A DNA stretch of 64,000 nucleotides from Erythrobacter sp. QSSC1-22B (lineage in GTDB: Bacteria; Pseudomonadota; Alphaproteobacteria; Sphingomonadales; Sphingomonadaceae). Shown piece after piece: positions 1 to 64,000 of this stretch. Below the pieces are notes generated by a model. The model ran no database searches, had not been told where the DNA came from, and was given only the letters and a program-made list of their open reading frames with translations. The stretch is from positions 310,001-374,000 of the forward strand of contig NZ_LZRP01000002.1 in assembly GCF_001678665.1 (NCBI RefSeq). Direction: 5' to 3'. Both the position numbers and the translations under genes were made by a program. Position 1 is the stretch's first letter. The number at the start of each line of letters is the position of its first letter.

Positions 1-1092
1 CGGAACCGCGATATCGGGCTTGATACCGCCTTCCTGCACCGAATGGCCGGCCGGGGTGTAATAGCGCGCGGTGGTCAGTTTGAGCGCGGAATCGCGGCCC
101 AGCGGCAGCAGCGACTGGACGCTGCCCTTGCCGAAGCTGCGATCGCCCATGATCACCGCGCGGCGATGGTCCTGCAGCGCGCCAGCAACGATCTCGGAGG
201 CCGAGGCGGAACCCGCGTCGATCAGCACCACGATCGGCACACCTGCCGCGATATCGCCGCGGAACACGGTTTCGGCTTCGTAGACAATGCTTTCGCCGCG
301 GGCGCGGCCGCGCTGCGACACGATGCGGCCGTCGTCGAGGAACAGATCGGCCAGCGCCACCGCCTCGTCGAGCGAACCGCCCGGATTGGAGCGCATATCG
401 AGTACCAGACCGCTCAAGCGTCCGCTGGCCTGCTCCTTGAGCGCATCCCACGATGCCAGGACATCGCTGCCGACATCGCGCGAGAATTCGTTGACCATGA
501 TGTGGCCGATGTTGCCCGGCATCAGCTCGTGGGTGACCGGCTCCAGCTCGATCACGCCGCGCGTGACGCTGACATCGAAGGGTTCGTCGCGGCCCGGCCG
601 GAAGATGGTCAGCCGGATCGAACTTCCGGCGGGGCCGCGCATCCGCGCCACCGCCTCGTCGAGATCGCCGCCATAGATCAGCTCGCCATCGAGATGGGTG
701 ATGTAGTCGCCCGCCTTCATCCCGGCATCCTCGGCGGGGCTGCCGCGGAACGGCGAGATCACCTTGACCGCGCCGTCGTCGAGCACGACCGAGAGGCCGA
801 GGCCCGAATAATTGCCATCGATCATCGTCTCGAGACGCTGGAGATCCGAACCGTCGAGATAGGCGGAATGCGGGTCGAGCGCGGCAAGCATGCCGTCGAT
901 CGCGCCGCGAATCAGGACATCGTCCTCGACCGGTTCGACATAGCTCGCCTTGATCCGCTGGTAGGCCGCGAACAGGCTGGCGAATTCCGGCCCTGCGCGC
1001 GCATCGACCTGCGCCAGTCCGGCTGTGGTCGCGGGGATCAGGGCGACCGCAGTGACCAGCGCTGCGCTGCGGGCGAGTTCGGCGAATTTCAT
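1..1092 (-). CDS. S41 family C-terminal processing peptidase (CtpA-like), 3' end cut by window edge
   Basis: Periplasmic serine protease of the CtpA/Tsp family, which trims or degrades exported proteins and often acts on cell-wall hydrolases. The 364 codons present open with a hydrophobic signal sequence (MKFAELARSAALVTAVAL...). A PDZ-like segment follows around residues 90-160 (SPAEDAGMKAGDYI), then the S41 core. The catalytic Ser lies in the GSASAS motif and the general-base Lys (about K322) in FGKGSVQ. The reading frame is still open at base 1, so the C-terminus is missing. It lies 135 bp downstream of the EnvC-like gene on the same strand. Members of this family are usually 430-460 residues, so roughly 70-100 residues lie outside the window. 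Family assignment is firm; the substrate is unknown. Confidence 0.93.
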   Translation of the reverse strand, partial: MKFAELARSAALVTAVALIPATTAGLAQVDARAGPEFASLFAAYQRIKASYVEPVEDDVLIRGAIDGMLAALDPHSAYLDGSDLQRLETMIDGNYSGLGLSVVLDDGAVKVISPFRGSPAEDAGMKAGDYITHLDGELIYGGDLDEAVARMRGPAGSSIRLTIFRPGRDEPFDVSVTRGVIELEPVTHELMPGNIGHIMVNEFSRDVGSDVLASWDALKEQASGRLSGLVLDMRSNPGGSLDEAVALADLFLDDGRIVSQRGRARGESIVYEAETVFRGDIAAGVPIVVLIDAGSASASEIVAGALQDHRRAVIMGDRSFGKGSVQSLLPLGRDSALKLTTARYYTPAGHSVQEGGIKPDIAVP

Positions 1093-1227
1093 GGCAGATG
1101 TCCAATCGTGTGTCGCGCCATCCTATCCGCTGCGCTCGCTGAACGCTAGCTGAGGATCGACGACCGGCCCATCACGACCTGCAGGCGAAGCGGCACGCAC
1201 CCGCTATGATGAGATCGGGCGATGCGA

Positions 1228-2469
1228 TCAGGCAATGAAATCGAGCGGATTGACCGGCTCGCCCTCGCGGCGAAGCTCGAGAGTCACCATCGGATCGCGC
1301 AGATCCGCCATCCCCAGCGGCGAGCCGGCGACCACGTTCTGGCCGACCCTCGCCGCCAGTTCCGAAAGCCCGGTCACCAGGCTGGTCCAGCCATTGGCGT
1401 GTTCGACGATCACGATGGTGCCATAGCCGCGATAGGGACCGGCAAAGACGATCCGGCCCGCACCCGGGGCGACGACCTGCGCGCCACTGCGGGGGAGCAA
1501 CTGCAGGCCGTTGCGCCTTGCACCGCTGTCCTCGCGCGACCCGAAGGTTGCCGCCAGCCGCCCGTCGACCGGGAGGCGATAGATGCGCGGTGCCGCGGTT
1601 GCGGAGGGTACGGGCGATGGCGGAGGCGGTGGCGAAGAAGCGGCGTCGCCCCGGGCTGCGGCAGGATCGGAGGGGCGCGGGATCGGGCCCGGCAGCGCCG
1701 CCAGCCGTTCGCGCAGTTCGCCGACCTGCTCCAGCTCCTCGATCAGGCCGTCGATGTCGCGCGCACGCTCGCCCAGCGCGATGGCCCGCAGGTCCTCGCG
1801 ATCGGCCGCTCCGGCGGCGCGGCGGGCATCGATCCGCTCGCGCTGCGCCATGGCGATCAGCTCGGTGCGGCGCTGCGCCAGCTGCGTCTCGCTGGCACGG
1901 CGGGCGGCGACCGCGACGCGAGCTTCGGCCTGGAGATCGGCGGCGCGGTCGAGTTCGGCGCGCAAATCGGCGGTCGTGTCGCGCACCAGCGGCACGGTGC
2001 TGTCGAGCACCGCGCCAAGATAGACCGTGTCGCGCAGCGAGCCGGGCGCGAACAGGCTGAGCGAGAGCGGGCGCCGGACCAGCGTCTGCAACGCGCTGGT
2101 TAGCTGGACGATGGGCTCGCGGCGTTCGCCCAGCCGGATATCGAGCAGCCGACGTTCGGTGACGATCAAGGCAAGCTCGGCCTCGGCGACGCCGATCGCC
2201 GCCTCGGCCTGCTGGATCCGCGCGGCGAGCGCGGCGGCTTCGGCTTGCGCCTTCTCGGAGACCTGCGTCGAGCTGGCGGCCTCGCTGTCGAAGCGTTCGG
2301 CGCGGCTGCGGGCGCTGGATGCCTGCCGACGCGCCAGCTCAAGCGCGGCCCGCGCCTGAGGGGCATCCTCGAAGCGCGTCGCGGATTGCGCTTGGCCGCG
2401 TCCGTCGGTGCCGAGCCAGAAGCCGAGCGCGACGAGACCCAGCAGGCCGGCGGCGAGAAAGCGCGTCAT
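1228..2469 (-). CDS. EnvC-like murein hydrolase activator with degenerate LytM/M23 domain
   Basis: 413 residues. An N-terminal signal/anchor segment (residues 1-28) is followed by a long Ala/Arg/Glu-rich coiled coil (about 35-215) and a C-terminal LytM/M23 domain (about 295-413). The metal ligands of active M23 enzymes are missing. Where HxGxD is expected the protein reads RRNGLQLL, and the HxHxE strand is replaced by VTLELRR. Known EnvC proteins have the same coiled coil plus inactive LytM layout and act by switching on septal amidases, so an activator rather than an enzyme is inferred. It sits 21 bp after rlmH and upstream of the S41 protease. That order suggests a cell-envelope tail on the nadD-rsfS-rlmH operon. 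Confidence 0.88.
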   Translation of the reverse strand: MTRFLAAGLLGLVALGFWLGTDGRGQAQSATRFEDAPQARAALELARRQASSARSRAERFDSEAASSTQVSEKAQAEAAALAARIQQAEAAIGVAEAELALIVTERRLLDIRLGERREPIVQLTSALQTLVRRPLSLSLFAPGSLRDTVYLGAVLDSTVPLVRDTTADLRAELDRAADLQAEARVAVAARRASETQLAQRRTELIAMAQRERIDARRAAGAADREDLRAIALGERARDIDGLIEELEQVGELRERLAALPGPIPRPSDPAAARGDAASSPPPPPSPVPSATAAPRIYRLPVDGRLAATFGSREDSGARRNGLQLLPRSGAQVVAPGAGRIVFAGPYRGYGTIVIVEHANGWTSLVTGLSELAARVGQNVVAGSPLGMADLRDPMVTLELRREGEPVNPLDFIA

Positions 2470-2490
2470 GACGTCACTCTAGCCGCCAGA

Positions 2491-2910
2491 TCACGCACGA
2501 TGATAGGGGTGTCCCGCAATGATGGTGGTGGCGCGATAGAGCTGTTCCGCCAGCATCGCGCGAGCCAGCAGATGCGGCCAGGTTGCCTTTCCGAAAGCAA
2601 GCAGCAGGTCGGCGCTGGCGCGATCTTCGGGCGAATGGCCATCGGCCGCGCCCAGGACGAAGCGCGCCTCGCGAATGCCGTCATCGCGCCAGCGTTCGAG
2701 AATGTCGGCGAAATCCTGCGAGCCGAGATTGCGCCCGCGTTCGTCGAGCAGGACGGTACGGCACGGCGTCACCGCGGCAGGCACCGCGCCGCCCGCCTCG
2801 GGCAGTTCGGTGAACCGCGTCGGCCAGGTGAGCCGCTTTTCGTAGCGGGCGACCAGTTCGGCTTCGGGGCTGCGGCCCAGCTTGCCGCGCGCGATCACAT
2901 GGAGCAGCAC
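2491..2910 (-). CDS. rlmH: 23S rRNA (pseudouridine(1915)-N(3))-methyltransferase RlmH
   Basis: SPOUT-class methyltransferase that N3-methylates pseudouridine 1915 in helix 69 of 23S rRNA. The 139-residue length is close to the family norm. The protein opens with MLLHVIARGKLG, has the SAM-binding loop FVLGAADGHS and ends with the family hallmark AEQLYRATTIIAGHPYHR. It lies 27 bp downstream of rsfS, the common rsfS-rlmH pairing of bacteria, in the operon nadD-rsfS-rlmH. Assignment is secure. Confidence 0.96.
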   Translation of the reverse strand: MLLHVIARGKLGRSPEAELVARYEKRLTWPTRFTELPEAGGAVPAAVTPCRTVLLDERGRNLGSQDFADILERWRDDGIREARFVLGAADGHSPEDRASADLLLAFGKATWPHLLARAMLAEQLYRATTIIAGHPYHRA

Positions 2911-2937
2911 GGCCGCGGTCCCGGGTAAGCGGCGGAC

Positions 2938-3372
2938 TTACGCCGAGCCGGCGGTGGTGGCGGTCGACGCGGTAACCGGCGGCGCATCGCCGAAGGCCCA
3001 CATGCGCTCCAGATTGTAGAAGCTGCGAACTTCGGGGCGGAACAGGTGGACGACGATATCGCCGGCATCGAGCAGCACCCAGTCGCCCGCGGGAAGACCC
3101 TCGAGCTTGACCGGACCGAAGCCGGCCTTTTTGATCTTCTCGGCCAGCTTCTGGGCGATCGCGGCAACCTGCCGCGTCGAGCGGCCCGAGGCGATCACCA
3201 TGTGATCGGCGATCGAGCTCTTGCCCGCGAGGTCGATGGTCACGACCTCCTGGGCCTGATCTTCGTCGAGATGCTGGAGGACGAGGTCGAGCAGCGGATC
3301 GGTGCCGTCGCTATTCATGGACGGGACCGTGGCGGTGTCGGCAGCTGCCGAGTGGGTTTGCGCCTGAGTCAT
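2938..3372 (-). CDS. rsfS: Ribosome silencing factor RsfS
   Basis: RsfS (Iojap/RsfA family) binds ribosomal protein uL14 and blocks subunit joining in starvation. The core spans about residues 25-130, with the conserved DHMVIASGRSTRQVAAIA stretch and the GDWVLLDAGDIVVHLF strand. The frame is open up to an ATG at 3423. I prefer the ATG at 3372 (144 residues, MTQAQTH), with a GGAG about 14 bases upstream; ATG at 3318 is a further option. The N-terminal 20-35 residues are Thr/Ala-rich and probably disordered. It follows nadD within the same operon. Confidence 0.92.
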   Translation of the reverse strand: MTQAQTHSAAADTATVPSMNSDGTDPLLDLVLQHLDEDQAQEVVTIDLAGKSSIADHMVIASGRSTRQVAAIAQKLAEKIKKAGFGPVKLEGLPAGDWVLLDAGDIVVHLFRPEVRSFYNLERMWAFGDAPPVTASTATTAGSA

Positions 3373-3429
3373 CGGCGTGGGTCGTGCTCCTGTAACGGGA
3401 AAGAGAAGACATGAAGGATACAACGCACA

Positions 3430-4134
3430 TCATCGTGCTGATGTTTCCTCCATCGTGCTGTTCGGGTCTTGGCCGAGCGGTCGATCGTCGATCAATCGGC
3501 GGGTCACCTGGTCGCGCAGCGATCGCGATCCGAAGCGCGCAACCCAGTCAGGATCGGCCCGGCGGATCGCCGTGGCCGAACTTTCGTCCGGATCGAAACG
3601 CAGAATCACCAGAGCAGGCGCACTCCAATCGTCCCCTCTTGCAAGACTGGCGGCGGATGCGGAAAAGCGTCGCAGCCAGGCCATCGCGGGGCTCGCGAGG
3701 GCAGCGCCTTCATAGCCGGGTCGGGCGATCACCGCAATCGGCATGCTGCGGGCGATGCCGCGCCAGTCGCGCCAGCGGTGGAATTGGCCCAGATTATCCG
3801 AGCCCATCAGCCAGCAGAAGTCGATTCGGCGGTAGCGGCGGCGCAGCGCTCCGAGCGTGTCGACGGTGTAGCGGGTGCCCAGCTCGCGCTCGATCGCGGT
3901 GACCCGAATCGGTGCGCGGCGTGCCTGCAGCCTGGCCGATTCGAATCGCGCCGCCAGCGGCGCCATCCCCGCGCTCGGCTTTAGCGGGTTGCCCGGCGAC
4001 ACCAGCCACCAGACCTCGTCGAGACCCAGCGCCTGTTTCGCGAACAAGGAGATACGGCGATGCCCGCCATGCGCCGGGTTGAAGCTGCCACCAAGCAGGC
4101 CGACGCGCCCCGGCGCTTGCGTCGCCGCGCTCAC
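3430..4134 (-). CDS. nadD: Nicotinate-nucleotide adenylyltransferase NadD
   Basis: Converts nicotinate mononucleotide and ATP to deamido-NAD in NAD synthesis. The nucleotidyltransferase signature GGSFNPAHGGH is at residues 15-25. The usual ISSTxIR motif near the C-terminus appears as SSATAIR. 234 residues, slightly longer than typical because of a short N-terminal and C-terminal extension. The ATG at 4134 shares an ATGA overlap with the stop of a 32-codon ORF (4131-4229), so the two may be translationally coupled. In many related genomes proA precedes nadD; it is not present here. Confidence 0.93.
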   Translation of the reverse strand: MSAATQAPGRVGLLGGSFNPAHGGHRRISLFAKQALGLDEVWWLVSPGNPLKPSAGMAPLAARFESARLQARRAPIRVTAIERELGTRYTVDTLGALRRRYRRIDFCWLMGSDNLGQFHRWRDWRGIARSMPIAVIARPGYEGAALASPAMAWLRRFSASAASLARGDDWSAPALVILRFDPDESSATAIRRADPDWVARFGSRSLRDQVTRRLIDDRPLGQDPNSTMEETSAR

Positions 4135-4229
4135 GAGAGGTCGCGCCAGACGCCATCCGGCCCGCGACCGAAGGTGGCGACGGTGCCGGCAGCGAGGCCG
4201 ATGCGCAAAGGGGAAGGGGAACTGCTCAT
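4131..4229 (-). CDS. Possible 32-residue small ORF coupled to nadD
   Basis: ATG at 4229 opens a 32-codon frame (MSSSPSPLRIGLAAG..., ending VWRDLS) whose TGA overlaps the nadD ATG as ATGA. Third codon positions are mostly G or C, like real genes here. No Shine-Dalgarno sequence is visible, no family is recognised, and an in-frame ATG further upstream (4427) would give 98 residues of less gene-like sequence. It may be a leader peptide, the remnant of a lost upstream gene, or chance. Low confidence. Confidence 0.3.
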   Translation of the reverse strand: MSSSPSPLRIGLAAGTVATFGRGPDGVWRDLS

Positions 4230-4484
4230 ATTGCTAAGCGGATAGCAGGGCGATTCTGCGTTGTCTGCGTGCGATGGAGAGTGCGAATCCCGGCCCCAAA
4301 AAGACGGCGCAAAACGACGAGAAAGGTTTTGTTCCCGGAAATTCGCCCGAAATTCGCATTCGCGCAACGCTTCACCCCGCCAGGCTTTCGGTCTGACCAT
4401 TTCCGCGGCCCCGGATTCGCAAGGCATGACAAATGCTGTTAGCGGACGGGTCGAGGGTCAGAAGTCAAAAAGACGGGGTCGAGT
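4230..4484. other. Divergent intergenic region, no gene recognised
   Basis: About 255 bp between the minus-strand nadD operon and the plus-strand M23 gene. It must hold promoters for both directions. It contains a somewhat AT-richer patch near 4300-4350. I found no convincing -35/-10 pair, terminator or structured RNA. Confidence 0.5.
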
Positions 4485-5648
4485 TTGTCCGATAATACAA
4501 CCGCTGGCGGCTGGGTTCGCCGCGTGCGCAGTTGGTTTCCCGACCGGGAATTCTTCATGCGCTCCGAAGGCCAGGTCCGTTTCGTGACCATCTCCTCGCG
4601 AGTCCAGATCGCCACCGCCGCTTTCGTTGCCGCCGCCTTGCTGGCTTTGGTGGGAACGATGGCCGCGATGAGCTGGTCCCAATACCGCGCTTCAACCGAT
4701 CGCGTCCTGCTTGCCGAGCGCGAGGACAAGGTCGCCGATTCGGAAGAGCGGCTGGCCACTTATCGCGACGATATCGACGAGGTCGCCGACGATCTCCAGC
4801 GGCGGCAGGAATTCATCGAGGCCATGGTCGCCTCGTTGCCCAGCGATCTGATGGTGCCCGCAACAGCCCCCGGCGCAACCGACCGATCGGATACCGAAGC
4901 CGCCGCGACCGTCGAAAAGGTCTCGATGGTCGTTCCCGAAGCCGCCGAACTGGCGAAGATCGAAGCGCGCCAGCTCGCCTTCGTCGAAGGCATGACGCGC
5001 TTTGCGGATCAACGCTCCACCCGCGCCGCCGCTGCGTTGCGCGCCCTTGGCCTCAACCCCGACACCTTGTTGCACCGCGCCGAGCGTGAGGCGATGGGTG
5101 GTCCGCTGGAGAAGCTGACCCTCGGCAGCGACGACGACCTCGACCCGCGCTTCGAACGGCTCGGCCTCAGCCTCGCACGGATGAGCGCGCTCGAAACATC
5201 GCTCGACGCGCTGCCGCACTTCAAGCCGGCCAACACCCGGCTTTCCTCGGGCTTCGGTTTCCGCCGCGACCCCTTTAACGGGCGCGGGGCAATGCACAGC
5301 GGGCTCGATTTCGCCGGTCCGCAGGGTACGCCGATCGCCGCCGCATCCAAGGGCCGGGTAAGCTTCGTCGGTCGCAAGTCGGGCTATGGCAATACGGTCG
5401 AAATCGATCACGGTGGCGGGCTGATGACGCGCTACGCGCATCTGTCCGCCTTCAAGGTCCGCGCGGGCCAGCAGGTCGAGGCCGGTGCCGCGATCGCCGC
5501 AATGGGCAGCACCGGGCGTTCGACCGGTTCGCACCTCCATTTCGAAGTTCGCATCGACGGCCGGGCCGTCAATCCCCGACCATTCCTGGAGACGGCACCC
5601 AATGTTCTCAAAGAAGTCCGAAGCGCGTCCCCACGCGCCAGCCGCTAG
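4485..5648 (+). CDS. Membrane-anchored M23 peptidoglycan endopeptidase (LmdC-like partner of bactofilin)
   Basis: 387 residues from a TTG start with a weak G-rich Shine-Dalgarno (GGGG about 8 bases upstream). Starting at the ATG 24 codons later would remove the conserved cytoplasmic stretch (FPDREFFMRSEGQVRF). The layout is a short cytoplasmic tail (1-40), one transmembrane helix (about 41-64), a coiled coil (70-115), a spacer, and a C-terminal M23 domain (about 255-375). The M23 metal and catalytic motifs are intact: MHSGLDF and HLHFEVR. The gene overlaps the next one, a bactofilin, by 47 bases. Bactofilin plus M23 pairs are known in several bacteria, where the bactofilin scaffold positions the hydrolase. 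I infer a localised wall-cutting enzyme shaping the cell. Confidence 0.88.
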   Translation: MSDNTTAGGWVRRVRSWFPDREFFMRSEGQVRFVTISSRVQIATAAFVAAALLALVGTMAAMSWSQYRASTDRVLLAEREDKVADSEERLATYRDDIDEVADDLQRRQEFIEAMVASLPSDLMVPATAPGATDRSDTEAAATVEKVSMVVPEAAELAKIEARQLAFVEGMTRFADQRSTRAAAALRALGLNPDTLLHRAEREAMGGPLEKLTLGSDDDLDPRFERLGLSLARMSALETSLDALPHFKPANTRLSSGFGFRRDPFNGRGAMHSGLDFAGPQGTPIAAASKGRVSFVGRKSGYGNTVEIDHGGGLMTRYAHLSAFKVRAGQQVEAGAAIAAMGSTGRSTGSHLHFEVRIDGRAVNPRPFLETAPNVLKEVRSASPRASR

Positions 5649-6069
5649 AACCGAGAGACCCATGGCAACGCGCAATTCTTCCTCGACCTTCTCGGTCATC
5701 GGCACGGACATTGCGATCCGTGGCAATATCGAGGCTTCCGCCGATCTGCATATCGATGGCTCGGTGGAGGGCGACATCGCCTGTTCCTCGCTGGTCCAGG
5801 GCGAAGGAAGCACGATCACCGGTGCGGTGACGGCGGAAACTGCGCGACTGGCGGGGACCGTGATCGGATCGATCTCGGCGCGCGAGCTGGTGATTCTCAA
5901 ATCGGCCCGGATCGACGGCGATGTCCATTACGACGCGCTGACGATCGAGCAGGGGGCCGAGGTCGAGGGCCGTTTCGCACCGCGCGCGACCCAGAAAGCC
6001 GCGTCCGCTGGCACGGAGCATCAGGACGCCGCCAACAGCGACGAACCAAAGCTCGCCATCGCGCAATAA
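5602..6069 (+). CDS. Bactofilin (polymer-forming cytoskeletal protein)
   Basis: 155 residues. The central part (about 28-125) is a run of short beta-strand repeats with regularly spaced Gly and hydrophobic residues (GTDIAIRGNIEASADLHIDG...). This is the bactofilin (PF04519) right-handed beta-helix that polymerises without nucleotide. The N-terminal tail (MFSKKSEARP) is basic and may contact the membrane; the C-terminal tail is polar and disordered. The start at 5602 has GGAG upstream and lies inside the 3' end of the M23 gene, which implies coupled expression. Converges on the acyl-CoA ligase gene with about 30 bp between stops. Confidence 0.93.
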   Translation: MFSKKSEARPHAPAARTERPMATRNSSSTFSVIGTDIAIRGNIEASADLHIDGSVEGDIACSSLVQGEGSTITGAVTAETARLAGTVIGSISARELVILKSARIDGDVHYDALTIEQGAEVEGRFAPRATQKAASAGTEHQDAANSDEPKLAIAQ

Positions 6070-6101
6070 GAATCGTGCAGTAAAACCGGAGCGAAATCCG
6101 C

Positions 6102-7799
6102 CTAGGCGGCGGTCAGGACCTCGGCGCGCAGCGCCTTTCGATCGAGCTTGCCGATCATCGTCTTGGGCAGATCGGCACGTACCACCACATCCTCGACCCG
6201 CTCGTGCTTGCCGACCCGCGCGTTGAGCCAATCCTTCAACTCGCCGTCTGCGGGCGCTGCGACGCCATCGGCATTGTTGAGCGTTACATAGGCCATCGGG
6301 TGCTCGCCGAGGTATGCGTCGGGATGGCCGATCACCAGCGCCTCCTTGACCTGCGGATGCTCGAGCAGCACCGCTTCGACCTGGCTCGGGAAAACCTTGA
6401 AACCACCCACCGCGATCATGTCCTTGATCCGGTCGACAATCGTCAGAAAGCCGTCGTCGTCGATGGTGGCGACATCGCCGGTTCGCAGCCAGCTTACACC
6501 TTCATGCTCGGCAAAGGCGCTCGCCTGGGTTTCGGGGCGGTTCCAGTAACCCTGCATGATCTGCGGCCCGCGGATGACCAGTTCGCCAGGTGCACCATCG
6601 GGGGCGAGCCGTGTCGGGTCCTCCTTGTCGAGCAGCATGACCTGCGTTGCAGGCAGAGGCTGACCGATCGTCCCGTGCTTGCGCAGCCCTTCATAGGGGT
6701 TGGTCGAGACCACGCCTGAACTCTCGGTCAGGCCGTAGCCCTCGACCAGCCGCACCCCGGTCGCGCTCTCGAACTTCTCGCGCAAGGGCGCGGGCATGGG
6801 TGCCCCGCCCGAGATGCATATCCGCAGCGAGGACCAGTCGGTCTTGGCAAAATCCTTGTGGTCGAGCAGCGCCTGGAACATCGTCGGGACGCCGGGAAAC
6901 GCCATCGGCTTGGTACGGGTGATGGTTTTGAGGACCTGTCCGGGATCGAACCGCGGGACCAGCACCATCGCCCCGCCCTTCGCCACGGTGCGGTTGAGCA
7001 CGCAGGTGTTGGCGAAGACGTGGAACAGCGGCAGCCCCCCCATAACGATATCTGCGCGCTCGCGATCGAAGGGATCGATCATGTCGACCTGGATCGCATT
7101 GCTCGACAGATTGGCGTGCGACAGCATCGCCCCCTTGGGCGTGCCGGTGGTGCCGCCGGTGTATTGCAACAGCGCCAGATCGCCGGTCTCGAGCTCGGGC
7201 AACGGGCTTGGGGTATCGGACAGCCAGTCGGCGAAAGGGGCGACATCGGCGCGATCGGGGACGACCGCGATCTGGCTGCGTCGCAGCGTGCGCAGCGCGA
7301 GGCTCTTCACCAGCGGCAGCATGTCGGAGAGCTTGGCGACCGCCAGCTTCTCAAGCGAGGAACCGTCGAGCACCTTGAGCGCGGTCGGCAGCAGCGCGGG
7401 TGCATCGAGCGTCACCAGCAGCCGTGTGCCCGAGTCCTCGACCTGCTGGGCAAGCTCTTCGACCGTATAGAGCGGCGAGAAATTGACCACCACCGCGCCC
7501 GCCATCATTGCCCCGTAATAGGCCGAGACATAGGCGGGGACGTTGGGGAGAAAGAGCCCGACGCGGTCGCCGCGAGCGATCCCGCGCGCGATCAGCCCAT
7601 AGGCGAAGCGCCGCGCTTCGGCATGGATTTCGCGATAGCTGTATTTGCGGCCGAGGAACTCGACCAGCAGCGCATCGGGGTGCGCTTCGGCCTGGCGCTG
7701 AAGAGTCGCGTGGAGCAGCTCGGGAACCACCTCGGTTTCCCAGGGGCGGGCATGGCCATAGCTGGCCGGAACGGGCGGAAAAAGCTTATTTACAGTCAT
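6102..7799 (-). CDS. Long-chain-fatty-acid--CoA ligase (FadD-like)
   Basis: 565-residue ANL-superfamily enzyme that adenylates a fatty acid and transfers it to CoA. It has the AMP-binding P-loop QYTGGTTGTPKGAM (about residue 215), the GYGLTESSG motif (about 360), the hinge region with TGDVATIDDDGF and DRIKDMI (about 435-455), and a C-terminal catalytic Lys in KTMIGKLDRKAL. Length matches E. coli FadD. A short imperfect dyad (CATGT...ACATG) overlaps the start at 7798-7812 and could be an operator, though this is weak. It is separated from the upstream trcR gene by that gene's terminator, so it is likely transcribed on its own. Substrate chain length is not deducible. Confidence 0.92.
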   Translation of the reverse strand: MTVNKLFPPVPASYGHARPWETEVVPELLHATLQRQAEAHPDALLVEFLGRKYSYREIHAEARRFAYGLIARGIARGDRVGLFLPNVPAYVSAYYGAMMAGAVVVNFSPLYTVEELAQQVEDSGTRLLVTLDAPALLPTALKVLDGSSLEKLAVAKLSDMLPLVKSLALRTLRRSQIAVVPDRADVAPFADWLSDTPSPLPELETGDLALLQYTGGTTGTPKGAMLSHANLSSNAIQVDMIDPFDRERADIVMGGLPLFHVFANTCVLNRTVAKGGAMVLVPRFDPGQVLKTITRTKPMAFPGVPTMFQALLDHKDFAKTDWSSLRICISGGAPMPAPLREKFESATGVRLVEGYGLTESSGVVSTNPYEGLRKHGTIGQPLPATQVMLLDKEDPTRLAPDGAPGELVIRGPQIMQGYWNRPETQASAFAEHEGVSWLRTGDVATIDDDGFLTIVDRIKDMIAVGGFKVFPSQVEAVLLEHPQVKEALVIGHPDAYLGEHPMAYVTLNNADGVAAPADGELKDWLNARVGKHERVEDVVVRADLPKTMIGKLDRKALRAEVLTAA

Positions 7800-7835
7800 G
7801 TCAATAACATGACGCGCTCGCCTTCAAAGGCAAGC

Positions 7836-7870
7836 AAAAAGGCAGGCGGATCGCGGGTCCGCCTGCCTTT
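7836..7870 (-). terminator. Rho-independent terminator of the trcR gene
   Basis: Perfect 13-bp inverted repeat (arms 7838-7850 and 7858-7870, 7-base loop). Read on the minus strand it is followed by a run of five T (7840-7836). It lies about 50 bp after the stop of the TrcR gene and before the acyl-CoA ligase start. Confidence 0.92.
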
Positions 7871-7923
7871 GTCAGCCGCTTATGGGTCTGCCGCTTATGC
7901 GGAAATCGGTTCGAGTGCCCGGT

Positions 7924-8643
7924 TCAGCTCTGGCCTTCGCCGCCCGCTTCCTCGGCGCGCTTGTTCTCGAGCCAGGCAGCAGCTTCGGCTTCCTGGACCG
8001 CCTCGGCGGCAGCCTTCTGGTTGGAATCGCGCTCGGCGCGCAGCTCCTCGATCAGCTTTTCGCGATCGCTGGTCCCTGGGACGACGATCTCGGGCTCGGC
8101 GGCGTCCTCGTCGGTGACGATCGACTTGGCGGCTTTGGCCACCACAGCGTCGAGTTCGCGCTGCGAGCACAGGCCCAGCGTCACCGGATCCTTGGGCTGG
8201 ATGTTCTGGATATTCCAGTGCGAGCGCTCGCGGATCGCGCCGATGGTGTTGCGCGTGGTGCCGATCAGCTTGCCGATCTGCGCATCGGAGATTTCCGAGT
8301 GGTTGCGCAGGATCCAGGCGATGCCGTCGGGCTTGTCCTGGCGCTTGGAAACCGGAGTGTAGCGCGGGCCCTTGGTCCGAGTCACTTCCACGGGAGCACG
8401 CTGCATCTTGAGCTCGTAGCCGGCGTCCTGCTGCCCGCGCTCGATCTCTGCCTGCGTCAGCTCGCCGGCATGGACCGGATCGCGGCCGGTGTATTTCGAG
8501 CTCGCCAGATCGTCGGCCATTGCCTGGACCTCGAGGATGTGGAGGCCGCAGAACTGGGCGATCTGTTCGAAGGCCAGGCCGGTGTTGTCGACCAGCCAGG
8601 TGGCGGTCGCATGCGGCATGAGCGGTTTGGGTTGGTCGGCCAT
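7924..8643 (-). CDS. TrcR/DUF1013 family cell cycle transcriptional regulator
   Basis: 239 residues. Alphaproteobacteria-specific family (DUF1013, now annotated as cell cycle transcriptional regulator TrcR). Two helix-turn-helix-like segments are visible: residues 23-44 (LAFEQIAQFCGLHILEVQAM) and 118-140 (ISDAQIGKLIGTTRNTIGAI). The C-terminal 45 residues are a charged coiled coil (KLIEELRAERDSNQK...) that may mediate dimerisation. Start at 8643 (MADQPKP). A strong terminator follows. The regulator name comes from the family; its targets here are unknown. Confidence 0.88.
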   Translation of the reverse strand: MADQPKPLMPHATATWLVDNTGLAFEQIAQFCGLHILEVQAMADDLASSKYTGRDPVHAGELTQAEIERGQQDAGYELKMQRAPVEVTRTKGPRYTPVSKRQDKPDGIAWILRNHSEISDAQIGKLIGTTRNTIGAIRERSHWNIQNIQPKDPVTLGLCSQRELDAVVAKAAKSIVTDEDAAEPEIVVPGTSDREKLIEELRAERDSNQKAAAEAVQEAEAAAWLENKRAEEAGGEGQS

Positions 8644-8660
8644 TGGGCAAACTTTCGCTG

Positions 8661-8697
8661 GACTGAAAATAGAAGGGCCGCCCCTTTCGGAGCGGCC
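8661..8697 (-). terminator. Probable Rho-independent terminator of the glycosyltransferase operon
   Basis: Arms 8676-8684 and 8689-8697 (9 bp, one mismatch, 4-base loop) form a GC-rich hairpin. On the minus strand it is followed by a T-rich stretch (CTTCTATTTTC). It is placed 45 bp after the glycosyltransferase stop and just before the trcR start. Confidence 0.75.
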
Positions 8698-8741
8698 GCT
8701 GGAACCCCTTTCTACGCCACATGCGGGCGTTGGGCAAGCAC

Positions 8742-9848
8742 TCAGGCCGCGACGGCCTGGACCTCCATCGCAGCGAGCCCGGCGAGAAACTGGCTCGTTG
8801 CCGCGGCCCAGCTGAAACCGGCGCCGAATTGTGCACACGCACCCGGGTCGCGGGTAAGCGCGGCGGCGATTGCGTCCTCGAGCTTCTCGGACATCGCGCC
8901 GACCTCGCCGGTCAGGATGTCGCGTGGGCCGGCGACCGGATAGGCCGCAACCGGGGTGCCGCAAGCAAGCGCCTCGATCATCACCAGTCCGAAGGTATCG
9001 GTGCGGCTCGGGAAGACGAAGACATCGGCTCCCGCATAGCACCCGGCAAGCGCACCGCCGCTGCGCCGCCCGAGGAAGATCGCCTGCGGATAGCGCGCCG
9101 TGAGCCGTTCGAGCGAAGGGCCATCGCCGACCACCACCTTGCTGCCGGGATGGGTGCCGGCGAGAAACGCCTCGATGTTCTTCTCGACCGCCACGCGCCC
9201 GACATAGAGCTGGATCGGGCGCGGCAGGTCGGCGAATTCGGGTGCGGGCGGCGCTTGCGGGGTAAAGCAGGCGAGATCGACCCCGCGGCTCCAGTGATGA
9301 AGCTGGGTCAGCCCTTGCGCGCGCAGTTCCTCGCGAATGCTCTCGGTCGCGACCAGAATGCGCTGCGCCGGGCCATGGAACCAGCGGATATACCGCCAGA
9401 ACCAGCCCGCCGGCAGATGCGTGCGCTGGGCGAGATAGTCGGGAAACTGCGTGTGGTAGGCAGTGGTGAAGCGTACTCCCGCCTTCATGCAATAGCGGCG
9501 TGCCGCCAGCCCGAGCGGACCCTCGGTGGCGATATGGATCGCATTGGGCGCAAATTGGCGCAGGCGCGATGCCACCGCGCCGGGACGGGTCAGCGCGAGG
9601 CGGATCTCGGGATAGGTCGGACAGGGCACCGAGGCGAACTGGTCGGGCGAGACCACCATCACGTCATGGCCCAGCGCACGCAAATGGTCGCAAGTCGTGG
9701 TCAGCGTGCGAACGACGCCGTTCATCTGCGGCAACCACGCATCGGTGACGATCGCGATGCGCTCTGGAGCGGTCCGCTCGGGCGCAAGCCGCCCATGTGT
9801 GGGCGCAAGTGGCGGCGCTTCACCACCGGCGAGATCGCTGCGTTTCAC
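8742..9848 (-). CDS. GT4 family glycosyltransferase (MgtA/SqdX-like)
   Basis: 368 residues of the GT-B fold. The N-terminal acceptor domain has DAWLPQMNGVVRTL (about 37-50) and VVSPDQF. The C-terminal donor domain has YVGRVAVEKN, VVVGDGPSLE, FVFPSRTDTFGLVMIEALACGTPV (E-x7-E region) and AYPVAGPRDIL. Closest in pattern to mannosyl- or glucuronosyl-diacylglycerol transferases, so a glycolipid or envelope glycan product is inferred. Its ATG overlaps the stop of the phosphoesterase gene (ATGA, 9845-9848), so the two are translationally coupled and probably act in the same pathway. Donor and acceptor cannot be read from the sequence. Confidence 0.85.
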   Translation of the reverse strand: MKRSDLAGGEAPPLAPTHGRLAPERTAPERIAIVTDAWLPQMNGVVRTLTTTCDHLRALGHDVMVVSPDQFASVPCPTYPEIRLALTRPGAVASRLRQFAPNAIHIATEGPLGLAARRYCMKAGVRFTTAYHTQFPDYLAQRTHLPAGWFWRYIRWFHGPAQRILVATESIREELRAQGLTQLHHWSRGVDLACFTPQAPPAPEFADLPRPIQLYVGRVAVEKNIEAFLAGTHPGSKVVVGDGPSLERLTARYPQAIFLGRRSGGALAGCYAGADVFVFPSRTDTFGLVMIEALACGTPVAAYPVAGPRDILTGEVGAMSEKLEDAIAAALTRDPGACAQFGAGFSWAAATSQFLAGLAAMEVQAVAA

Positions 9849-10741
9849 GCTGCCTCCAGCGTCTCGGCGGGTTCCTCCTCGGGCGGCGGTTCCGCGAGCG
9901 GTTCGCGCCTGGCGATCTCGTCGGGCCAGTGGAGGATTTCCATCGTCCCGTCGAAGTGCTCGACCAGCGCGGTGCAGCCTTCGACCCAGTCGCCATCATT
10001 GTAGTAGGAGATGCCGTCGAACTCGCGCATCTCGGCGTTGTGAATATGGCCGCAGACGACCCCGTCGACGCCGCGTTCGGATCCGGCGCGGGCGACCACC
10101 TCCTCGTATTTGGAGATGAACTCGACCGCGTTCTTGACCTTGTGCTTGGCCGCCTTGGAGAGCGACCAATAGGGCAGTCCGAGCCCGTTGCGGACTGCGT
10201 TGACCCAGCCGTTGAGGCCCATCATCACATGATAGAGCGCGTCGCCGATGAAGGCGAGCCAGCGGTGCGCCAGCATGATGGTATCGAACTCGTCGCCATG
10301 CAGCACCAGCAGCCGGCGGTTGTCGGCGGTGGTGTGGACATCCGCCCGCTTGATCTCGACCCCGCCGAAATCCATCCCGCAAAACGGGCGCACCATCTCG
10401 TCGTGATTGCCGGGAATATAGACGATCCGCGTCCCGCGATGCGCCCGCTTGAGCACCCGCCAGACAATGTCGTTGTGTTCGGGCGGCCAGTAGAACTTTT
10501 TCTTCAGCCGCCAGCCGTCGATGATATCGCCCACCAGATACATCGTTTCGCTATCGGTGTGGTCGAGAAAATCGATCAGCATGGCCGCGTTGCAGCCCTT
10601 GGTGCCCAGATGGATATCGCTGATCCAGATGGTGCGGAATTTGCGCCGTTCGCCCAGCGTGCGTTCGGGCACGACCGGCTGGGCGATCGGGAAATTGGTC
10701 ACATTGGCAAGGCTGGCGAGATCGGTAGGCAGTTGCGTCAT
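9845..10741 (-). CDS. LpxH-like metallophosphoesterase (UDP-2,3-diacylglucosamine diphosphatase family)
   Basis: 298 residues. Calcineurin-like two-metal phosphoesterase with all motif blocks: ISDIHLG, VGDIIDGW, PGNHDEM, LHGDEFD and CGHIHNAEM. ATG at 10741 is preferred because AGGAAGG lies about 10 bases upstream; the frame is open to an ATG at 10762. The family is annotated as UDP-2,3-diacylglucosamine diphosphatase, but this longer form with a C-terminal extension (Glu/Pro-rich tail) usually sits beside a GT4 glycosyltransferase, as here. It is therefore uncertain whether it is the lipid A enzyme or a paralogue for another glycolipid. Confidence 0.85.
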   Translation of the reverse strand: MTQLPTDLASLANVTNFPIAQPVVPERTLGERRKFRTIWISDIHLGTKGCNAAMLIDFLDHTDSETMYLVGDIIDGWRLKKKFYWPPEHNDIVWRVLKRAHRGTRIVYIPGNHDEMVRPFCGMDFGGVEIKRADVHTTADNRRLLVLHGDEFDTIMLAHRWLAFIGDALYHVMMGLNGWVNAVRNGLGLPYWSLSKAAKHKVKNAVEFISKYEEVVARAGSERGVDGVVCGHIHNAEMREFDGISYYNDGDWVEGCTALVEHFDGTMEILHWPDEIARREPLAEPPPEEEPAETLEAA

Positions 10742-10892
10742 CGCATGCGTCCCTTCCTGCAAGAGCTGCCTACTCTTGCACGGGTAATGTTACAGGCGAT
10801 TCACAGTTCGGTGACGGGCGCGGGTCAATGTTGCGGTTTCGAGGCGTTGCGGAAGTTCGGCCCGATGGCCGAAATGCCTCCCCGGGATGCGC

Positions 10893-11900
10893 TCAGGCGC
10901 CCGTTGCGAGGACGATCTTGCCGATGTGATCGCCCGCTTCCATCCGCGCATGCGCTTCGGCGGCCTGCTCGAGCGGAAAGATCTGGTCCATTACCGGACA
11001 GATGGTGCCGTCCTCGAACAGCGGCCAGGCATGGTTGTGGATTTCATCGGCGAGCAGCGCCTTGAACTCGTCCGGCCGCGCGCGCAGCGTCGAACCGGTC
11101 AGCGTGTGACGCTTGCCCATTACCTTGGCCATGTTGATTTCGGCCTTGAGCCCGCCCAGCACCGCGATGGTGACGTGGCGGCCATCCTCGGCGAGGCAAT
11201 CGAGATTGCGCTGGACGTATTCGCCCGAGACCATGTCGAGCACCACATCCGCGCCCTTGCCATCGGTAAACTGGCGGACGTGCTCGACGAAATCCTTGGT
11301 CTTGTAATTGATCGCCAGATCGGCGCCGACCTCGCGGGCGGCGGCGCATTTCTCGTCGCTGCCGCAAGTGGTGACGACGGTCAGCCCGAAGGCCTTGCCG
11401 AGCATGATCGCCATGGTGCCGATCCCGCTGGTGCCGCCATGGACCAGCAAGGTTTCGCCCTCACGCGCCCAGCCGCGCTCGAAAACATTGTGCCACACGG
11501 TGAACAGGGTTTCGGGAATGGCGGCAGCCTGCGCCATCGACATGCTCTCGGGGATGTGGAGGCAATGCGTCGCCTGCGCGAGGCAATATTGCGCATAGCC
11601 GCCGCCGGTAACCAGCGCGCAGACCGGCTGGTTGAGCATTTCGGGCGGAGCATCGGGGCCGACCGCGACCACCGTGCCGGAAATCTCCAGACCGGGGATC
11701 GGGGAGGCGCCCGGCGGCGGCGGATAGAAGCCCTGGCGCTGGATGACATCTGGGCGATTGACCCCGGCGTGGCTGACCGCGATCAGAACCTGGCCGCCTT
11801 CGGGTCGCGGCACCGGGAGCTTCTCGGGGCGTAACACCTCGGGTTTACCCGGCTCGTCGTAGCCGATCGCCGTCATCTCGTCCGGAATAGTGTCGCCCAT
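10893..11900 (-). CDS. NAD(P)H:quinone oxidoreductase, zinc-independent MDR family
   Basis: 335 residues of the medium-chain dehydrogenase/reductase fold, quinone oxidoreductase (PIG3-like) branch. The GroES-like N-terminal half contains GVNRPDVIQRQGFYPPPPG. The Rossmann half contains VHGGTSGIGTMAIMLGKAFG (about residues 145-165). No structural-zinc Cys cluster is present. Start chosen at 11900 (MGDTIPDEMTAIGY), with GGGGG 4-5 bases upstream; a 41-codon upstream extension in frame looks non-coding. Likely reduces quinones with NADPH. Divergent from the DUF1192 gene. Confidence 0.9.
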   Translation of the reverse strand: MGDTIPDEMTAIGYDEPGKPEVLRPEKLPVPRPEGGQVLIAVSHAGVNRPDVIQRQGFYPPPPGASPIPGLEISGTVVAVGPDAPPEMLNQPVCALVTGGGYAQYCLAQATHCLHIPESMSMAQAAAIPETLFTVWHNVFERGWAREGETLLVHGGTSGIGTMAIMLGKAFGLTVVTTCGSDEKCAAAREVGADLAINYKTKDFVEHVRQFTDGKGADVVLDMVSGEYVQRNLDCLAEDGRHVTIAVLGGLKAEINMAKVMGKRHTLTGSTLRARPDEFKALLADEIHNHAWPLFEDGTICPVMDQIFPLEQAAEAHARMEAGDHIGKIVLATGA

Positions 11901-12001
11901 GTGCCCCCAGCCTGTCTTGTCCGCGCGGTGTATCGCGCGCTGCACCGCACCGCAACCGAACCATTGACAGCTATGCGCCGCAAAGGCGATGGTGCGAGAC
12001 A

Positions 12002-12202
12002 ATGGATCCCGAGGACAGACCAAGGCCCCGCGGCGATGCCGCCGACCGCCTCGCCACCGAGGATCTGGACCCCTATTCGCAAGACGAGCTGACGGCGCGG
12101 ATCGCGCAACTTCAAGCCGAAATCGCCCGCGTCACGCGCCATCGCGACAACGCCGCCGCGCATCGTGTCGCCGCCGACGCGCTGTTCGGGAAAAAGGATT
12201 GA
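12002..12202 (+). CDS. DUF1192 family small protein
   Basis: 66 residues with the DUF1192 pattern: an acidic linker ending in LDPYSQDELTARIAQLQAEIARV (about 22-45), then a helix and a terminal ALFGKKD. Short alpha-helical protein of unknown function, widespread in Alphaproteobacteria. It starts 101 bp from the divergent quinone oxidoreductase start and is about 155 bp upstream of clpA. Confidence 0.85.
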   Translation: MDPEDRPRPRGDAADRLATEDLDPYSQDELTARIAQLQAEIARVTRHRDNAAAHRVAADALFGKKD

Positions 12203-12357
12203 ACGATGTCGAAACGATGGTGGGGGGACTCGAAATAGCCGCGATATTCCCCATATTCGCAATCGAAGGACAGCAGCGGCCCGCTTTATCGGCCTAGTCT
12301 TTGCCAACTCGCGGCGCCGCATCCCCGGCGCACCCGAGACCCAGCGAAAGAAACCCA

Positions 12358-14739
12358 ATGCCCAGCTTTGCGCAGAACCTCGAAAAGACCCTCCACCAGG
12401 CGCTCGCCGATGCCTCCGAACGTCGCCACGAATATGCGACGCTCGAACATCTGCTGCTGGCGCTGGTCGAGGACGAGGATGCCAAACAGGTGATGCTGGC
12501 CTGCGGGGTGGAAATTGCCGAACTTGGCGCGGCGGTGCGGCAATATCTTGACCAGGAATACCAGTCGCTCAAATCCGACGACGATGCCGATCCGCAGCCA
12601 ACCGCCGGGTTCCAGCGCGTGGTCCAGCGCGCGATCCTGCATGTCCAGTCCTCAGGCAAGGACACGGTGACGGGCGCCAATGTGCTGGTCGCGCTGTTCT
12701 CCGAGCGCGACAGTTATGCGGTCTATTTCCTCCAGCAGCAGGACATGAGCCGGCTCGATGCGGTGAGCTTCATCAGTCATGGGATCGGCAAGGGCGGCAA
12801 GCAGATCGAGGCGAGCGCGTCCAAGGGTGCCGAGGAGGCGCGCGGCGGCGAAGAAGCGGCCAAGGAAGGCAACAAGAAGGAAACCGCGCTCGACCAGTTC
12901 ACGGTCAACCTCAACAAGCGCGCCGAAAACGGCAAGATCGATCCGCTGATCGGCCGCGGACCCGAGGTCGACCGGACGATCCAGATCCTGTGCCGGCGCA
13001 GCAAGAACAACCCGCTCTATGTCGGCGATCCCGGCGTCGGCAAGACCGCGATCGCCGAAGGGCTGGCGCGCAAGATCGTCGAGGGCGAGGTCCCCGATGT
13101 GTTGCTCGATGCGGTGATCTATTCGCTCGACATGGGCTCGCTGCTGGCAGGCACGCGCTATCGCGGCGATTTCGAGGAGCGGCTCAAGCAGGTCGTGTCC
13201 GAACTCGAGGAAATGCCCGACGCGATCCTGTTCATCGACGAAATCCATACGGTGATCGGTGCGGGTGCGACCAGCGGCGGGGCCATGGATGCGTCCAATC
13301 TGCTCAAGCCCGCGCTGTCGGGCGGGACGATCCGCTGCATCGGCTCGACCACCTACAAGGAGTTCCGCAACCATTTCGAGAAGGATCGCGCGCTGTTGCG
13401 GCGGTTCCAGAAGATCGATGTCAACGAGCCCACGGTCGAGGACACGATCAAGATACTCAAGGGCCTGCGAAGCGCCTTCGAGGACCACCACAAGGTCAAA
13501 TACACCCCGGACGCGATCAAGACCGCAGTCGAGCTCTCGGCGCGCTACATCAACGACCGCAAGCTGCCCGACAAGGCGATCGACGTGATCGACGAGGTCG
13601 GCGCGATGCAGATGCTGGTGCCACCCAGCCGCCGCAAGAAGAAGATCACCGCCAAGGAAATCGAGGCGGTGATCGCAACCATGGCGCGCATCCCGCCCAA
13701 ATCGGTCAGTTCCGACGACAAGCGCGCGCTCGAAAACCTCGAGCGCGATCTCAAGCATGTCGTCTTCGGGCAGGACCCGGCGGTCAAAAAGCTGTCGACC
13801 GCGATGAAGCTGAGCCGTGCAGGCTTGCGCGATCCCGACAAGCCGATCGGCAGCTTCCTGTTCTCCGGCCCCACCGGGGTCGGCAAGACCGAGGTCGCAC
13901 GACAGCTCGCCAGCATCATGGGGATCGAGCTCAAGCGCTTCGACATGTCCGAATATATGGAACGCCACAGCGTCAGCCGCCTGATCGGCGCCCCTCCGGG
14001 CTATGTCGGCTACGATCAGGGCGGTTTGCTCACCGATGCGATCGACCAGAACCCGCATTGCGTGCTGTTGCTCGACGAGATCGAAAAAGCGCATCCCGAC
14101 CTGTTCAATATCCTGCTGCAGGTGATGGATAACGGACGACTGACCGATCATCACGGCAAGACCGTCGATTTCCGCAACGTCGTGCTGATCATGACCACCA
14201 ATGCCGGCGCCGCCGATATGGCGAGCCAGGGCATCGGGTTTGGCAATGTCAGCAAGGAAGACGCCAGCGAGGAAGCGGTGAAGCGGATGTTCACTCCGGA
14301 ATTCCGCAACCGGCTCGATGCGATCGTGCCGTTCAGCTATCTCGGCAAGGACACCGTCGGCCGCGTGGTCGACAAGTTCATCCTCCAGCTCGAGCTCCAG
14401 CTTGCCGAGCAGAATGTCGATGTCCAGTTCGACAAGGCGGCGCGCGAGTGGCTCGGCGACAAGGGTTACGACCGCCTCTACGGCGCGCGTCCGATGAGCC
14501 GGCTGATCCAGGACCGGATCAAGCAGCCGCTCGCCGAGGAACTGCTGTTCGGCAAGCTGGCCGATGGCGGCGAGGTGCATGTGAGCGTGAAGGACGACAA
14601 GCCGTCGTTCGAACTCACTCCCGCCCCGCCCAAAGCCAAGCGCAAGCCGCCTACCCGCAAGAAGGCGGCCAAGAAGCCGCTGAGCGACAAATCCGATGCG
14701 AAAGCTGGTGAAGAAAGCAAGGACGACAGCGAGGTCTGA
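12358..14739 (+). CDS. clpA: ATP-dependent Clp protease ATP-binding subunit ClpA
   Basis: 793-residue AAA+ unfoldase that feeds substrates to ClpP. Clp_N repeats occupy about residues 1-145. D1 ATPase has Walker A GDPGVGKTA near residue 223 and FIDEIHTVIGAG. D2 has Walker A GPTGVGKTE near 504 and the LLLLDEIEKAHPD block. No ClpB-type coiled-coil middle domain is present, which points to ClpA. The C-terminus is a Lys/Pro-rich tail (KAKRKPPTRKKAAKK...). The start at 12358 (MPSFAQNLEK) has GAAAG upstream; a longer in-frame start at 12301 is less likely. The adaptor clpS, commonly immediately upstream, is not here. Confidence 0.96.
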   Translation: MPSFAQNLEKTLHQALADASERRHEYATLEHLLLALVEDEDAKQVMLACGVEIAELGAAVRQYLDQEYQSLKSDDDADPQPTAGFQRVVQRAILHVQSSGKDTVTGANVLVALFSERDSYAVYFLQQQDMSRLDAVSFISHGIGKGGKQIEASASKGAEEARGGEEAAKEGNKKETALDQFTVNLNKRAENGKIDPLIGRGPEVDRTIQILCRRSKNNPLYVGDPGVGKTAIAEGLARKIVEGEVPDVLLDAVIYSLDMGSLLAGTRYRGDFEERLKQVVSELEEMPDAILFIDEIHTVIGAGATSGGAMDASNLLKPALSGGTIRCIGSTTYKEFRNHFEKDRALLRRFQKIDVNEPTVEDTIKILKGLRSAFEDHHKVKYTPDAIKTAVELSARYINDRKLPDKAIDVIDEVGAMQMLVPPSRRKKKITAKEIEAVIATMARIPPKSVSSDDKRALENLERDLKHVVFGQDPAVKKLSTAMKLSRAGLRDPDKPIGSFLFSGPTGVGKTEVARQLASIMGIELKRFDMSEYMERHSVSRLIGAPPGYVGYDQGGLLTDAIDQNPHCVLLLDEIEKAHPDLFNILLQVMDNGRLTDHHGKTVDFRNVVLIMTTNAGAADMASQGIGFGNVSKEDASEEAVKRMFTPEFRNRLDAIVPFSYLGKDTVGRVVDKFILQLELQLAEQNVDVQFDKAAREWLGDKGYDRLYGARPMSRLIQDRIKQPLAEELLFGKLADGGEVHVSVKDDKPSFELTPAPPKAKRKPPTRKKAAKKPLSDKSDAKAGEESKDDSEV

Positions 14740-14869
14740 ACCAATTCAGCCGACGGCGGGAGGTCCGGTGGTTCGTCGGCCTCCCCATGCCATCGGCAGA
14801 AGAAAGCCTTGCCGCCATCCCATCTTGCCGCGCATATCCGCCCGGTTCAATTTGGGGGGACAAACCAAG

Positions 14870-15787
14870 ATGCCGGTGCTCGAGGTCGAAAGGCTGACGA
14901 AACGCTTTGGCGAGGTGCTCGCGGTCGACGACCTGAGCTTCGCGGTCCGACGCGGGGAGATATTCGGCTTTCTCGGCGGCAATGGCGCAGGCAAGACCAC
15001 CACGCTGCGGATGGTGCTCGACATCATCCGCCCGAGCTCCGGGCGGATTGCGGTGTTCGGCAACGCCCCCGACAAGCGCAACACCGCCGCGATCGGCTTT
15101 TTGCCCGAAGAACGGGGGCTCTACGGCCATATGAGCGCAATCGACACGATCGTCTATTTCGCGCGGCTCAAGGGGATGGCTGCGGCCGAGGGGCGCAGCC
15201 ACGGGCTCGAGCTGCTCGCCCGTTTCGATCTTGCCGATCGCGCGACCGCCAAGATTTCCGACATGTCCAAGGGCATGGCGCAGAAGGTCCAGCTCGCCAC
15301 CGCGCTCGTGAACCGCCCGCAGCTGCTGATGCTCGACGAGCCCTTTTCGGGGCTCGATCCCGTCAATCAGGGGCTGCTCGAGGACGAGATCCTGCGCGCT
15401 TCCGAACGCGGCGCCGCGGTGATCTTCTCGACCCATGTGATGCAGCACGCCGAACGCCTGTGCGACCGGCTGCTGCTGCTGCGCAAGGGGCACAAGCGCT
15501 TCGAGGGCACGATCGACGAGGCGCGCGCCACCCTGCCCGCACGGATCGCCGCGATTGCGCCGCGCAGCATCGCCGCGGTCGCGGGCGTGGCCCACGCCGA
15601 ACCCGTTGAAGACCTCGGCGCCGGGTGGCACGAATGGACCATCACGCTGGCTCCGGACACCGAGGTCGGCGAGGTTCTGGAACGCTGCACTACGGGCGGC
15701 GTGCCGCTGCGCCGGTTCGAGGAACGACGCGCCAGTCTCCACGATGTCTTCGTCTCGCTTGTCGGAACCGCGGAGGTCCAGCCATGA
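14870..15787 (+). CDS. ABC transporter ATP-binding protein (NatA-like exporter ATPase)
   Basis: 305 residues. Nucleotide-binding domain with Walker A GGNGAGKTTT (about 39-48), a variant signature motif MSKGMAQK (about 135), Walker B LLMLDEPFSGLD and the switch His in FSTHVMQHAE. The last 80 residues match the DUF4162-type extension common in NatA/CcmA-like exporters. Start at 14870 (MPVLEVERLTKRFG), with GGGGGGA about 12 bases upstream. Its stop overlaps the permease start (ATGA, 15784-15787). The pair forms an ABC-2 type exporter. Confidence 0.92.
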   Translation: MPVLEVERLTKRFGEVLAVDDLSFAVRRGEIFGFLGGNGAGKTTTLRMVLDIIRPSSGRIAVFGNAPDKRNTAAIGFLPEERGLYGHMSAIDTIVYFARLKGMAAAEGRSHGLELLARFDLADRATAKISDMSKGMAQKVQLATALVNRPQLLMLDEPFSGLDPVNQGLLEDEILRASERGAAVIFSTHVMQHAERLCDRLLLLRKGHKRFEGTIDEARATLPARIAAIAPRSIAAVAGVAHAEPVEDLGAGWHEWTITLAPDTEVGEVLERCTTGGVPLRRFEERRASLHDVFVSLVGTAEVQP

Positions 15788-17274
15788 ACCGTGCCAGCAT
15801 CATGCTCGTGGCGAGGCGCGAGTTCCGCCAGATTGCCGCAATGAAGAGCTTTTGGCTCACCCTGCTGCTCGTCCCGATCGCGCTGGCGTTGGGGCCGATC
15901 GTTGGACAGGCGCTCGAAGATGACGAAGCCACAAGGGTGGTCGTGCTCGATCGTTCGGGCGGAACCGCGCGCGCTGCGATCGTCGATCGCTTCGAGTTCG
16001 AGGAAGACCGCTACCGGCTGAGCGCGCTGTCGCGCTACGTCCGCCGCCATGGGCTCGAGCAAGCCGACCCGCAGGCGCCCTGGGCGCAGCATGACCGCTG
16101 GTACACCGCCGCCGATGTCGCCGCCTTTCGCGCCCAGGGCGGCATGGATGCGGCGATCGCCGCGCTCGATGCGGTCAAGCCGGAGGAAACCTCCAGCTTC
16201 GAGGCCCCGGAGCCGCAATATGAATTTCCCGCAGCACCCGAGACGCTCGTTGCGGCCAGCGATGACGAACTCGATGCACGGGTCGATACGCTACTCGATT
16301 CCGAAGGCGACGAGGAAGTGGCGACGGTGGTGATGATCGGGCGCGACTATCCCGCCGATCCCACGATCCGGCTGTGGTCCAACGAGCAGCCCGCCACCAG
16401 CTTCGTCACCGTGCTGCAGGATGTGCTGACCGGCGATCTGCGCCAGCGGTTGCTCACCGGCCGGGGTCTTTCGCCGCAGGAGGCGCAAGCGATCCAGTCG
16501 GCGGCGCCCGCCATCGCGGTGACCACCCCGCCGCCGGGCGGCGGCGCGCGCGAGGCGCTGCTGATCCGTTCGATCGTGCCGTTGGCGCTGGCCTATATAT
16601 TGATGATGAGCCTGATGCTGTCAGGCAGCTGGATGTTGCAGGGCTCGGTCGAGGAACGCTCGAACAAGCTGCTCGAGAGCCTGCTCGCCTGCATTCGTCC
16701 CGAAGAGCTGATGTACGGCAAGCTGCTGGGCGCGCTGGCGGTTGGCTTCTCGATGATCCTGGTCTGGGTCGGCTGCGCCGCAGTGGTCGCCTTCGCCACC
16801 CATGGCGCAATCGCCGACATGATCCGCCCCGCGCTCGCCCCGCTGACCTCGCCCGGGATCATCCTCGCGATGATCTATTTCTTCGTTGCCGGCTATGTCG
16901 CGATCTCGATCCTGTTCGTCGCGATCGGCGCGCTGGCCGATTCGATGAGCGAGGCGCAGGGCTATCTGATGCCGATCCTGCTCGGGATCCTGCTGCCGAT
17001 CACTTTCCTGATCCAGGCGATCGTGATGGGGCAGACCGGAATCATGGTGCAGGTCCTGACCTGGGTTCCGCTGTGGACGCCGTTCGCGGTGCTGGCGCGG
17101 CTTGGTGCGGGGATCGAGATGTGGGAAATCGTCGGTTCGGGGGTGTTGCTGGCGGGCTTCGTCTGGCTCGAAATCGTGTTTCTGGGCCGGTTGTTCCGCG
17201 CCAGCCTGTTGTCGCAGGGACAGAAACCGGGCCTGAAGCAGCTGTTCGAGCGGTTCCGCGCCACACCCCAATAG
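15784..17274 (+). CDS. ABC-2 type transporter permease (NatB-like)
   Basis: 496 residues. One N-terminal transmembrane helix (about 22-45) precedes a large extracytoplasmic domain (about 50-255). A cluster of five or six helices follows (about 260-480), starting at LIRSIVPLALAYILMMSLML. The motif SVEERSNKLLESLLACIRPEELMYGKLLG is typical of NatB/ABC-2 permeases. Translationally coupled to the ATPase. NatAB-type systems export sodium or small hydrophobic compounds; the substrate here is unknown. Confidence 0.9.
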   Translation: MNRASIMLVARREFRQIAAMKSFWLTLLLVPIALALGPIVGQALEDDEATRVVVLDRSGGTARAAIVDRFEFEEDRYRLSALSRYVRRHGLEQADPQAPWAQHDRWYTAADVAAFRAQGGMDAAIAALDAVKPEETSSFEAPEPQYEFPAAPETLVAASDDELDARVDTLLDSEGDEEVATVVMIGRDYPADPTIRLWSNEQPATSFVTVLQDVLTGDLRQRLLTGRGLSPQEAQAIQSAAPAIAVTTPPPGGGAREALLIRSIVPLALAYILMMSLMLSGSWMLQGSVEERSNKLLESLLACIRPEELMYGKLLGALAVGFSMILVWVGCAAVVAFATHGAIADMIRPALAPLTSPGIILAMIYFFVAGYVAISILFVAIGALADSMSEAQGYLMPILLGILLPITFLIQAIVMGQTGIMVQVLTWVPLWTPFAVLARLGAGIEMWEIVGSGVLLAGFVWLEIVFLGRLFRASLLSQGQKPGLKQLFERFRATPQ

Positions 17275-17339
17275 GGCGCAAGATGCGCTGCCGAGACCAT
17301 GGGCGGGAACGCTCGCGACGCCCCGGGTTTGAGTGAGGG

Positions 17340-18344
17340 ATGGCAGCGCCCTTTTCCTGGATCCGGCCCGAACCGCACGGGATCCATGTCGGCCCGGCCG
17401 ATTGCTGGATCGATCCCTCGCGCGCCGTCGACCGCGCGCTGGTAACGCATGGCCATGCCGATCACGCGCGTGGCGGACACGGCCAGACCGTCGCCACCCC
17501 GGCAACGCTGGCGATCATGGATCTGCGCTACAACACGCGCGAGGGCGCGACCCCGGTCGAATATGGCGAGACCATCCGCCTGCCCGGCGGGGTCGATGCG
17601 ACCTACATCCCTGCCGGCCATGTGCTCGGCAGCGCCCAGATCCTGCTCGAGCACGCGGGCGAGCGGGTGGTGGTGACCGGCGACTACAAGCGCCGCGCCG
17701 ATCCCACCTGCCCACCTTTTGAAGTCACCAAATGCGACATCTTCATCACCGAGGCGACCTTCGGTCTGCCGGTGTTCTGCCACCCGCCGATCGCCGAGGA
17801 GATGCGCAAGCTGCTCGACCGGCTGGCCGCGCATCCCGACGCCTGCGTGCTGGTCGGCGCCTACGCGTTGGGCAAGGCGCAGCGGGTGATCGCCGAGCTG
17901 CGCGCCGCAGGCCATCATGATCCGATCTATCTGCATGGCGCGATGGAGCGGATGTGTCGGCTCTACGAGGACCACGGCGTGGCTCTGGGCGAATTGCGGC
18001 TGGTCGCGGATCACACGAAGGAGGAGATGCGCGGCAGCATCGTGGTCTGCCCGCCCTCGGCGCTCAACGACCGCTGGAGCCGCCGGTTGCCCGAGCCGAT
18101 CACCGCGATGGCGAGCGGCTGGATGCGGGTCCGGCAGCGCGCCCGCCAGCGCAATGTCGAGTTGCCGCTGGTGATCTCGGACCATGCCGACTGGGGCGAG
18201 CTGACCCGTACGATCGAGGAGGTCGATGCGCAGGAGAACTGGATCACCCACGGCCGCGAGGATGCGCTGCTGCGCTGGTGCCAGCTTCACCAGCGGCGCG
18301 CGCGGGCGTTGGCGCTGGTCGGGTATGAAGACGAGGATGATTGA
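17340..18344 (+). CDS. Ligase-associated DNA exonuclease (metallo-beta-lactamase / beta-CASP-like)
   Basis: 334 residues of the TIGR04122-type ligase-associated exonuclease group, related to archaeal/eukaryal SNM1-YSH1 nucleases. The metal-binding signature HGHADHARGGHG begins at His37. Further ligands are in AGHVLGSAQ, VTGDYKRRADPT and SDHADWGEL. It is followed 21 bp later by its partner ligase. These genes normally form a four-gene repair cassette with an Lhr-Core helicase and a phosphoesterase; only two of the four are here. Likely role is end processing before ligation. Confidence 0.9.
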   Translation: MAAPFSWIRPEPHGIHVGPADCWIDPSRAVDRALVTHGHADHARGGHGQTVATPATLAIMDLRYNTREGATPVEYGETIRLPGGVDATYIPAGHVLGSAQILLEHAGERVVVTGDYKRRADPTCPPFEVTKCDIFITEATFGLPVFCHPPIAEEMRKLLDRLAAHPDACVLVGAYALGKAQRVIAELRAAGHHDPIYLHGAMERMCRLYEDHGVALGELRLVADHTKEEMRGSIVVCPPSALNDRWSRRLPEPITAMASGWMRVRQRARQRNVELPLVISDHADWGELTRTIEEVDAQENWITHGREDALLRWCQLHQRRARALALVGYEDEDD

Positions 18345-18365
18345 GGTGAGGCGAAACCCCATCTG

Positions 18366-19997
18366 ATGGAAGCCTTCGCCGCCCTGATCGACGCGCTGGT
18401 CTACACCCGGAGCCGCAACGAGAAGCTGCGGCTGATCGCGGAGTATCTGCGCGCCACTCCCGATCCCGATCGCGGCTGGGCGCTGGCGGCGCTGGCCGAC
18501 GGGCTCGACTTTCCCGCGGTCAAATCGGGGACGATCCGCACTCTGCTGAAAGAACGTGTCGATCCGGTGCTGTGGACGCTGAGCCGCGATTTCGTCGGCG
18601 ACACCGCCGAGACCGCCAGCCTGCTGTGGCCCGCGCCAGCTGCCGCGCCATCGCCGCCCGGGGTGAGCGAAGCGGTCGAACTGCTCAGCGCAATGACCCG
18701 CAAGAGCGTGCTCACCGAACTGCCGCTGCTGCTCGACCGGCTCGACGCCGATGGCCGTTACGCACTGCTCAAGCTCGCCACCGGAGGTATGCGGATCGGG
18801 ATTTCGAGCCGGCTCGCCAAGACCGCCTTCGCGCAGGCCTTTGCGGTGCCGGTCGACGAGGTCGAGGAGTATTGGCACGGGCTCCACGCGCCCTATGGCG
18901 AATTGTTCGCCTGGGCCGCCGAGGGCGAGCCCGCTCCCGATATCGCCAACCTGCCAACCTTTCGCCCCTTCATGCTCGCGCATCCGCTCGAGGATGGCAC
19001 GGTCGATCTGGCGGATTACGCCGCCGAGTGGAAATGGGACGGCATTCGCGTCCAACTGGTTCGCGCAGGCCAGGGCGAGGCGGCGCAGACCCGGCTGTTC
19101 TCGCGCTCGGGCGACGATATTTCCGCCACCTTCCCCGAGCTGCTGGACATGCTGCCCTTCCCCGCCGTGCTGGATGGCGAGCTGCTGGTGCGCGGTTCGG
19201 CGCAGGGGGGCGAGGAGAACGAGCGCACGCAGGGCGGCGCGGCAAGTTTCAACGCGCTCCAGCAAAGGCTGGGTCGCAAGACGGTGAGCAAGAAGATGCT
19301 CGCCGAGGCGCCCGCTTTCGTCCGGCTTTACGATGCGCTGCTGGTCGAGGGCGAGGACTGGCGGCCGTTGCCATGGAGCGAACGCCGCGCCCGGCTCGAA
19401 ACGCTGATGCCGCGGCTCCCCGCCAGCCATTTCGACTTGAGCAAGGTCGTCGAGGCGCGCGATTTCGAGCATCTGGCGCAAATCCGCGAGGGCAGCCGCG
19501 AGGAGGCGATCGAGGGGCTGATGCTCAAGCGCCGCGACAGCCCCTATATCGCTGGGCGCCGCACCGGGCTGTGGTACAAATGGAAGCGCGACCCGCTGCT
19601 GGTGGATTGCGTGCTGATGTATGCCCAGCGCGGCAGCGGCAAACGCTCGAGCTTCTATTCGGACTACACTTTCGGCTGCTGGGCGGGCGACCCGAACGAT
19701 CCGCATGGGGCCGGCGCTGAACTGCTCCCGGTGGGCAAGGCCTACTCGGGCTTCACCGACGAGGAATTGAAGAAGCTCGACCGCCATGTCCGCGGAAACA
19801 CAGTCAAGCGCTTCGGCCCCGTGCGCGAGACCGACAAGAGCCTGGTGTTCGAGGTCGCCTTCGACAGCGTTCACGCGAGCAAGCGCCACAAATCCGGCCT
19901 CGCAATGCGCTTCCCGCGGATCCACCGCATCCGCTGGGACAAGCCCGCGCACGAGGCGGACCGGATCGCGGCGCTTGAGGCGCTGATCAGGGATTGA
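18366..19997 (+). CDS. ATP-dependent DNA ligase (ligase-associated cassette)
   Basis: 543 residues. An N-terminal DNA-binding region (1-190) is followed by an adenylation domain with catalytic Lys223 in KWDGIR. Downstream motifs are FSRSGDDIS, LDGELLV, EGLMLKR (motif IV) and LWYKWKRD (motif V). An OB domain follows, ending near FPRIHRIRWDKP. The size and the upstream exonuclease match the TIGR04120-type bacterial ATP ligase used in DNA repair, which is separate from the replicative NAD ligase LigA. No helicase or phosphoesterase partner follows. Confidence 0.93.
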   Translation: MEAFAALIDALVYTRSRNEKLRLIAEYLRATPDPDRGWALAALADGLDFPAVKSGTIRTLLKERVDPVLWTLSRDFVGDTAETASLLWPAPAAAPSPPGVSEAVELLSAMTRKSVLTELPLLLDRLDADGRYALLKLATGGMRIGISSRLAKTAFAQAFAVPVDEVEEYWHGLHAPYGELFAWAAEGEPAPDIANLPTFRPFMLAHPLEDGTVDLADYAAEWKWDGIRVQLVRAGQGEAAQTRLFSRSGDDISATFPELLDMLPFPAVLDGELLVRGSAQGGEENERTQGGAASFNALQQRLGRKTVSKKMLAEAPAFVRLYDALLVEGEDWRPLPWSERRARLETLMPRLPASHFDLSKVVEARDFEHLAQIREGSREEAIEGLMLKRRDSPYIAGRRTGLWYKWKRDPLLVDCVLMYAQRGSGKRSSFYSDYTFGCWAGDPNDPHGAGAELLPVGKAYSGFTDEELKKLDRHVRGNTVKRFGPVRETDKSLVFEVAFDSVHASKRHKSGLAMRFPRIHRIRWDKPAHEADRIAALEALIRD

Positions 19998-20016
19998 GTT
20001 TCTCGCCTCCGGGCGC

Positions 20017-20740
20017 ATGGATGGGCAAATGCATCGCTATGATCCTGCGCGCCAGCGACTGGCCATCGGTCTTGCCGGATTGGCGGGCCTCGTCGACGCG
20101 ACCGGTTTCGTCGTGGCGGGTGGCTATTTCACCTCGTTCATGTCGGGCAACACCACCCGGATGGGCGTTGATCTAGCCGCTAGTCCGGCGATGGCTGCAA
20201 TCCCGCTGGCGCTGATCGGGTGCTTCCTTGGCGGAGTTGTCGCAGGAGCCCTGATCCTGCGGCGCGTTCAGGGACGGCATAAGCGGGTCTTGCTCGGACT
20301 GGTCGCGCTGATGCTTGGCCTGGCGACCGTAAGCCTCTGGACCGGTCGCGACTGGCCGTTTCTGGCGCTTGCGGGGGTTGCGATGGGCCTCGCCAACAAT
20401 GTTTTCTCGCGCGACGGCGAAGTGACGGTCGGGGTGACCTACATGACCGGTGCGCTGGTCAAGTTCGGGCAGGGACTGGCCGTACATGACCGGTGCGCTG
20501 GTCAAGTTCGGGCAGGGACTGGCCGCGCGGTTTGCAGGGGACGCGCGACCCGCAACGCGCGGCTACGGGCTCCTATGGGGAACCCTTGCCGCAGGCGCGG
20601 CTCTCGGCGGCTGGCTGTGTACTTACGACACCGCAATCGCGGAATCGGCGGCATCGGCGCTGGCTGTCGTGCTGTGCGGCATCGCATTCTGGATCGAGCG
20701 GCGCGGTCCGCCCGATGCCACCATGGTCAAGCCTGCGTAA
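20017..20740 (+). pseudogene. YoaK/DUF1275 family membrane protein, broken by a 43-bp tandem duplication
   Basis: The first 141 codons read as a DUF1275 protein: MDGQMHRYDP..., LAGLVDATGFVVAGGYFTSFMSGNTTRMG and several transmembrane helices. A perfect 43-bp repeat (20440-20482, copied at 20483-20525) then shifts the frame by +1, and the original frame runs on as Arg-rich nonsense to 20763. Removing one copy restores a continuous 226-residue reading frame. It continues GLAARFAGDARPATRG, adds two more helices and stops at 20740, the normal family length. The 3' end overlaps the convergent carbonic anhydrase gene by 14 bp. Either a recent natural inactivation (possibly reversible) or an assembly error. 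Confidence 0.88.
20440..20525. repeat. Perfect 43-bp direct tandem duplication
   Basis: Copy one 20440-20482 and copy two 20483-20525 are identical, each beginning TACATGACCGG and ending GGGACTGGCCG, with no spacer. The unit is not a multiple of three and lies inside the DUF1275 gene. There are no flanking inverted repeats or transposase, so replication slippage or unequal recombination is the simplest origin. Confidence 0.97.
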
Positions 20741-21299
20741 CGTCCGCCAAAGCCGCAGCATGATGCTTCGCATTCTCGGAATAATGCATCACCCCGGCGC
20801 GCATCCCCATGATTGCGGCGTCGGTCAGTTCCTTCAGCGGCTTGGCCGGGCGACCGGCCCACAGCGAGCGCGGCTCCATCACCTTGCCTTCGGTCAGCAT
20901 GGCGCCGGCTGCCAGCATGGCGTCGGAGCCGATGGCCGATTTGTTCATCGCGATGGCGCCAAGGCCCACGAAGCCGCGGTCGGCGATGGTGCAGCCGTGG
21001 CACATCGCCATGTGGCCGATCAGCACATCGCTGCCGATCTCGAGCGGCGAACCATCCGGATCGCCGGGCCGCGGCGGGTCGCAATGGAGCACGCTGCCGT
21101 CCTGGACATTGGTGCGCTCGCCGATGCGGATAGTAAAGACATCCGCGCGCAACACGCAATTGTACCAGATCGAACTGCCCTCGCCGATCTCGACATCGCC
21201 GATGATCGTGCAGCCCGGCGCGATGAAGACGCTCTCGTGGATCTTCGGGGTCTTGCCGTGGATCGGGACGATGCGGACGCCGGGCCGATGGATGCTCAT
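20727..21299 (-). CDS. Gamma-carbonic anhydrase family protein (left-handed beta-helix)
   Basis: 190 residues. Hexapeptide repeats (IGDVEIGEGSSIWYNCVLRAD..., IGSDVLIGHMAMCHGCTIADRG) form a left-handed beta-helix. The metal-binding His residues are in SVLHCDPP and GHMAMCHG. Such YrdA/PaaY/CaiE-like proteins are trimeric, and some have carbonic anhydrase activity. Start chosen at 21299 (MSIHRPG); ATG at 21326 is an alternative. It follows a 50-codon ORF by two bases and is the last gene of the minus-strand run from the M23 peptidase. Confidence 0.9.
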   Translation of the reverse strand: MSIHRPGVRIVPIHGKTPKIHESVFIAPGCTIIGDVEIGEGSSIWYNCVLRADVFTIRIGERTNVQDGSVLHCDPPRPGDPDGSPLEIGSDVLIGHMAMCHGCTIADRGFVGLGAIAMNKSAIGSDAMLAAGAMLTEGKVMEPRSLWAGRPAKPLKELTDAAIMGMRAGVMHYSENAKHHAAALADVTQA

Positions 21300-21301
21300 G
21301 C

Positions 21302-21454
21302 TCAATTTCCCAAGATGTTCTGCCATTGGATGTGCGGCAGGATGGACGCGAAATCGTCGGTCCACAAGTTTTGTGCCGGAGCGGGCAGGCGGTGCCACGA
21401 CAGGTCGCGGCGCGCGGTGCGCACAGGAGGCGCCGCCATATCCATATCGGTCAT
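21302..21454 (-). CDS. Small ORF of 50 residues coupled between GNAT and carbonic anhydrase genes
   Basis: ATG at 21454 overlaps the TGA of the acetyltransferase gene (ATGA, 21451-21454), and its own TGA ends two bases before the carbonic anhydrase ATG. The product begins MTDMDMAAPP and contains LWTDDFASILPHIQW before ending ILGN. Third codon positions are mostly G/C. The tight coupling on both sides argues that it is translated. I do not recognise the family. The WTDDF stretch slightly resembles the C-terminus of spermidine synthase-like proteins, but that is only an impression. Confidence 0.6.
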   Translation of the reverse strand: MTDMDMAAPPVRTARRDLSWHRLPAPAQNLWTDDFASILPHIQWQNILGN

Positions 21455-22009
21455 GGGCGGGCGCACCATTCCTCGCGGGTCAGGCTGTAGAGGATCGTGG
21501 GATTGTCTTCGGGCGCAAAGCGGGGGTCATCGAAATCGAGGTCTTCGCGCCGCCGCATGCCGAGCTTTTCCATCAGTCGCCAGCTTGGTTCGTTGGCAAG
21601 GCTGGTCAGCGCCACCACATGGGCGGCCCCGTGTTGGATGAAAGCCCAGTCGATGACCGCCGCGACCGCTTCGCGCGCATAACCGCGACGCCAGCGATCC
21701 TCTCGCACCAGCCAGCCGATCTCCAGATCGCCCGGGTTCTTCGCGCCTTCGGCATCGACCCGCTTCATTCCGCAATGGCCGACGAGTTCGCCGGTTTCCT
21801 TCTCGATCGCCATCAGGAAGGAAAACCCTTCTTGTGCATACAGCGCCATGGCCCTGGCAAGCCGCGCCTCGATCTCGTGCAATTCCTTCGGCCCGCCGAG
21901 ATGGCGCATCACGGCGGGCGTGTTGAGCACTCGCCATTGCTCGGCTGCATCGCCTCTCGGCGATTGTGCGCAACACCAGCCTTGCGGTCTCCACCACGAT
22001 GTCAGGCAC
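21451..22009 (-). pseudogene. GNAT N-acetyltransferase (RimJ/RimL type), frameshifted near its 5' end
   Basis: Most of the gene (from about 21950 down) reads as a RimJ/RimL-like acetyltransferase: DAAEQWRVLNTPAVMRHLGG, LEIGWLVREDRWRRGYAREAV (acetyl-CoA loop) and NEPSWRLMEKLGMR. The expected first strand, VPDIVVETARLVLRTIAE, is present upstream but in another frame, starting at a GTG at 22009 that overlaps the stop of the previous GNAT. Deleting one base (T at 21955 on the plus strand) joins the two into AEGDAAEQW. As given, an intact product could only start with unrelated residues (ATG 22035) or lack strand one. Confidence 0.75.
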
Positions 22010-22574
22010 GCGCGGCGACCCGTCCCGCCTGCCATGCTTCTCGCGCGATCGAATAGACAATGATCCGCCCGCTTTCGGGATCGAACTCGGCGTTATCGAA
22101 ATCGAGATCTTCGCGCCGCTCCATACCGAGCCGTACCATCAATCCCCAGCTCGCCTCGTTTCCAGCCACCGTCAGTGCGATGACCTCCTGCGCGCCGAAA
22201 CGGCCGAAGGCGAGATCGAGCGCCGCAGTGGCCGCTTCCCTAGCGTAGCCCTGCCCCCAGGCGTCCTCGCGCAAGCGCCAGCCCACTTCCATCGCGCCGA
22301 TCGGTCCGCCGGCCTGATTGCTTCGCTTGAGCCCGCAAAAACCGAGCAGCGCACCATCTTCCTTGCGCTCGACCACCCAGAAGGTGTGGCCATGCTCGCT
22401 GCGGTAGGACAACAGCCGGTCCTGCGCGCCTGCGCGCTTTTCCGTATTCGCCACCCCGCCCAGCCAGCGCATCACCGCCGGGGTGTTGGTGACGCGCCAG
22501 AATTCGGCCCAGTCCGCCTCGCGCCAATCCCGCAGGATCAGCCGGTCGGTTTCGAAATGTATCGGACGCTTCAA
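22002..22574 (-). CDS. GNAT family N-acetyltransferase, second of three in tandem
   Basis: 190 residues from a TTG at 22574 whose TTGA overlaps the stop of the preceding GNAT. The start gives the canonical opening FETDRLILRDW. The acetyl-CoA binding segment is VGWRLREDAWGQGYAREAA, followed by GNEASWGLMVRLGMERR. It belongs to the Acetyltransf_3 (RimJ/RimL) group, which modifies protein N-termini or small amines; the substrate is unknown. About half the length is recognisably similar to its two neighbours, so they probably arose by duplication. Confidence 0.85.
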   Translation of the reverse strand: MKRPIHFETDRLILRDWREADWAEFWRVTNTPAVMRWLGGVANTEKRAGAQDRLLSYRSEHGHTFWVVERKEDGALLGFCGLKRSNQAGGPIGAMEVGWRLREDAWGQGYAREAATAALDLAFGRFGAQEVIALTVAGNEASWGLMVRLGMERREDLDFDNAEFDPESGRIIVYSIAREAWQAGRVAARA

Positions 22575-23119
22575 TCCCAGGCCCCGGGTTTGATCGAATA
22601 GAGCACGTGTGGACGGAGCGGGTCGCCCTGGGTCAACGCCGGGTGTTCGAAATCGTGTTCGGGCTGATAGCTCATCCCGATCCGTTGCATCAGCGCGCGG
22701 CTGCGGGTGTTGCTGCGCGCAGTAATCGCGATGACCGGCTCGCCCGAGCGGTGTTCGTGTGCCCAAGCGAGCGCAGCCTCTGCCGCCTCGCGCGCATAGC
22801 CTTGCCCCCAGCAATCCGCTGCCAGCCGCCAGCCAATTTCCAACTGCCCGGCGATCTGGATTATCGCACCGCGCACAAGCCCGGTGAAACCGATGACCCG
22901 GCCATCGGACTTGCGCTCGATTGCCCAGAACGTGTGCCCGAAATCCAGCGCGCGAGCCTGAAGATCTGCGATCAATGCCGCAGTTCCGGTGCGCGTCATA
23001 ACCGGCCCGAGCGTCGCCATGACTTGTGGGTCGCTGCATACTCGATGGAGATCGTCGACATCCCCCGCTTGCCAGTCGCGCAGGATCAGCCGATCGGTTT
23101 CGAGGTGGAACCCGGCCAC
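22571..23119 (-). CDS. GNAT family N-acetyltransferase, first of three in tandem
   Basis: 182 residues from a GTG at 23119, six bases after the hemB stop. Opening FHLETDRLILRDWQAGD, acetyl-CoA loop EIGWRLAADCWGQGYAREAAEAAL, then RSNTRSRALMQRIGMSY. Same Acetyltransf_3 group as the two genes that follow. The position directly behind hemB suggests co-transcription rather than a haem role. Confidence 0.87.
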   Translation of the reverse strand: MAGFHLETDRLILRDWQAGDVDDLHRVCSDPQVMATLGPVMTRTGTAALIADLQARALDFGHTFWAIERKSDGRVIGFTGLVRGAIIQIAGQLEIGWRLAADCWGQGYAREAAEAALAWAHEHRSGEPVIAITARSNTRSRALMQRIGMSYQPEHDFEHPALTQGDPLRPHVLYSIKPGAWD

Positions 23120-23125
23120 GCGTCG

Positions 23126-24133
23126 TCAGCCGTTGAGCAGCCGCGCGGCCAGCCGCGCGGCCAGCGGGGCGTGATAGCTCAGCACCCCGGTGCAGCCCGC
23201 GCGTTTTAACGCCATCAGCGTTTCGAGCACCAGCGCGTCGCGATCCCCCGCGCCCGCCGCGGCGGCGGCCTCGATCATCGCGTATTCGCCCGACACCTGA
23301 TAGGCGAACACGGGCAGGTCGAAGCGATCGACCAGCCGTGCGACCACATCGAGATAGGGCAGGCCGGGCTTGACCATCACGCTGTCGGCGCCCTCGGCGA
23401 TGTCGAGCGCGACTTCGCGCAGCGCCTCGCGAGAATTGCCGGGATCCATCTGGTAGCTCTTCTTGTCGCCCTTGAGCAGACCGCCCGACCCGACCGCATC
23501 GCGGAACGGGCCGTAGAAGGCCGAGGCGTATTTGGCCGCATAGCTCATAATCTGGGTCTGGTGGTGCCCGGCCATCTCCAGCGCCATGCGGATCGCCTTC
23601 ACGCGGCCATCCATCATGTCAGAGGGCGCCACGATATCCGCGCCGGCCGCGACCTGATTGAGCGCCTGATCGACCAAGACCGCCACCGTGTCGTCATTCG
23701 CGACATAGCCCGACGCGTCGAGCAATCCGTCCTGCCCATGGCTGGTGTAGGGATCGAGCGCGACATCGGTGAGCACGCCGATATCGGAGCCGCAGGCGTC
23801 GCGGATCGATTTGATCGCGCGGCACATGAGATTGTCGGGGTTGAGCGCTTCCTCGCCGCTTTCGCTGCGGCGGTCGCCGGGCGTGTTGGGGAACAGCGCG
23901 ATGCAGGGGATGCCGAGCGCGACCGCTTCGCGCGCGCGTTCGGCAATCCCGTCGACCGACCAGCGCGAGACACCGGGCAGGCTGGCGATGGGTTCCTCCA
24001 CCCCTTGGCCCGCGGTGACGAACAGCGGCCAGACCAGATCGCTCGGGGCCAGGCGGTTCTCGCGGTGGAGCGCGCGGCTCCAGCCGCTCGATCGGGTGCG
24101 GCGCAGGCGAATGTGGGGATAGCTGGCGTCCAT
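23126..24133 (-). CDS. hemB: Porphobilinogen synthase (delta-aminolevulinic acid dehydratase)
   Basis: 335 residues. Condenses two 5-aminolevulinate molecules to porphobilinogen in haem synthesis. The two active-site lysines are visible at about K201 (SYAAKYASAFYGPFR) and K255 (MVKPGLPYLD, the Schiff-base Lys). The region that carries the zinc cysteines in other enzymes reads LTDVALDPYTSHGQDG, the cysteine-free, magnesium-type form usual in Alphaproteobacteria. ATG at 24133; the long upstream open frame is antisense noise. It lies between the M23 peptidase and the GNAT genes. hemE and hemJ are elsewhere in the window. Confidence 0.96.
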   Translation of the reverse strand: MDASYPHIRLRRTRSSGWSRALHRENRLAPSDLVWPLFVTAGQGVEEPIASLPGVSRWSVDGIAERAREAVALGIPCIALFPNTPGDRRSESGEEALNPDNLMCRAIKSIRDACGSDIGVLTDVALDPYTSHGQDGLLDASGYVANDDTVAVLVDQALNQVAAGADIVAPSDMMDGRVKAIRMALEMAGHHQTQIMSYAAKYASAFYGPFRDAVGSGGLLKGDKKSYQMDPGNSREALREVALDIAEGADSVMVKPGLPYLDVVARLVDRFDLPVFAYQVSGEYAMIEAAAAAGAGDRDALVLETLMALKRAGCTGVLSYHAPLAARLAARLLNG

Positions 24134-24200
24134 GCAGCGATGTGTGCCGCAATCGTTCCGGCGGTGCAATGGAGCGTGGCGGATGTCGCGCGTCGGGGTG

Positions 24201-25847
24201 TCAGGAAACGGGTTCGGTCCGGTTGGGATCGAGCCGATCGATCTCGCGCAGCGGTTCGCGCGCGGCGCGCTCGTCCTCGGTCTGGTCGAGTCTGGCGAGC
24301 GCCGCACCCGCCTCGACCGTCTTGAGCTTGGCGAGCGTCGCGCGGAATTCGCGCAGCTCGCTGCCGCTGAGCTGCGCGCGGGTAACGAAGGAGACGCCGG
24401 CGGGATTGATCGCCCGCCCGCCGCGGTACATTTCATAATGCAGATGCGGGCCCGTCGAGAGGCCGGTCGAGCCGACATAGCCGATCACCTGCCCGCGCCG
24501 CACGCTCTGGCCATTCTGCACCGCCATCCGGCTCATATGGCAATAGCGGGTGTCGAGATTGCCGCCATGACGCAGCCGAACCGCGTTGCCGCAGCCGCCC
24601 ATGCGACCGGCACCCGTCACGCGGCCATCGGTCACCGCGACGATCGGGGTGCCGTGGCGGGCGCGGAAGTCGACGCCCGAATGCATCCGGCGATAGCCCA
24701 GGATCGGGTGGCGACGCATGCCGTAACTGGAGCTCATCCGCCCCGGGACCGGCGCGACCAGGCCGCTGCGCTGTTCGCCCACGCCCGACGCTTCGAAGAA
24801 GTCGCCCTTCTCGCCCCAGCGCATCAATTGTGCGCGCGGCTTGTCGCCGCTTTCGAGCCCGGCAAAGAGCAATTGCCCCGCCTGCCGTTCGCCGGTCGCG
24901 GCGCGGCGATGCGCGACGATCAGGTCGAAAGTGTCGTCGGCACCGATCTCGCGGTCCATGTTCACATGCTCGCCCAGCGCCTTGAGATAGGCCTGCACGG
25001 CGCTGGCAGGCGCCCCCGCGGCGCGGGCCGAGCGATAGAGGCTGCTGCCGACGCGGCCGCGGATCCGCAGCGGGGTATCGTCGACCCGGATGATCTTGCG
25101 TTCAAGCGACAATCCGCTGGCCGGGCCAGGTCGGGTGAGCGCCAGTTCGAGATCGAAGCGGGCGCGGAACTGCAGGCGGTCGAGCGGACGCGGCGCATTC
25201 GCGCCGGCGCGGCGACCGAGCGTGATATCGACCTTGGTGCCGGGCTCGATTTCCTCGATCGCCATGGCGTCACTCACCAGCGCCGCCACCCGCGCAGCAT
25301 CCTTGCGCCCCACTCCCGCACGCAGCAGCATCCGGTCGAAGCTGTCGCCGCGCGCCAGCGTCGCGACCAGCTGAACCTGCGGACGTTCGGGCGCGGCGGC
25401 AAGCGGGCGGACCAGCGCGGTGGCGCCCATCCGCCGACCAGTGTCGCTCCCCAGCGCCAGCGGCATGATCATCTGGCTGCGGTATTCGTCGACATTCGCA
25501 GCCTCGATCCGCACGGGCGACGCAGCCTCGAGCGGGGCGTAGCTGGGCCAGAATGCGAGCGCGACCGCGGTCAGCCCGATGAAGGTCCCAAGCCCGCCAA
25601 ACCAGCGACGGCTGCCGATATCGCAGCTCAGATCCCGCGCGAGTTCGAGCCCGGCGATTCGCGAAGCCAGCGGCGTGTTCGTCTTGCGAGCAGGGTCTTG
25701 GTCCGACGCCTTGTCGGCTGCCGGCTTACCCCCGAAAACCCGCACAATCTGGTCGTGCCCCAGCCGCGCTGTGGGCAGCGCCCTGCCGCCTGCGCCGTCA
25801 CCGGCGCCGGCCTCATTCCGGTTCTGGTCCTCGGGGGACGTGTACAC
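24201..25847 (-). CDS. M23 family metallopeptidase (MepM-like peptidoglycan endopeptidase)
   Basis: 548 residues from a GTG at 25847 with GGAGG six bases upstream; the ATG at 25877 has no Shine-Dalgarno. Cytoplasmic N-terminus of about 80 residues, one transmembrane helix (about 83-105, GLGTFIGLTAVALAFW), a middle region with a LysM/OapA-like fold (GDSFDRMLLRAGV...), and a C-terminal M23 domain. The M23 motifs are complete: MHSGVDF and HLHYEMY. Predicted to cleave peptide cross-links in the periplasm. A CtrA-type TTAA-N7-TTAA site lies about 100 bp upstream. hemB follows 67 bp downstream. Confidence 0.9.
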   Translation of the reverse strand: MYTSPEDQNRNEAGAGDGAGGRALPTARLGHDQIVRVFGGKPAADKASDQDPARKTNTPLASRIAGLELARDLSCDIGSRRWFGGLGTFIGLTAVALAFWPSYAPLEAASPVRIEAANVDEYRSQMIMPLALGSDTGRRMGATALVRPLAAAPERPQVQLVATLARGDSFDRMLLRAGVGRKDAARVAALVSDAMAIEEIEPGTKVDITLGRRAGANAPRPLDRLQFRARFDLELALTRPGPASGLSLERKIIRVDDTPLRIRGRVGSSLYRSARAAGAPASAVQAYLKALGEHVNMDREIGADDTFDLIVAHRRAATGERQAGQLLFAGLESGDKPRAQLMRWGEKGDFFEASGVGEQRSGLVAPVPGRMSSSYGMRRHPILGYRRMHSGVDFRARHGTPIVAVTDGRVTGAGRMGGCGNAVRLRHGGNLDTRYCHMSRMAVQNGQSVRRGQVIGYVGSTGLSTGPHLHYEMYRGGRAINPAGVSFVTRAQLSGSELREFRATLAKLKTVEAGAALARLDQTEDERAAREPLREIDRLDPNRTEPVS

Positions 25848-25950
25848 GCGATGCCTCCGCTTCGACCGCAATATCATGGGGATACGCGGCCCGACCCGAT
25901 GCGCGATTGTTCGCGCGCGGACCCTGGCCGAGTTTTCTGCCGGATTAAAG

Positions 25951-25965
25951 TTAAGGCCGGTTTAA
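25951..25965. promoter_or_regulatory. Candidate CtrA binding site TTAA-N7-TTAA
   Basis: TTAA (25951-25954), seven bases, TTAA (25962-25965), with a third TTAA at 25945-25948, in the roughly 200-bp gap between the M23 gene and the divergent helicase. It matches the spacing of the alphaproteobacterial CtrA box. AT-rich tetramers are rare in this GC-rich sequence, which makes a chance match less likely but does not exclude it. I infer possible cell-cycle control of the M23 peptidase or the helicase. Confidence 0.5.
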
Positions 25966-26048
25966 ATCGCGGCAATCCGAGTCCACGAAGCGACGAATTG
26001 TGCAACAAGTTGGATTCGGGTGAGCGCTGAACGGTTGTCGCGCGGCAC

Positions 26049-28597
<2,549 letters not shown>

Positions 28598-28598
<1 letters not shown>

Positions 28599-28909
28599 TG
28601 CGGGTCGACCGGCTGCTCTATTTCCTCCGCTTTGCGCGTTCGCGCAGCCTCGCTGCGGGCATTGTCGACAGCGGCCAGCTGCGCCGCAATGGCGAGCGGA
28701 TTTCGCGCAGCAGCCAGCCGATGGGACCGGGCGACGTGCTCACCATCCCGCTGGGACGACAGGTGCGGCTGGTCGAACTGCTCGCGCTGCCAACCCGCCG
28801 CGGTCCGCCCGAGGAGGCGCGCAGCTGCTACCGGATGCTTGACCCGCACGGCCATATCGACCTAGCAGCGGAAAAGACACAATCGCCACGAGGACACGCC
28901 GACCCATGA
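28598..28909 (+). CDS. S4 domain RNA-binding protein (Hsp15/HslR-like)
   Basis: 103 residues. S4 fold at residues 1-60 ([32 protein letters not shown]...GDVLTI). HslR-like proteins bind 50S-nascent chain complexes after heat shock; that role is inferred from the family. The start overlaps the helicase stop (TGATG) and its own stop overlaps the fdxA start (ATGA), so three genes are translated as a unit. Confidence 0.88.
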
Positions 28910-29244
28910 CCTACGTCGTCACCGACGCCTGCATCAAATGCAAATACACCGATTGCGTCGAGGTCTGTCCGGTGGACTGTTTCTACGAAGGCGAGACGAT
29001 GCTGGTGATCAATCCCAGCGAATGCATCGACTGCGGCGTGTGTGAACCCGAATGTCCGGCCGAAGCGATCCTGCCCGATACCGAGGGCGGGCTGGAGCAA
29101 TGGCTCGAGCTCAACACCAAATTCTCCGCCGACTGGCCCAATATCACCAGCCAGAAGGCGCCGCCCGAGGATGCCGACGAGCACAAGGGCGAAGAAGGCA
29201 AGTTCGAGAAGTACTTCACCTCCGAGCCGGGCGATGGCGACTGA
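28906..29244 (+). CDS. fdxA: Ferredoxin FdxA (7Fe-8S type)
   Basis: 112-residue bacterial 7Fe-ferredoxin. The first cluster region is [17 protein letters not shown] (spacing typical of a 3Fe-4S site with the extra Cys), and the second is [16 protein letters not shown] for 4Fe-4S. The C-terminal half is the acidic extension characteristic of alphaproteobacterial FdxA ([13 protein letters not shown]). The start overlaps the S4 gene stop. Electron donor partner unknown. Confidence 0.96.
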
Positions 29245-29259
29245 TCTGACCCCTGATTG

Positions 29260-30054
29260 ATGATTTCCTATTTCGACCAGATAAAATCCGCCTGGGCGGA
29301 AGGTAGCGACGACAATATCGGCATCATCGCCGCCGGGATCGCCTATTACGTCCTGCTCGCGCTGGTGCCGCTGCTGGCGGTCACCGTGCTGGGCTACGGT
29401 CTGTTCGCCAATCCGCAGACCGTCTCGCAGCATATCGGGTTGCTCGCCGAGAACCTGCCCGCGGCCGCCGCCGAGATCATCGGCGATCAATTGCGCCGCA
29501 TGAGCGAGGATGGCGACGCGACCAAGATTCTCAGCCTGCTGATCGCGCTGGGAATCGCGCTGTTCGGCGCGCGCAATGGCGCGCGCGCGGTGATGACGGG
29601 GCTCAACATCGCCTTCAACACCGAGAGCGCGCGCGGATTCGTGCGTGGCAATCTGATCGCCCTCGCGATCACCGTGGCGGCGGTGGTCGGGCTCGCGGTG
29701 CTGGGCGGCGTGGTGGCAGCGGTCAGCACGATCCCGGGCCCTGCCGGCGGCGTGGTCGGCTTTGTCGTCCTGTTCGGCTTTGCGACGCTGGGTGCCGGCC
29801 TGCTCTATCGTGTGGCGCCCAACCAGCCAGGTCCGGAATGGCAGGCGATCTGGCCTGCCGCGAGCTTGTTCTCGCTGTTGTGGATCGGGGCCACCGCAGG
29901 TTTCGGGCTCTATGCCGCGAACTTCGCCAGTTACAACGCGACCTATGGGTCGCTGGGCGGAGTGATTGTTCTGATCACCTGGTTCTATCTCAGCGCATTC
30001 TTCCTGTTGCTGGGCGCCGAACTTGCTGCGGTCCGCAGCAGAAAAGCCGCCTAG
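29260..30054 (+). CDS. YihY/BrkB family inner membrane protein
   Basis: 264 residues with six transmembrane helices. It opens with the family hallmark DDNIGIIAAGIAYYVLLALVPLLA (about 18-42) and ends near GGVIVLITWFYLSAFFLLLGAELAAV. ATG at 29260 is chosen over the TTG at 29257. At about 264 residues it is on the short side for the family but looks complete. The old name RNase BN is not supported for this family. Function unknown. Confidence 0.88.
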   Translation: MISYFDQIKSAWAEGSDDNIGIIAAGIAYYVLLALVPLLAVTVLGYGLFANPQTVSQHIGLLAENLPAAAAEIIGDQLRRMSEDGDATKILSLLIALGIALFGARNGARAVMTGLNIAFNTESARGFVRGNLIALAITVAAVVGLAVLGGVVAAVSTIPGPAGGVVGFVVLFGFATLGAGLLYRVAPNQPGPEWQAIWPAASLFSLLWIGATAGFGLYAANFASYNATYGSLGGVIVLITWFYLSAFFLLLGAELAAVRSRKAA

Positions 30055-30095
30055 GCGCGGGATTTCGCGGACTCGCAATACCGCCTGTTGTGTGC

Positions 30096-30134
30096 TATAT
30101 AATGCAACAATCCTGGCGGTATGCTCCCGCCAGG
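30096..30134 (+). promoter_or_regulatory. carD upstream -10 element and adjacent dyad
   Basis: TATAAT at 30098-30103 (or extended -10 TGC-TATATA) stands out in GC-rich sequence. No good -35 is visible. Just downstream, where transcription would begin, is a perfect 8-bp inverted repeat (30112-30119 and 30127-30134, 7-base loop), either an operator or a 5' UTR hairpin. A second smaller dyad (30189-30194 / 30204-30209) lies further into the leader. The intergenic region 30055-30271 holds no ORF. Confidence 0.5.
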
Positions 30135-30271
30135 TGCGAAACACCGAAAGGGCAGGACACCCCCAAAGCGTCGTTTAACGGTTCATGTCTGCGGTCATGC
30201 GATCCGCAGCAGTAGCCGTTTTCGCGATGCTGTTTCCCCGACCCACCTGCCCGGGATGAAAGGATCTGTGC

Positions 30272-30808
30272 ATGGCTAGCAAAGCCGATGATACCTTCGA
30301 CGTTGGCGATTACGTTGTCTACCCCAAGCACGGCGTTGGCCGTGTGATCGAATTGCAGAGCGAGGAAATCGCCGGAATGCAGCTCGAACTCTATGTGCTC
30401 CGCTTCGAGAAGGAACGCATGACGCTGCGCGTTCCGGTGAACAAGGTTGAATCGATCGGCATGCGCAAGCTGTCGAGCGACAAGACCCTCAAGGAGGCGA
30501 TGGAGACGCTCAAGGCCAAGCCCAAGGTCAAGCGCACCATGTGGAGCCGCCGGGCGCAGGAATATGAAGCGAAGATCAATTCGGGCGACCTGGTGTCGAT
30601 CGCCGAAGTGACCCGCGACCTGTTCCGCCCCGAGGACCAGCCCGAGCAGAGCTATTCCGAACGGCAGATCTTCGAAGCGGCTTCCAGCCGCCTCGCCCGC
30701 GAGCTCGCGGCGATGGAGAAGACCGACGAACCCGCGGCGCTGGAGAAAATCCTCGAGGTGCTGCGCGAGCACGCCCCGCAATATTACGGCACCGACGAAG
30801 AGGCGTGA
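30272..30808 (+). CDS. CarD family transcriptional regulator
   Basis: 178 residues. The N-terminal RNA polymerase interaction domain is a Tudor-like fold (FDVGDYVVYPKHGVGRVIEL..., residues 8-65). The C-terminal helical DNA-binding domain contains WSRRAQEYEAKINSGDL (about 92-108) and ARELAAMEK. CarD binds the polymerase beta subunit and stabilises open promoter complexes, especially on rRNA promoters. Standard family length. It has its own likely promoter with a dyad and a strong terminator after it, so it is probably monocistronic. Confidence 0.94.
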   Translation: MASKADDTFDVGDYVVYPKHGVGRVIELQSEEIAGMQLELYVLRFEKERMTLRVPVNKVESIGMRKLSSDKTLKEAMETLKAKPKVKRTMWSRRAQEYEAKINSGDLVSIAEVTRDLFRPEDQPEQSYSERQIFEAASSRLARELAAMEKTDEPAALEKILEVLREHAPQYYGTDEEA

Positions 30809-30837
30809 GGCCAGACCTTCGGTACCCGAAAGAACGA

Positions 30838-30866
30838 GGGGTCGCCTTGCCGGGCGGCCCCTTTTT
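30838..30866 (+). terminator. Rho-independent terminator of carD
   Basis: Arms 30838-30846 and 30853-30861 (9 bp with one G-T wobble, 6-base loop) followed by TTTTT at 30862-30866. Located 30 bp after the carD stop. Confidence 0.93.
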
Positions 30867-30942
30867 CATGTCCGGAGTTCGCACTGGAGCCTCCGGGCCG
30901 TCGGCCCTGCCACGCTTTCGCACTTGAAGGCACCTCTTGGCT

Positions 30943-30960
30943 GTATTATGTCAATAATAC
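30943..30960. promoter_or_regulatory. AT-rich dyad upstream of the GIN-domain lipoprotein gene
   Basis: GTATTA (30943-30948), six bases, TAATAC (30955-30960): a perfect 6-bp palindrome about 50 bp before the start at 31009. Position and symmetry suit a transcription-factor operator, but no regulator is identified and it could also overlap the promoter -10. Confidence 0.4.
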
Positions 30961-31008
30961 GGACTGCCGATCATACTGGTGCTGGGGGCACCGCAGCAGG
31001 AGGCTTTC

Positions 31009-31812
31009 ATGTTTTTCAGGGTATTCAAACGCGTTGCGCCAGCAGTGGCCATGGCGATGGGCGCGTTCACCGCAGGCTGCGACGGGACGCAGATGCGGTT
31101 CGGCGGCAGCGACGGCGTGCGGCTGGCCGAACTCGACACCAGCGGCACGGCGCCCACCGGCGTGGTTCTGGCCAGCCCCGACACGCTGATCGTCTCGCAG
31201 GGCCAGACGCTCGACATCGCCGTTTCCGGAGATCCGGCGGCGATCGAAGCAATGCGGTTCAACATCGAGGACGGTGCGCTCGGCATAATGCGCGAGCATG
31301 ATTCGCGCGACATCGATGGGCGCGCGACCGTGAGGGTTACCATGCCGTCGCTCAACTCGATCGTGCTGGCCGGCTCGGGAACCGTCGAAGCCGCCTCGCT
31401 GACCGGTGATGCCGATGTCACCATTGCCGGATCGGGAACGGTCCGCACCGCGCAGGTCGCGGCAGGCGATTTTACCATGACCGTGGCGGGGTCGGGCAAT
31501 TATGAGGCCAGCGGCAGCGCCGAAACTCTCGAATTGTCGCTGGTCGGCTCGGGTCGTTCCGACATGGCCGATCTGACGGTCGGCAGCGCCGATGTGACCA
31601 TCGCCGGCTCGGGCGCCGCCGAATTTGCTTCCGACGGAACGGTCGAAGCCAGTATCATCGGCTCTGGCGAAGTGACCGTGATCGGGCGCGCGACCTGCAC
31701 CATCAACGCGGTCGGCTCGGGTAAGCTCAACTGCCGCGAAACAACGACCGCGAGTGCCGCTCGCGACGGGCCGTCGGCGGGTTCGGGCGAGCGGTCGCAA
31801 GAAAAGAACTGA
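31009..31812 (+). CDS. Head GIN domain (DUF2807) putative lipoprotein
   Basis: 267 residues. ATG at 31009 has AGGAGG six bases upstream. Signal sequence MFFRVFKRVAPAVAMAMG ending in TAGC, a likely but not ideal lipobox with Cys near residue 23. The body (about 65-250) is a repeated beta-strand pattern in which (A/V)GSG recurs about every 18-20 residues (IVLAGSG, TIAGSG, TVAGSG, LVGSG, TIAGSG, IIGSG, AVGSG), as in GIN-domain beta-helices. Probably surface or periplasmic; function unknown. Confidence 0.85.
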   Translation: MFFRVFKRVAPAVAMAMGAFTAGCDGTQMRFGGSDGVRLAELDTSGTAPTGVVLASPDTLIVSQGQTLDIAVSGDPAAIEAMRFNIEDGALGIMREHDSRDIDGRATVRVTMPSLNSIVLAGSGTVEAASLTGDADVTIAGSGTVRTAQVAAGDFTMTVAGSGNYEASGSAETLELSLVGSGRSDMADLTVGSADVTIAGSGAAEFASDGTVEASIIGSGEVTVIGRATCTINAVGSGKLNCRETTTASAARDGPSAGSGERSQEKN

Positions 31813-31874
31813 AGCAGACAGTTCGCGACTGGGTAAGCGGAAGACGCTAGGGATTGCGCGAAAGGATTTTCGCC

Positions 31875-32207
31875 ATGATTCCTCACCGCCTTCTGCTTGT
31901 CAGCCTGCTGCCCGTCGCGCTGGGCGGTTGTCTCGCCAAGACCGCATTGGATATCGCCACCGCCCCGGTGCGGGTGGTCAGCAAGGGCGTCGATCTGGCG
32001 ACCACCAGTCAGTCCGAAGCCGACGAGAACCGCGGGCGCGAAATCCGTCGCCAGGAAGAGCGGCTGGGCAAGCTCGAACGTGACTACGAAAAACAGCTCG
32101 ACCGTTGCGAGGATGGCGACCGCCGCGCCTGCAGCGATGCCAGCAAGACCTATGCCGAGATGCAGCAGATCATTCCGACTATCCCCTACCAGCCGAACGA
32201 CAACTGA
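31875..32207 (+). CDS. Small putative lipoprotein of unknown function
   Basis: 110 residues from the ATG at 31875, preceded by GAAAGGA. Signal peptide with a lipobox LGGC (Cys near residue 19: MIPHRLLLVSLLPVALGGC). The middle is a charged helix (DENRGREIRRQEERLGKLERDYEKQLDRC) with two further Cys residues that could form a disulfide (RCEDGDRRACSD). I do not recognise a named family. It follows the GIN-domain gene by 62 bp and converges on the Sua5 gene. Confidence 0.75.
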   Translation: MIPHRLLLVSLLPVALGGCLAKTALDIATAPVRVVSKGVDLATTSQSEADENRGREIRRQEERLGKLERDYEKQLDRCEDGDRRACSDASKTYAEMQQIIPTIPYQPNDN

Positions 32208-32219
32208 GAATCGTTGGGT

Positions 32220-33152
32220 CTAGGCGGGCGTAGCCGCCCGGCGCAGGCGGTCGTTGATCGCAAGACCGAGGCCTTCATCCGGAACCGGCGCCACCGCTAT
32301 ACGCGGCTGCGGCGCCTTCGCCGCGCGATGGAGACAGGCATAAAGTCGTGCCGCCGCTTCGGCGAGATCGCCGCTCTTTGACAGGCTGCAATCGCCGACG
32401 ATGTCGCCGAAGCCGATCAGATATTCATCGTTTTCGCGGGCGCGAGCATCGAGCCGGACCGGTTTGCCGGGAGCATAGTGGCTCAGGGTCTGGCCAGGAG
32501 CCTCAATACCGCTCGCGGCTTGTGCCGGTTCCGCGCCGGGGATCGCGATCGGCCCGGGCCGCAGCGTCTCGATCCGGCCGTCGCGGCGGACCGCGACGAT
32601 GGTCGATTCGAGCCCGCTGACGCATGCGCCGCCATCGAGCACCAGATCGATCCGCCCGTCGAGCGTTGCAAGAACATGATCCGCGCTGGTCGGGCTGACG
32701 TAGCCGCTGCGGTTGGCCGAAGGAGCCGCGAGCGGAAATTCGACGGCCTCGAGCAGCGCAGCCATCGCCGGATGCGCCGGATGCCGCAGCGCCACGGTCG
32801 GCAGGCCCGCACTGACCGCCGGAGCGAGACGCGCATCGGCGCGCAGCGGGCAAACCAGCGTCAGCGGACCTGGCCAATAGCGCTCCGCCAGCGCAAGCGC
32901 GGTGGCATCCAGAGTCGCCAGCCGCTGCGCCGCGTCGATCCCCGCCACATGGACGATCAGCGGGTTGAAGCTTGGCCGCCCCTTTGCTGCGTAGATCCGC
33001 GCCACCGCATCGGCGCTGTCGGCGCGCGCGGCGAGGCCGTAGACGGTTTCGGTAGGAACCGCGACCAGCCCGCCCTCGCTGAGGATTCGCGCAGCTAGCG
33101 CGATTCCGTCCGCATCCGCGGGCACCCGTTCCGTAGCGTTCTTGCCGCGCAT
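32220..33152 (-). CDS. L-threonylcarbamoyladenylate synthase (Sua5/YwlC/TsaC family)
   Basis: 310 residues. Makes threonylcarbamoyl-AMP from threonine, bicarbonate and ATP for the t6A modification of tRNAs. The YrdC domain (about 15-195) has VPTETVYGLAARA, KGRPSFNPLIVHV and the SANRSGYVSPT motif. A linker and a C-terminal Sua5-type domain follow (about 200-310), so this is the long Sua5 form rather than short TsaC. Divergent from the acyl-CoA dehydrogenase, with 51 bp between starts. Confidence 0.93.
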   Translation of the reverse strand: MRGKNATERVPADADGIALAARILSEGGLVAVPTETVYGLAARADSADAVARIYAAKGRPSFNPLIVHVAGIDAAQRLATLDATALALAERYWPGPLTLVCPLRADARLAPAVSAGLPTVALRHPAHPAMAALLEAVEFPLAAPSANRSGYVSPTSADHVLATLDGRIDLVLDGGACVSGLESTIVAVRRDGRIETLRPGPIAIPGAEPAQAASGIEAPGQTLSHYAPGKPVRLDARARENDEYLIGFGDIVGDCSLSKSGDLAEAAARLYACLHRAAKAPQPRIAVAPVPDEGLGLAINDRLRRAATPA

Positions 33153-33203
33153 GGCTGAGCGCTATATTCGCTGGCCCACATTGCCAAGAGGACATCGCCA
33201 AAA

Positions 33204-34943
33204 GTGACCTATTCGCCTGCCACCGCCGACCAACTCCTTGCCATAAGCGTCAACGCCGGAATCGAGGAACTCGCGAGCAGCGAACGCTTCGCCGCCGCCG
33301 AGCCTGACATGGTCGAAGCCATCGTCGAGGGGGTCGGCCAGTTCGCCGCGGGAGAATGGGCGCCGCTCAACCGGATCGGCGATCTGGAGGGCGCGAAGCT
33401 CGAGAACGGCGTTGTCCGCCTGCCCGAAGGCTTCGCCGCCGCCTATGAGCATTATGTCGAACAGGGCTGGAATTCGATCGCCAGCCCGGTCGATTTCGGC
33501 GGTCATGGCCTGCCCTTCACGCTCGCCTGCAATGTGCTGGAAAACCTCGGCACCGCCAACATGGCCTTCAACCTGCTGCCGATGCTGAGCGTTGGCGCGA
33601 TCGAAGCGCTCGAGCATCACGGCAGCGAGTCGCTGCAGGCGAAATACCTCCCGCTGCTGGTGAGCGGCGAATGGTCGGGGACGATGAACCTGACCGAGCC
33701 GCAGGCAGGATCGGATCTCGGCGCGCTGCGGACCAGCGCCACGCCGATCACCGAGGGCGAGCATGCGGGCAAATACCGCATCAAGGGCCAGAAGATCTAC
33801 ATCACCTGGGGCGATCACGAGCTCGCCAGGAATATCATCCACCTCGTCCTCGCGCGCCTGCCCGATGCGCCCGAGGGCAGCCGCGGCATCTCGTTGTTCG
33901 TGGTGCCCAAATATCATGTCGCGGACGACGGCACGCCGGGCGCGCGCAACGATTTGCGCTGCGTCAGCCTCGAGCACAAGCTGGGGATCAACGCCTCACC
34001 GACCTGCGTGATGAGCTATGGCGACGATGACGACTGCATCGGCGAACTGGTGGGCGCAGAGAACCGCGGGTTGATGGCGATGTTCACGATGATGAACAAC
34101 GCGCGCATCAATGTCGGTACGCAAGGGGTCCAGATCGCCGAACGCGCGACGCAGCAGGCGCAGGATTACGCTGCTGATCGCATCCAGTCGGCACGCGCGG
34201 GTTCGCCCGATCGCACCCCGGTGGCGATCCTCGAGCATCCCGATGTCCGCCGCATGCTGTTGCGGATGAAAGCGCTGACCGAGGCGGTCCGCGCGTTGCT
34301 CTATTATACCGCCGGACAGGTCGATCGCGGCACGCTCGGACAGGCCGATGCTGCGGCGCGCGCCGAAGTTCTGGTGCCGCTGCTCAAGGCGTGGGGCACC
34401 GATGTCGGGGTCGAGGCTGCGAGCCTCGGCATCCAGATCCACGGCGGGATGGGCTTTGTCGAGGAAACCGGCGCGGCGCAGCACTGGCGCGACGCGCGGA
34501 TTGCTCCGATTTACGAAGGCACCAACGGGATCCAGGCCGCCGATCTCGTCACCCGCAAACTCGGGCTGGAAGACGGCCAGGCGTTGATCGGACTGCTCGA
34601 GGAGATCGCCCGCGACAGCGCCGATGAGCCCGCGCTGTTCGCACTGGCAGGCGAGTGCGCCGCGGTTGCGCGCTGGATGCGCGAAGAGGCCAGCCTCGAC
34701 GACCGCCTCGCAGGCAGCGTCGCGTTCTGCACCATGATGGCGGTAACCGTCGCCGGCTGGCAGTTGACCAGGCAAGTTGCCGCAGTGGAAGGTGGCGCGG
34801 CGCCATCGCTCGCCGCGACCAAGCCCGGTACCGTGCGCTTCTTCCTCGACCGGATAGTCCCCGAGGCGAGCGGGCTCAAATCCAGTGCAATCGCCGGTGC
34901 CGAATCGCTCTACGCGGTCAGCACCGAGGCACTGCTCGGCTGA
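33204..34943 (+). CDS. Acyl-CoA dehydrogenase (long form, DmdC-like)
   Basis: 579 residues from a GTG start. FAD-dependent acyl-CoA dehydrogenase with substrate/FAD loops MNLTEPQAGSDLGALRT and KIYITWGDHELARN, and the catalytic-Glu segment YEGTNGIQAADLV. A C-terminal extension of about 120 residues carries the extra helical domain seen in 3-methylmercaptopropionyl-CoA dehydrogenase-like members. The chemistry (alpha,beta-desaturation of an acyl-CoA) is secure; the substrate is not. Converges on the sorbosone dehydrogenase-like gene with 3 bp between stops. Confidence 0.9.
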   Translation: MTYSPATADQLLAISVNAGIEELASSERFAAAEPDMVEAIVEGVGQFAAGEWAPLNRIGDLEGAKLENGVVRLPEGFAAAYEHYVEQGWNSIASPVDFGGHGLPFTLACNVLENLGTANMAFNLLPMLSVGAIEALEHHGSESLQAKYLPLLVSGEWSGTMNLTEPQAGSDLGALRTSATPITEGEHAGKYRIKGQKIYITWGDHELARNIIHLVLARLPDAPEGSRGISLFVVPKYHVADDGTPGARNDLRCVSLEHKLGINASPTCVMSYGDDDDCIGELVGAENRGLMAMFTMMNNARINVGTQGVQIAERATQQAQDYAADRIQSARAGSPDRTPVAILEHPDVRRMLLRMKALTEAVRALLYYTAGQVDRGTLGQADAAARAEVLVPLLKAWGTDVGVEAASLGIQIHGGMGFVEETGAAQHWRDARIAPIYEGTNGIQAADLVTRKLGLEDGQALIGLLEEIARDSADEPALFALAGECAAVARWMREEASLDDRLAGSVAFCTMMAVTVAGWQLTRQVAAVEGGAAPSLAATKPGTVRFFLDRIVPEASGLKSSAIAGAESLYAVSTEALLG

Positions 34944-34946
34944 AAC

Positions 34947-36425
34947 CTACTCGGCGGCTTGCCGACGCGCGTATTCTTCGCGGAAGGTGCCGCGCGAGCC
35001 GCCGGTCAGTTCGCGCTGCGGCGGGAGGCTGCCCGCATTCAACCGATCGATCGCCGGCGCCGGCTCCGCGCCTGGAGCGATGACACGCCAGATGATCCCG
35101 GCGGTGTCGTCGCTCACCAGCAATGAGCCGTCGCCTGCCCATTCGGCCCAGGTCGGTCGCCCGCGCGTGGTTCCATCGTCCTGGAGAAAGCCGCTCAACA
35201 CCGGGACGGGCAGTCCTTGCGGATTGCCGCGCTCGTCGAAGGCGACATAGACGACATCATAGCCGGAGGCTGGTTTGCGGTTCCACGAGCCATGCTGCGC
35301 AATGAAGGCACCCTGTCCGAAGCGCTCGCCCATGCGCGATCCTTCAGCGCTGAACACGAAGCCGAGCGCCGCGACATGTGGGCCCAGCGCATATTCGGGT
35401 CGGCGCGCATATTCGCTGAGGTATGCGGGCATCGGCGCGTCGACGCGGCGGTCGAAATTGTTCTTCCAATAGACCCAGGGCCAGCCGTATTGCGCACCCA
35501 CCGGCACATTGGTGAGATAATCGGGTACCAGATCGGAACCGAGCATGTCGCGCTCGTTCACGGTGGTCCACAATTCGCCTGACCACGGACTGAAATCCAG
35601 CCCGTTGGGATTGCGCAGGCCGGCGCCGAACACGCGCCGGGTCCCGGTTGCGAGATTGTACTCCCAGATCAGCGCGCGGCCTTCTTCGGCCTCCATTCCC
35701 TGATCGCCGATGTTCGAGACCGAACCGACCGCCACATAGAGCAGGTCCTCTTGGGGATGAAGTTCGAGATTGCGCATCCAGTGGCCACCGCCGGGCGACA
35801 GATCCATGAGCTTGCGAGCCTCGCCCGAAACCTGGGCCGCTCCGAGTTCATAGGAGTAGGCCAGCACCGCGTCGTGATTGGCGACGTAGAGCGTACCGTC
35901 GCGCCAGGCCATTCCCGATGGCGAATCGAGCCCGTCCAGCAGCGTCTCGCGAACCTCTGCCCGTCCATCGCCGTCCGTGTCGCGCAGCAGGGCAATCTCA
36001 TTGGCAGGATCGCCCCCGGCACCGGCCTGACCCATCAGCAGGCCTGCTATGAAACTCTCGATGCTGTCGAGGATCCCGGGATTGGCATCCTCGGGCTTGG
36101 TGCCCGGCTTGCCCGTCAACGCTACAAGAACGTCGCCATTGGGTAGCGTGTGAATGGTGCGCGGGTGGTCGAGCCCGTCGGCGAACCGCGTGACCGCCAG
36201 CCCTTCGGCCGCCTGCGGCACTTCATCCGCAGCCCAGCCCACCGGTTCCGCGATCTGCACCGTCGGGAAACCCTCGGCATCTGGCTCCTGCAGCGTAGGG
36301 TCGGTGCCGGCAACCGCCGCCACCGACAGGTCGGCGCGATCGCCGCGTAGCAGGAAGGCCGCTGCGACGAACAGCAACAGGATCAGGACGAGGATCGCGA
36401 TGAGGATTTTCTTGCCGATGGTCAT
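34947..36425 (-). CDS. Sorbosone dehydrogenase-like PQQ/beta-propeller protein
   Basis: 492 residues. An N-terminal transmembrane helix (about 5-27, ILIAILVLILLLFVAAAFLL) anchors a six-bladed beta-propeller of the soluble glucose/L-sorbosone dehydrogenase group. Characteristic segments are FADGLDHPRTIHTLPNGDVLVAL, RNLELHPQEDLLYVAVG, GLRNPNGLDFSPWSGELWTTVNERD and HGSWNRKPASGYDV. Likely periplasmic and quinoprotein-like, but PQQ use is not shown by the sequence alone. Confidence 0.85.
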   Translation of the reverse strand: MTIGKKILIAILVLILLLFVAAAFLLRGDRADLSVAAVAGTDPTLQEPDAEGFPTVQIAEPVGWAADEVPQAAEGLAVTRFADGLDHPRTIHTLPNGDVLVALTGKPGTKPEDANPGILDSIESFIAGLLMGQAGAGGDPANEIALLRDTDGDGRAEVRETLLDGLDSPSGMAWRDGTLYVANHDAVLAYSYELGAAQVSGEARKLMDLSPGGGHWMRNLELHPQEDLLYVAVGSVSNIGDQGMEAEEGRALIWEYNLATGTRRVFGAGLRNPNGLDFSPWSGELWTTVNERDMLGSDLVPDYLTNVPVGAQYGWPWVYWKNNFDRRVDAPMPAYLSEYARRPEYALGPHVAALGFVFSAEGSRMGERFGQGAFIAQHGSWNRKPASGYDVVYVAFDERGNPQGLPVPVLSGFLQDDGTTRGRPTWAEWAGDGSLLVSDDTAGIIWRVIAPGAEPAPAIDRLNAGSLPPQRELTGGSRGTFREEYARRQAAE

Positions 36426-36490
36426 GCTGCAAGGTTCTATGGCAGCGCGCGGCTTGCGGCAATGGGATCGCGCCCTAAATAGCGAGCCCT

Positions 36491-36973
36491 ATGTATGATT
36501 TCAAACCCGCTGCGGAAACCGCCAAGCCCGAACTCTATCACGACTTGCTTCAGGCCGCAGAGGCGCTGACTGCCGGTGAGCGCGACGGCGTAGCCAATAT
36601 GGCCAATGTCGCGGCGTTGTTGTGGGAATTCCTCCCACAGGTGAACTGGACCGGCTTTTACCGCATGGTCGAAGGCGAACTGGTGCTGGGGCCGTTCGTC
36701 GGACGACCTGCCTGCATCCGGATCCCCCTGGGTCAAGGTGTCTGCGGCGCTGCGGCCAGAAGCGCTGCGACCCAACTGGTCCAGGATGTCTATGCTTTCC
36801 CCGGACATATCGCCTGCGACGGTGACACACGGTCCGAACTGGTCGTCCCGGTTATGAGCGATGGTGCGGTGGTTGCGGTGATCGATCTCGACAGCCCCGA
36901 TCTGGCGCGGTTCGACGCCGAGGACCAGTCCGGAATCGAAGCGCTAGCGGCGATGCTCTCCGGCCGGATCTGA
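36491..36973 (+). CDS. msrC: Free methionine-(R)-sulfoxide reductase (GAF domain)
   Basis: 160-residue GAF-domain enzyme that reduces free Met-R-sulfoxide. The three conserved cysteines of the family are present at C75 (GRPACIRI), C85 (GQGVCGAA) and C109 (HIACDG), with WTGFYRM and SELVVPVM matching the fold. Divergent from the sorbosone dehydrogenase-like gene by 65 bp. Probably part of oxidative-damage repair. Confidence 0.94.
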   Translation: MYDFKPAAETAKPELYHDLLQAAEALTAGERDGVANMANVAALLWEFLPQVNWTGFYRMVEGELVLGPFVGRPACIRIPLGQGVCGAAARSAATQLVQDVYAFPGHIACDGDTRSELVVPVMSDGAVVAVIDLDSPDLARFDAEDQSGIEALAAMLSGRI

Positions 36974-37097
36974 TCGGATCCGACAGGGCAAACCGCTCCG
37001 TCGCGGGACAGCGTCGCGTCAGGGCTTTTGCGGGAGAACCGCGGAAGTGATAAACCTTTCATCAACCATCCATCCGGATTCGCGAAAGGTATTCTCC

Positions 37098-37930
37098 ATG
37101 GCAGCTCGTTTCCTCGCCGGCACGGCAGCATTGGGGTTAGCGGCGTTGGCCGCATCGCCTGTGGCAGCGCAGCAGATCTATTACGAGGATGGCGATTATC
37201 TCTACCCGATCGCTGCCCCGGCTACGGCTCAGGATGAAGTAGCGAACCAGTCGGTCGATGCTCCCAGAGTGATTTTCCGGGAGGGCGCCTATCAACCGGA
37301 GGAGCCGCGGATTGGCGCGCAGCGTGTGATCCCTTCTCGCGCCCCGCAGGCTCGAGCGGCCGCGCCGCAGATCGTCCTTCCCGCCCCGCAGGCGAGACCT
37401 ATGCGCAGCCCGCCTACGCTCCGCTGATCTATTCGCAGTCGCCGCAGAGCCAGCTCGGTTATGTCGTCGCCTCGCGCTCGATACCCGCCAATGGCTACGG
37501 CTATGCGCCCGCCCCGCAGCAATATGGCTATGCCACAGCCTATCCCCCGGCGGCTCCGCAGTCTGGCTATCTCCCGGGTGGCGGCCAGCTGGTTGCCTTC
37601 GATCGCAATGCCTGGCTCGATGAATGCAGCGCGCGCCTCTCCACCTATGAAGACAGCGACCGCGGCCAGGTGCTGGGCGGATTGCTCGGCGCGGCCGCGG
37701 GCGGGTTGATCGGCAATCGCGTTGCCGGACGCGGCGACAGGTTGGGCGGCACGCTGATCGGCGCCGGAACCGGTGCACTTGCGGGACTCGCGGTGGGCGA
37801 TGCCATCGACGACCGCAATGATGCGCGCCGCCGACGCCGCGGTTATGAAGAATGCCGCGTCTATCTCGACGATTACATGAACCGCGCCAGCAACAACCCC
37901 GCACCCACGACCACCGTGCCCGGCCAGTAA
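37098..37930 (+). pseudogene. Glycine-zipper 2TM outer-membrane protein, frameshifted
   Basis: The 5' part (ATG 37098, AAAGG upstream) gives a clear signal peptide (MAARFLAGTAALGLAALAASPVAAQ) and a Pro/Gln-rich stretch, then stops at 37427. From 37391 another frame continues naturally (GETYAQPAYAPLIYSQSP..., Tyr/Pro-rich). It passes WLDECSARL to a glycine-zipper segment (GGLLGAAAGGLIGNRVAGRG, from about 37676) and ends at 37930. One extra G at the GCAGGCGAG site near 37390 would join the halves into a 277-residue protein. After the TAA the frame stays open for 24 more codons (VPVSVAVAQQAVYRED), which looks like former coding sequence. Either decaying or mis-sequenced. Confidence 0.72.
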
Positions 37931-38106
37931 TATATGCTGGTCCCCGTATCGGTCGCGGTGGCGCAGCAGGCGGTTTATCGCGAGGACGTCGCCCCGCCGC
38001 GGTAGTTCCGCCAGGCGGTCGGTGCTTGTCGAGGCTCGAATTGCCTCGGCGTCAGGTTGCGCCGCGCGACTTTATGGCAGGTTCCGAATCTAAACCCTTG
38101 AAACCG

Positions 38107-39081
38107 CTAGATTTCGCCACCGGTCAGGCGCTGGCACAGCAGGTCGAGCTGGTCTAGGCTGCGATAACGGATCGATACGGCCCCCTTGGAGGTGTCGCTT
38201 TCCGATGTGATCCGCACCGGCATCCCGAGGAACTCCTCGAGATGGTTCTGCACCGCGACGATATCGGCATCGGTCGACGGCCCACCGCTGACGCGCGACG
38301 TTCCCTTCGTCGGGATCGGTTTCGGCTCATCGGAGTGTCGCGCCAGCCTCTCGACCTCACGGACCGAGAGCTTTTCCTTCACCGCGCGCCTTGCGAGCGC
38401 GACTGCATCGTCGTGACCGATCAGGGCCCGGGCGTGCCCCATCGACAGCGCGCTATCCGCCAACAGCCCGAGGATTTCGTCCGGGAGCGCTAGCAGGCGC
38501 TGCATATTCGCGACATGACTGCGCGATTTGTCGACCATCTCGGCGATGTCCGCCTGGGTCATCTCCTCCTCCTCGGAGAGCCGGTGATAGGCACGCGCCT
38601 CCTCGACCGGATTGAGATCCTCGCGCTGGAGGTTTTCGATCAGCGCCAGCGCCATTACCTCGCGATCATCGAGCGTGCGGACGATGGCAGGAATATCGTG
38701 CAGTCGTGCTTTCTGCGCCGCCCGCCAACGGCGTTCGCCCGCGACGAGTTGATAGCTGCCATCGCCCTTTGGCCGGACGATGATCGGCTGGATTACCCCG
38801 CGCGCGGCGATGGAGGCGGCCAGCTCGCCAAGCGCGGCATCGTCGAAATGCGTGCGCGGCTGGCCGGGAAGCGGAGATATCGAGGCAATCGGGAGATTTC
38901 TCAGCCCGTTATCGTCTGATCCTCCACTCGATTGTTGCGGCGCATCGTTCGACCCACCAGCAGTTTCGCGGCGGACCAGCGGCTCTTCGCGCTGAACCTC
39001 GCCCATCAGCGCGCCGAGCCCACGGCCCAGCTTGCGCTTGCGCGCCGCGCCTTTGTTCGTCGCTTCGGACCCGTCGCTCAT
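38107..39081 (-). CDS. parB: Chromosome partitioning protein ParB
   Basis: 324 residues. N-terminal basic start KRKLGRGLGALMGEV; ParB/Srx CTPase domain with QPRTHFDDAALGELAASI, GERRWRAAQKA and ENLQREDLNPVEEA; helix-turn-helix MTQADIAEMVDKSRSHVANMQRLLALP; and a C-terminal dimerisation domain (VQNHLEEFLGMPVRI). Binds parS sites, three of which lie within 5 kb upstream, and spreads as a CTP-dependent clamp. Start overlaps the parA stop (ATGA, 39078-39081). It is the last gene of the mnmE-mnmG-rsmG-parA-parB operon. Confidence 0.97.
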   Translation of the reverse strand: MSDGSEATNKGAARKRKLGRGLGALMGEVQREEPLVRRETAGGSNDAPQQSSGGSDDNGLRNLPIASISPLPGQPRTHFDDAALGELAASIAARGVIQPIIVRPKGDGSYQLVAGERRWRAAQKARLHDIPAIVRTLDDREVMALALIENLQREDLNPVEEARAYHRLSEEEEMTQADIAEMVDKSRSHVANMQRLLALPDEILGLLADSALSMGHARALIGHDDAVALARRAVKEKLSVREVERLARHSDEPKPIPTKGTSRVSGGPSTDADIVAVQNHLEEFLGMPVRITSESDTSKGAVSIRYRSLDQLDLLCQRLTGGEI

Positions 39082-39869
39082 GCGGCTTTCCTTTTTTCAG
39101 GCAACCGGCCGATCAACTCGCGCGCCAGCGCGATATAGGCGCGGCTGCCGACGCATTGGTGGTCGTAAACCAGAGCCGGCATTCCGTGGCTCGGCGCCTC
39201 GGATAAGCGGACATTTCTGGGAATGACCGATTCGAACACAAGCGGGCCAAGGCAGTCTCGGACATCGTCGGCGACCTGGTCGGTCAGACGGTTGCGGCGG
39301 TCGAACATCGTCAAAACCACGCCGACGATTCCGAGATCGGGATTGAATCGTTGTTGCACACGCTCGACTGTCTGCAGCAATTGGCTGAGCCCCTCGAGCG
39401 CAAAGAATTCACACTGCAGCGGGACCATCATGGTGTCCGCCGCGCTCATTGCATTGAGCGTCAGCAAGCCAAGCGAGGGAGGGCAGTCGATGAAGCAGAC
39501 ATCGTAGGACGAAAAACCGCCCTTCCCTGTGGTCTCGAGAGCCCGACGCAGCCGCGCGGTACGGTCCTCCACTTGGACAAGTTCGATCTCGGCTCCGGAA
39601 AGGTCCTGCGTGGCCGCGACGATATCGAGACCCGGGATGTCGGTTTCCTGCGCGCATTGGTCGAGCGTGGCTTCTTCGAGCAGAAGGTCGTAGCTGGTGT
39701 ATTCGCGATGCGCGTTGTCGATCCCGAGACCGGTCGAAGCATTGCCCTGCGGGTCGAGATCGATCAACAGCGTCTTCCATCCGGTCGCAGCCATCGCGGT
39801 AGCGATGTTGATGGCGGTGGTGGTCTTGCCCACCCCGCCCTTCTGGTTGGCGATCGCGATCGTGATCAT
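39078..39869 (-). CDS. parA: Chromosome partitioning ATPase ParA
   Basis: 263 residues. Deviant Walker A KGGVGKTTT at residues 9-17, then DLDPQGNASTGLG, the switch region CFIDCPPSLGLLTLNA and the non-specific DNA-binding C-terminus. Drives ParB-parS complexes toward the cell pole. The ATG at 39869 overlaps the rsmG stop (ATGA), and its stop overlaps parB. The upstream open frame to 40013 is not part of the protein. Confidence 0.97.
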   Translation of the reverse strand: MITIAIANQKGGVGKTTTAINIATAMAATGWKTLLIDLDPQGNASTGLGIDNAHREYTSYDLLLEEATLDQCAQETDIPGLDIVAATQDLSGAEIELVQVEDRTARLRRALETTGKGGFSSYDVCFIDCPPSLGLLTLNAMSAADTMMVPLQCEFFALEGLSQLLQTVERVQQRFNPDLGIVGVVLTMFDRRNRLTDQVADDVRDCLGPLVFESVIPRNVRLSEAPSHGMPALVYDHQCVGSRAYIALARELIGRLPEKRKAA

Positions 39870-40492
39870 GGCTTCAGCTCCACTTTGCCGGTCCCTACCA
39901 CAATACCGGCACTGTCGTCGGTATCCGACTGTTCCACGTGGAACATCGCGCGCAGCGGCCTGGGCAGGCTCTCGACCTCTTGCGCCGCAGACCGCCCCTT
40001 CGGCAACAACCAAATTGTGTCGCTTGTGGAGAAGCGCGCCGACAGGTCGAGCAATTTCGGCATTGGGGCAAAGGCACGCGCACTGATAACCGCAGCCTCG
40101 AAACTATCGAGAAGCTCAAGGCGCTCTCCGTCGATCTGGCAATTGGTCAGCCTGAGTTGGGCGGTAATGCTCCGCAACCATTCGATCCGACGATTGCGGG
40201 ACTCGACGAGGCGCACGGTCCATTCGGGGCGCATGATTGCAACTACGATCCCGGGAAAGCCTGCCCCTGCCCCAAGATCGAGCCAGAGCCCCGCTGTTTC
40301 ACGTGGAACATGATCGAGCAATTGTGCAGAATCCGCGAGGTGTCTTTGCCAAACAGTCGCTTCCGTCGGTTTGGCGATGAGGTTTTGAACCCCATTCTCC
40401 CCAATCAGGGAGGCGGTAAACTCGTCCAGGCGCGCCATTGCCGCCTCGTCACACCTAGCCGCAACATATGCCCGGGCCTCCGCTTCACCCAT
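39866..40492 (-). CDS. rsmG: 16S rRNA (guanine(527)-N(7))-methyltransferase RsmG
   Basis: 208 residues. SAM-binding motif LDLGAGAGFPGIVVAI (about 70-86), with NLIAKPTEATVWQRHLADS upstream, as in GidB/RsmG. Methylates G527 of 16S rRNA. Two parS palindromes are embedded in its coding sequence (39930-39945 and 40295-40310), so codons for MFHVEQ and HVPRET are doubly constrained. ATG at 40492 overlaps the mnmG stop (TGATG); a GTG one codon upstream is possible. Confidence 0.95.
   Translation of the reverse strand: MGEAEARAYVAARCDEAAMARLDEFTASLIGENGVQNLIAKPTEATVWQRHLADSAQLLDHVPRETAGLWLDLGAGAGFPGIVVAIMRPEWTVRLVESRNRRIEWLRSITAQLRLTNCQIDGERLELLDSFEAAVISARAFAPMPKLLDLSARFSTSDTIWLLPKGRSAAQEVESLPRPLRAMFHVEQSDTDDSAGIVVGTGKVELKP
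39930..39945. promoter_or_regulatory. parS site (perfect palindrome), inside rsmG
   Basis: TGTTCCACGTGGAACA, a perfect 16-bp palindrome matching the bacterial parS consensus. It lies about 60 bp upstream of the parA start, inside the 3' end of rsmG. It is the ParB loading site nearest to parAB. Confidence 0.95.
40295..40310. promoter_or_regulatory. parS site, inside rsmG
   Basis: TGTTTCACGTGGAACA, a 16-bp parS with a single asymmetric position, 365 bp from the first parS and within the rsmG coding region. Confidence 0.93.
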
Positions 40493-42348
40493 CACTGATC
40501 CGCTCCGACAAGCTTGCGGGCATGCACCAGCACTGCAGCAAGCGCTGCCGGGGTAATTCCCGATACGCGCGATGCAGCCCCGAGCGTCGCCGGAGTAGCC
40601 GAGGTCAGGCGCTCGACCATCTCGTTGGAGAGACCGGGCACTTTTTCATAAGGGAAATTGGCCGGGAGCCGCATTGCTTCACTGGCGCGCAGATCGCGCA
40701 ATTCGCCTTCCTGCCGCGCCAGATAGGGTGCGTATTGCGCGTCCTCGATCATCTCGGTCGCGAGATCCTCGTTCCACGTGAGGGTGCCGGGCGTAAAACC
40801 GCGCAAAACCTGCCGCGTGACGATTCCTCCCTGGACCCACTCACTCAGCGTACGAGAACCGGCGTCGGATTTGATGTCTAGTCCCTGCCCCGCCAGATCC
40901 TTCGGCCCCAGCCTGCTGCCGAACGCTTCGGTCCAGTCCTTCCGGTCATCCTCGCGTCGCCTGAACCACTCGGCGCGTTCGTTGCCGATGCAACCGAGTT
41001 CGAGCCCGAGCGGGGTCAGTCGAGAGGGAGCGTTTCCGGCGCGGAGCCGCAGTCGGTATTCGGCGCGCGAGGTGAGCATGCGGTAAGGTTCGCTGACTCC
41101 CTGGAGCACCAGATCGTCGACCATTACTGCCATGTAGGAATTGGCGCGGTCGAGCCTGGGCGCTTCGCGGCCGAGCGCGTCTGCCGCTGCATGCATTCCC
41201 GCGACCAGTCCCTGCGCCCCCGCTTCTTCGTAGCCGGTTGTCCCGTTGATCTGGCCGGCGCAATAAAGCCCGGGTACCCCCTTCACCTGCAGGTCCGAAC
41301 CCAGCGCCCGCGGATCGATATGGTCGTATTCGACCGCGTAGCCCGGCACCACCATCTCGACCCGTTCGAGCCCCTCCATGCTGCGCAGCATCGCCAGCTG
41401 AACGTCCTCGGGGAGCGAGGTGCTGATGCCGTTGGGATAGATCATCGCGCTGTCGAGCCCCTCGGGCTCGAGGAACACCTGGTGGCCGTCGCGGTCGGCG
41501 AAGCGATGGATCTTGTCCTCGATCGAGGGGCAATAGCGCGGACCTTGCGCGCCGATCGCGCCGGAGAACAGCGGAGATCGGTCCAGATTGGCCGCAATGA
41601 TCTCGTGACTGCGAGCGTTGGTACGGGTGATGGCACAGAATATTTGCGGGTTGGCGCGATCCGGGGTGAGCGCGGACATCGTCCACTCCTCTCCATCCGA
41701 CGGTTGCTCTTCGAGCCGCGACCAGTCGATCGATCGGCCATCGAGCCGCGGTGGAGTGCCGGTCTTGAGCCGTGCCATCGGCAACGCGGCTTCGCGCAAT
41801 TGCTCGGCCAGCCGCTGCGCCGACGCTTCGCCGACCCGTCCCCCTTCAACGCGGACCTCGCCACGATAGAGGATGCCGCCGAGGAAAGTACCGGTGCACA
41901 GGATCACGCGCTGCGAAGCCAGTGCCCTGCCATCGGCGAGATCGATTCCGGCAACTCTTCCGCCGTCGAACCGCAACGCTGCGACTTCGCCTGCAATCAA
42001 TTCGAGATCGCCCTGCGTGGGCAACAGTCGCTGGACGGCCGCGCGGAACAGCTTCCGGTCGGCCTGGACCCGAGGGCCCCAGACTGCGCTCCCCTTCGAG
42101 CGGTTGAGCATGCGGTAGTGGATCGCCGCGGCATCCGCAGCGCGTGCCATCAAACCGTCGAGTGCGTCGATTTCCCGCACCAAATGGCCCTTGCCGATCC
42201 CACCGATCGCCGGATTGCAGCTCATCGCGCCAATGGTGTCGAGGTCGAAATTGACCAGCGCTACCCGCGCACCCATCCGCGCCGCGACTGCTGCCGCCTC
42301 GACCCCGGCGTGCCCGCCGCCAACCACGATGATATCGAACTGCGCCAT
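40492..42348 (-). CDS. mnmG: tRNA uridine-5-carboxymethylaminomethyl(34) synthesis enzyme MnmG
   Basis: 618 residues. FAD-binding [17 protein letters not shown] at the N-terminus, the GidA signatures [22 protein letters not shown] and [11 protein letters not shown], and a C-terminal helical domain ending in [16 protein letters not shown]-like sequence. Works with MnmE to modify the tRNA wobble uridine. 59 bp separate it from the mnmE stop, and that gap contains a parS site. Confidence 0.97.
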
Positions 42349-42391
42349 TGGCGTGCGGATTAGTCGAGCAGAAGCCTCAGGTCAAAGCGCG

Positions 42392-42407
42392 TGTTTCACG
42401 TGAAACA
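42392..42407. promoter_or_regulatory. parS site (perfect palindrome) between mnmE and mnmG
   Basis: TGTTTCACGTGAAACA, a perfect 16-bp palindrome in the intergenic gap, ending one base before the mnmE stop codon. Third full parS in a 2.5-kb span. Confidence 0.96.
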
Positions 42408-43688
42408 TCACTTGCCGATACAAAACCGTCCGAAGAGCGCGTCGAGCATGTCCTCGGTGGAGGTTCGTCCGAGCAGCCGGTCGAAAGCGACGCGGGCTTG
42501 GCGGAGGTTTTCGCCGATGATCAGAAGATCGGTACCTGCAACGATGGCTTGCAGCGCCGAAGCGGCCTCCCCCACCCTGCTGCGCTGCTGTGCGCCGAGC
42601 GCCGCTGCGCCGGGTTTGGGGAGCAATTGCCGCGCGCGCTCGATCAGATCCGCCTCCAGTGCAGCCACACCGGCACCAGTTACCGCCGAAACTATATGCC
42701 GCGGAGCCTGCTTGACCGGCGCATTGGCCTCATCGGCCCGTGGCTGAATCTCCAAGGCACCTGCCGGACCCTCCTTCTCGCGACCCAGCCACAGCACGAT
42801 ATCGGCACGCTCCAGCTGTTCGCGCGCACGATCCATGCCGATCACCTCGATTGCGTCGCTTCCGGCCTCGTGAAGCCCTGCGGTATCGACCAGCAGGAAC
42901 GGTACCCCGCCAAACGCAACGGGTCGCTCGATAACATCGCGCGTCGTCCCCGCCTCGGGTGAGGTGATGGCCGCCGAATCTCGGATCAAAGTATTGAAAA
43001 GCGTCGATTTACCGCTGTTGGGTGGGCCAGCGAGCACCACTCTGATTCCGTCGCGAAGACGCTCCGCTCCAGGGCGTGCGAGCCAGTCGTCCATTTCGGA
43101 CCGCAACCGCGCCACATCCTCGTAAAAGGCCGGGGGCAAGTCCTCGACATCGTCCTCGTCGGAAAAGTCGAGACTGGCCTCCACCTGCGCGCCGAGGCGG
43201 AGAATCTCGACCCGCCATTGCTCGACCTGCCCCGAGATCGCCCCGCCCAGTGCCGCCTGTGCCGACCGGCGCTGCAATTCGGTTTCAGCGGAAACCAGAT
43301 CCGCCAGCGCCTCGGCCTCGGCCAGATCGATCCGTCCATTGGCAAAAGCGCGGCGAGTGAACTCGCCTGGCTCCGCCATGCGCAAGCCTTCGAGCTCCGA
43401 AAGCACGCGCTCTACCGCCGCAAGCACCGCCCTTCCCCCGTGACAATGGAACTCGGCCAAATCCTCGCCGGTGGCGGTCGCGGGGCCGGGAAACCACAGC
43501 ACCAGCGCGCGATCGAGCACATCGCCCGTCGAGTCCCGCAGGGTCCGCAGCGAGGCCTGGCGCGCCTTGGGAAGGCCGCCCGCCAGAGTCTCGACCGCCG
43601 CGCCAGCACAAACCCCGCTGACCCGCACGATCCCGATCGCAGCGGGCGGCGCACCACTCGAGACGGCAAAGATGGTATCGCTGGGCAA
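42408..43688 (-). CDS. mnmE: tRNA modification GTPase MnmE
   Basis: 426 residues from a TTG at 43688 (LPSDTIFAVSSGAPPAAIGIVRVSG), with GGGAAG upstream; no suitable ATG exists. N-terminal tetrahydrofolate-binding domain, then a G domain with G1 GPPNSGKST, G2 GTTRD and G3 DTAGL, and the terminal CIGK that carries the essential Cys. The G4 motif, normally NKxD, is only recognisable as PRAD (EIQPRADEA), an unusual substitution for base recognition. Partner MnmG is directly downstream. Confidence 0.95.
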   Translation of the reverse strand: MPSDTIFAVSSGAPPAAIGIVRVSGVCAGAAVETLAGGLPKARQASLRTLRDSTGDVLDRALVLWFPGPATATGEDLAEFHCHGGRAVLAAVERVLSELEGLRMAEPGEFTRRAFANGRIDLAEAEALADLVSAETELQRRSAQAALGGAISGQVEQWRVEILRLGAQVEASLDFSDEDDVEDLPPAFYEDVARLRSEMDDWLARPGAERLRDGIRVVLAGPPNSGKSTLFNTLIRDSAAITSPEAGTTRDVIERPVAFGGVPFLLVDTAGLHEAGSDAIEVIGMDRAREQLERADIVLWLGREKEGPAGALEIQPRADEANAPVKQAPRHIVSAVTGAGVAALEADLIERARQLLPKPGAAALGAQQRSRVGEAASALQAIVAGTDLLIIGENLRQARVAFDRLLGRTSTEDMLDALFGRFCIGK

Positions 43689-43702
43689 ACGGCTTCCCGC
43701 CC

Positions 43703-43969
43703 TTATGTCTTGGGTTCGTCCGAAGCCGGCTTGGCCGAAGGCTTGTTGGCGTTCGTCCCTTCCATGAAGCTTTGAAACAGCTTGAATCCCGCCTGCCCCA
43801 TCGGAGCCAGCTGACGCGCGTATTCCTGCAGCTTGTCGGTGTCGGAAACGCCCTTCATGGCGCCGGCCATCATGTCGACATAGACCGCATTGGCCTTGCC
43901 GACATCGGGCAGCCCCATAAAGCTGCGCGCCTCCTCGGGCGTACAATCGATTTCGATCTGGACCTTCAT
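43703..43969 (-). CDS. DUF6489-like small protein
   Basis: 88 residues; ATG at 43969 with AGGAAG five bases upstream. It opens MKVQIEIDCTPEEARSFMGLPDV, followed by an amphipathic helix (MGQAGFKLFQSFME) and a Lys/Pro-rich tail. It resembles the alphaproteobacterial DUF6489 family, often placed just upstream of mnmE as here (14-bp gap). Function unknown; the helix somewhat resembles a phasin but I would not name it so. Confidence 0.75.
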   Translation of the reverse strand: MKVQIEIDCTPEEARSFMGLPDVGKANAVYVDMMAGAMKGVSDTDKLQEYARQLAPMGQAGFKLFQSFMEGTNANKPSAKPASDEPKT

Positions 43970-44062
43970 CGGGCTTCCTCCGTTAGTTCTTGTGCAGCCT
44001 ATCTGGGTCTGCAAAGCGCGCGACACAAGCGCACCGCGAAATTCCCCGAGGGAGACCACACG

Positions 44063-44761
44063 ATGAGCGAGACCGTTTCGATTTCGACCCTGTCCGGCGA
44101 CGACAAATTCACCACCTATGTCGCGCGCCCTGCTGGCGACCCCAAGGCCGCCATCGTGGTGATCCAGGAGATTTTCGGGGTCAATGCCGGGATCCGCCGC
44201 AAATGCGACCGGCTGGCCGAGGAAGGCTATCTCGCCATCGCCCCCGACCTGTTCTGGCGGCTCGAACCCGGGATCGAACTCGATCCCGATGTCGAACCCG
44301 AGTTCCAGCGCGCGCTCGAACTGATGGGAAAATTCGATCAGGACGAGGGCATCCGCGATATCGAAGCCGCGATCAAATGGGCGCGTAGCGAAAGCGGCGG
44401 CAAGAGCGTCGGCTGCGTCGGCTACTGTCTGGGCGGAAGGCTTGCCTACATGACCGCAGCGCGCACCGATGTGAACGCCACAGTCGGCTATTACGGTGTC
44501 GGGATCGACGGCTTGCTGCGCGAAAAAGACGCTATCGCACATCCGCTGATGCTGCATATCCCGACCGAGGACGGTTTCGTCGACAAGGATACGCAAAAGG
44601 CGATGCACGAGGGGCTCGACGACCACCCGAAGGTAACGCTCCACGATTACGAGGGACTGGATCACGGTTTCGCTACCGAATTCGGAAAGCGTCGTACGGA
44701 AGAAGCAGCGCAATTGGCCGACAAGCGCACCGCGGAGTTCTTCACGGAGCATCTGGTCTAG
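44063..44761 (+). CDS. Dienelactone hydrolase family protein
   Basis: 232 residues of the alpha/beta hydrolase fold. Cys nucleophile at C122 in GYCLGG, Glu36 in QEIFGV, and Asp and His in EDGFVD and GLDHGFAT complete the family triad. Cleaves lactones or thioester-like substrates; the physiological substrate is unknown. Start at 44063 (MSETVSISTL), with GAGGGAG upstream. 13 bp before the glutamate-synthase-like gene. Confidence 0.9.
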   Translation: MSETVSISTLSGDDKFTTYVARPAGDPKAAIVVIQEIFGVNAGIRRKCDRLAEEGYLAIAPDLFWRLEPGIELDPDVEPEFQRALELMGKFDQDEGIRDIEAAIKWARSESGGKSVGCVGYCLGGRLAYMTAARTDVNATVGYYGVGIDGLLREKDAIAHPLMLHIPTEDGFVDKDTQKAMHEGLDDHPKVTLHDYEGLDHGFATEFGKRRTEEAAQLADKRTAEFFTEHLV

Positions 44762-44774
44762 GAGACGCGACGCC

Positions 44775-46364
44775 TTGCATCGGCTCCCGGCACGTTATGT
44801 CATCCCCGCGCTGCTGCTGGCGCTGACCGCGCTGGCGTGGCTGTCGGTACCGCTCAACCCAGCCCTCTGGCTGCTCGTGCCCATGACCGTCATCGCCCTG
44901 TGGGACGCAGTCCAGCGGCGACACACACTGCGCCGCAACTACCCCCTGTTCGCGCGAATTCGCTGGCTCATGGAGGATATGCGCCCCTTCGCGCAGGCCT
45001 ATCTGGTGGAGAGCGATCTCGAAGGGCGCCCCTTCAGCCACCAGGAGCGCTCGCTGGTCTATGCTCGCGCCAAGGGCGATCTCGATTCGCATCCGATGGG
45101 GACAGAGCTCGACGTCTATTCCGATGAATACGAGTGGCTCGGCCATTCGATCGTCCCGCGCGCCGAGATTCCGGAAAACTGGAGCGTTGAGGTGGGCGCG
45201 GGATCCTGTTCCAAACCCTACGCCTCCTCGCTGCTCAATATTTCGGCAATGAGCTTCGGATCGCTTTCGGCGCGGGCGATCGAAGCGCTCAATCAGGGCG
45301 CGAAGCTTGGTGGTTTCGCGCACAACACCGGCGAAGGGAGCATCAGCCGTTATCACCGCAAGCCCGGCGGCGATCTGATCTGGGAGTTGGGAAGCGGCTA
45401 TTTCGGCTGTCGCCAGCCGGATGGCTCCTTCGACCCCGAGCAATTCCGCGACAATGCCGCTCCCGATCAGGTAAAGATGATTGAGGTCAAGCTGAGCCAG
45501 GGCGCCAAACCTGGCCATGGCGGCGTCCTGCCGGGGGCCAAGGTCACGAAGGAAATCGCGGAGGCACGCGGGGTGCCCGTCGGCGAGACGGTGATCTCGC
45601 CTGCGGCGCATCCGGCCTTCTCAACCCCGATCGAATTGCTCGAATTCCTTACCCGGCTGCGCGAGCTCTCCGGCGGCAAGCCGGTGGGCATCAAATTATG
45701 CGTCGGCCAACCACACGAGATCTTCGCCGTCGGCAAGGCGATGGTTGAAACCGGCCTGCATCCCGATTTCATCACCGTCGACGGTGCGGAAGGGGGTACC
45801 GGTGCGGCACCGCTCGAATTGAGCAATTCAGTCGGCATGCCGCTCCGCGAAGGGCAGATATTCGTTCGCAACATGTTGGTGGGCACCAATTTTCGCGACC
45901 GGGTCAAGATCGCCGCGGCGGGCAAGATCCATTCGGGCGCGCAGATGGCCAAATCCTTCGCGCTGGGAGCGGACTGGTGCAACGCTGCGCGGCCTTTCAT
46001 GTTCGCGCTGGGCTGCGTCCAATCGATGAATTGCCACACCGGCCACTGCCCCACCGGGGTCGCGACGCAGGAAGAATGGCGCCAGCGCGGCCTGGTGATC
46101 GAGGAAAAGGCCCCGCGCGTCGCACGTTTCCACAAGGCGACGCTCCACTCGCTGCGCGAGATCGTGGTCGCCATGGGGCTCGAATCGCCATGGGATATCG
46201 GCCCGCATGACATGCGCGAAAGGCTCAACGGCGCCCGTTCCGACGCGGTGGACCGGATTTACACCTTTGTCGAAGCCGGCAGCCTGTTGCACAACGCGGA
46301 TGATACCCCGCTGGCGCGCCATTGGCAGGCCGCCCGCGCAAACAGCTTCAGGAGAGCGGAATGA
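44775..46364 (+). CDS. FMN-binding glutamate synthase family protein
   Basis: 529 residues from a TTG at 44775 with GGAG upstream. Two N-terminal transmembrane helices (about 8-45) precede a glutamate synthase domain 2-like TIM barrel: FAHNTGEGSISRYHRKPGGDLIWELG, FITVDGAEGGTGAAPLE and a Cys cluster CVQSMNCHTGHCPTGVATQ for an iron-sulfur centre. There is no amidotransferase domain, so it is not a full GOGAT. Membrane-anchored flavoprotein of unknown substrate. Its stop overlaps the next start (ATGA). Confidence 0.88.
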   Translation: MHRLPARYVIPALLLALTALAWLSVPLNPALWLLVPMTVIALWDAVQRRHTLRRNYPLFARIRWLMEDMRPFAQAYLVESDLEGRPFSHQERSLVYARAKGDLDSHPMGTELDVYSDEYEWLGHSIVPRAEIPENWSVEVGAGSCSKPYASSLLNISAMSFGSLSARAIEALNQGAKLGGFAHNTGEGSISRYHRKPGGDLIWELGSGYFGCRQPDGSFDPEQFRDNAAPDQVKMIEVKLSQGAKPGHGGVLPGAKVTKEIAEARGVPVGETVISPAAHPAFSTPIELLEFLTRLRELSGGKPVGIKLCVGQPHEIFAVGKAMVETGLHPDFITVDGAEGGTGAAPLELSNSVGMPLREGQIFVRNMLVGTNFRDRVKIAAAGKIHSGAQMAKSFALGADWCNAARPFMFALGCVQSMNCHTGHCPTGVATQEEWRQRGLVIEEKAPRVARFHKATLHSLREIVVAMGLESPWDIGPHDMRERLNGARSDAVDRIYTFVEAGSLLHNADDTPLARHWQAARANSFRRAE

Positions 46365-46759
46365 GCGCACACAAGGGCCTGGAGCGGTGGCACAGAGTGA
46401 TGGCCGAGGGTAGCTCGCCCGCAGACCTCGCAACGATCATCCATCCCGAGGCAGTGTTCCACTCTCCCGTGGTCCACACCCCGCAGCGCGGGCGCGATCT
46501 GGTGGTGGCCTATCTCGCAGCCGCCGGACAGACGCTTGCCAACGACAGCTTCGGCTATGTCCGCGAACTGGTCGACGGCGAGAACGCCATGCTCGAATTC
46601 ACCACCGAGATGGAGGGGATCGCAGTCAATGGCGTCGACATCATCCGCTTCGACGAGGACGGGATGATTACCGATTTCAAAGTGATGATCCGGCCGCTCA
46701 AGGCGGTGAACAAGGTCTGGGGAATGATGGCCGCGCAATTGGCGCAAATAAAAGCCTAG
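46361..46759 (+). CDS. SnoaL-like / NTF2-fold protein
   Basis: 132 residues with the cone-shaped NTF2 fold pattern: an N-terminal helix pair, IIHPEAVFHSPVVHTPQRGRDLV, then LEFTTEMEGIAVNGVDIIRFDEDGMITDFKVMIRPL. Family members are small-molecule isomerases, cyclases or binding proteins; no catalytic residues can be assigned here. Translationally coupled to the glutamate synthase-like gene. Its 3' end overlaps the convergent BLUF gene by 4 bp. Confidence 0.82.
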   Translation: MSAHKGLERWHRVMAEGSSPADLATIIHPEAVFHSPVVHTPQRGRDLVVAYLAAAGQTLANDSFGYVRELVDGENAMLEFTTEMEGIAVNGVDIIRFDEDGMITDFKVMIRPLKAVNKVWGMMAAQLAQIKA

Positions 46760-47169
46760 GCGGACCGTTTCAGCGAGCCAAGCTGGCCGTAGGTCAGGAA
46801 TTCACTCACCAAATTCATGCAGTGCGGGCCGATTGGGTGGCGAGCCAGCGTTCCGAGGATTTCCTCTCCCGCTTGCGCCGATGACCCAAGTCGCCGCATT
46901 CGCCAATTGGGAAAGCACCGTGTCAGCGCGGGCTCGCGGTAATGGACGGTGAGGCCGTAATGGCGCGGATCGCGCTTCAGGACCTCGAGCAACCCGTCGA
47001 GCGCCTGTGCCTCGCCTTCCACCAACTGCAGAAACCGGCCCTGATGAAAGATCAGGAAACCGGTCACATTGCGCGAAGGATTGTTCCGCGCCGAGGTCTC
47101 GATGATCCGGAAGACATCGTCGCTCGCGAGAACCGTACACGCGCGGCTGGTGTATAACATGCGTTCCAT
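46756..47169 (-). CDS. BLUF domain blue-light sensor
   Basis: 137 residues, a BLUF domain with a short C-terminal extension and no output domain. The photochemical residues align with AppA: Tyr6 (MLYTSRA), Asn30 (SARNNPSRNVTG), Gln48 (GRFLQLVEG), and Trp89/Met91 (FPNWRM). Binds flavin and responds to blue light through Tyr-Gln rearrangement. A stand-alone BLUF must act by protein contact with a partner. ATG at 47169 with AAAGGA upstream. It lies 100 bp downstream of rho. Confidence 0.92.
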   Translation of the reverse strand: MERMLYTSRACTVLASDDVFRIIETSARNNPSRNVTGFLIFHQGRFLQLVEGEAQALDGLLEVLKRDPRHYGLTVHYREPALTRCFPNWRMRRLGSSAQAGEEILGTLARHPIGPHCMNLVSEFLTYGQLGSLKRSA

Positions 47170-47269
47170 GGCGTATTCCTTTATGCGCCAGTCACTTGCA
47201 CAGCTTTCCCTAGCAACCGGTTAACCGTGATCGCCTCGCCCGCATCCCGCCGGCGAAGCGATCCGCGGC

Positions 47270-48535
47270 CTACTGGTTCATCGTCTCGAAGAAGTCTTCG
47301 TTGGTCTTGGAATCCTTCATCTTGTCGAGCAGGAATTCCATCGAATCGATCGTGCCCATCTGCATGAGGATGCGGCGCAGCACCCACATCTTGGAGAGCT
47401 TGTCCTTCTCGACCAGCAGCTCTTCCTTGCGGGTGCCGGACTTGCCGACATCGAGCGCGGGGAAGATGCGCTTGTCGGCAACCTTGCGGTCGAGGACGAT
47501 TTCCGAGTTACCCGTGCCCTTGAATTCCTCGAAGATGACCTCGTCCATCCGGCTGCCGGTGTCGATCAGCGCGGTGGCGATGATCGAGAGCGAGCCACCC
47601 TCTTCGATGTTGCGTGCGGCGCCGAAAAAACGCTTTGGGCGCTGCAGGGCATTGGCATCGACACCGCCGGTCAGCACCTTGCCCGAACTGGGCACCACGG
47701 TGTTGTAGGCGCGGCCCAGCCGGGTGATCGAATCGAGCAGGATGACGACATCCTTCTTGTGCTCGACCAGCCGCTTGGCTTTTTCGATCACCATTTCGGC
47801 GACCTGGACGTGGCGGTTGGCGGGTTCGTCGAAGGTCGAGGCGATGACCTCACCCTTCACCGAACGCTGCATGTCGGTGACTTCCTCAGGCCGCTCGTCG
47901 ATCAGCAGGACGATCAGGAACACCTCGGGGTGGTTGTCGGTGATGGCCTTGGCCATGTTCTGCAACAGCACGGTCTTGCCGACGCGCGGCGGCGCCACGA
48001 TCAACGCGCGCTGGCCCTTGCCCTGCGGCGAGATGATGTCGATCACCCGCGCCGACTTGTCGAGCACGGTCGGATCGAGCGTGTCGAGCGAGAGCTTCTC
48101 GTCGGGATAGAGCGGCGTGAGATTGTCGAAATTGGTGCGATGGCGGACCTGGTCGGGGTCTTCGTAATTGACCTGCGTCAGCTTGGTCACCGCGAAATAG
48201 CGCTCGCCTTCGCGGGGTGCGCGGATCTCGCCTTCGACCGTGTCGCCGGTGCGCAGGCCCCATTTGCGGACCTGATTGGGGGACACATAGATATCGTCGG
48301 GCCCGGCGAGGTAATTGGCCTCGGGGCTGCGCAGGAAGCCAAAGCCATCCTGCAGCACCTCGATGGTGCCGATCCCCATGATCTTCTCGTCGTATTCCTC
48401 ATCCTCGGCGAGCTCGCGCAGGATGCAGAACATCAGATCTTGCCGGCGCATCGTCGACGCGCCCTCGACACCGAGTTCCTCGGCCATCGCGACCAAGTCG
48501 GCCGGCGGTTTTTCTTTCAGATCCTTGAGATGCAT
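47270..48535 (-). CDS. rho: Transcription termination factor Rho
   Basis: 421 residues. N-terminal RNA-binding OB region ([25 protein letters not shown]), Walker A APPRVGKT, Walker [16 protein letters not shown], the Q-loop and the C-terminal secondary RNA site. Hexameric RNA-DNA helicase that ends untranslated transcripts. Start at 48535 ([10 protein letters not shown]), the normal Rho N-terminus. A 203-bp upstream gap separates it from hemJ. Confidence 0.97.
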
Positions 48536-48738
48536 GGAGTGTCTCGAACAATTGAGGGGCTGCAATAGGGGAATGGCCGGGAGGTCTTTGTGCCCTGAGA
48601 CGATGCGCAGGACGTGCTTGGGGAAAGCGGACCCGGACCCGGCGGAACGCGGGACCTGTAACCGGTGAAGTGGTTGCGGAATTAGGACCGCGCTGCGCCT
48701 GCGTCAATCGGCAATGCGCGCGCAGACTGATCAGCCGG

Positions 48739-49182
48739 TCAGAAGGGTTTGATCACCGCGAGCACCACGATCAGCGCAGCGGCAAGCCCGGGGACCTCGT
48801 TGAGCAGCCGCAGATTGCGCCCGCTGAGCGCATAATCGCCGCGCGCCAGCTTTTTGGCATAGGCGCTCATCCAGCCGTGATAACCCGACAGGGCCAGCAC
48901 CAGCACCAGTTTGGCGATAAACCAGCCCTGGGTGTGGGCACCTGTCGTGACGACCAGCGCCAGCCCCAGAATCCACACCACCACCAGCGACGGCGTCAGG
49001 ATGATCTTGAGCAGCCTGCTCTCGCGATCAACCCAGCGCGCAGCCTCGTCCGATCCGGCGGGCGCCTCCTGATGATAGACGAAAAAGCGCGGCAGCATGA
49101 ACAGCCCCGCCATCCAGAAGATCACGAAAATCAGGTGACCGGCTTTGAGCCAGTAATAGGTCATCGAGAGAATATCCTGCAT
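48739..49182 (-). CDS. hemJ: Protoporphyrinogen oxidase HemJ
   Basis: 147 residues with four transmembrane helices. The family-specific opening is WLKAGHLIFVIFWMAGLFMLPRFFVYH, whose His residues may bind haem, and later WFIAKLVLVLALSGYHGWMSAY. Oxidises protoporphyrinogen IX to protoporphyrin IX in the penultimate haem step. 33 bp after hemE, so the two haem genes are co-transcribed. Confidence 0.93.
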   Translation of the reverse strand: MQDILSMTYYWLKAGHLIFVIFWMAGLFMLPRFFVYHQEAPAGSDEAARWVDRESRLLKIILTPSLVVVWILGLALVVTTGAHTQGWFIAKLVLVLALSGYHGWMSAYAKKLARGDYALSGRNLRLLNEVPGLAAALIVVLAVIKPF

Positions 49183-49215
49183 CGCCAGCCCATCTAGGCA
49201 GCATGCACGCCCGCG

Positions 49216-50232
49216 TCACCCCCTGACGCAGGCCAGCAGCCGATCCACATGGGCAATCGGCGTCCGGCGGTCGATGCCATGCCCAAGATTGAACACATGC
49301 GGCCGGTCGGCAAAGGCATCGAGGATCACCCGGCAGCGCTTCTCCAGTTCATCGCTGCCCGCCAGCAGCAACAGCGGATCAAGATTGCCCTGCACCGGCA
49401 TGCCTTCGGGCAATTCGCGCGCCGCCCAGACGGGATCGATCGTTTCGTCCACCCCGACCGCCTGAACCCCGGTTTCGCGGGCATAGGCCGGCAGTTTTTC
49501 GCCCGCACCCTTGGGGAAACCGATTACCGGCAGCTCGGGGAAGCGCGCCCGCAATGCCGCGGTGATCCGCGCATTGGGAGCAATGACCCAGCGCTCGAAC
49601 TCGCTCGGCGCCAGACTGCCCGACCAGCTGTCGAACAGCTGGACCGCCTCGGCGCCCGCTTCGACCTGGCCGCAAAGATAACCGATCGTCTGATCGGCGA
49701 TGGCATCGATGATCGCCTGCATCGCGCCCGGATCGCGATAGGCCAGTGCGCGCGCATCGTGCTGGTCGCGGCTGCCCTCCCCGGCGACCATGTAGGTCGC
49801 GACCGTCCAGGGGCTCCCGGCAAAGCCGAGCATGGTCACCTGGTCGCTCAGCCGCGCCCGGCACAGCCGCACCGTCTCGTAGACCGGCTCGTAGCGGCTT
49901 GGATCGGCCTGCAGAGCCTCAAGATCTGTATCGACCAGCGTGGGTGACAGCTTGGGTCCCTCGCCCGCCAGGAACTCGAGATGCTGGCCCATGGCATGCG
50001 GAACGATCAGAATATCCGAAAACAGGATCGCGCCATCGAAACCGAAGCGTTCGATCGGCTGGAGCGTAACCTCCATCGCTGCGGGACTGTCGTACACAAG
50101 ATCGAGGAAACCGCCTTTTTCGGCACGAAGCGCGCGGTATTCGGGCAGATAGCGACCCGCCTGGCGCATCAGCCATACGGGGGGCTTAGCCGAGCGCTTG
50201 CCGGCAAGAGTGTCGAGCAGGAGACCGGGCAT
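49216..50232 (-). CDS. hemE: Uroporphyrinogen decarboxylase HemE
   Basis: 338 residues. Conserved PPVWLMRQAGRYLPEYR near the N-terminus (about 17-33), the ILFSDILIVPHAMG region with catalytic Asp, and FNLGHGIDRRTP at the C-terminus. Decarboxylates uroporphyrinogen III to coproporphyrinogen III. ATG at 50232 is chosen (MPGLLLDTLAG); the frame is open further upstream through the AT-rich block, but that region is the putative origin and promoter. Same orientation relative to oriC as in Caulobacter. Confidence 0.96.
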   Translation of the reverse strand: MPGLLLDTLAGKRSAKPPVWLMRQAGRYLPEYRALRAEKGGFLDLVYDSPAAMEVTLQPIERFGFDGAILFSDILIVPHAMGQHLEFLAGEGPKLSPTLVDTDLEALQADPSRYEPVYETVRLCRARLSDQVTMLGFAGSPWTVATYMVAGEGSRDQHDARALAYRDPGAMQAIIDAIADQTIGYLCGQVEAGAEAVQLFDSWSGSLAPSEFERWVIAPNARITAALRARFPELPVIGFPKGAGEKLPAYARETGVQAVGVDETIDPVWAARELPEGMPVQGNLDPLLLLAGSDELEKRCRVILDAFADRPHVFNLGHGIDRRTPIAHVDRLLACVRG

Positions 50233-50548
50233 CGTGCGAGTCCAATCCAAAAAAATTAGATTTATATATAGATTGATGGAGTCAGTTGGCCCTGTGGACA
50301 TCGGGCATAGCGGGTTCCTGCCCGATTTCTCCCGCGATGCAAAGGCTCGCCAACCGATCCGACTCGCTGTCGTGATGGAGTCGAGTCATACTTATGCCTG
50401 CTGTCCCCAGCCTGTTCACATCCCTCTCGTGCTGTCGACAAGCGACGGGAGGAAAGGACTCGCAGTGGGTATGGAATCGGCTCCCAACTTGTCGTCAGGC
50501 CTGTCCCGTGGTTTATGCCGGAGCTTCTCCACAGGGCCAGGAGCCACA
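50233..50548. other. Candidate chromosomal replication origin (oriC)
   Basis: 316-bp gap between divergent hemE and ppsR, the position of Cori in Caulobacter. Contents: an AT-rich block at 50246-50277 (a run of A, then TTTATATATA) in an otherwise GC-rich window, a plausible unwinding element that also overlaps the hemE promoter region; DnaA-box-like sites ATGTCCACA (minus, 50293-50301) and TTCTCCACA (plus, 50525-50533, one mismatch to TTATCCACA), with a third TCCACA core at 50582-50587; and nine GANTC methylation sites from 50238 to 50597. No gene is expected here. Confidence 0.7.
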
Positions 50549-51394
50549 GTGAGCCGTATCCATCTCCACCTCGTTTCGGACTCCACAGGAGAGACTCTGG
50601 AGATGATCGCCAAGGCGGCGATCGCCCAGTTCGAGGACGCCGAGGTCGAGCGTCATTTCTGGCCCATGGTGCGCTCGCGCCAGCATCTCGACCGGATCGT
50701 CCCCGAGCTCTCGGCCAACCCGGGTATCGTCCTCTACACTCTGGTCAATCCTGAAACGCGCGGCCGGCTGGAGGAGCATTGCCGCACCCTATCGCTCACC
50801 GCCGTTGCGGTCCTCGACGGGGTCACCGCAGCGCTCGAGGGTGCGCTGGGGCGCGAGGCGCAGGGGCGGCCCGGGCGCCAGCATCTGATGGACCAGGCCT
50901 ATTTCGACCGGGTCGAGGCGATCCAGTTCACCATCGCGCATGACGACGGGATCGGTTGGGAGAATTGGGAAGAGGCCGATATCCTGCTCGTGGGCGTGTC
51001 GCGCTCGTCCAAGACCCCGACCAGCATTTATCTCGCCAATCGCGGCTACAAGGTCGCTAACATTCCGCTGGTGGTCGAAAGCCCGCCGCCGCCATCGCTA
51101 TTCAACCTGCGTCATCCGCTGGTGGTGGGGCTGACCAGCGCACCCGAGCGGCTGGTGCAGATCCGGCGCAATCGCCTGCTGACGCTCAACGAGCGCAGCC
51201 AGACTTCCTATGTCGATTCCGAGCACGTGACCTCCGAGGTGCAATTCGCCCGCCGCATGTTCGCGGACAATGGCTGGCCGGTAATCGATGTCACCCGCCG
51301 CTCGATCGAGGAAACCGCCGCCGCGATCGTCAAGCTGCTGGGCGACCGCGAGCGGCGCGACGATACGTCTTTCGAAGGGGTCAAGCCGATATGA
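50549..51394 (+). CDS. Pyruvate, water/phosphate dikinase regulatory protein (DUF299/PPSR)
   Basis: 281 residues from a GTG at 50549 with AGGAG upstream. Opens with the family sequence [20 protein letters not shown]. The P-loop-like [31 protein letters not shown] is at about 145-175. Bifunctional kinase/phosphorylase controlling PEP synthase or pyruvate phosphate dikinase. The frame is open upstream into the origin, but that part is not conserved coding. First gene of a coupled run ppsR-maf-aroE-coaE. Confidence 0.93.
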
Positions 51395-52023
51395 GCGTTG
51401 GTGCGAGCGTTGGTATGGGCGGTGGCTTGGGAGGAAGCGGGCTGATTCTCGCCTCGGGCAGCGCGTCGCGCAAGGCGATGCTGGAGGCCGCCGGTGTGCG
51501 CTTCGAGGTCGAAGCCCCTGATGTGGACGAGCGCGCGCTCGAAACCGAAATGGAGGGCGCCGAGCCCGAAGAGATCGCCCAGGCGCTGTCGGCTGCGAAG
51601 GCTGTGGCAGTATCCGTTCTGCACCCCGGCGCTCCCGTGTTGGGCAGCGATTCGCTGGTCGAGGTCGAGGGGCGCCGCTTCGACAAGCCCGCCAGCCGCG
51701 AACAGGCCGCCGAGCACCTGCGGTTCTTTTCGGGCAAGAGCATGACCCTAGACAGCGCCGCCGCACTGGCACAGGACGGACGGATTTTGTGGGTCGGGTC
51801 GGACTTCGCGCGGCTCCGCGTTCGGGCACTGAGTGACGAGTTTATCGCCGCCTATCTCGATGCGGAATGGCCTGCGGTTTCCTATTGTGTCGGGGTGTTC
51901 CGGATCGAAGGTCCCGGGGTGCAATTGTTCGATAGCGTGATGGGCGACCAATTCACCGTGCTTGGCATGCCCCTGTTGCAGGTGCTTGCCACGCTGCGCG
52001 AACAGGGAATCCTGCCCGAATGA
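51391..52023 (+). CDS. Maf-like nucleoside triphosphate pyrophosphatase
   Basis: 210 residues. [19 protein letters not shown] (about 18-36) is the Maf substrate loop; [21 protein letters not shown] and [20 protein letters not shown] follow the family pattern. Hydrolyses modified or non-canonical NTPs (dTTP/UTP or m7GTP subclass not decided). The first 17 residues are Gly-rich, possibly an over-extended start. ATGA overlaps at both ends. Confidence 0.92.
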
Positions 52024-52877
52024 GCGTACCCTATGCCGAAGTGATCGGCGACCCGATCGCGCAATCCAAATCGCCTGCGATTCATAATTTCTGGCTGGAT
52101 AAGCTCGGGATCGCGGGCGAGTATCGCGCTACCCGCGTCGCGCCAGATGGTCTCGCCGCATACTTTGCCAAGCGGCGCGGTGATCCGGACTGGCGCGGGT
52201 GCAACATCACCATGCCTCACAAGCAGACGGCGATACCGCTGCTCGACCGGGTCGAACCGCTTGCCAGCCGGGTGGGCGCGGTCAACACCGTCCACTGTGC
52301 CAGGGATGGCGCGCTGGTCGGCCGCAACACCGATGTCGGCGGCTTTCTCGAGCCGCTTGCGGACCATCTGGACGAGCAACACCTGTTCCGCATGGCGCGG
52401 GTGATCGGCACCGGCGGGGCGGCACGCGCGATCGTGGTGGGCCTTGCGGACAGAGGATTTACGCTGGTCCTCGCCGGTCGCGATCCCGACAAGGCGCGCG
52501 CGCTGCTCGAGGAGCTGGCGCCCGACGGCGAGCATCATCCCGTCTCACTGGCGGCCTTCGAGGGCACAACCGATTTCCCTTTCGACGACCGCGCGAGGTG
52601 TTGCGATCTGGTGATCAACGCCAGCCCGCTCGGGATGCGGGGGCAGCCGCCGCTCGCCTTCGACTGGAGCCATGCCCCGCCCGGAAGCATCGCCTATGAT
52701 ATCGTCACCGATCCGCTCGACACCGCCTTCCTGCGCGGTGCCGAGCGGATCGGGTTTGCGACCATCGACGGGCTCGCCATGCTGATCGGCCAGGCGGCCA
52801 CCGCGTTCGAGCATTTTTTCGGCGCGCCCCCACCGCGCGAACATGATGCCCAGCTGCGCGAAAGACTCACAGCGTGA
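52020..52877 (+). CDS. aroE: Shikimate dehydrogenase AroE
   Basis: 285 residues. Shikimate-binding motif [14 protein letters not shown] (about 10-23), catalytic Lys in [30 protein letters not shown] motif [17 protein letters not shown] and [18 protein letters not shown]. Reduces 3-dehydroshikimate in aromatic amino acid synthesis. Coupled to maf (ATGA) and coaE (GTGA). Confidence 0.95.
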
Positions 52878-53482
52878 CTCGCCCCTTGATCCTCGGGCTC
52901 ACCGGCTTGATCGGCATGGGCAAATCGACCGTCGCCGCGATGTTCGAAAGCGCCGGCGTGCCGGTGTTCGATGCCGATGCGGTGGTGCGGTCGATGCAGG
53001 GTCCCCGCGGGGAACTGGTCGGCGCGATCGAGGCGGCATTTCCCGGCAGCACCGGACCCGAAGGTGTCAAACGCGACGTGCTTGGAGAACATGTGTTTGG
53101 CGACAAGGCAGCGCTCGCGCGTCTGGAAGCGATCGTCCATCCGGCGGTGGCCGCGCGCCGGGTCGAATTCCTGATCGAGCACGGCGGCGCCCCGATGGTG
53201 GTCTTCGATATTCCGCTGTTGTTCGAGAAAGGCGGCGTGAGCCAGGTCGACAGTGTGATCGTGGTTTCCGCGCCCGCCGATGTCCAGCGCCGCCGCGTGC
53301 TGGCGCGCCCGGGTATGACCGAGGACAAATTTGCGCATATCCTCTCGCTCCAGACTCCCGATGCCGACAAGCGCGCTGCTGCAGACCATATGATCCCCAC
53401 CGGCGTACCGCTCGCGGAGACAGAAGCGCAGGTCCGCGCCCTGATCGAGCGCTTGCGCGAGGATCGCGCCCAGTCGTCTTGA
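52874..53482 (+). CDS. coaE: Dephospho-CoA kinase CoaE
   Basis: 202 residues from a GTG overlapping the aroE stop. P-loop GLIGMGKST at residues 11-19, CoA-binding VFDADAVVRSMQGP, and the lid ARPGMTEDKFAHILSLQTPDADKRAAAD. Last step of CoA synthesis. The position before dnaQ is conserved in Alphaproteobacteria. Confidence 0.95.
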   Translation: MTRPLILGLTGLIGMGKSTVAAMFESAGVPVFDADAVVRSMQGPRGELVGAIEAAFPGSTGPEGVKRDVLGEHVFGDKAALARLEAIVHPAVAARRVEFLIEHGGAPMVVFDIPLLFEKGGVSQVDSVIVVSAPADVQRRRVLARPGMTEDKFAHILSLQTPDADKRAAADHMIPTGVPLAETEAQVRALIERLREDRAQSS

Positions 53483-53531
53483 AGCTTTCGTCCCCTTGAA
53501 TCTGCGGCAAAACGGGTCGATAGGCTCAGCA

Positions 53532-54227
53532 ATGCGCGAAATCGTCTTCGACACCGAAACGACCGGACTGGACCCGAAAACCGGTGACAGGATGGTGGAG
53601 ATCGGCTGTGTCGAGATGGTGGATCTCGTGCCGACCGGCGAGAGCTTCCACGCCTATTACAATCCCGAACGCGACATGCCCGCAGGGGCCGAGGCTGTTC
53701 ACGGGCTGTCCGCGACCTTCCTGTCGGACAAGCCGCTGTTCCGCGACGGTGCATCCGCGCTGCTCGATTTCATCGGCGATTCCCCGTTGGTGGCGCACAA
53801 TGCCGGGTTCGATTTCGGTTTTCTCAATGCCGAGCTCGGACTGTGCGGGCTTGAGGCGGTCTGCCTTACGCGGATGATCGACACCGTCTCGCTGGCGAAG
53901 AAGCGCCATCCGGGCGCCAAGCTGTCGCTCGACGCGCTGTGCTCGCGTTACGGGATCGATCGCAGCCACCGGGTCAAGCACGGCGCGCTGCTCGACGCCG
54001 AACTGCTCGCGCAAGTCTACGTCGAGCTAAAAGGCGGGCGACAGATCGGGCTGGCGCTCGCCGCCGAGGTTGAAGCGCGTGTCACCCCTGGCCTGAGCGA
54101 GGCGCGCATCCGCCGTGCTCCGACCGGCGAATACCGTGCACCGCGCCCGCATTCGGCCTCGGGCGAGGAACTGGCACGTCATGCAGCCTTTCTATCACAG
54201 ATGCAGCAGCCTCTCTGGCAGCGGTAG
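53532..54227 (+). CDS. dnaQ: DNA polymerase III epsilon subunit (3'-5' exonuclease)
   Basis: 231 residues. DEDDh exonuclease: Asp7 and Glu9 (FDTETTGL), Asp94 (AHNAGFDFGFL), His150 and Asp155 (KHGALLDAELLA). The C-terminal tail is expected to contact the polymerase alpha subunit. Proofreading subunit of the replicative polymerase. Start at 53532 (MREIVFDTE), 49 bp after coaE; the Shine-Dalgarno is weak. Confidence 0.95.
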   Translation: MREIVFDTETTGLDPKTGDRMVEIGCVEMVDLVPTGESFHAYYNPERDMPAGAEAVHGLSATFLSDKPLFRDGASALLDFIGDSPLVAHNAGFDFGFLNAELGLCGLEAVCLTRMIDTVSLAKKRHPGAKLSLDALCSRYGIDRSHRVKHGALLDAELLAQVYVELKGGRQIGLALAAEVEARVTPGLSEARIRRAPTGEYRAPRPHSASGEELARHAAFLSQMQQPLWQR

Positions 54228-54302
54228 TCGCACCGGAAACAGACATTCCGATGGACGAAGCCGGATCGGGATCTGCACGGAAGAATGAGGAGAACGATTG
54301 CT

Positions 54303-54869
54303 ATGGATATCCGCGTCTCTGGGCACCAGATCGACACCGGCAGCGCGCTGCGGGATTACGTCACCGACCGGCTCAACGGTATGGTCGAGAAGTATTTCAA
54401 CCGCGCGCATTCCGCCAATGTCACCTTCGGCAAGGCGGCTGGCGGAGCCTTCAGCAGCGATATCATCACCCATGTGAGCAAGGGTCTGATCCTCAAGGCG
54501 CATGCCGAGGCGCATGATGTCCACCAGTCCTTCGACCAGGCGGCGGGCAAGATGGAAAAGCAGCTGCGCCGCTACAAGCGCCGGGTCCAGGATCATCACG
54601 CCCAGTCCACCCCCGCTGAAATCGGAGAGCAGGCCGACTACACGATCTTCGCCGGGTCCCAGGTCGAGGAAGAAACCGAACAGGACGATGCGCCCGCGGT
54701 TGTCGCGGAAACCACGGCGGATATCCCCGAAGCGAGCGTCGCCGATGCGGTGATGATGCTCGATTTGCGCGACACCGGAGCGCTGTTCTTCAAGAACGCC
54801 GCCAGCGGGCGCCACAACATGGTCTATCGCCGCCGCGATGGAACGATCGGCTGGGTTGAGCCGCGCTGA
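54303..54869 (+). CDS. hpf: Ribosome hibernation promoting factor, long form
   Basis: 188 residues. S30AE/YfiA-like domain at 1-100 (MDIRVSGHQIDTGSALRDYVTDRLNG...), an acidic linker, and a C-terminal dimerisation domain (about 130-188, SVADAVMMLDLRDTGALFFKNAASGRHNMVYRR). The long form pairs 70S ribosomes into 100S dimers in stationary phase. Start at 54303, with GGAG about ten bases upstream. Confidence 0.94.
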   Translation: MDIRVSGHQIDTGSALRDYVTDRLNGMVEKYFNRAHSANVTFGKAAGGAFSSDIITHVSKGLILKAHAEAHDVHQSFDQAAGKMEKQLRRYKRRVQDHHAQSTPAEIGEQADYTIFAGSQVEEETEQDDAPAVVAETTADIPEASVADAVMMLDLRDTGALFFKNAASGRHNMVYRRRDGTIGWVEPR

Positions 54870-54909
54870 TCCGCGCGGGTCGAACAAGAGGGACAAGGGC
54901 AGGGTTTCG

Positions 54910-55362
54910 ATGAGCGGCGCCGATACGCATTACCGCGCACTGGAGCGGCTGTACGGCGCGGCGCCGATCAACGCGAAATTCGCCTCCTCGCTCGACATTC
55001 TCGGCGAAGGCAGCGCGCGGATCACCTTCGATGTTACGGAAGCGAGCTATCACGCAGCCGGTGCCGCCCACGGGACGATCTATTTCAAGATGCTCGACGA
55101 TGCGGCGTTCTATGCGGCGAACACGCTGGCGACCGACCGCTTTCTGCTGACCACTTCGTTCAACCTTCATTTCACCAAGCCGGTGCGCGCGGGTCGGGTG
55201 GTGGCGGAAGGGCGCTGGATCAGCGGCCGGAGGCGGGTGCTGGTGGCGGAAGCGCGGTTGGTCGATGGTACCGGCGAGGAGATCGGGCGGGGAACGGGCA
55301 CCTTCATGCGCTCGCGAATCGCTCTCTCCAGCCTGCCCGGCTATTCGTCCGGCGAGGACTGA
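54910..55362 (+). CDS. PaaI family thioesterase (hotdog fold)
   Basis: 150 residues. Hotdog fold with AGAAHGTIYFKMLDDAAFYAANTL (active-site region with Asp) and TTSFNLHFTKPVRAGRVVAEGRW. Hydrolyses an acyl-CoA, possibly an aryl- or short-chain substrate. ATG at 54910 with AGGG upstream, 40 bp after hpf and 3 bp before the DUF1491 gene. Confidence 0.88.
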   Translation: MSGADTHYRALERLYGAAPINAKFASSLDILGEGSARITFDVTEASYHAAGAAHGTIYFKMLDDAAFYAANTLATDRFLLTTSFNLHFTKPVRAGRVVAEGRWISGRRRVLVAEARLVDGTGEEIGRGTGTFMRSRIALSSLPGYSSGED

Positions 55363-55365
55363 GCG

Positions 55366-55701
55366 ATGGGCGCGCGGCTTCCGGCCCATCTCGAGGTTTC
55401 AGCCATTCTGCGGATGGCGCAGTCCGACGGAGGCTTCGGAACCGTGGTTGCGCGCGGCGAACGGGATGCGGGAACGATCTTGCTGTTAACTCTGCAACGT
55501 GGCGGAAATCTGCGGTTGTGGGAACGGATGCCGCAGCTAGACGGGAGCCGCAGTTTCGAAGTAACCAACGCAGAAGATATTGAAAATCCGAGTAAAATTC
55601 AAGAATACATCGTCCGCCGGAGCACCCAGGACCCCGATTGCTGGATCATCGAGCTAGATATCGACGATGCAGACCGCTTTGTCGCATCGTTGCCCGCTTA
55701 G
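55366..55701 (+). CDS. DUF1491 family protein
   Basis: 111 residues. The family pattern is RLPAHLEVSAILRMAQSDGGFGTVVARGERDAGTILL and a C-terminal DPDCWIIELDIDDADRFV. Small cytosolic protein found across Alphaproteobacteria, function unknown. Follows the thioesterase by 3 bp. Confidence 0.87.
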   Translation: MGARLPAHLEVSAILRMAQSDGGFGTVVARGERDAGTILLLTLQRGGNLRLWERMPQLDGSRSFEVTNAEDIENPSKIQEYIVRRSTQDPDCWIIELDIDDADRFVASLPA

Positions 55702-55731
55702 CTTGACATGATTACAATTGAGACTATTTGC
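55690..55731 (+). promoter_or_regulatory. Possible promoter for the cell wall hydrolase gene
   Basis: Two overlapping readings: TTGCCC (55690-55695), 17 bases, TACAAT (55713-55718), or TTGACA (55703-55708) with a weaker -10 near 55723. This AT-richer patch is the only promoter-like sequence in the 200-bp gap 55702-55901 before the hydrolase gene. Not decisive. Confidence 0.4.
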
Positions 55732-55901
55732 CCGCCGACTTCGTGAGCGCAGGCGGCTGGTGCGGCAATAGGGTCGATTGGCAAGCGCGCAGACGGGGGA
55801 TGGCCGGCAGGCCCGTGACGAACCGATTTTGAAGGCGCCCGTTATCCGGCGTCCGGTTCCAGCCTGCGACGGGTCCGTCCACCGCACAGTATTGCAAAAT
55901 A

Positions 55902-56573
55902 ATGGTTCGCAAGACGATGACTGCCACTGTGGCGGCCGTAGCCGCTGGCACTGTACTTACCTTCGCCGGAGCCGAAACCTCCGGCGCATTTGCGCAAGAA
56001 TCGGAATCCGCATCCGAATCGACCGAACTCACCGAAGAGGTGATGCCGGTGTTCGTCGCCAAACCGGTGGTCCAGCCGATCCCGGCCGAAGACGATCTCA
56101 GCGACGAACCCTCCACCCGATCAGACTCTTTGGCTGCGGATGAGATCCCGAGCGCGACCACGCTTCATGCGCTTGTTTCCGTGACCCCGACCGACGGCGC
56201 GCTCTCCGAAGAGCTGCATTGCCTAGCCGGCGCGGTCTATTTCGAATCGCGCGGCGAACCGCTTACCGGCCAGCTCGCGGTGGCGCAGGTTATCATCAAC
56301 CGCAGCGAATCGCGTCAGTTTCCGGCGAGCTATTGCGGTGTCGTCCACCAGCGCTCGCAATTTTCTTTCGTGAAGAACGGTCGCATGCCGAGCATCCGCC
56401 AGGGTTCGTCGGCCTGGCAACGCGCCAAGGCGATCGCGCGGATCGCGCATCAGGGCATGTGGGAAAGCGAAGCAGATGATTCGCTGTATTTCCATGCCAA
56501 TTACGTCCGCCCGAGCTGGAGCCGCAGCAAGCAGGCCCGCGCGCGGATCAACACGCATATCTTCTATCGCTGA
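55902..56573 (+). CDS. SleB-like cell wall hydrolase (Hydrolase_2)
   Basis: 223 residues. Signal peptide (about 1-31, ending AGAETSGAFAQ), an acidic linker rich in Glu/Ser/Thr (32-95), and a C-terminal Hydrolase_2 domain beginning LHCLAGAVYFESRGEPLTGQLAVAQVIINR with the catalytic Glu in YFESRGE. Predicted periplasmic lytic transglycosylase or amidase-like enzyme. Not part of an obvious operon. Confidence 0.9.
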   Translation: MVRKTMTATVAAVAAGTVLTFAGAETSGAFAQESESASESTELTEEVMPVFVAKPVVQPIPAEDDLSDEPSTRSDSLAADEIPSATTLHALVSVTPTDGALSEELHCLAGAVYFESRGEPLTGQLAVAQVIINRSESRQFPASYCGVVHQRSQFSFVKNGRMPSIRQGSSAWQRAKAIARIAHQGMWESEADDSLYFHANYVRPSWSRSKQARARINTHIFYR

Positions 56574-56603
56574 CGGAGCGACTGCCCCTTTTGGGGGCGG
56601 CCG

Positions 56604-57377
56604 CTAGTCCTTGAGTTGCACCCAGACCGGGGCGTGGTCGCTGGCCTTCTCGCGGCCGCGGTGTTCCTTGTCGACGCCCACGGCCGACAGCCGGTCGGCC
56701 AGTTCGGGCGACAGCAGCAGATGGTCGATGCGGAAGCCATGGTCTCGCTGCCAGGCGCCTGCCTGATAGTCCCAGAAGGTCCACACCCCGCCGCGCGGAT
56801 TGAGCGTATCCACCGCATCGGTCCAGCCGTCGGCAAGAAGCCGGGCGTAGGCGTCGCGCGATTCGGTTTGCATGAGAGCGTCATTCGCCATCGCCCGAGG
56901 TGACCAGACATCCTTGTCCTCGGGGATGACATTGAAATCGCCGACAAGCGCGGTGGGAATTTCCTGCGCCCACAGCGAGGCGGCGTGCGCGCGCAGCCGC
57001 TCCATCCACGCCAGCTTGTAGTCGAATTTTGGGCCCGGCTGCGGATTGCCGTTGGGCAGGTAGATCGACGCCACCCGCACCCCGCCGACATCGGCCTCGA
57101 GATAGCGCGCGTGTTCGTCGTCCGGATCGCCCGGCAGCCCGCGCTGCGTCTCGACCGGTTCGATCCCGTCGGCCAGGATCGCGACGCCGTTGAAGCCCTT
57201 CTGCCCGTGCCAGATCGCCTTGTAGCCGATCGCTTCGAACTCGTCGGCGGGGAAGCCCTCGTCCTGAGTCTTGATCTCCTGCAGGCAGGCGACCGTCGGG
57301 CGCGTTTCCTCGAGCCACTCCTTGAGACGGGGCAGCCGGGCCTTGATCCCGTTGATGTTGAATGTGGCAATTTTCAT
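56604..57377 (-). CDS. xthA: Exodeoxyribonuclease III
   Basis: 257 residues of the AP endonuclease/exonuclease III family. Motifs: FNINGIKARLP, CLQEIKTQDEGFP (catalytic Glu), YLPNGNP, LVGDFNVIPEDKDVW (Asp, Asn) and SDHAPVWV (His). Start at 57377 (MKIATFNINGI). Repairs abasic sites. Converges on the cell wall hydrolase, 30 bp between stops. Confidence 0.95.
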   Translation of the reverse strand: MKIATFNINGIKARLPRLKEWLEETRPTVACLQEIKTQDEGFPADEFEAIGYKAIWHGQKGFNGVAILADGIEPVETQRGLPGDPDDEHARYLEADVGGVRVASIYLPNGNPQPGPKFDYKLAWMERLRAHAASLWAQEIPTALVGDFNVIPEDKDVWSPRAMANDALMQTESRDAYARLLADGWTDAVDTLNPRGGVWTFWDYQAGAWQRDHGFRIDHLLLSPELADRLSAVGVDKEHRGREKASDHAPVWVQLKD

Positions 57378-57415
57378 GGCGGGGCTTGTGCCGCAAAGCA
57401 CCGCAGCGGTCTAAT

Positions 57416-57745
57416 TCAAATCCCGAAGCTGGAACCGCAGCCGCAACCTGCCGCTGCCTGGGGATTCTCGACCTTGAAGGCCGCCCCGCCAAGCGATTCG
57501 ACGAAATCGACCGTGCTGCCAGCCACCAGATCAAGGCTGACCGGATCGACCACCAGCCTTACGCCCTCGGTCTCGCTGACCATGTCGTCGCCATCGGCGC
57601 CATCGGTCAGGCCGAATTTGTACTGGAAGCCCGAACAGCCGCCACCTTCGACCGAGAGCCGCAGGATCGCAGGCTTGGCCTGCTTTTGAGCGATCGCGGC
57701 AACGCGTTTCGCAGCGGAAGGGGTCAAGGTGAGCATATCGGCCAT
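57416..57745 (-). CDS. erpA: Iron-sulfur cluster insertion protein (ErpA/HesB family)
   Basis: 109 residues. A-type carrier fold with the three cluster-binding cysteines: GGGCSGFQYKF and the terminal CGCGSSF. Transfers Fe-S clusters to target proteins. ATG at 57745 (MADMLTLTPSA); 57736 is possible. It lies between the CBS-domain gene and xthA on the same strand. Confidence 0.93.
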   Translation of the reverse strand: MADMLTLTPSAAKRVAAIAQKQAKPAILRLSVEGGGCSGFQYKFGLTDGADGDDMVSETEGVRLVVDPVSLDLVAGSTVDFVESLGGAAFKVENPQAAAGCGCGSSFGI

Positions 57746-57776
57746 GTCCCTGATGTAGGAGGCCCGAGGGCCGCAC

Positions 57777-58208
57777 TCAAGCGGTGCTGATATATTGCCG
57801 CATCTGCGCGGCCTCAATCTCGATCTCGTCGATCCGCGATTTCACCAGATCGCCGATCGAAACGAACCCGCACATGGTGGCCCCGTCGAGCACGGGCAGA
57901 TGGCGGATCCGGCGGTGTGTCATCAACGCCAGGGCATCGTCGACCTTGGTCCCGCGCTCGACCGTAATCGCGGGAGAGGTCATCACATCGCCCACGACCT
58001 GTTCGAGAAAGGCCGCGCCTTCGCTGGCCATGCGATGAACGACATCGCGTTCTGAAAAGATGCCTACTACCTCTCCGGCCTTCATCACCGGCAAGGCGCC
58101 GATCCTGCGACTGTCGAGCAGCGCGACGACATCGCGCACGGGCATGTCGACATCGCAAGTCACGATTTCCGAACTCGCGCGGCATTCGATCAGTTTGGCA
58201 ATATCCAT
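57777..58208 (-). CDS. CBS domain-containing protein
   Basis: 143 residues with two CBS domains (about 10-65: VDMPVRDVVALLDSRRIGALPVM; about 75-130: MTSPAITVERGTKVDDALALMTHRRIRHLPVLDG). Such pairs bind adenine nucleotides and act as energy sensors. No other domain is attached, so the target is unknown. ATG at 58208 (MDIAKLIE), with GGGAGAG upstream. Confidence 0.92.
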   Translation of the reverse strand: MDIAKLIECRASSEIVTCDVDMPVRDVVALLDSRRIGALPVMKAGEVVGIFSERDVVHRMASEGAAFLEQVVGDVMTSPAITVERGTKVDDALALMTHRRIRHLPVLDGATMCGFVSIGDLVKSRIDEIEIEAAQMRQYISTA

Positions 58209-58351
58209 CGCATCTCTCCCATGACCGTTTGCCGGTTCTTGCATGAGAATGCCACTTTCGGCCCCAAAAGGCGAATCGCAGTCCCGCCCGTCGGGAGCGG
58301 CAGGCCGCGCCAACCTTGCACTTGAACCCTGTCATGCGCATGGAGGGCGCC

Positions 58352-58636
58352 ATGGCCCGCAATTCCCCGCTCGACGATCCCCAGACCGCCGCCTACGCTT
58401 GGGCGCGTTATCGGCGCCTGATGCGCTTCATGCTGCTGGTGACGATAGGTGTCGTCGGAATCGCGATCGCGCTGCTCTACGATGGCGAGAGCGCCGCCTC
58501 GGTGCATTACTACATCGCGATCGCGCTGGGGATCGGCTTCACCATGCTGCTGGCTGGCGCGCTGATGGGGCTGGTGTTTCTGTCGTCGGGTACGGGCCAC
58601 GACGATTCGATCGACGACAAATCCCGCGACGGTTGA
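58352..58636 (+). CDS. Small two-helix membrane protein
   Basis: 94 residues from the ATG at 58352, with GGAGGG five bases upstream. Two transmembrane helices (about 25-43, MLLVTIGVVGIAIALLY, and about 52-75, YYIAIALGIGFTMLLAGALMGLVFL) and an Asp-rich C-terminus. Conserved-looking in composition but I do not recognise a family. Converges on the ferredoxin gene. Confidence 0.7.
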   Translation: MARNSPLDDPQTAAYAWARYRRLMRFMLLVTIGVVGIAIALLYDGESAASVHYYIAIALGIGFTMLLAGALMGLVFLSSGTGHDDSIDDKSRDG

Positions 58637-58642
58637 TCCCGC

Positions 58643-59032
58643 TCAGCCCAGAGGGCGCAGCCGGTAATCCTCCACCGGAACACCCCCTATAAGATGCTCC
58701 TGGATGATCCGCTCGAGCACCTCGGGCGTGCACGAATGGTACCAGACGTAATCGGGATAGACGAGCGCGATGGGTCCGCCTGCGCAGATCTGCAGGCAGT
58801 CGGCCTTGGTCCGCTGGAAGCCGCCCGAACCATCGGCGCGGCGCGGCCCGGCAAGGCGCAATTGCTTGAGGCGGGTCTTGAGAAAACTCCAGGCAAGCTT
58901 GCCCTCCTCGCGCGAGCAGCACTTCTGCTTCTCGGCCAGCGCGCACAGGAAAATGTGTCGGTCGATCCCGTCCCCGGCCACCTTGGCGAGCGCGCTGCGC
59001 GCTTTCTCGACCGATTTGTCGGGCCTATTCAC
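58643..59032 (-). CDS. (2Fe-2S) thioredoxin-like ferredoxin domain protein
   Basis: 129 residues. Thioredoxin-fold ferredoxin with cluster ligands in [12 protein letters not shown] and [21 protein letters not shown]; the C-terminal helix ([17 protein letters not shown]) is typical of the family. Redox partner unknown. Its 5' end overlaps the stop of the S9 peptidase gene by 8 bp. Confidence 0.88.
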
Positions 59033-61193
59033 CGTCGGGCTTCAGCCAGCGATCGAGCCAGGCGAAGACGGTGTCGTGCCATTGCAGCGAGTTTTTGGCG
59101 GCCAGCACCCAGTGGTTTTCGCCGGGGAAGACCAGCAACTGGCTGGGAATGCCGCGTTCCTGCAGCGCGGTGAAGCTCTGGATCCCCTGCGTATAGGGGA
59201 CACGGAAGTCCTTCTGACCGGTGATCACCAGCATCGGCGTCTGCCACCGGTCGACGAAATTGACCGGGTTCCAGCGCTCGTAGGTTTCGGTCTGTTCCTG
59301 ATAACTGCCGCCGAAATCCCAGCGCGGAAACCACAGTTCCTCGGTCGCGTAATAGAAGCTGCGCATGTCGAACAAGCCGTCGTGCTGGACCAGGCAGTCG
59401 AACCGGTCGGGCCATTGTCCGGCGATCCAGTTCATCATGTAGCCGCCGTAGGAAGCGCCCATGGCACAGGCGCGTGTCCCGTCGATCTGCGAATCGAGCG
59501 CGAGAGCGGCGGCAAGGCCCTTCTGGAGGTCCTCGAGCGGCTTGCCGCCCCAGTCGCGGTTTATGGCGTCGGTGAAGGCCTGTCCGTATCCGGTGCTGCC
59601 GTGGAAATCGACCGAGATCACCGCGTAGCCCTGGCTGGCGAGCACGCGCGGGTTCCAGCGGGTCGACCAGCCATCGTTGAACGAACCCTGCGGGCCGCCA
59701 TGGACGTAGAGGATGGCTGGAAGCAGGCCTTGGGTATTCTCGGGCTTGGTGATCTGGCCCCAGACCGTGGTGCCCTCGGCGCCGGCGAAGCTGAAGCGCT
59801 CGGTAACGATGGAGGCAAGCTGGCCTACCCGCGTCGAGGCGACATCGGTCAGCGGTTCGGCCTGCTCCCAGCCGCTCGACAGGTAGAGCTCGGGCGGCGC
59901 GCCGATCGAATCGCGGGTGAACAGCAGCCGGTCGCCCGCAAGCGGGGTGGCATTGCCGATATGCGCTTCATGACCCGCCATCAGGTCGAGCCGTTCGACC
60001 GAACCGTCGCGCGGGTCGATGCGGAAGGCGGGGGTGTCGAGCACATCCTGCGCGGTTGCGACGATAAAGCGCGAATCGGGGGTCCAGGCGAGCGTCGAGA
60101 AGCTGCGGTCGAAATCCGGCGTCAGTGCGCGGGTCTGCCCCGTCGCGAGATCGCGCAGCTGGACGACCATGCGATCCGATTCGTAACCCGGTCGCGCCAT
60201 CGCCAGATAGGCCAGGTATTTGCCATCGGGTGAAGGCGTGGGCAGCGCATCGCTGGCCTCGTTGCTCAGGGTCAGATTGGTCGGCGCCGCGCCCGACAGA
60301 TCATACCACCAGATATCGAGATTGGTCGATGTCGGCTCGCTCGCCCCGGTTTCGCGGGCGACGAAATAGATTCCTGAACCATCCGGCGCCCAGGCCACAT
60401 CCTCGCCGCCGCCGAATGGCTTGGTCGGAGTGTCGCCGGTAGGACCGCCTGCACCGACCGCGCCATCGAGCGCCCGGCCCTCGCCCGCCGCCCGGCCGTC
60501 TTCCATGGCGAAGACGAACACGCGGCTGAAGGTGCCCGGGGTTTCCCAGCTGTCCCAGTGACGGATGAAACCGGCGTCGCCCTCATAGAGCAAGCCATCG
60601 CCGGGGCCGGTCAGATGCGCAGTGCCATCGCCCTCGCAGCCGAATGTCGGGCAGTCGCGCGCGATTTCCGCCCAGACCGCCACGGCGGCGTTTTCGGGCG
60701 CGAGCGCGAAGCCTTCGATCCCCGAAGGAAGGTCGGCGGCGAGCATCGGCGTACCGACGATTCCCTGCGGCCCGAGCTGGATGCGCCACAACCGGCTGCG
60801 CTCCTCGCCGCCTTCGGAGACCGGACGGCCCGAGAGGAAATAGAGCCAGCCGTCGGCGCCGAACATTGCGCTGTTGGCTGGACCGCCGAGATCGAGCGGG
60901 ACGGGCGCAGCGCCGGGAACGGCCAGACTGTGGAGATAGAATTCGCTGTTGCGCGCGAAGCTCTCGGGATCGGTTCTGGTGACCGGATAGACCGCCAGAT
61001 TGCCGTCCTTCGAAACGCTGGGTGCGCCCAGCCGCGGCATGGTGACCAGATCGGCGGCGGTCATCGCCGGGCGCTGGTCCTGGCCCTGCTCCTGTCCTTG
61101 CGGAGCAGGCTGCACCTGCGCGGCGAGCGGGGTTGCGAGCGAGAGCGAGGCGGCGCCGGCGGCGAGGGTTGCGAGCCCGAAGCGTTTGTTCAT
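59025..61193 (-). CDS. S9 family peptidase (prolyl oligopeptidase/acylaminoacyl peptidase-like)
   Basis: 722 residues. Signal peptide at 1-26 ([26 protein letters not shown]), a beta-propeller domain (about 40-440, TolB-like repeats such as [11 protein letters not shown]), and a C-terminal alpha/beta hydrolase domain. Catalytic Ser in [11 protein letters not shown], Asp in the [11 protein letters not shown] region and His in GENHWVL. Periplasmic peptidase for peptide scavenging or turnover. It follows popZ by 57 bp. Confidence 0.92.
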
Positions 61194-61249
61194 GGCTCGG
61201 ACGTAGCCGCGCCGCGCGGCAAAGTTAAGCGCGATTGCGCGGGCGGTGT

Positions 61250-61759
61250 TTAGTCGCGCTTGCCGGCGATCCGGGAGATTTCGGCCTTGACCAGTTCCTC
61301 GACCATGTCGGGCAGGTTGTCGTCGAGCCATTGCGCCAGCATCGGGCGCAGCAACTCACGGGTCAGCGCCTCGAGCGAGGTTTCGCCCGAACGCACAATC
61401 TGCGGCTGCTTGCCGGGCCGCGAGATCATCGCCAGTGCCTCGAAATTCTGCTGCATCGATGCGCGCACTGTGTCGGTGGTCAGCGGCGCGTCGTCATCCT
61501 CGTAGGAGTCCTCGGCTAAATCATCGACATCGGATTGTGCCGACTCTGATCCTTGCGCAACCATGGCCTCTTCACCGAGCTCGAGAACTTCCTCGGCTTC
61601 GCCTGCATCGGAGGCTTCCATTTTGGCGCCCCCCACTGGCGCGCGCGTGCGCTCGCGCCGGGTCGTCATGGCACCCGCGCGGTTGTCGCGCGCGATCACC
61701 TTCTTGATCGAGTCGAGGATCTCTTCGACCGACGGTTCACCCGGTTGATGCATAGTCAT
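61250..61759 (-). CDS. popZ: Polar organizing protein PopZ family (DUF2497)
   Basis: About 169 residues (ATG 61759; ATG 61753 has better Shine-Dalgarno spacing). N-terminal binding helix EPSVEEILDSIKKVIARDN, a disordered acidic middle (EEVLELGEEAMV..., DDLAEDSYEDDD) and C-terminal oligomerisation helices (LLRPMLAQWLDDNLPDMVEELVKAEISRIAGKRD), the PopZ plan. In Caulobacter PopZ forms a polar hub that holds ParB-parS. Shorter linker than Caulobacter PopZ. Neighbours tolC and a Pcm-like gene match the usual alphaproteobacterial order. Confidence 0.9.
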   Translation of the reverse strand: MTMHQPGEPSVEEILDSIKKVIARDNRAGAMTTRRERTRAPVGGAKMEASDAGEAEEVLELGEEAMVAQGSESAQSDVDDLAEDSYEDDDAPLTTDTVRASMQQNFEALAMISRPGKQPQIVRSGETSLEALTRELLRPMLAQWLDDNLPDMVEELVKAEISRIAGKRD

Positions 61760-61825
61760 TCGCCCCTGCTTGCCGCCTGTGCCTTCGCAACGTCGCGAAT
61801 CGGCGCATAGCATCGTGGAACGAGG

Positions 61826-63316
61826 TTAATAAATGGAATCGCTCTCGCGATCGTCGACCGGGCCTATTTCCGCGGTCGCGGCGGGAAGGTCCGCGGTGCT
61901 GGTGCTTTCCACCACCGGGTCGGGATCCCGGGACCAGTCCCACCATTTGCCCTGCACCCGGTCGTAATTGACCACCGGATCGTAGAGCACGCCCTCCTCG
62001 GCGAGGCCCAGATCGCGCGCTTCGGCGCGTCCCATCGCCGCCAGCAGGCTGAAACCCGCTACATAGGCGTTGCGCCGCGCGGTCACCAGTTCGACCCGGA
62101 CATTGAGCAGTTCCTGCTCGGCGTTGAGCACTTCGAGGATCGTGCGGTTGCCGATGGAATTTTCCGCGCGAACGCCTTCGAGGCTGAGTTCGGCGGCAGA
62201 GACCGCAGTCAACGAGCTCTCGATGATCGCGAGCGAAGCCTGCCAGCTCGAATAGGCGGCGCGGACCTGTGCGATCACATCGCGCTCGACCGCAATGACC
62301 TGTTCAAGCGCTCCGGCAGAACGGGCCTGCGCCTGACGCTGGAGCGCGGCGGGACGGCCACCCTGAAAGATCGGTATCGAGAGCTGGATCCCGGCCTGCG
62401 CGGCCGTCGTGGTCTGGGGAATGGCGACCTCGCCGGGAGCGACCACTCCGCCCAGGGTCCCGGCGAAGTTCTGGTAGTCGCCGCCGAAGACGACCGAAAC
62501 CCGCGGCAGGCGCCCTGCACCGGCAACGTCGATATCGAGCGCGGAGGCATCCGCGCGCTCGCGGGCTGCGATCAGATCGGGATTGTTCTCCAGTGCCACG
62601 TCCACGGCCACGGCCACCGAATCGGGAAGCCCGGGAAGCGGTGGCGGCGGCTGGAGATCGTCGGGCGCCGCGCCGACCAATTGAATGTAGGTTTCGCGCG
62701 CCGCGATCAGATTGGCTTGCGCCCCGCGGAAATCGCCTTGGGCCAGCGCCAGCCGGGCCTGCGATTGCGCCACATCGGTACGAGTAAGGTCGCCGATCTC
62801 GAACCGGTCGCTGGTCGCCTGAAAATTGACGCCTAGCACTTCGACCTGATTGGCGGTGAGGCCCAGGACGGCCTCGTTGCGCAAGACATCCATATAGGCA
62901 GCGACGACCTGGCTGAAGAGCGCGCTTTGCGTTCCGCGCAAATCCGCGCGACCCGCACCGACGCGCGTTTCGGCGGCGCGGATGGCGTTCTTCACGGCAC
63001 CGCCGGAATAGATTGGCACCGACAGATCGGCACCGACCGAGAAGGCGCGTTCCGGCGCGGTGAAGCTGGTCGAATTGCGCTTCACGAACTCGAAATAGCT
63101 GCCGGTGGCGGTCACGCCGGGGCGTCCGGCGGCGCGTTCGATCGCTACGTTCTCGTCGGTGGCGCGTTGCTGCGCGCGTGCGCCCGCCAGCGTCGGATTG
63201 CTGAAATAGGCCTGCGTCAAAGCCTCCTGGAGCGTATCGGCATTCGCGGGTGCAGCCAGCACGAGCGCCAGCGCTGCGCCGGACAGGCCGATACGAGCCA
63301 CCCCCCAGCGTTGCAT
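61826..63316 (-). CDS. tolC: TolC family outer membrane protein
   Basis: 496 residues. Signal peptide (1-26, ending AAPANAD), then two repeats of the OEP domain (about 30-245 and 250-450: DTLQEALTQAYFSNPTLAGARA; VALENNPDLIAARER) with long coiled-coil helices. Forms a trimeric outer-membrane tunnel for efflux or type I secretion. Start overlaps the upstream stop (TGATG at 63314-63318), so it is coupled to the Pcm-like gene. Confidence 0.94.
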   Translation of the reverse strand: MQRWGVARIGLSGAALALVLAAPANADTLQEALTQAYFSNPTLAGARAQQRATDENVAIERAAGRPGVTATGSYFEFVKRNSTSFTAPERAFSVGADLSVPIYSGGAVKNAIRAAETRVGAGRADLRGTQSALFSQVVAAYMDVLRNEAVLGLTANQVEVLGVNFQATSDRFEIGDLTRTDVAQSQARLALAQGDFRGAQANLIAARETYIQLVGAAPDDLQPPPPLPGLPDSVAVAVDVALENNPDLIAARERADASALDIDVAGAGRLPRVSVVFGGDYQNFAGTLGGVVAPGEVAIPQTTTAAQAGIQLSIPIFQGGRPAALQRQAQARSAGALEQVIAVERDVIAQVRAAYSSWQASLAIIESSLTAVSAAELSLEGVRAENSIGNRTILEVLNAEQELLNVRVELVTARRNAYVAGFSLLAAMGRAEARDLGLAEEGVLYDPVVNYDRVQGKWWDWSRDPDPVVESTSTADLPAATAEIGPVDDRESDSIY

Positions 63317-63918
63317 CAGAAGCTCCAGCTCGCCGGACGGTCGAACTGGCCGAGGCGCGGTATGCCCATCTCGGCGAGCGGTAGCAGGCTCAATGACTGG
63401 CCGATCTTGCGTCCGGTGGCGAGGCGGGAGACCCCGCGGTCGATCAGGCCGGTGACGATCCGGCCATCCTCGACGATGCGGCTGGCGAGTTCTGGCGGCA
63501 GGTGTTCGATGGCGCCATCGATCAGCAGCAGATCGGCGGCTTCGAGCTCGGCCTTGCCCTGCGCACCCTGCGTGGCGGAAATCGATTCGACCGAAGCGAC
63601 GAGCGGACGGATAAGCTCGGCGAGATACCCGCTACCGCCATCGACGATCAGCACATTGTCGGTGAGCCGCGGACGCGCTTCCTCGAGCATCGTGCCATGG
63701 AACACCGGCGCGGGCAGAAAGCCGCCATCGGGCAGCCTGATCGCGCGGTCCATATAGGCGGTGCCGCGGGCCTGATCGGGGACGAAATCCTCGCGCGCGA
63801 CGGCGCCCATGCGTTCGAGCACGAAGCGTTCGTTGACGCCGCTGGTGCGCAGCTGGCCGTCGATCATCGCGCGACGGGCGGCGGAAAAATCGGCGGGACG
63901 GTCGAGTGTGGTGGTCAT
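63316..63918 (-). CDS. Protein-L-isoaspartate O-methyltransferase family protein (Pcm-like, divergent)
   Basis: 200 residues from the ATG at 63918 (MTTTLDRPADFSAARRAMIDGQLRTSGV). PCMT-like region MVPREDFVPD-equivalent (GAVAREDFVPDQARGTAYMD) and a SAM-motif remnant NVLIVDGGSGYLAELI. The usual long C-terminal part is short and the SAM site is poorly conserved, so it may lack true isoaspartate repair activity. This divergent form precedes tolC in many Alphaproteobacteria. Bases 63919-64000 are upstream sequence with no gene seen. Confidence 0.85.
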   Translation of the reverse strand: MTTTLDRPADFSAARRAMIDGQLRTSGVNERFVLERMGAVAREDFVPDQARGTAYMDRAIRLPDGGFLPAPVFHGTMLEEARPRLTDNVLIVDGGSGYLAELIRPLVASVESISATQGAQGKAELEAADLLLIDGAIEHLPPELASRIVEDGRIVTGLIDRGVSRLATGRKIGQSLSLLPLAEMGIPRLGQFDRPASWSF

Positions 63919-64000
63919 GATTCTATCCAAGAGCTCGCGTACTGTATTGCATAGATAACACGGCGGGGCAATGCCCTGATGCTGTAGGCGGAACGCCCTT

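Follow-up and report, generated by a model that had tools for sequence, protein, structure and literature searches.

A hemE-ppsR intergenic gap as the probable chromosomal origin of Erythrobacter sp. QSSC1-22B and a conserved GANTC array within it

Does the chromosome of Erythrobacter sp. QSSC1-22B begin replication in the gap between hemE and ppsR, and what in that gap could bear on the control of initiation? The stretch of DNA analysed here (the window) comprises 64,000 nucleotides, bases 310001-374000 of contig C2 (435 kb) in a draft genome of 3.34 Mb and 49 contigs; positions are those of the window unless assigned to a contig. A first-pass annotation, made from the letters alone, had read the gap as oriC. 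Our analysis supports that reading, with the skew minimum, a switch in octamer polarity, synteny and the positions of the DnaA boxes in agreement, and on this comparative sequence evidence we consider it very likely that the gap at 50233-50548 is the chromosomal replication origin. Such a placement fixes the replication map of the genome. The gap is another origin of the hemE-COG1806 type, a known class, and as such is expected from relatives; less expected is the conserved GANTC array that it contains. Coordinates of all features are collected in Table 1.

Table 1. Features of the hemE-ppsR gap and of its neighbourhood (window coordinates)
Feature	Position	Strand	Remarks
parB and parA, origin-linked partition genes	38107..39869	-	ParB_N, HTH_ParB, ParB_C, AAA_31
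Three parS-like 16-mers	39930, 40295, 42392 (span 39930..42407)		2, 1 and 0 mismatches
hemE, uroporphyrinogen decarboxylase, left flank	49216..50232	-	Pfam URO-D 2.8e-108
Candidate oriC, hemE-ppsR intergenic gap	50233..50548		C2 skew minimum 255 bp away; inside one of two equally good GGGCAGGG switch intervals on C2
GANTC	50238..50242		retained in 20/25
AT-rich block on the hemE side, proposed as the DNA-unwinding element	50246..50277		richest 32-mer of window and C2
Conserved block, consensus GGAGTCTGTTGGCCCTGTGGA, holding left DnaA box TCCACAGGGCC	50278..50298	-	mean column identity 0.99, 25 species
GANTC beside left DnaA box	50279..50283		retained in 22/25
Perfect 12-bp inverted repeat, left arm	50287..50298		from the two inward-facing boxes
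GANTC, first of 17-bp pair	50361..50365		retained in 25/25; N = C (21) or A (4)
GANTC, second of 17-bp pair	50378..50382		retained in 25/25
GANTC in tandem with 50378 site (GAGTCGAGTC)	50383..50387		retained in 22/25
GANTC, first of second 17-bp pair	50457..50461		retained in 18/25
GANTC, poorly conserved	50474..50478		retained in 6/25
Conserved block TCCCGTGGTTTAT	50504..50516		mean column identity 0.99, 25 species
Right DnaA box TTCTCCACA	50525..50533	+	1 mismatch to TTATCCACA; TCCACA columns 50528-50533 mean identity 0.99, 25 species
Inverted repeat, right arm	50528..50539		partner of 50287-50298
ppsR / COG1806 / DUF299, right flank	50549..51394	+	Pfam Kinase-PPPase 9e-95

The gap, its flanks and its place on the chromosome

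The length of 316 bp given by the first-pass annotation was confirmed, the gap running from the hemE start at 50232 (minus strand) to a ppsR GTG at 50549 (plus strand), and the Pfam families URO-D and Kinase-PPPase bear out its description of the flanking genes as divergent. The gap is 44% AT versus 35% for the window. An open frame at 50198-51394 that runs through the gap into ppsR was rejected as a chance frame because both its extent and the length of the gap differ among species, and an Rfam search of the window gave no match. Of 139 alphaproteobacterial loci examined (25 from the same genus, 12 from the same order and 102 others), 124 have divergent hemE and ppsR genes; in the other 15, no hemE was found beside ppsR within the stretch examined. 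Among 80 named Sphingomonadales loci, 79 have the divergent pair with a gap of 150-700 bp. Judged by this distribution, the hemE-ppsR arrangement is an old one. Of the 105 other genomes in which Kinase-PPPase was matched, the class survey takes 102 (all but G082, G089 and G123), among them two members of the same family, G049 and G150; the same-order sample comprises 12 of 16 genomes (G027, G029, G034 and G037 were left out). Gap statistics exclude the 15 loci without hemE and six gaps outside 200-620 bp, and the named set, from which locus L226 was excluded, shares at least one locus with the same-genus set (L222 in the former, G020 in the latter).

The start codon of ppsR varies at the edge of the gap. 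At one fixed codon, which is GTG in the window and ATG in 61 of the 79 named Sphingomonadales, 18 of the 25 same-genus species (L005, L007, L010, L012-L019 and L021-L027) have ATT (8), ATC (8) or ATA (2). A Shine-Dalgarno-like word lies upstream in 15 of these 18, while 14 have no in-frame ATG, GTG or TTG within 33 nt upstream, and nine have none even when the 30 nt downstream are included. The codon appears to be a non-standard start specific to the lineage, although ppsR may instead start further upstream. A non-standard start codon is also found in infC.

The GC-skew analysis that the annotation had proposed as a check places a cumulative minimum on C2 at 50803, only 255 bp from the gap, in a skew that is weak and noisy on this contig. 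In other bacteria the octamer GGGCAGGG is oriented from the origin toward the terminus. It occurs on C2 as 26 minus and 3 plus copies left of the gap and as 1 minus and 4 plus copies to its right (Fisher p 0.0035), and its switch can be placed equally well in two intervals, 40883-54897 of the window and 375962-397401 of C2. Octamer polarity was compared in two single-contig relatives from the same genus, G019 and G011, of six genomes searched, using the genome-wide places listed (100 of 130 plus and 100 of 155 minus for G019; 50 of 169 plus for G011). In G019, where ppsR is at 1,091,921, GGGCAGGG is on the minus strand until 1,111,490 and a plus run begins at 1,122,209, apart from one earlier plus copy at 1,003,439; the switch is thus 20-30 kb off the gap, and a local cumulative skew minimum is located at 1,099,082. 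Sampled GC skew in G019 is negative in seven of the eight samples that precede ppsR; of the nine or ten that follow it (1.13-2.42 Mb), seven are positive, the exceptions being those at 1.13, 1.84 and 2.26 Mb. In G011 the octamer is minus until 1,705,188 and plus from 1,710,130, with ppsR at 1,716,874 and with three earlier plus copies and one later minus copy as exceptions in the stretch examined. The sampled GC skew of G011 disagrees, being near zero or weakly positive just after ppsR and negative until 2.12 Mb, about 0.4-0.5 Mb past ppsR (20 samples of 20 kb). Octamer polarity is the clearer signal of the two in the relatives compared. The annotation had also placed parAB and three parS sites within about 12 kb, and this holds: the three parS-like sites, scored against a parS consensus, adjoin parA and parB at 7.8-10.3 kb from the gap, and genes and sites together lie 7.8-12.1 kb from it.

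Within the gap, the AT-rich block that the annotation had called conspicuous is indeed so, for it is 84% AT with no richer 32-mer in the window. It is the sole cluster on C2 of 32-mers with at least 27 A/T, while C5 has three such clusters, and across the 25 same-genus gaps the block is 75-84% AT. Of the three DnaA-box-like TCCACA sites that had been noted, all are present (50293 minus, 50528 plus and 50582 plus), and the left and right boxes are conserved. The third, at 50582-50587, is rejected as a box, since the alignment shows it to be coding sequence in ppsR (codons of a conserved D-S-T motif) and the box is not retained in relatives. The left and right boxes have two and one mismatches to TTATCCACA, respectively, and the strict form TTATNCACA was searched for and is absent from the gap. 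Counting boxes was likewise rejected as proof of an origin: three sites with at most two mismatches to TTATCCACA per 370 bp occur at four further places in the window, and three TCCACA per 370 bp occur at one more place on C2 (411889), so that the number is not above chance and by itself proves nothing. The longer word TCCACAGG is found nine times on C2, three of them within 300 bp here, one of which is the coding copy.

The two boxes face inward, forming in the window a perfect inverted repeat with the boxes 229 bp apart, and this orientation (TGTGGA in the hemE half and TCCACA in the ppsR half) recurs in 23 of the 25 same-genus gaps and 51 of the 79 named gaps, against one of the 79 for the reverse orientation. 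Several blocks are nearly invariant across the 25 same-genus species, the conserved blocks in the alignment being GTCCAAT, the AT block, GGAGTCTGTTGGCCCTGTGGA, TGAGTCGAGTC, AACTTGTCG, TCCCGTGGTTTAT and the TCCACA of the right box. No match to an IHF consensus was found in the gap, and two of the 25 same-genus regions have one; not every origin element need occur in each genome, as noted for origins of this class (PMC1914354).

The principal rival to this reading is that the gap is merely the divergent promoter of hemE and ppsR, with the origin elsewhere, for example beside dnaA. Regulatory boxes and GANTC sites are to be expected in an intergenic gap between divergent genes, the box count is not above chance, and our scan of the organism's own genome covered C2 and C5, together 739 kb of 3.34 Mb. 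In addition, the surroundings of dnaA, which is located on C5 near base 59,000, contain five GANTC sites per 316 bp and two TCCACA per 370 bp. Two is nevertheless the most that the dnaA region reaches, so it does not hold the better DnaA-box cluster that the annotation had asked about. Moreover, the dnaA contig carries 23 plus and 4 minus copies of GGGCAGGG (8 plus and 1 minus before dnaA, 15 plus and 3 minus beyond) with no polarity switch at dnaA, whereas the skew minimum and a switch on C2 fall at or around the gap. The near invariance of the gap blocks over 25 species also argues against a promoter alone, as does a scan of 50180-50620 for promoters and terminators that returned none, although the sigma-70 consensus used may not fit this host group. 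In Sphingomonadales, dnaA is reported to lie away from the origin (PMC8116508). We therefore regard a promoter-only gap as highly improbable. Because our scan was confined to C2 and C5, and because the skew of G011 changes sign elsewhere, the identification of the gap as oriC stays a strong inference.

The place of the gap at the strand-composition switch, the conserved synteny, the boxes and the AT block were all computed here. How they would work together is modelled on other bacteria, from which we infer DnaA binding, opening of the AT block and helicase loading. DnaA would bind the two inward-facing boxes (50288-50298 and 50525-50533) and weaker sites between them, and a DnaA oligomer would build toward hemE. 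The AT block would then melt and the helicase would load there, after which forks would depart in both directions.

A conserved GANTC array inside the gap

The gap contains seven GANTC sites, the sequence recognized by CcrM, and is the densest 316-bp stretch on the 739 kb scanned, no other reaching seven. Neither these sites nor the lack of CtrA sites had been noted in the first-pass annotation. The density equals 22 sites per kb compared with 1.7 on C2 as a whole, 1.5 in coding sequence and 2.2 in intergenic stretches; the latter were called crudely from long open frames by a caller that swallowed the gap itself, which is therefore compared with them and not included. All 25 same-genus gaps have four to eight sites, and two further species of the genus have seven each. 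The 25 gaps together hold 160 sites where dinucleotide composition predicts 36.9, an observed-to-expected ratio (O/E) of 4.33 that is the highest of the 16 words of this form, with TANTA close at 4.10. In the 79 named gaps the ratio is 3.20, and 30 of these gaps have only two or three sites.

Five of the seven GANTC words are retained in at least 20 of the 25 same-genus gaps versus 51 of 305 other gap words (p 0.0025, a value that ignores kinship). Every one of the 25 same-genus gaps has a pair of sites spaced by 17 bp, as do 14 of the 79 named gaps and 1 of 93 gaps of other groups. In 11 of the 14 named gaps the pair is 69-71 bp away from the left box, and in the named set spacings of 28 bp (16 gaps) and 94 bp (15 gaps) are no rarer. 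The tandem word GAGTCGAGTC occurs once on C2 and is absent from C5. The GANTC array is real, and it suggests, but does not show, input from CcrM methylation.

Several further observations concern the distribution of GANTC. Within the gap, 50361-50383 and 50457-50479 form a 23-nt imperfect direct repeat (78%) with copies 96 bp apart, each with a 17-bp GANTC pair. The second-densest cluster on C2, six sites in 316 bp at 55998-56311, lies inside an open reading frame, and near dnaA the five-site cluster at G000:C5:60044-60221 (the L001 region) is among the two densest 316-bp stretches of C5. Two loci from another genus of the order (L179 and L180; genomes G040 and G028) have 13 GANTC sites in a 457-bp gap with different surroundings, a wealth that is perhaps an independent gain. 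Two Sphingomonas loci, L268 and L273, have 12 sites in 311 and 312 bp, but GANTC is frequent in their flanks as well (4.9 and 4.6 per kb).

What the array might do

No exact TTAA-N7-TTAA CtrA site is present in the 25 same-genus regions or in the 79 named gaps, where one gap has a one-mismatch site. This lack is unsurprising, as shuffled sequences predict no more than 0.2 sites for the 25 gaps and 1.0 for the 79. In 71 other gaps of the class, 21 such sites occur versus 9.3 expected. A trade-off between CtrA sites and GANTC across the class was considered and is not supported (p 0.84). No CtrA sites are reported in origins outside the Caulobacters, with Rickettsia as a possible exception (PMC4468827). 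The genome encodes CtrA (424.7 bits, cut-off 350), GcrA and a CcrM with N6_N4_Mtase and RAMA domains, whose score against the Caulobacter CcrM model is 601 bits where the model's cut-off is 830; no SeqA match was found in the genome.

Across the class, GANTC content does not follow the presence of CcrM. The O/E is 1.52 in 71 gaps from genomes with a RAMA domain and 1.67 in 10 without, and the per-gap medians (1.14 with RAMA versus 2.26 without, p 0.036) differ in the direction opposite to that of a CcrM driver. CcrM as the driver of class-wide GANTC content is thus unsupported, the enrichment being small and not tracking RAMA. Within the family there is no clear contrast to exploit, since RAMA is found in 295 of 297 genomes; the remaining pair, both fragmented drafts and both from one genus, have two and one GANTC sites versus three in a RAMA-bearing member of that genus. 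In G150, from the same family, the core blocks are retained together with a single GANTC.

Two roles for the array can be weighed, neither of which competes with the origin reading. One, a refinement of it, is that CcrM gates the timing of initiation: after passage of the fork the array would stay hemimethylated until CcrM appears late in the cycle, and this state would block or permit DnaA assembly, replacing the control that CtrA exerts in Caulobacter. The other is that the array serves transcription, with GcrA, bound at methylated sites, setting the timing of the hemE or ppsR promoter and initiation unaffected. The exceptional density of the array and its recurrence in every same-genus gap are in accord with gating, as are the retention of GANTC positions beyond that of other gap words (kinship ignored) and the site at 50361, where the N is either C or A but GA and TC are invariant across all 25. 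CcrM, GcrA and CtrA are all encoded and exact CtrA sites are missing from every gap of both sets, although that absence is no less than chance gives. In Caulobacter, overproduction of CcrM is reported to give extra chromosomes, but cells without CcrM replicate normally and have normal DNA content (PMC3973325). Gating is also at odds with the class-wide ratios that do not follow RAMA, with the single site of G150 and the two or three sites of 30 named gaps, and with the lack of a SeqA gene, and GcrA could equally use GANTC for transcription. GcrA prefers promoters with methylated GANTC (PMC8116508), it is encoded here, and hemE and ppsR start at the gap edges. Promoters can moreover be this dense in GANTC, given that ctrA promoters of Sphingomonadales hold up to five sites in 300 bp (PMC8116508). 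Against a transcriptional role, the best-retained sites are in mid-gap and beside the left box, and the distance between module and box is constant in related genera, which a promoter would not need. On balance, a role in transcription is plausible at somewhat less than even chances, while gating by CcrM appears unlikely.

A more specific proposal, and one that we consider slightly more doubtful still, is that Qipengyuania and related erythrobacters have an origin without CtrA control in which a fixed GANTC module reads CcrM hemimethylation so that each cycle has a single initiation, the reader being a protein other than SeqA. The module would consist of two sites in inverted orientation (GAMTC-N12-GAGTC) some 70 bp inward of the left box, a third site in tandem and the box-side site; a reader such as GcrA may take the place of SeqA. 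A GANTC module without CtrA sites offers a mutable target for the study of once-per-cycle initiation control in alphaproteobacteria other than Caulobacter. Among the literature matches listed, none dealt with Qipengyuania and none combined Erythrobacter, oriC and GANTC; PMC4741004 covers Erythrobacter and oriC. As a candidate for a methylation-gated origin, the gap has sites that are both enriched and positionally conserved, and SeqA is missing.

Comparison with known origins

In E. coli, oriC has many methylation sites among its DnaA boxes beside an AT-rich unwinding region. The gap resembles it in having many methylation sites among boxes beside an AT-rich region, but differs in that GANTC and CcrM take the place of GATC and Dam and in that the genome has no SeqA match.

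Much closer are the hemE-COG1806 origins documented in Caulobacter and Rickettsia (PMC1914354). With these the gap shares divergent flanks, raised AT content with an AT block, two DnaA boxes and a shift in strand composition, an IHF site being the one element of the class not found. The statement of the annotation that the Caulobacter origin occupies the same hemE gap is correct, and Cori of Caulobacter crescentus is flanked by the same genes and contains an AT-rich block and DnaA boxes (PMC1914354), the boxes being weak (PMC4468827), as well as several GANTC sites (PMC3973325). In contrast, Cori has five TTAA-N7-TTAA CtrA sites and a length of 404 bp (PMC1914354), whereas the gap described here has none of these sites, although a ctrA gene is present, has no IHF consensus match and is 316 bp long. 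A hemE-linked oriC is predicted for most Sphingomonadaceae in DoriC, and the origins predicted with Ori-Finder for Sphingopyxis and other Sphingomonadaceae share with this gap the linkage to hemE, conserved putative DnaA boxes and a putative DNA-unwinding element (PMC4741004).
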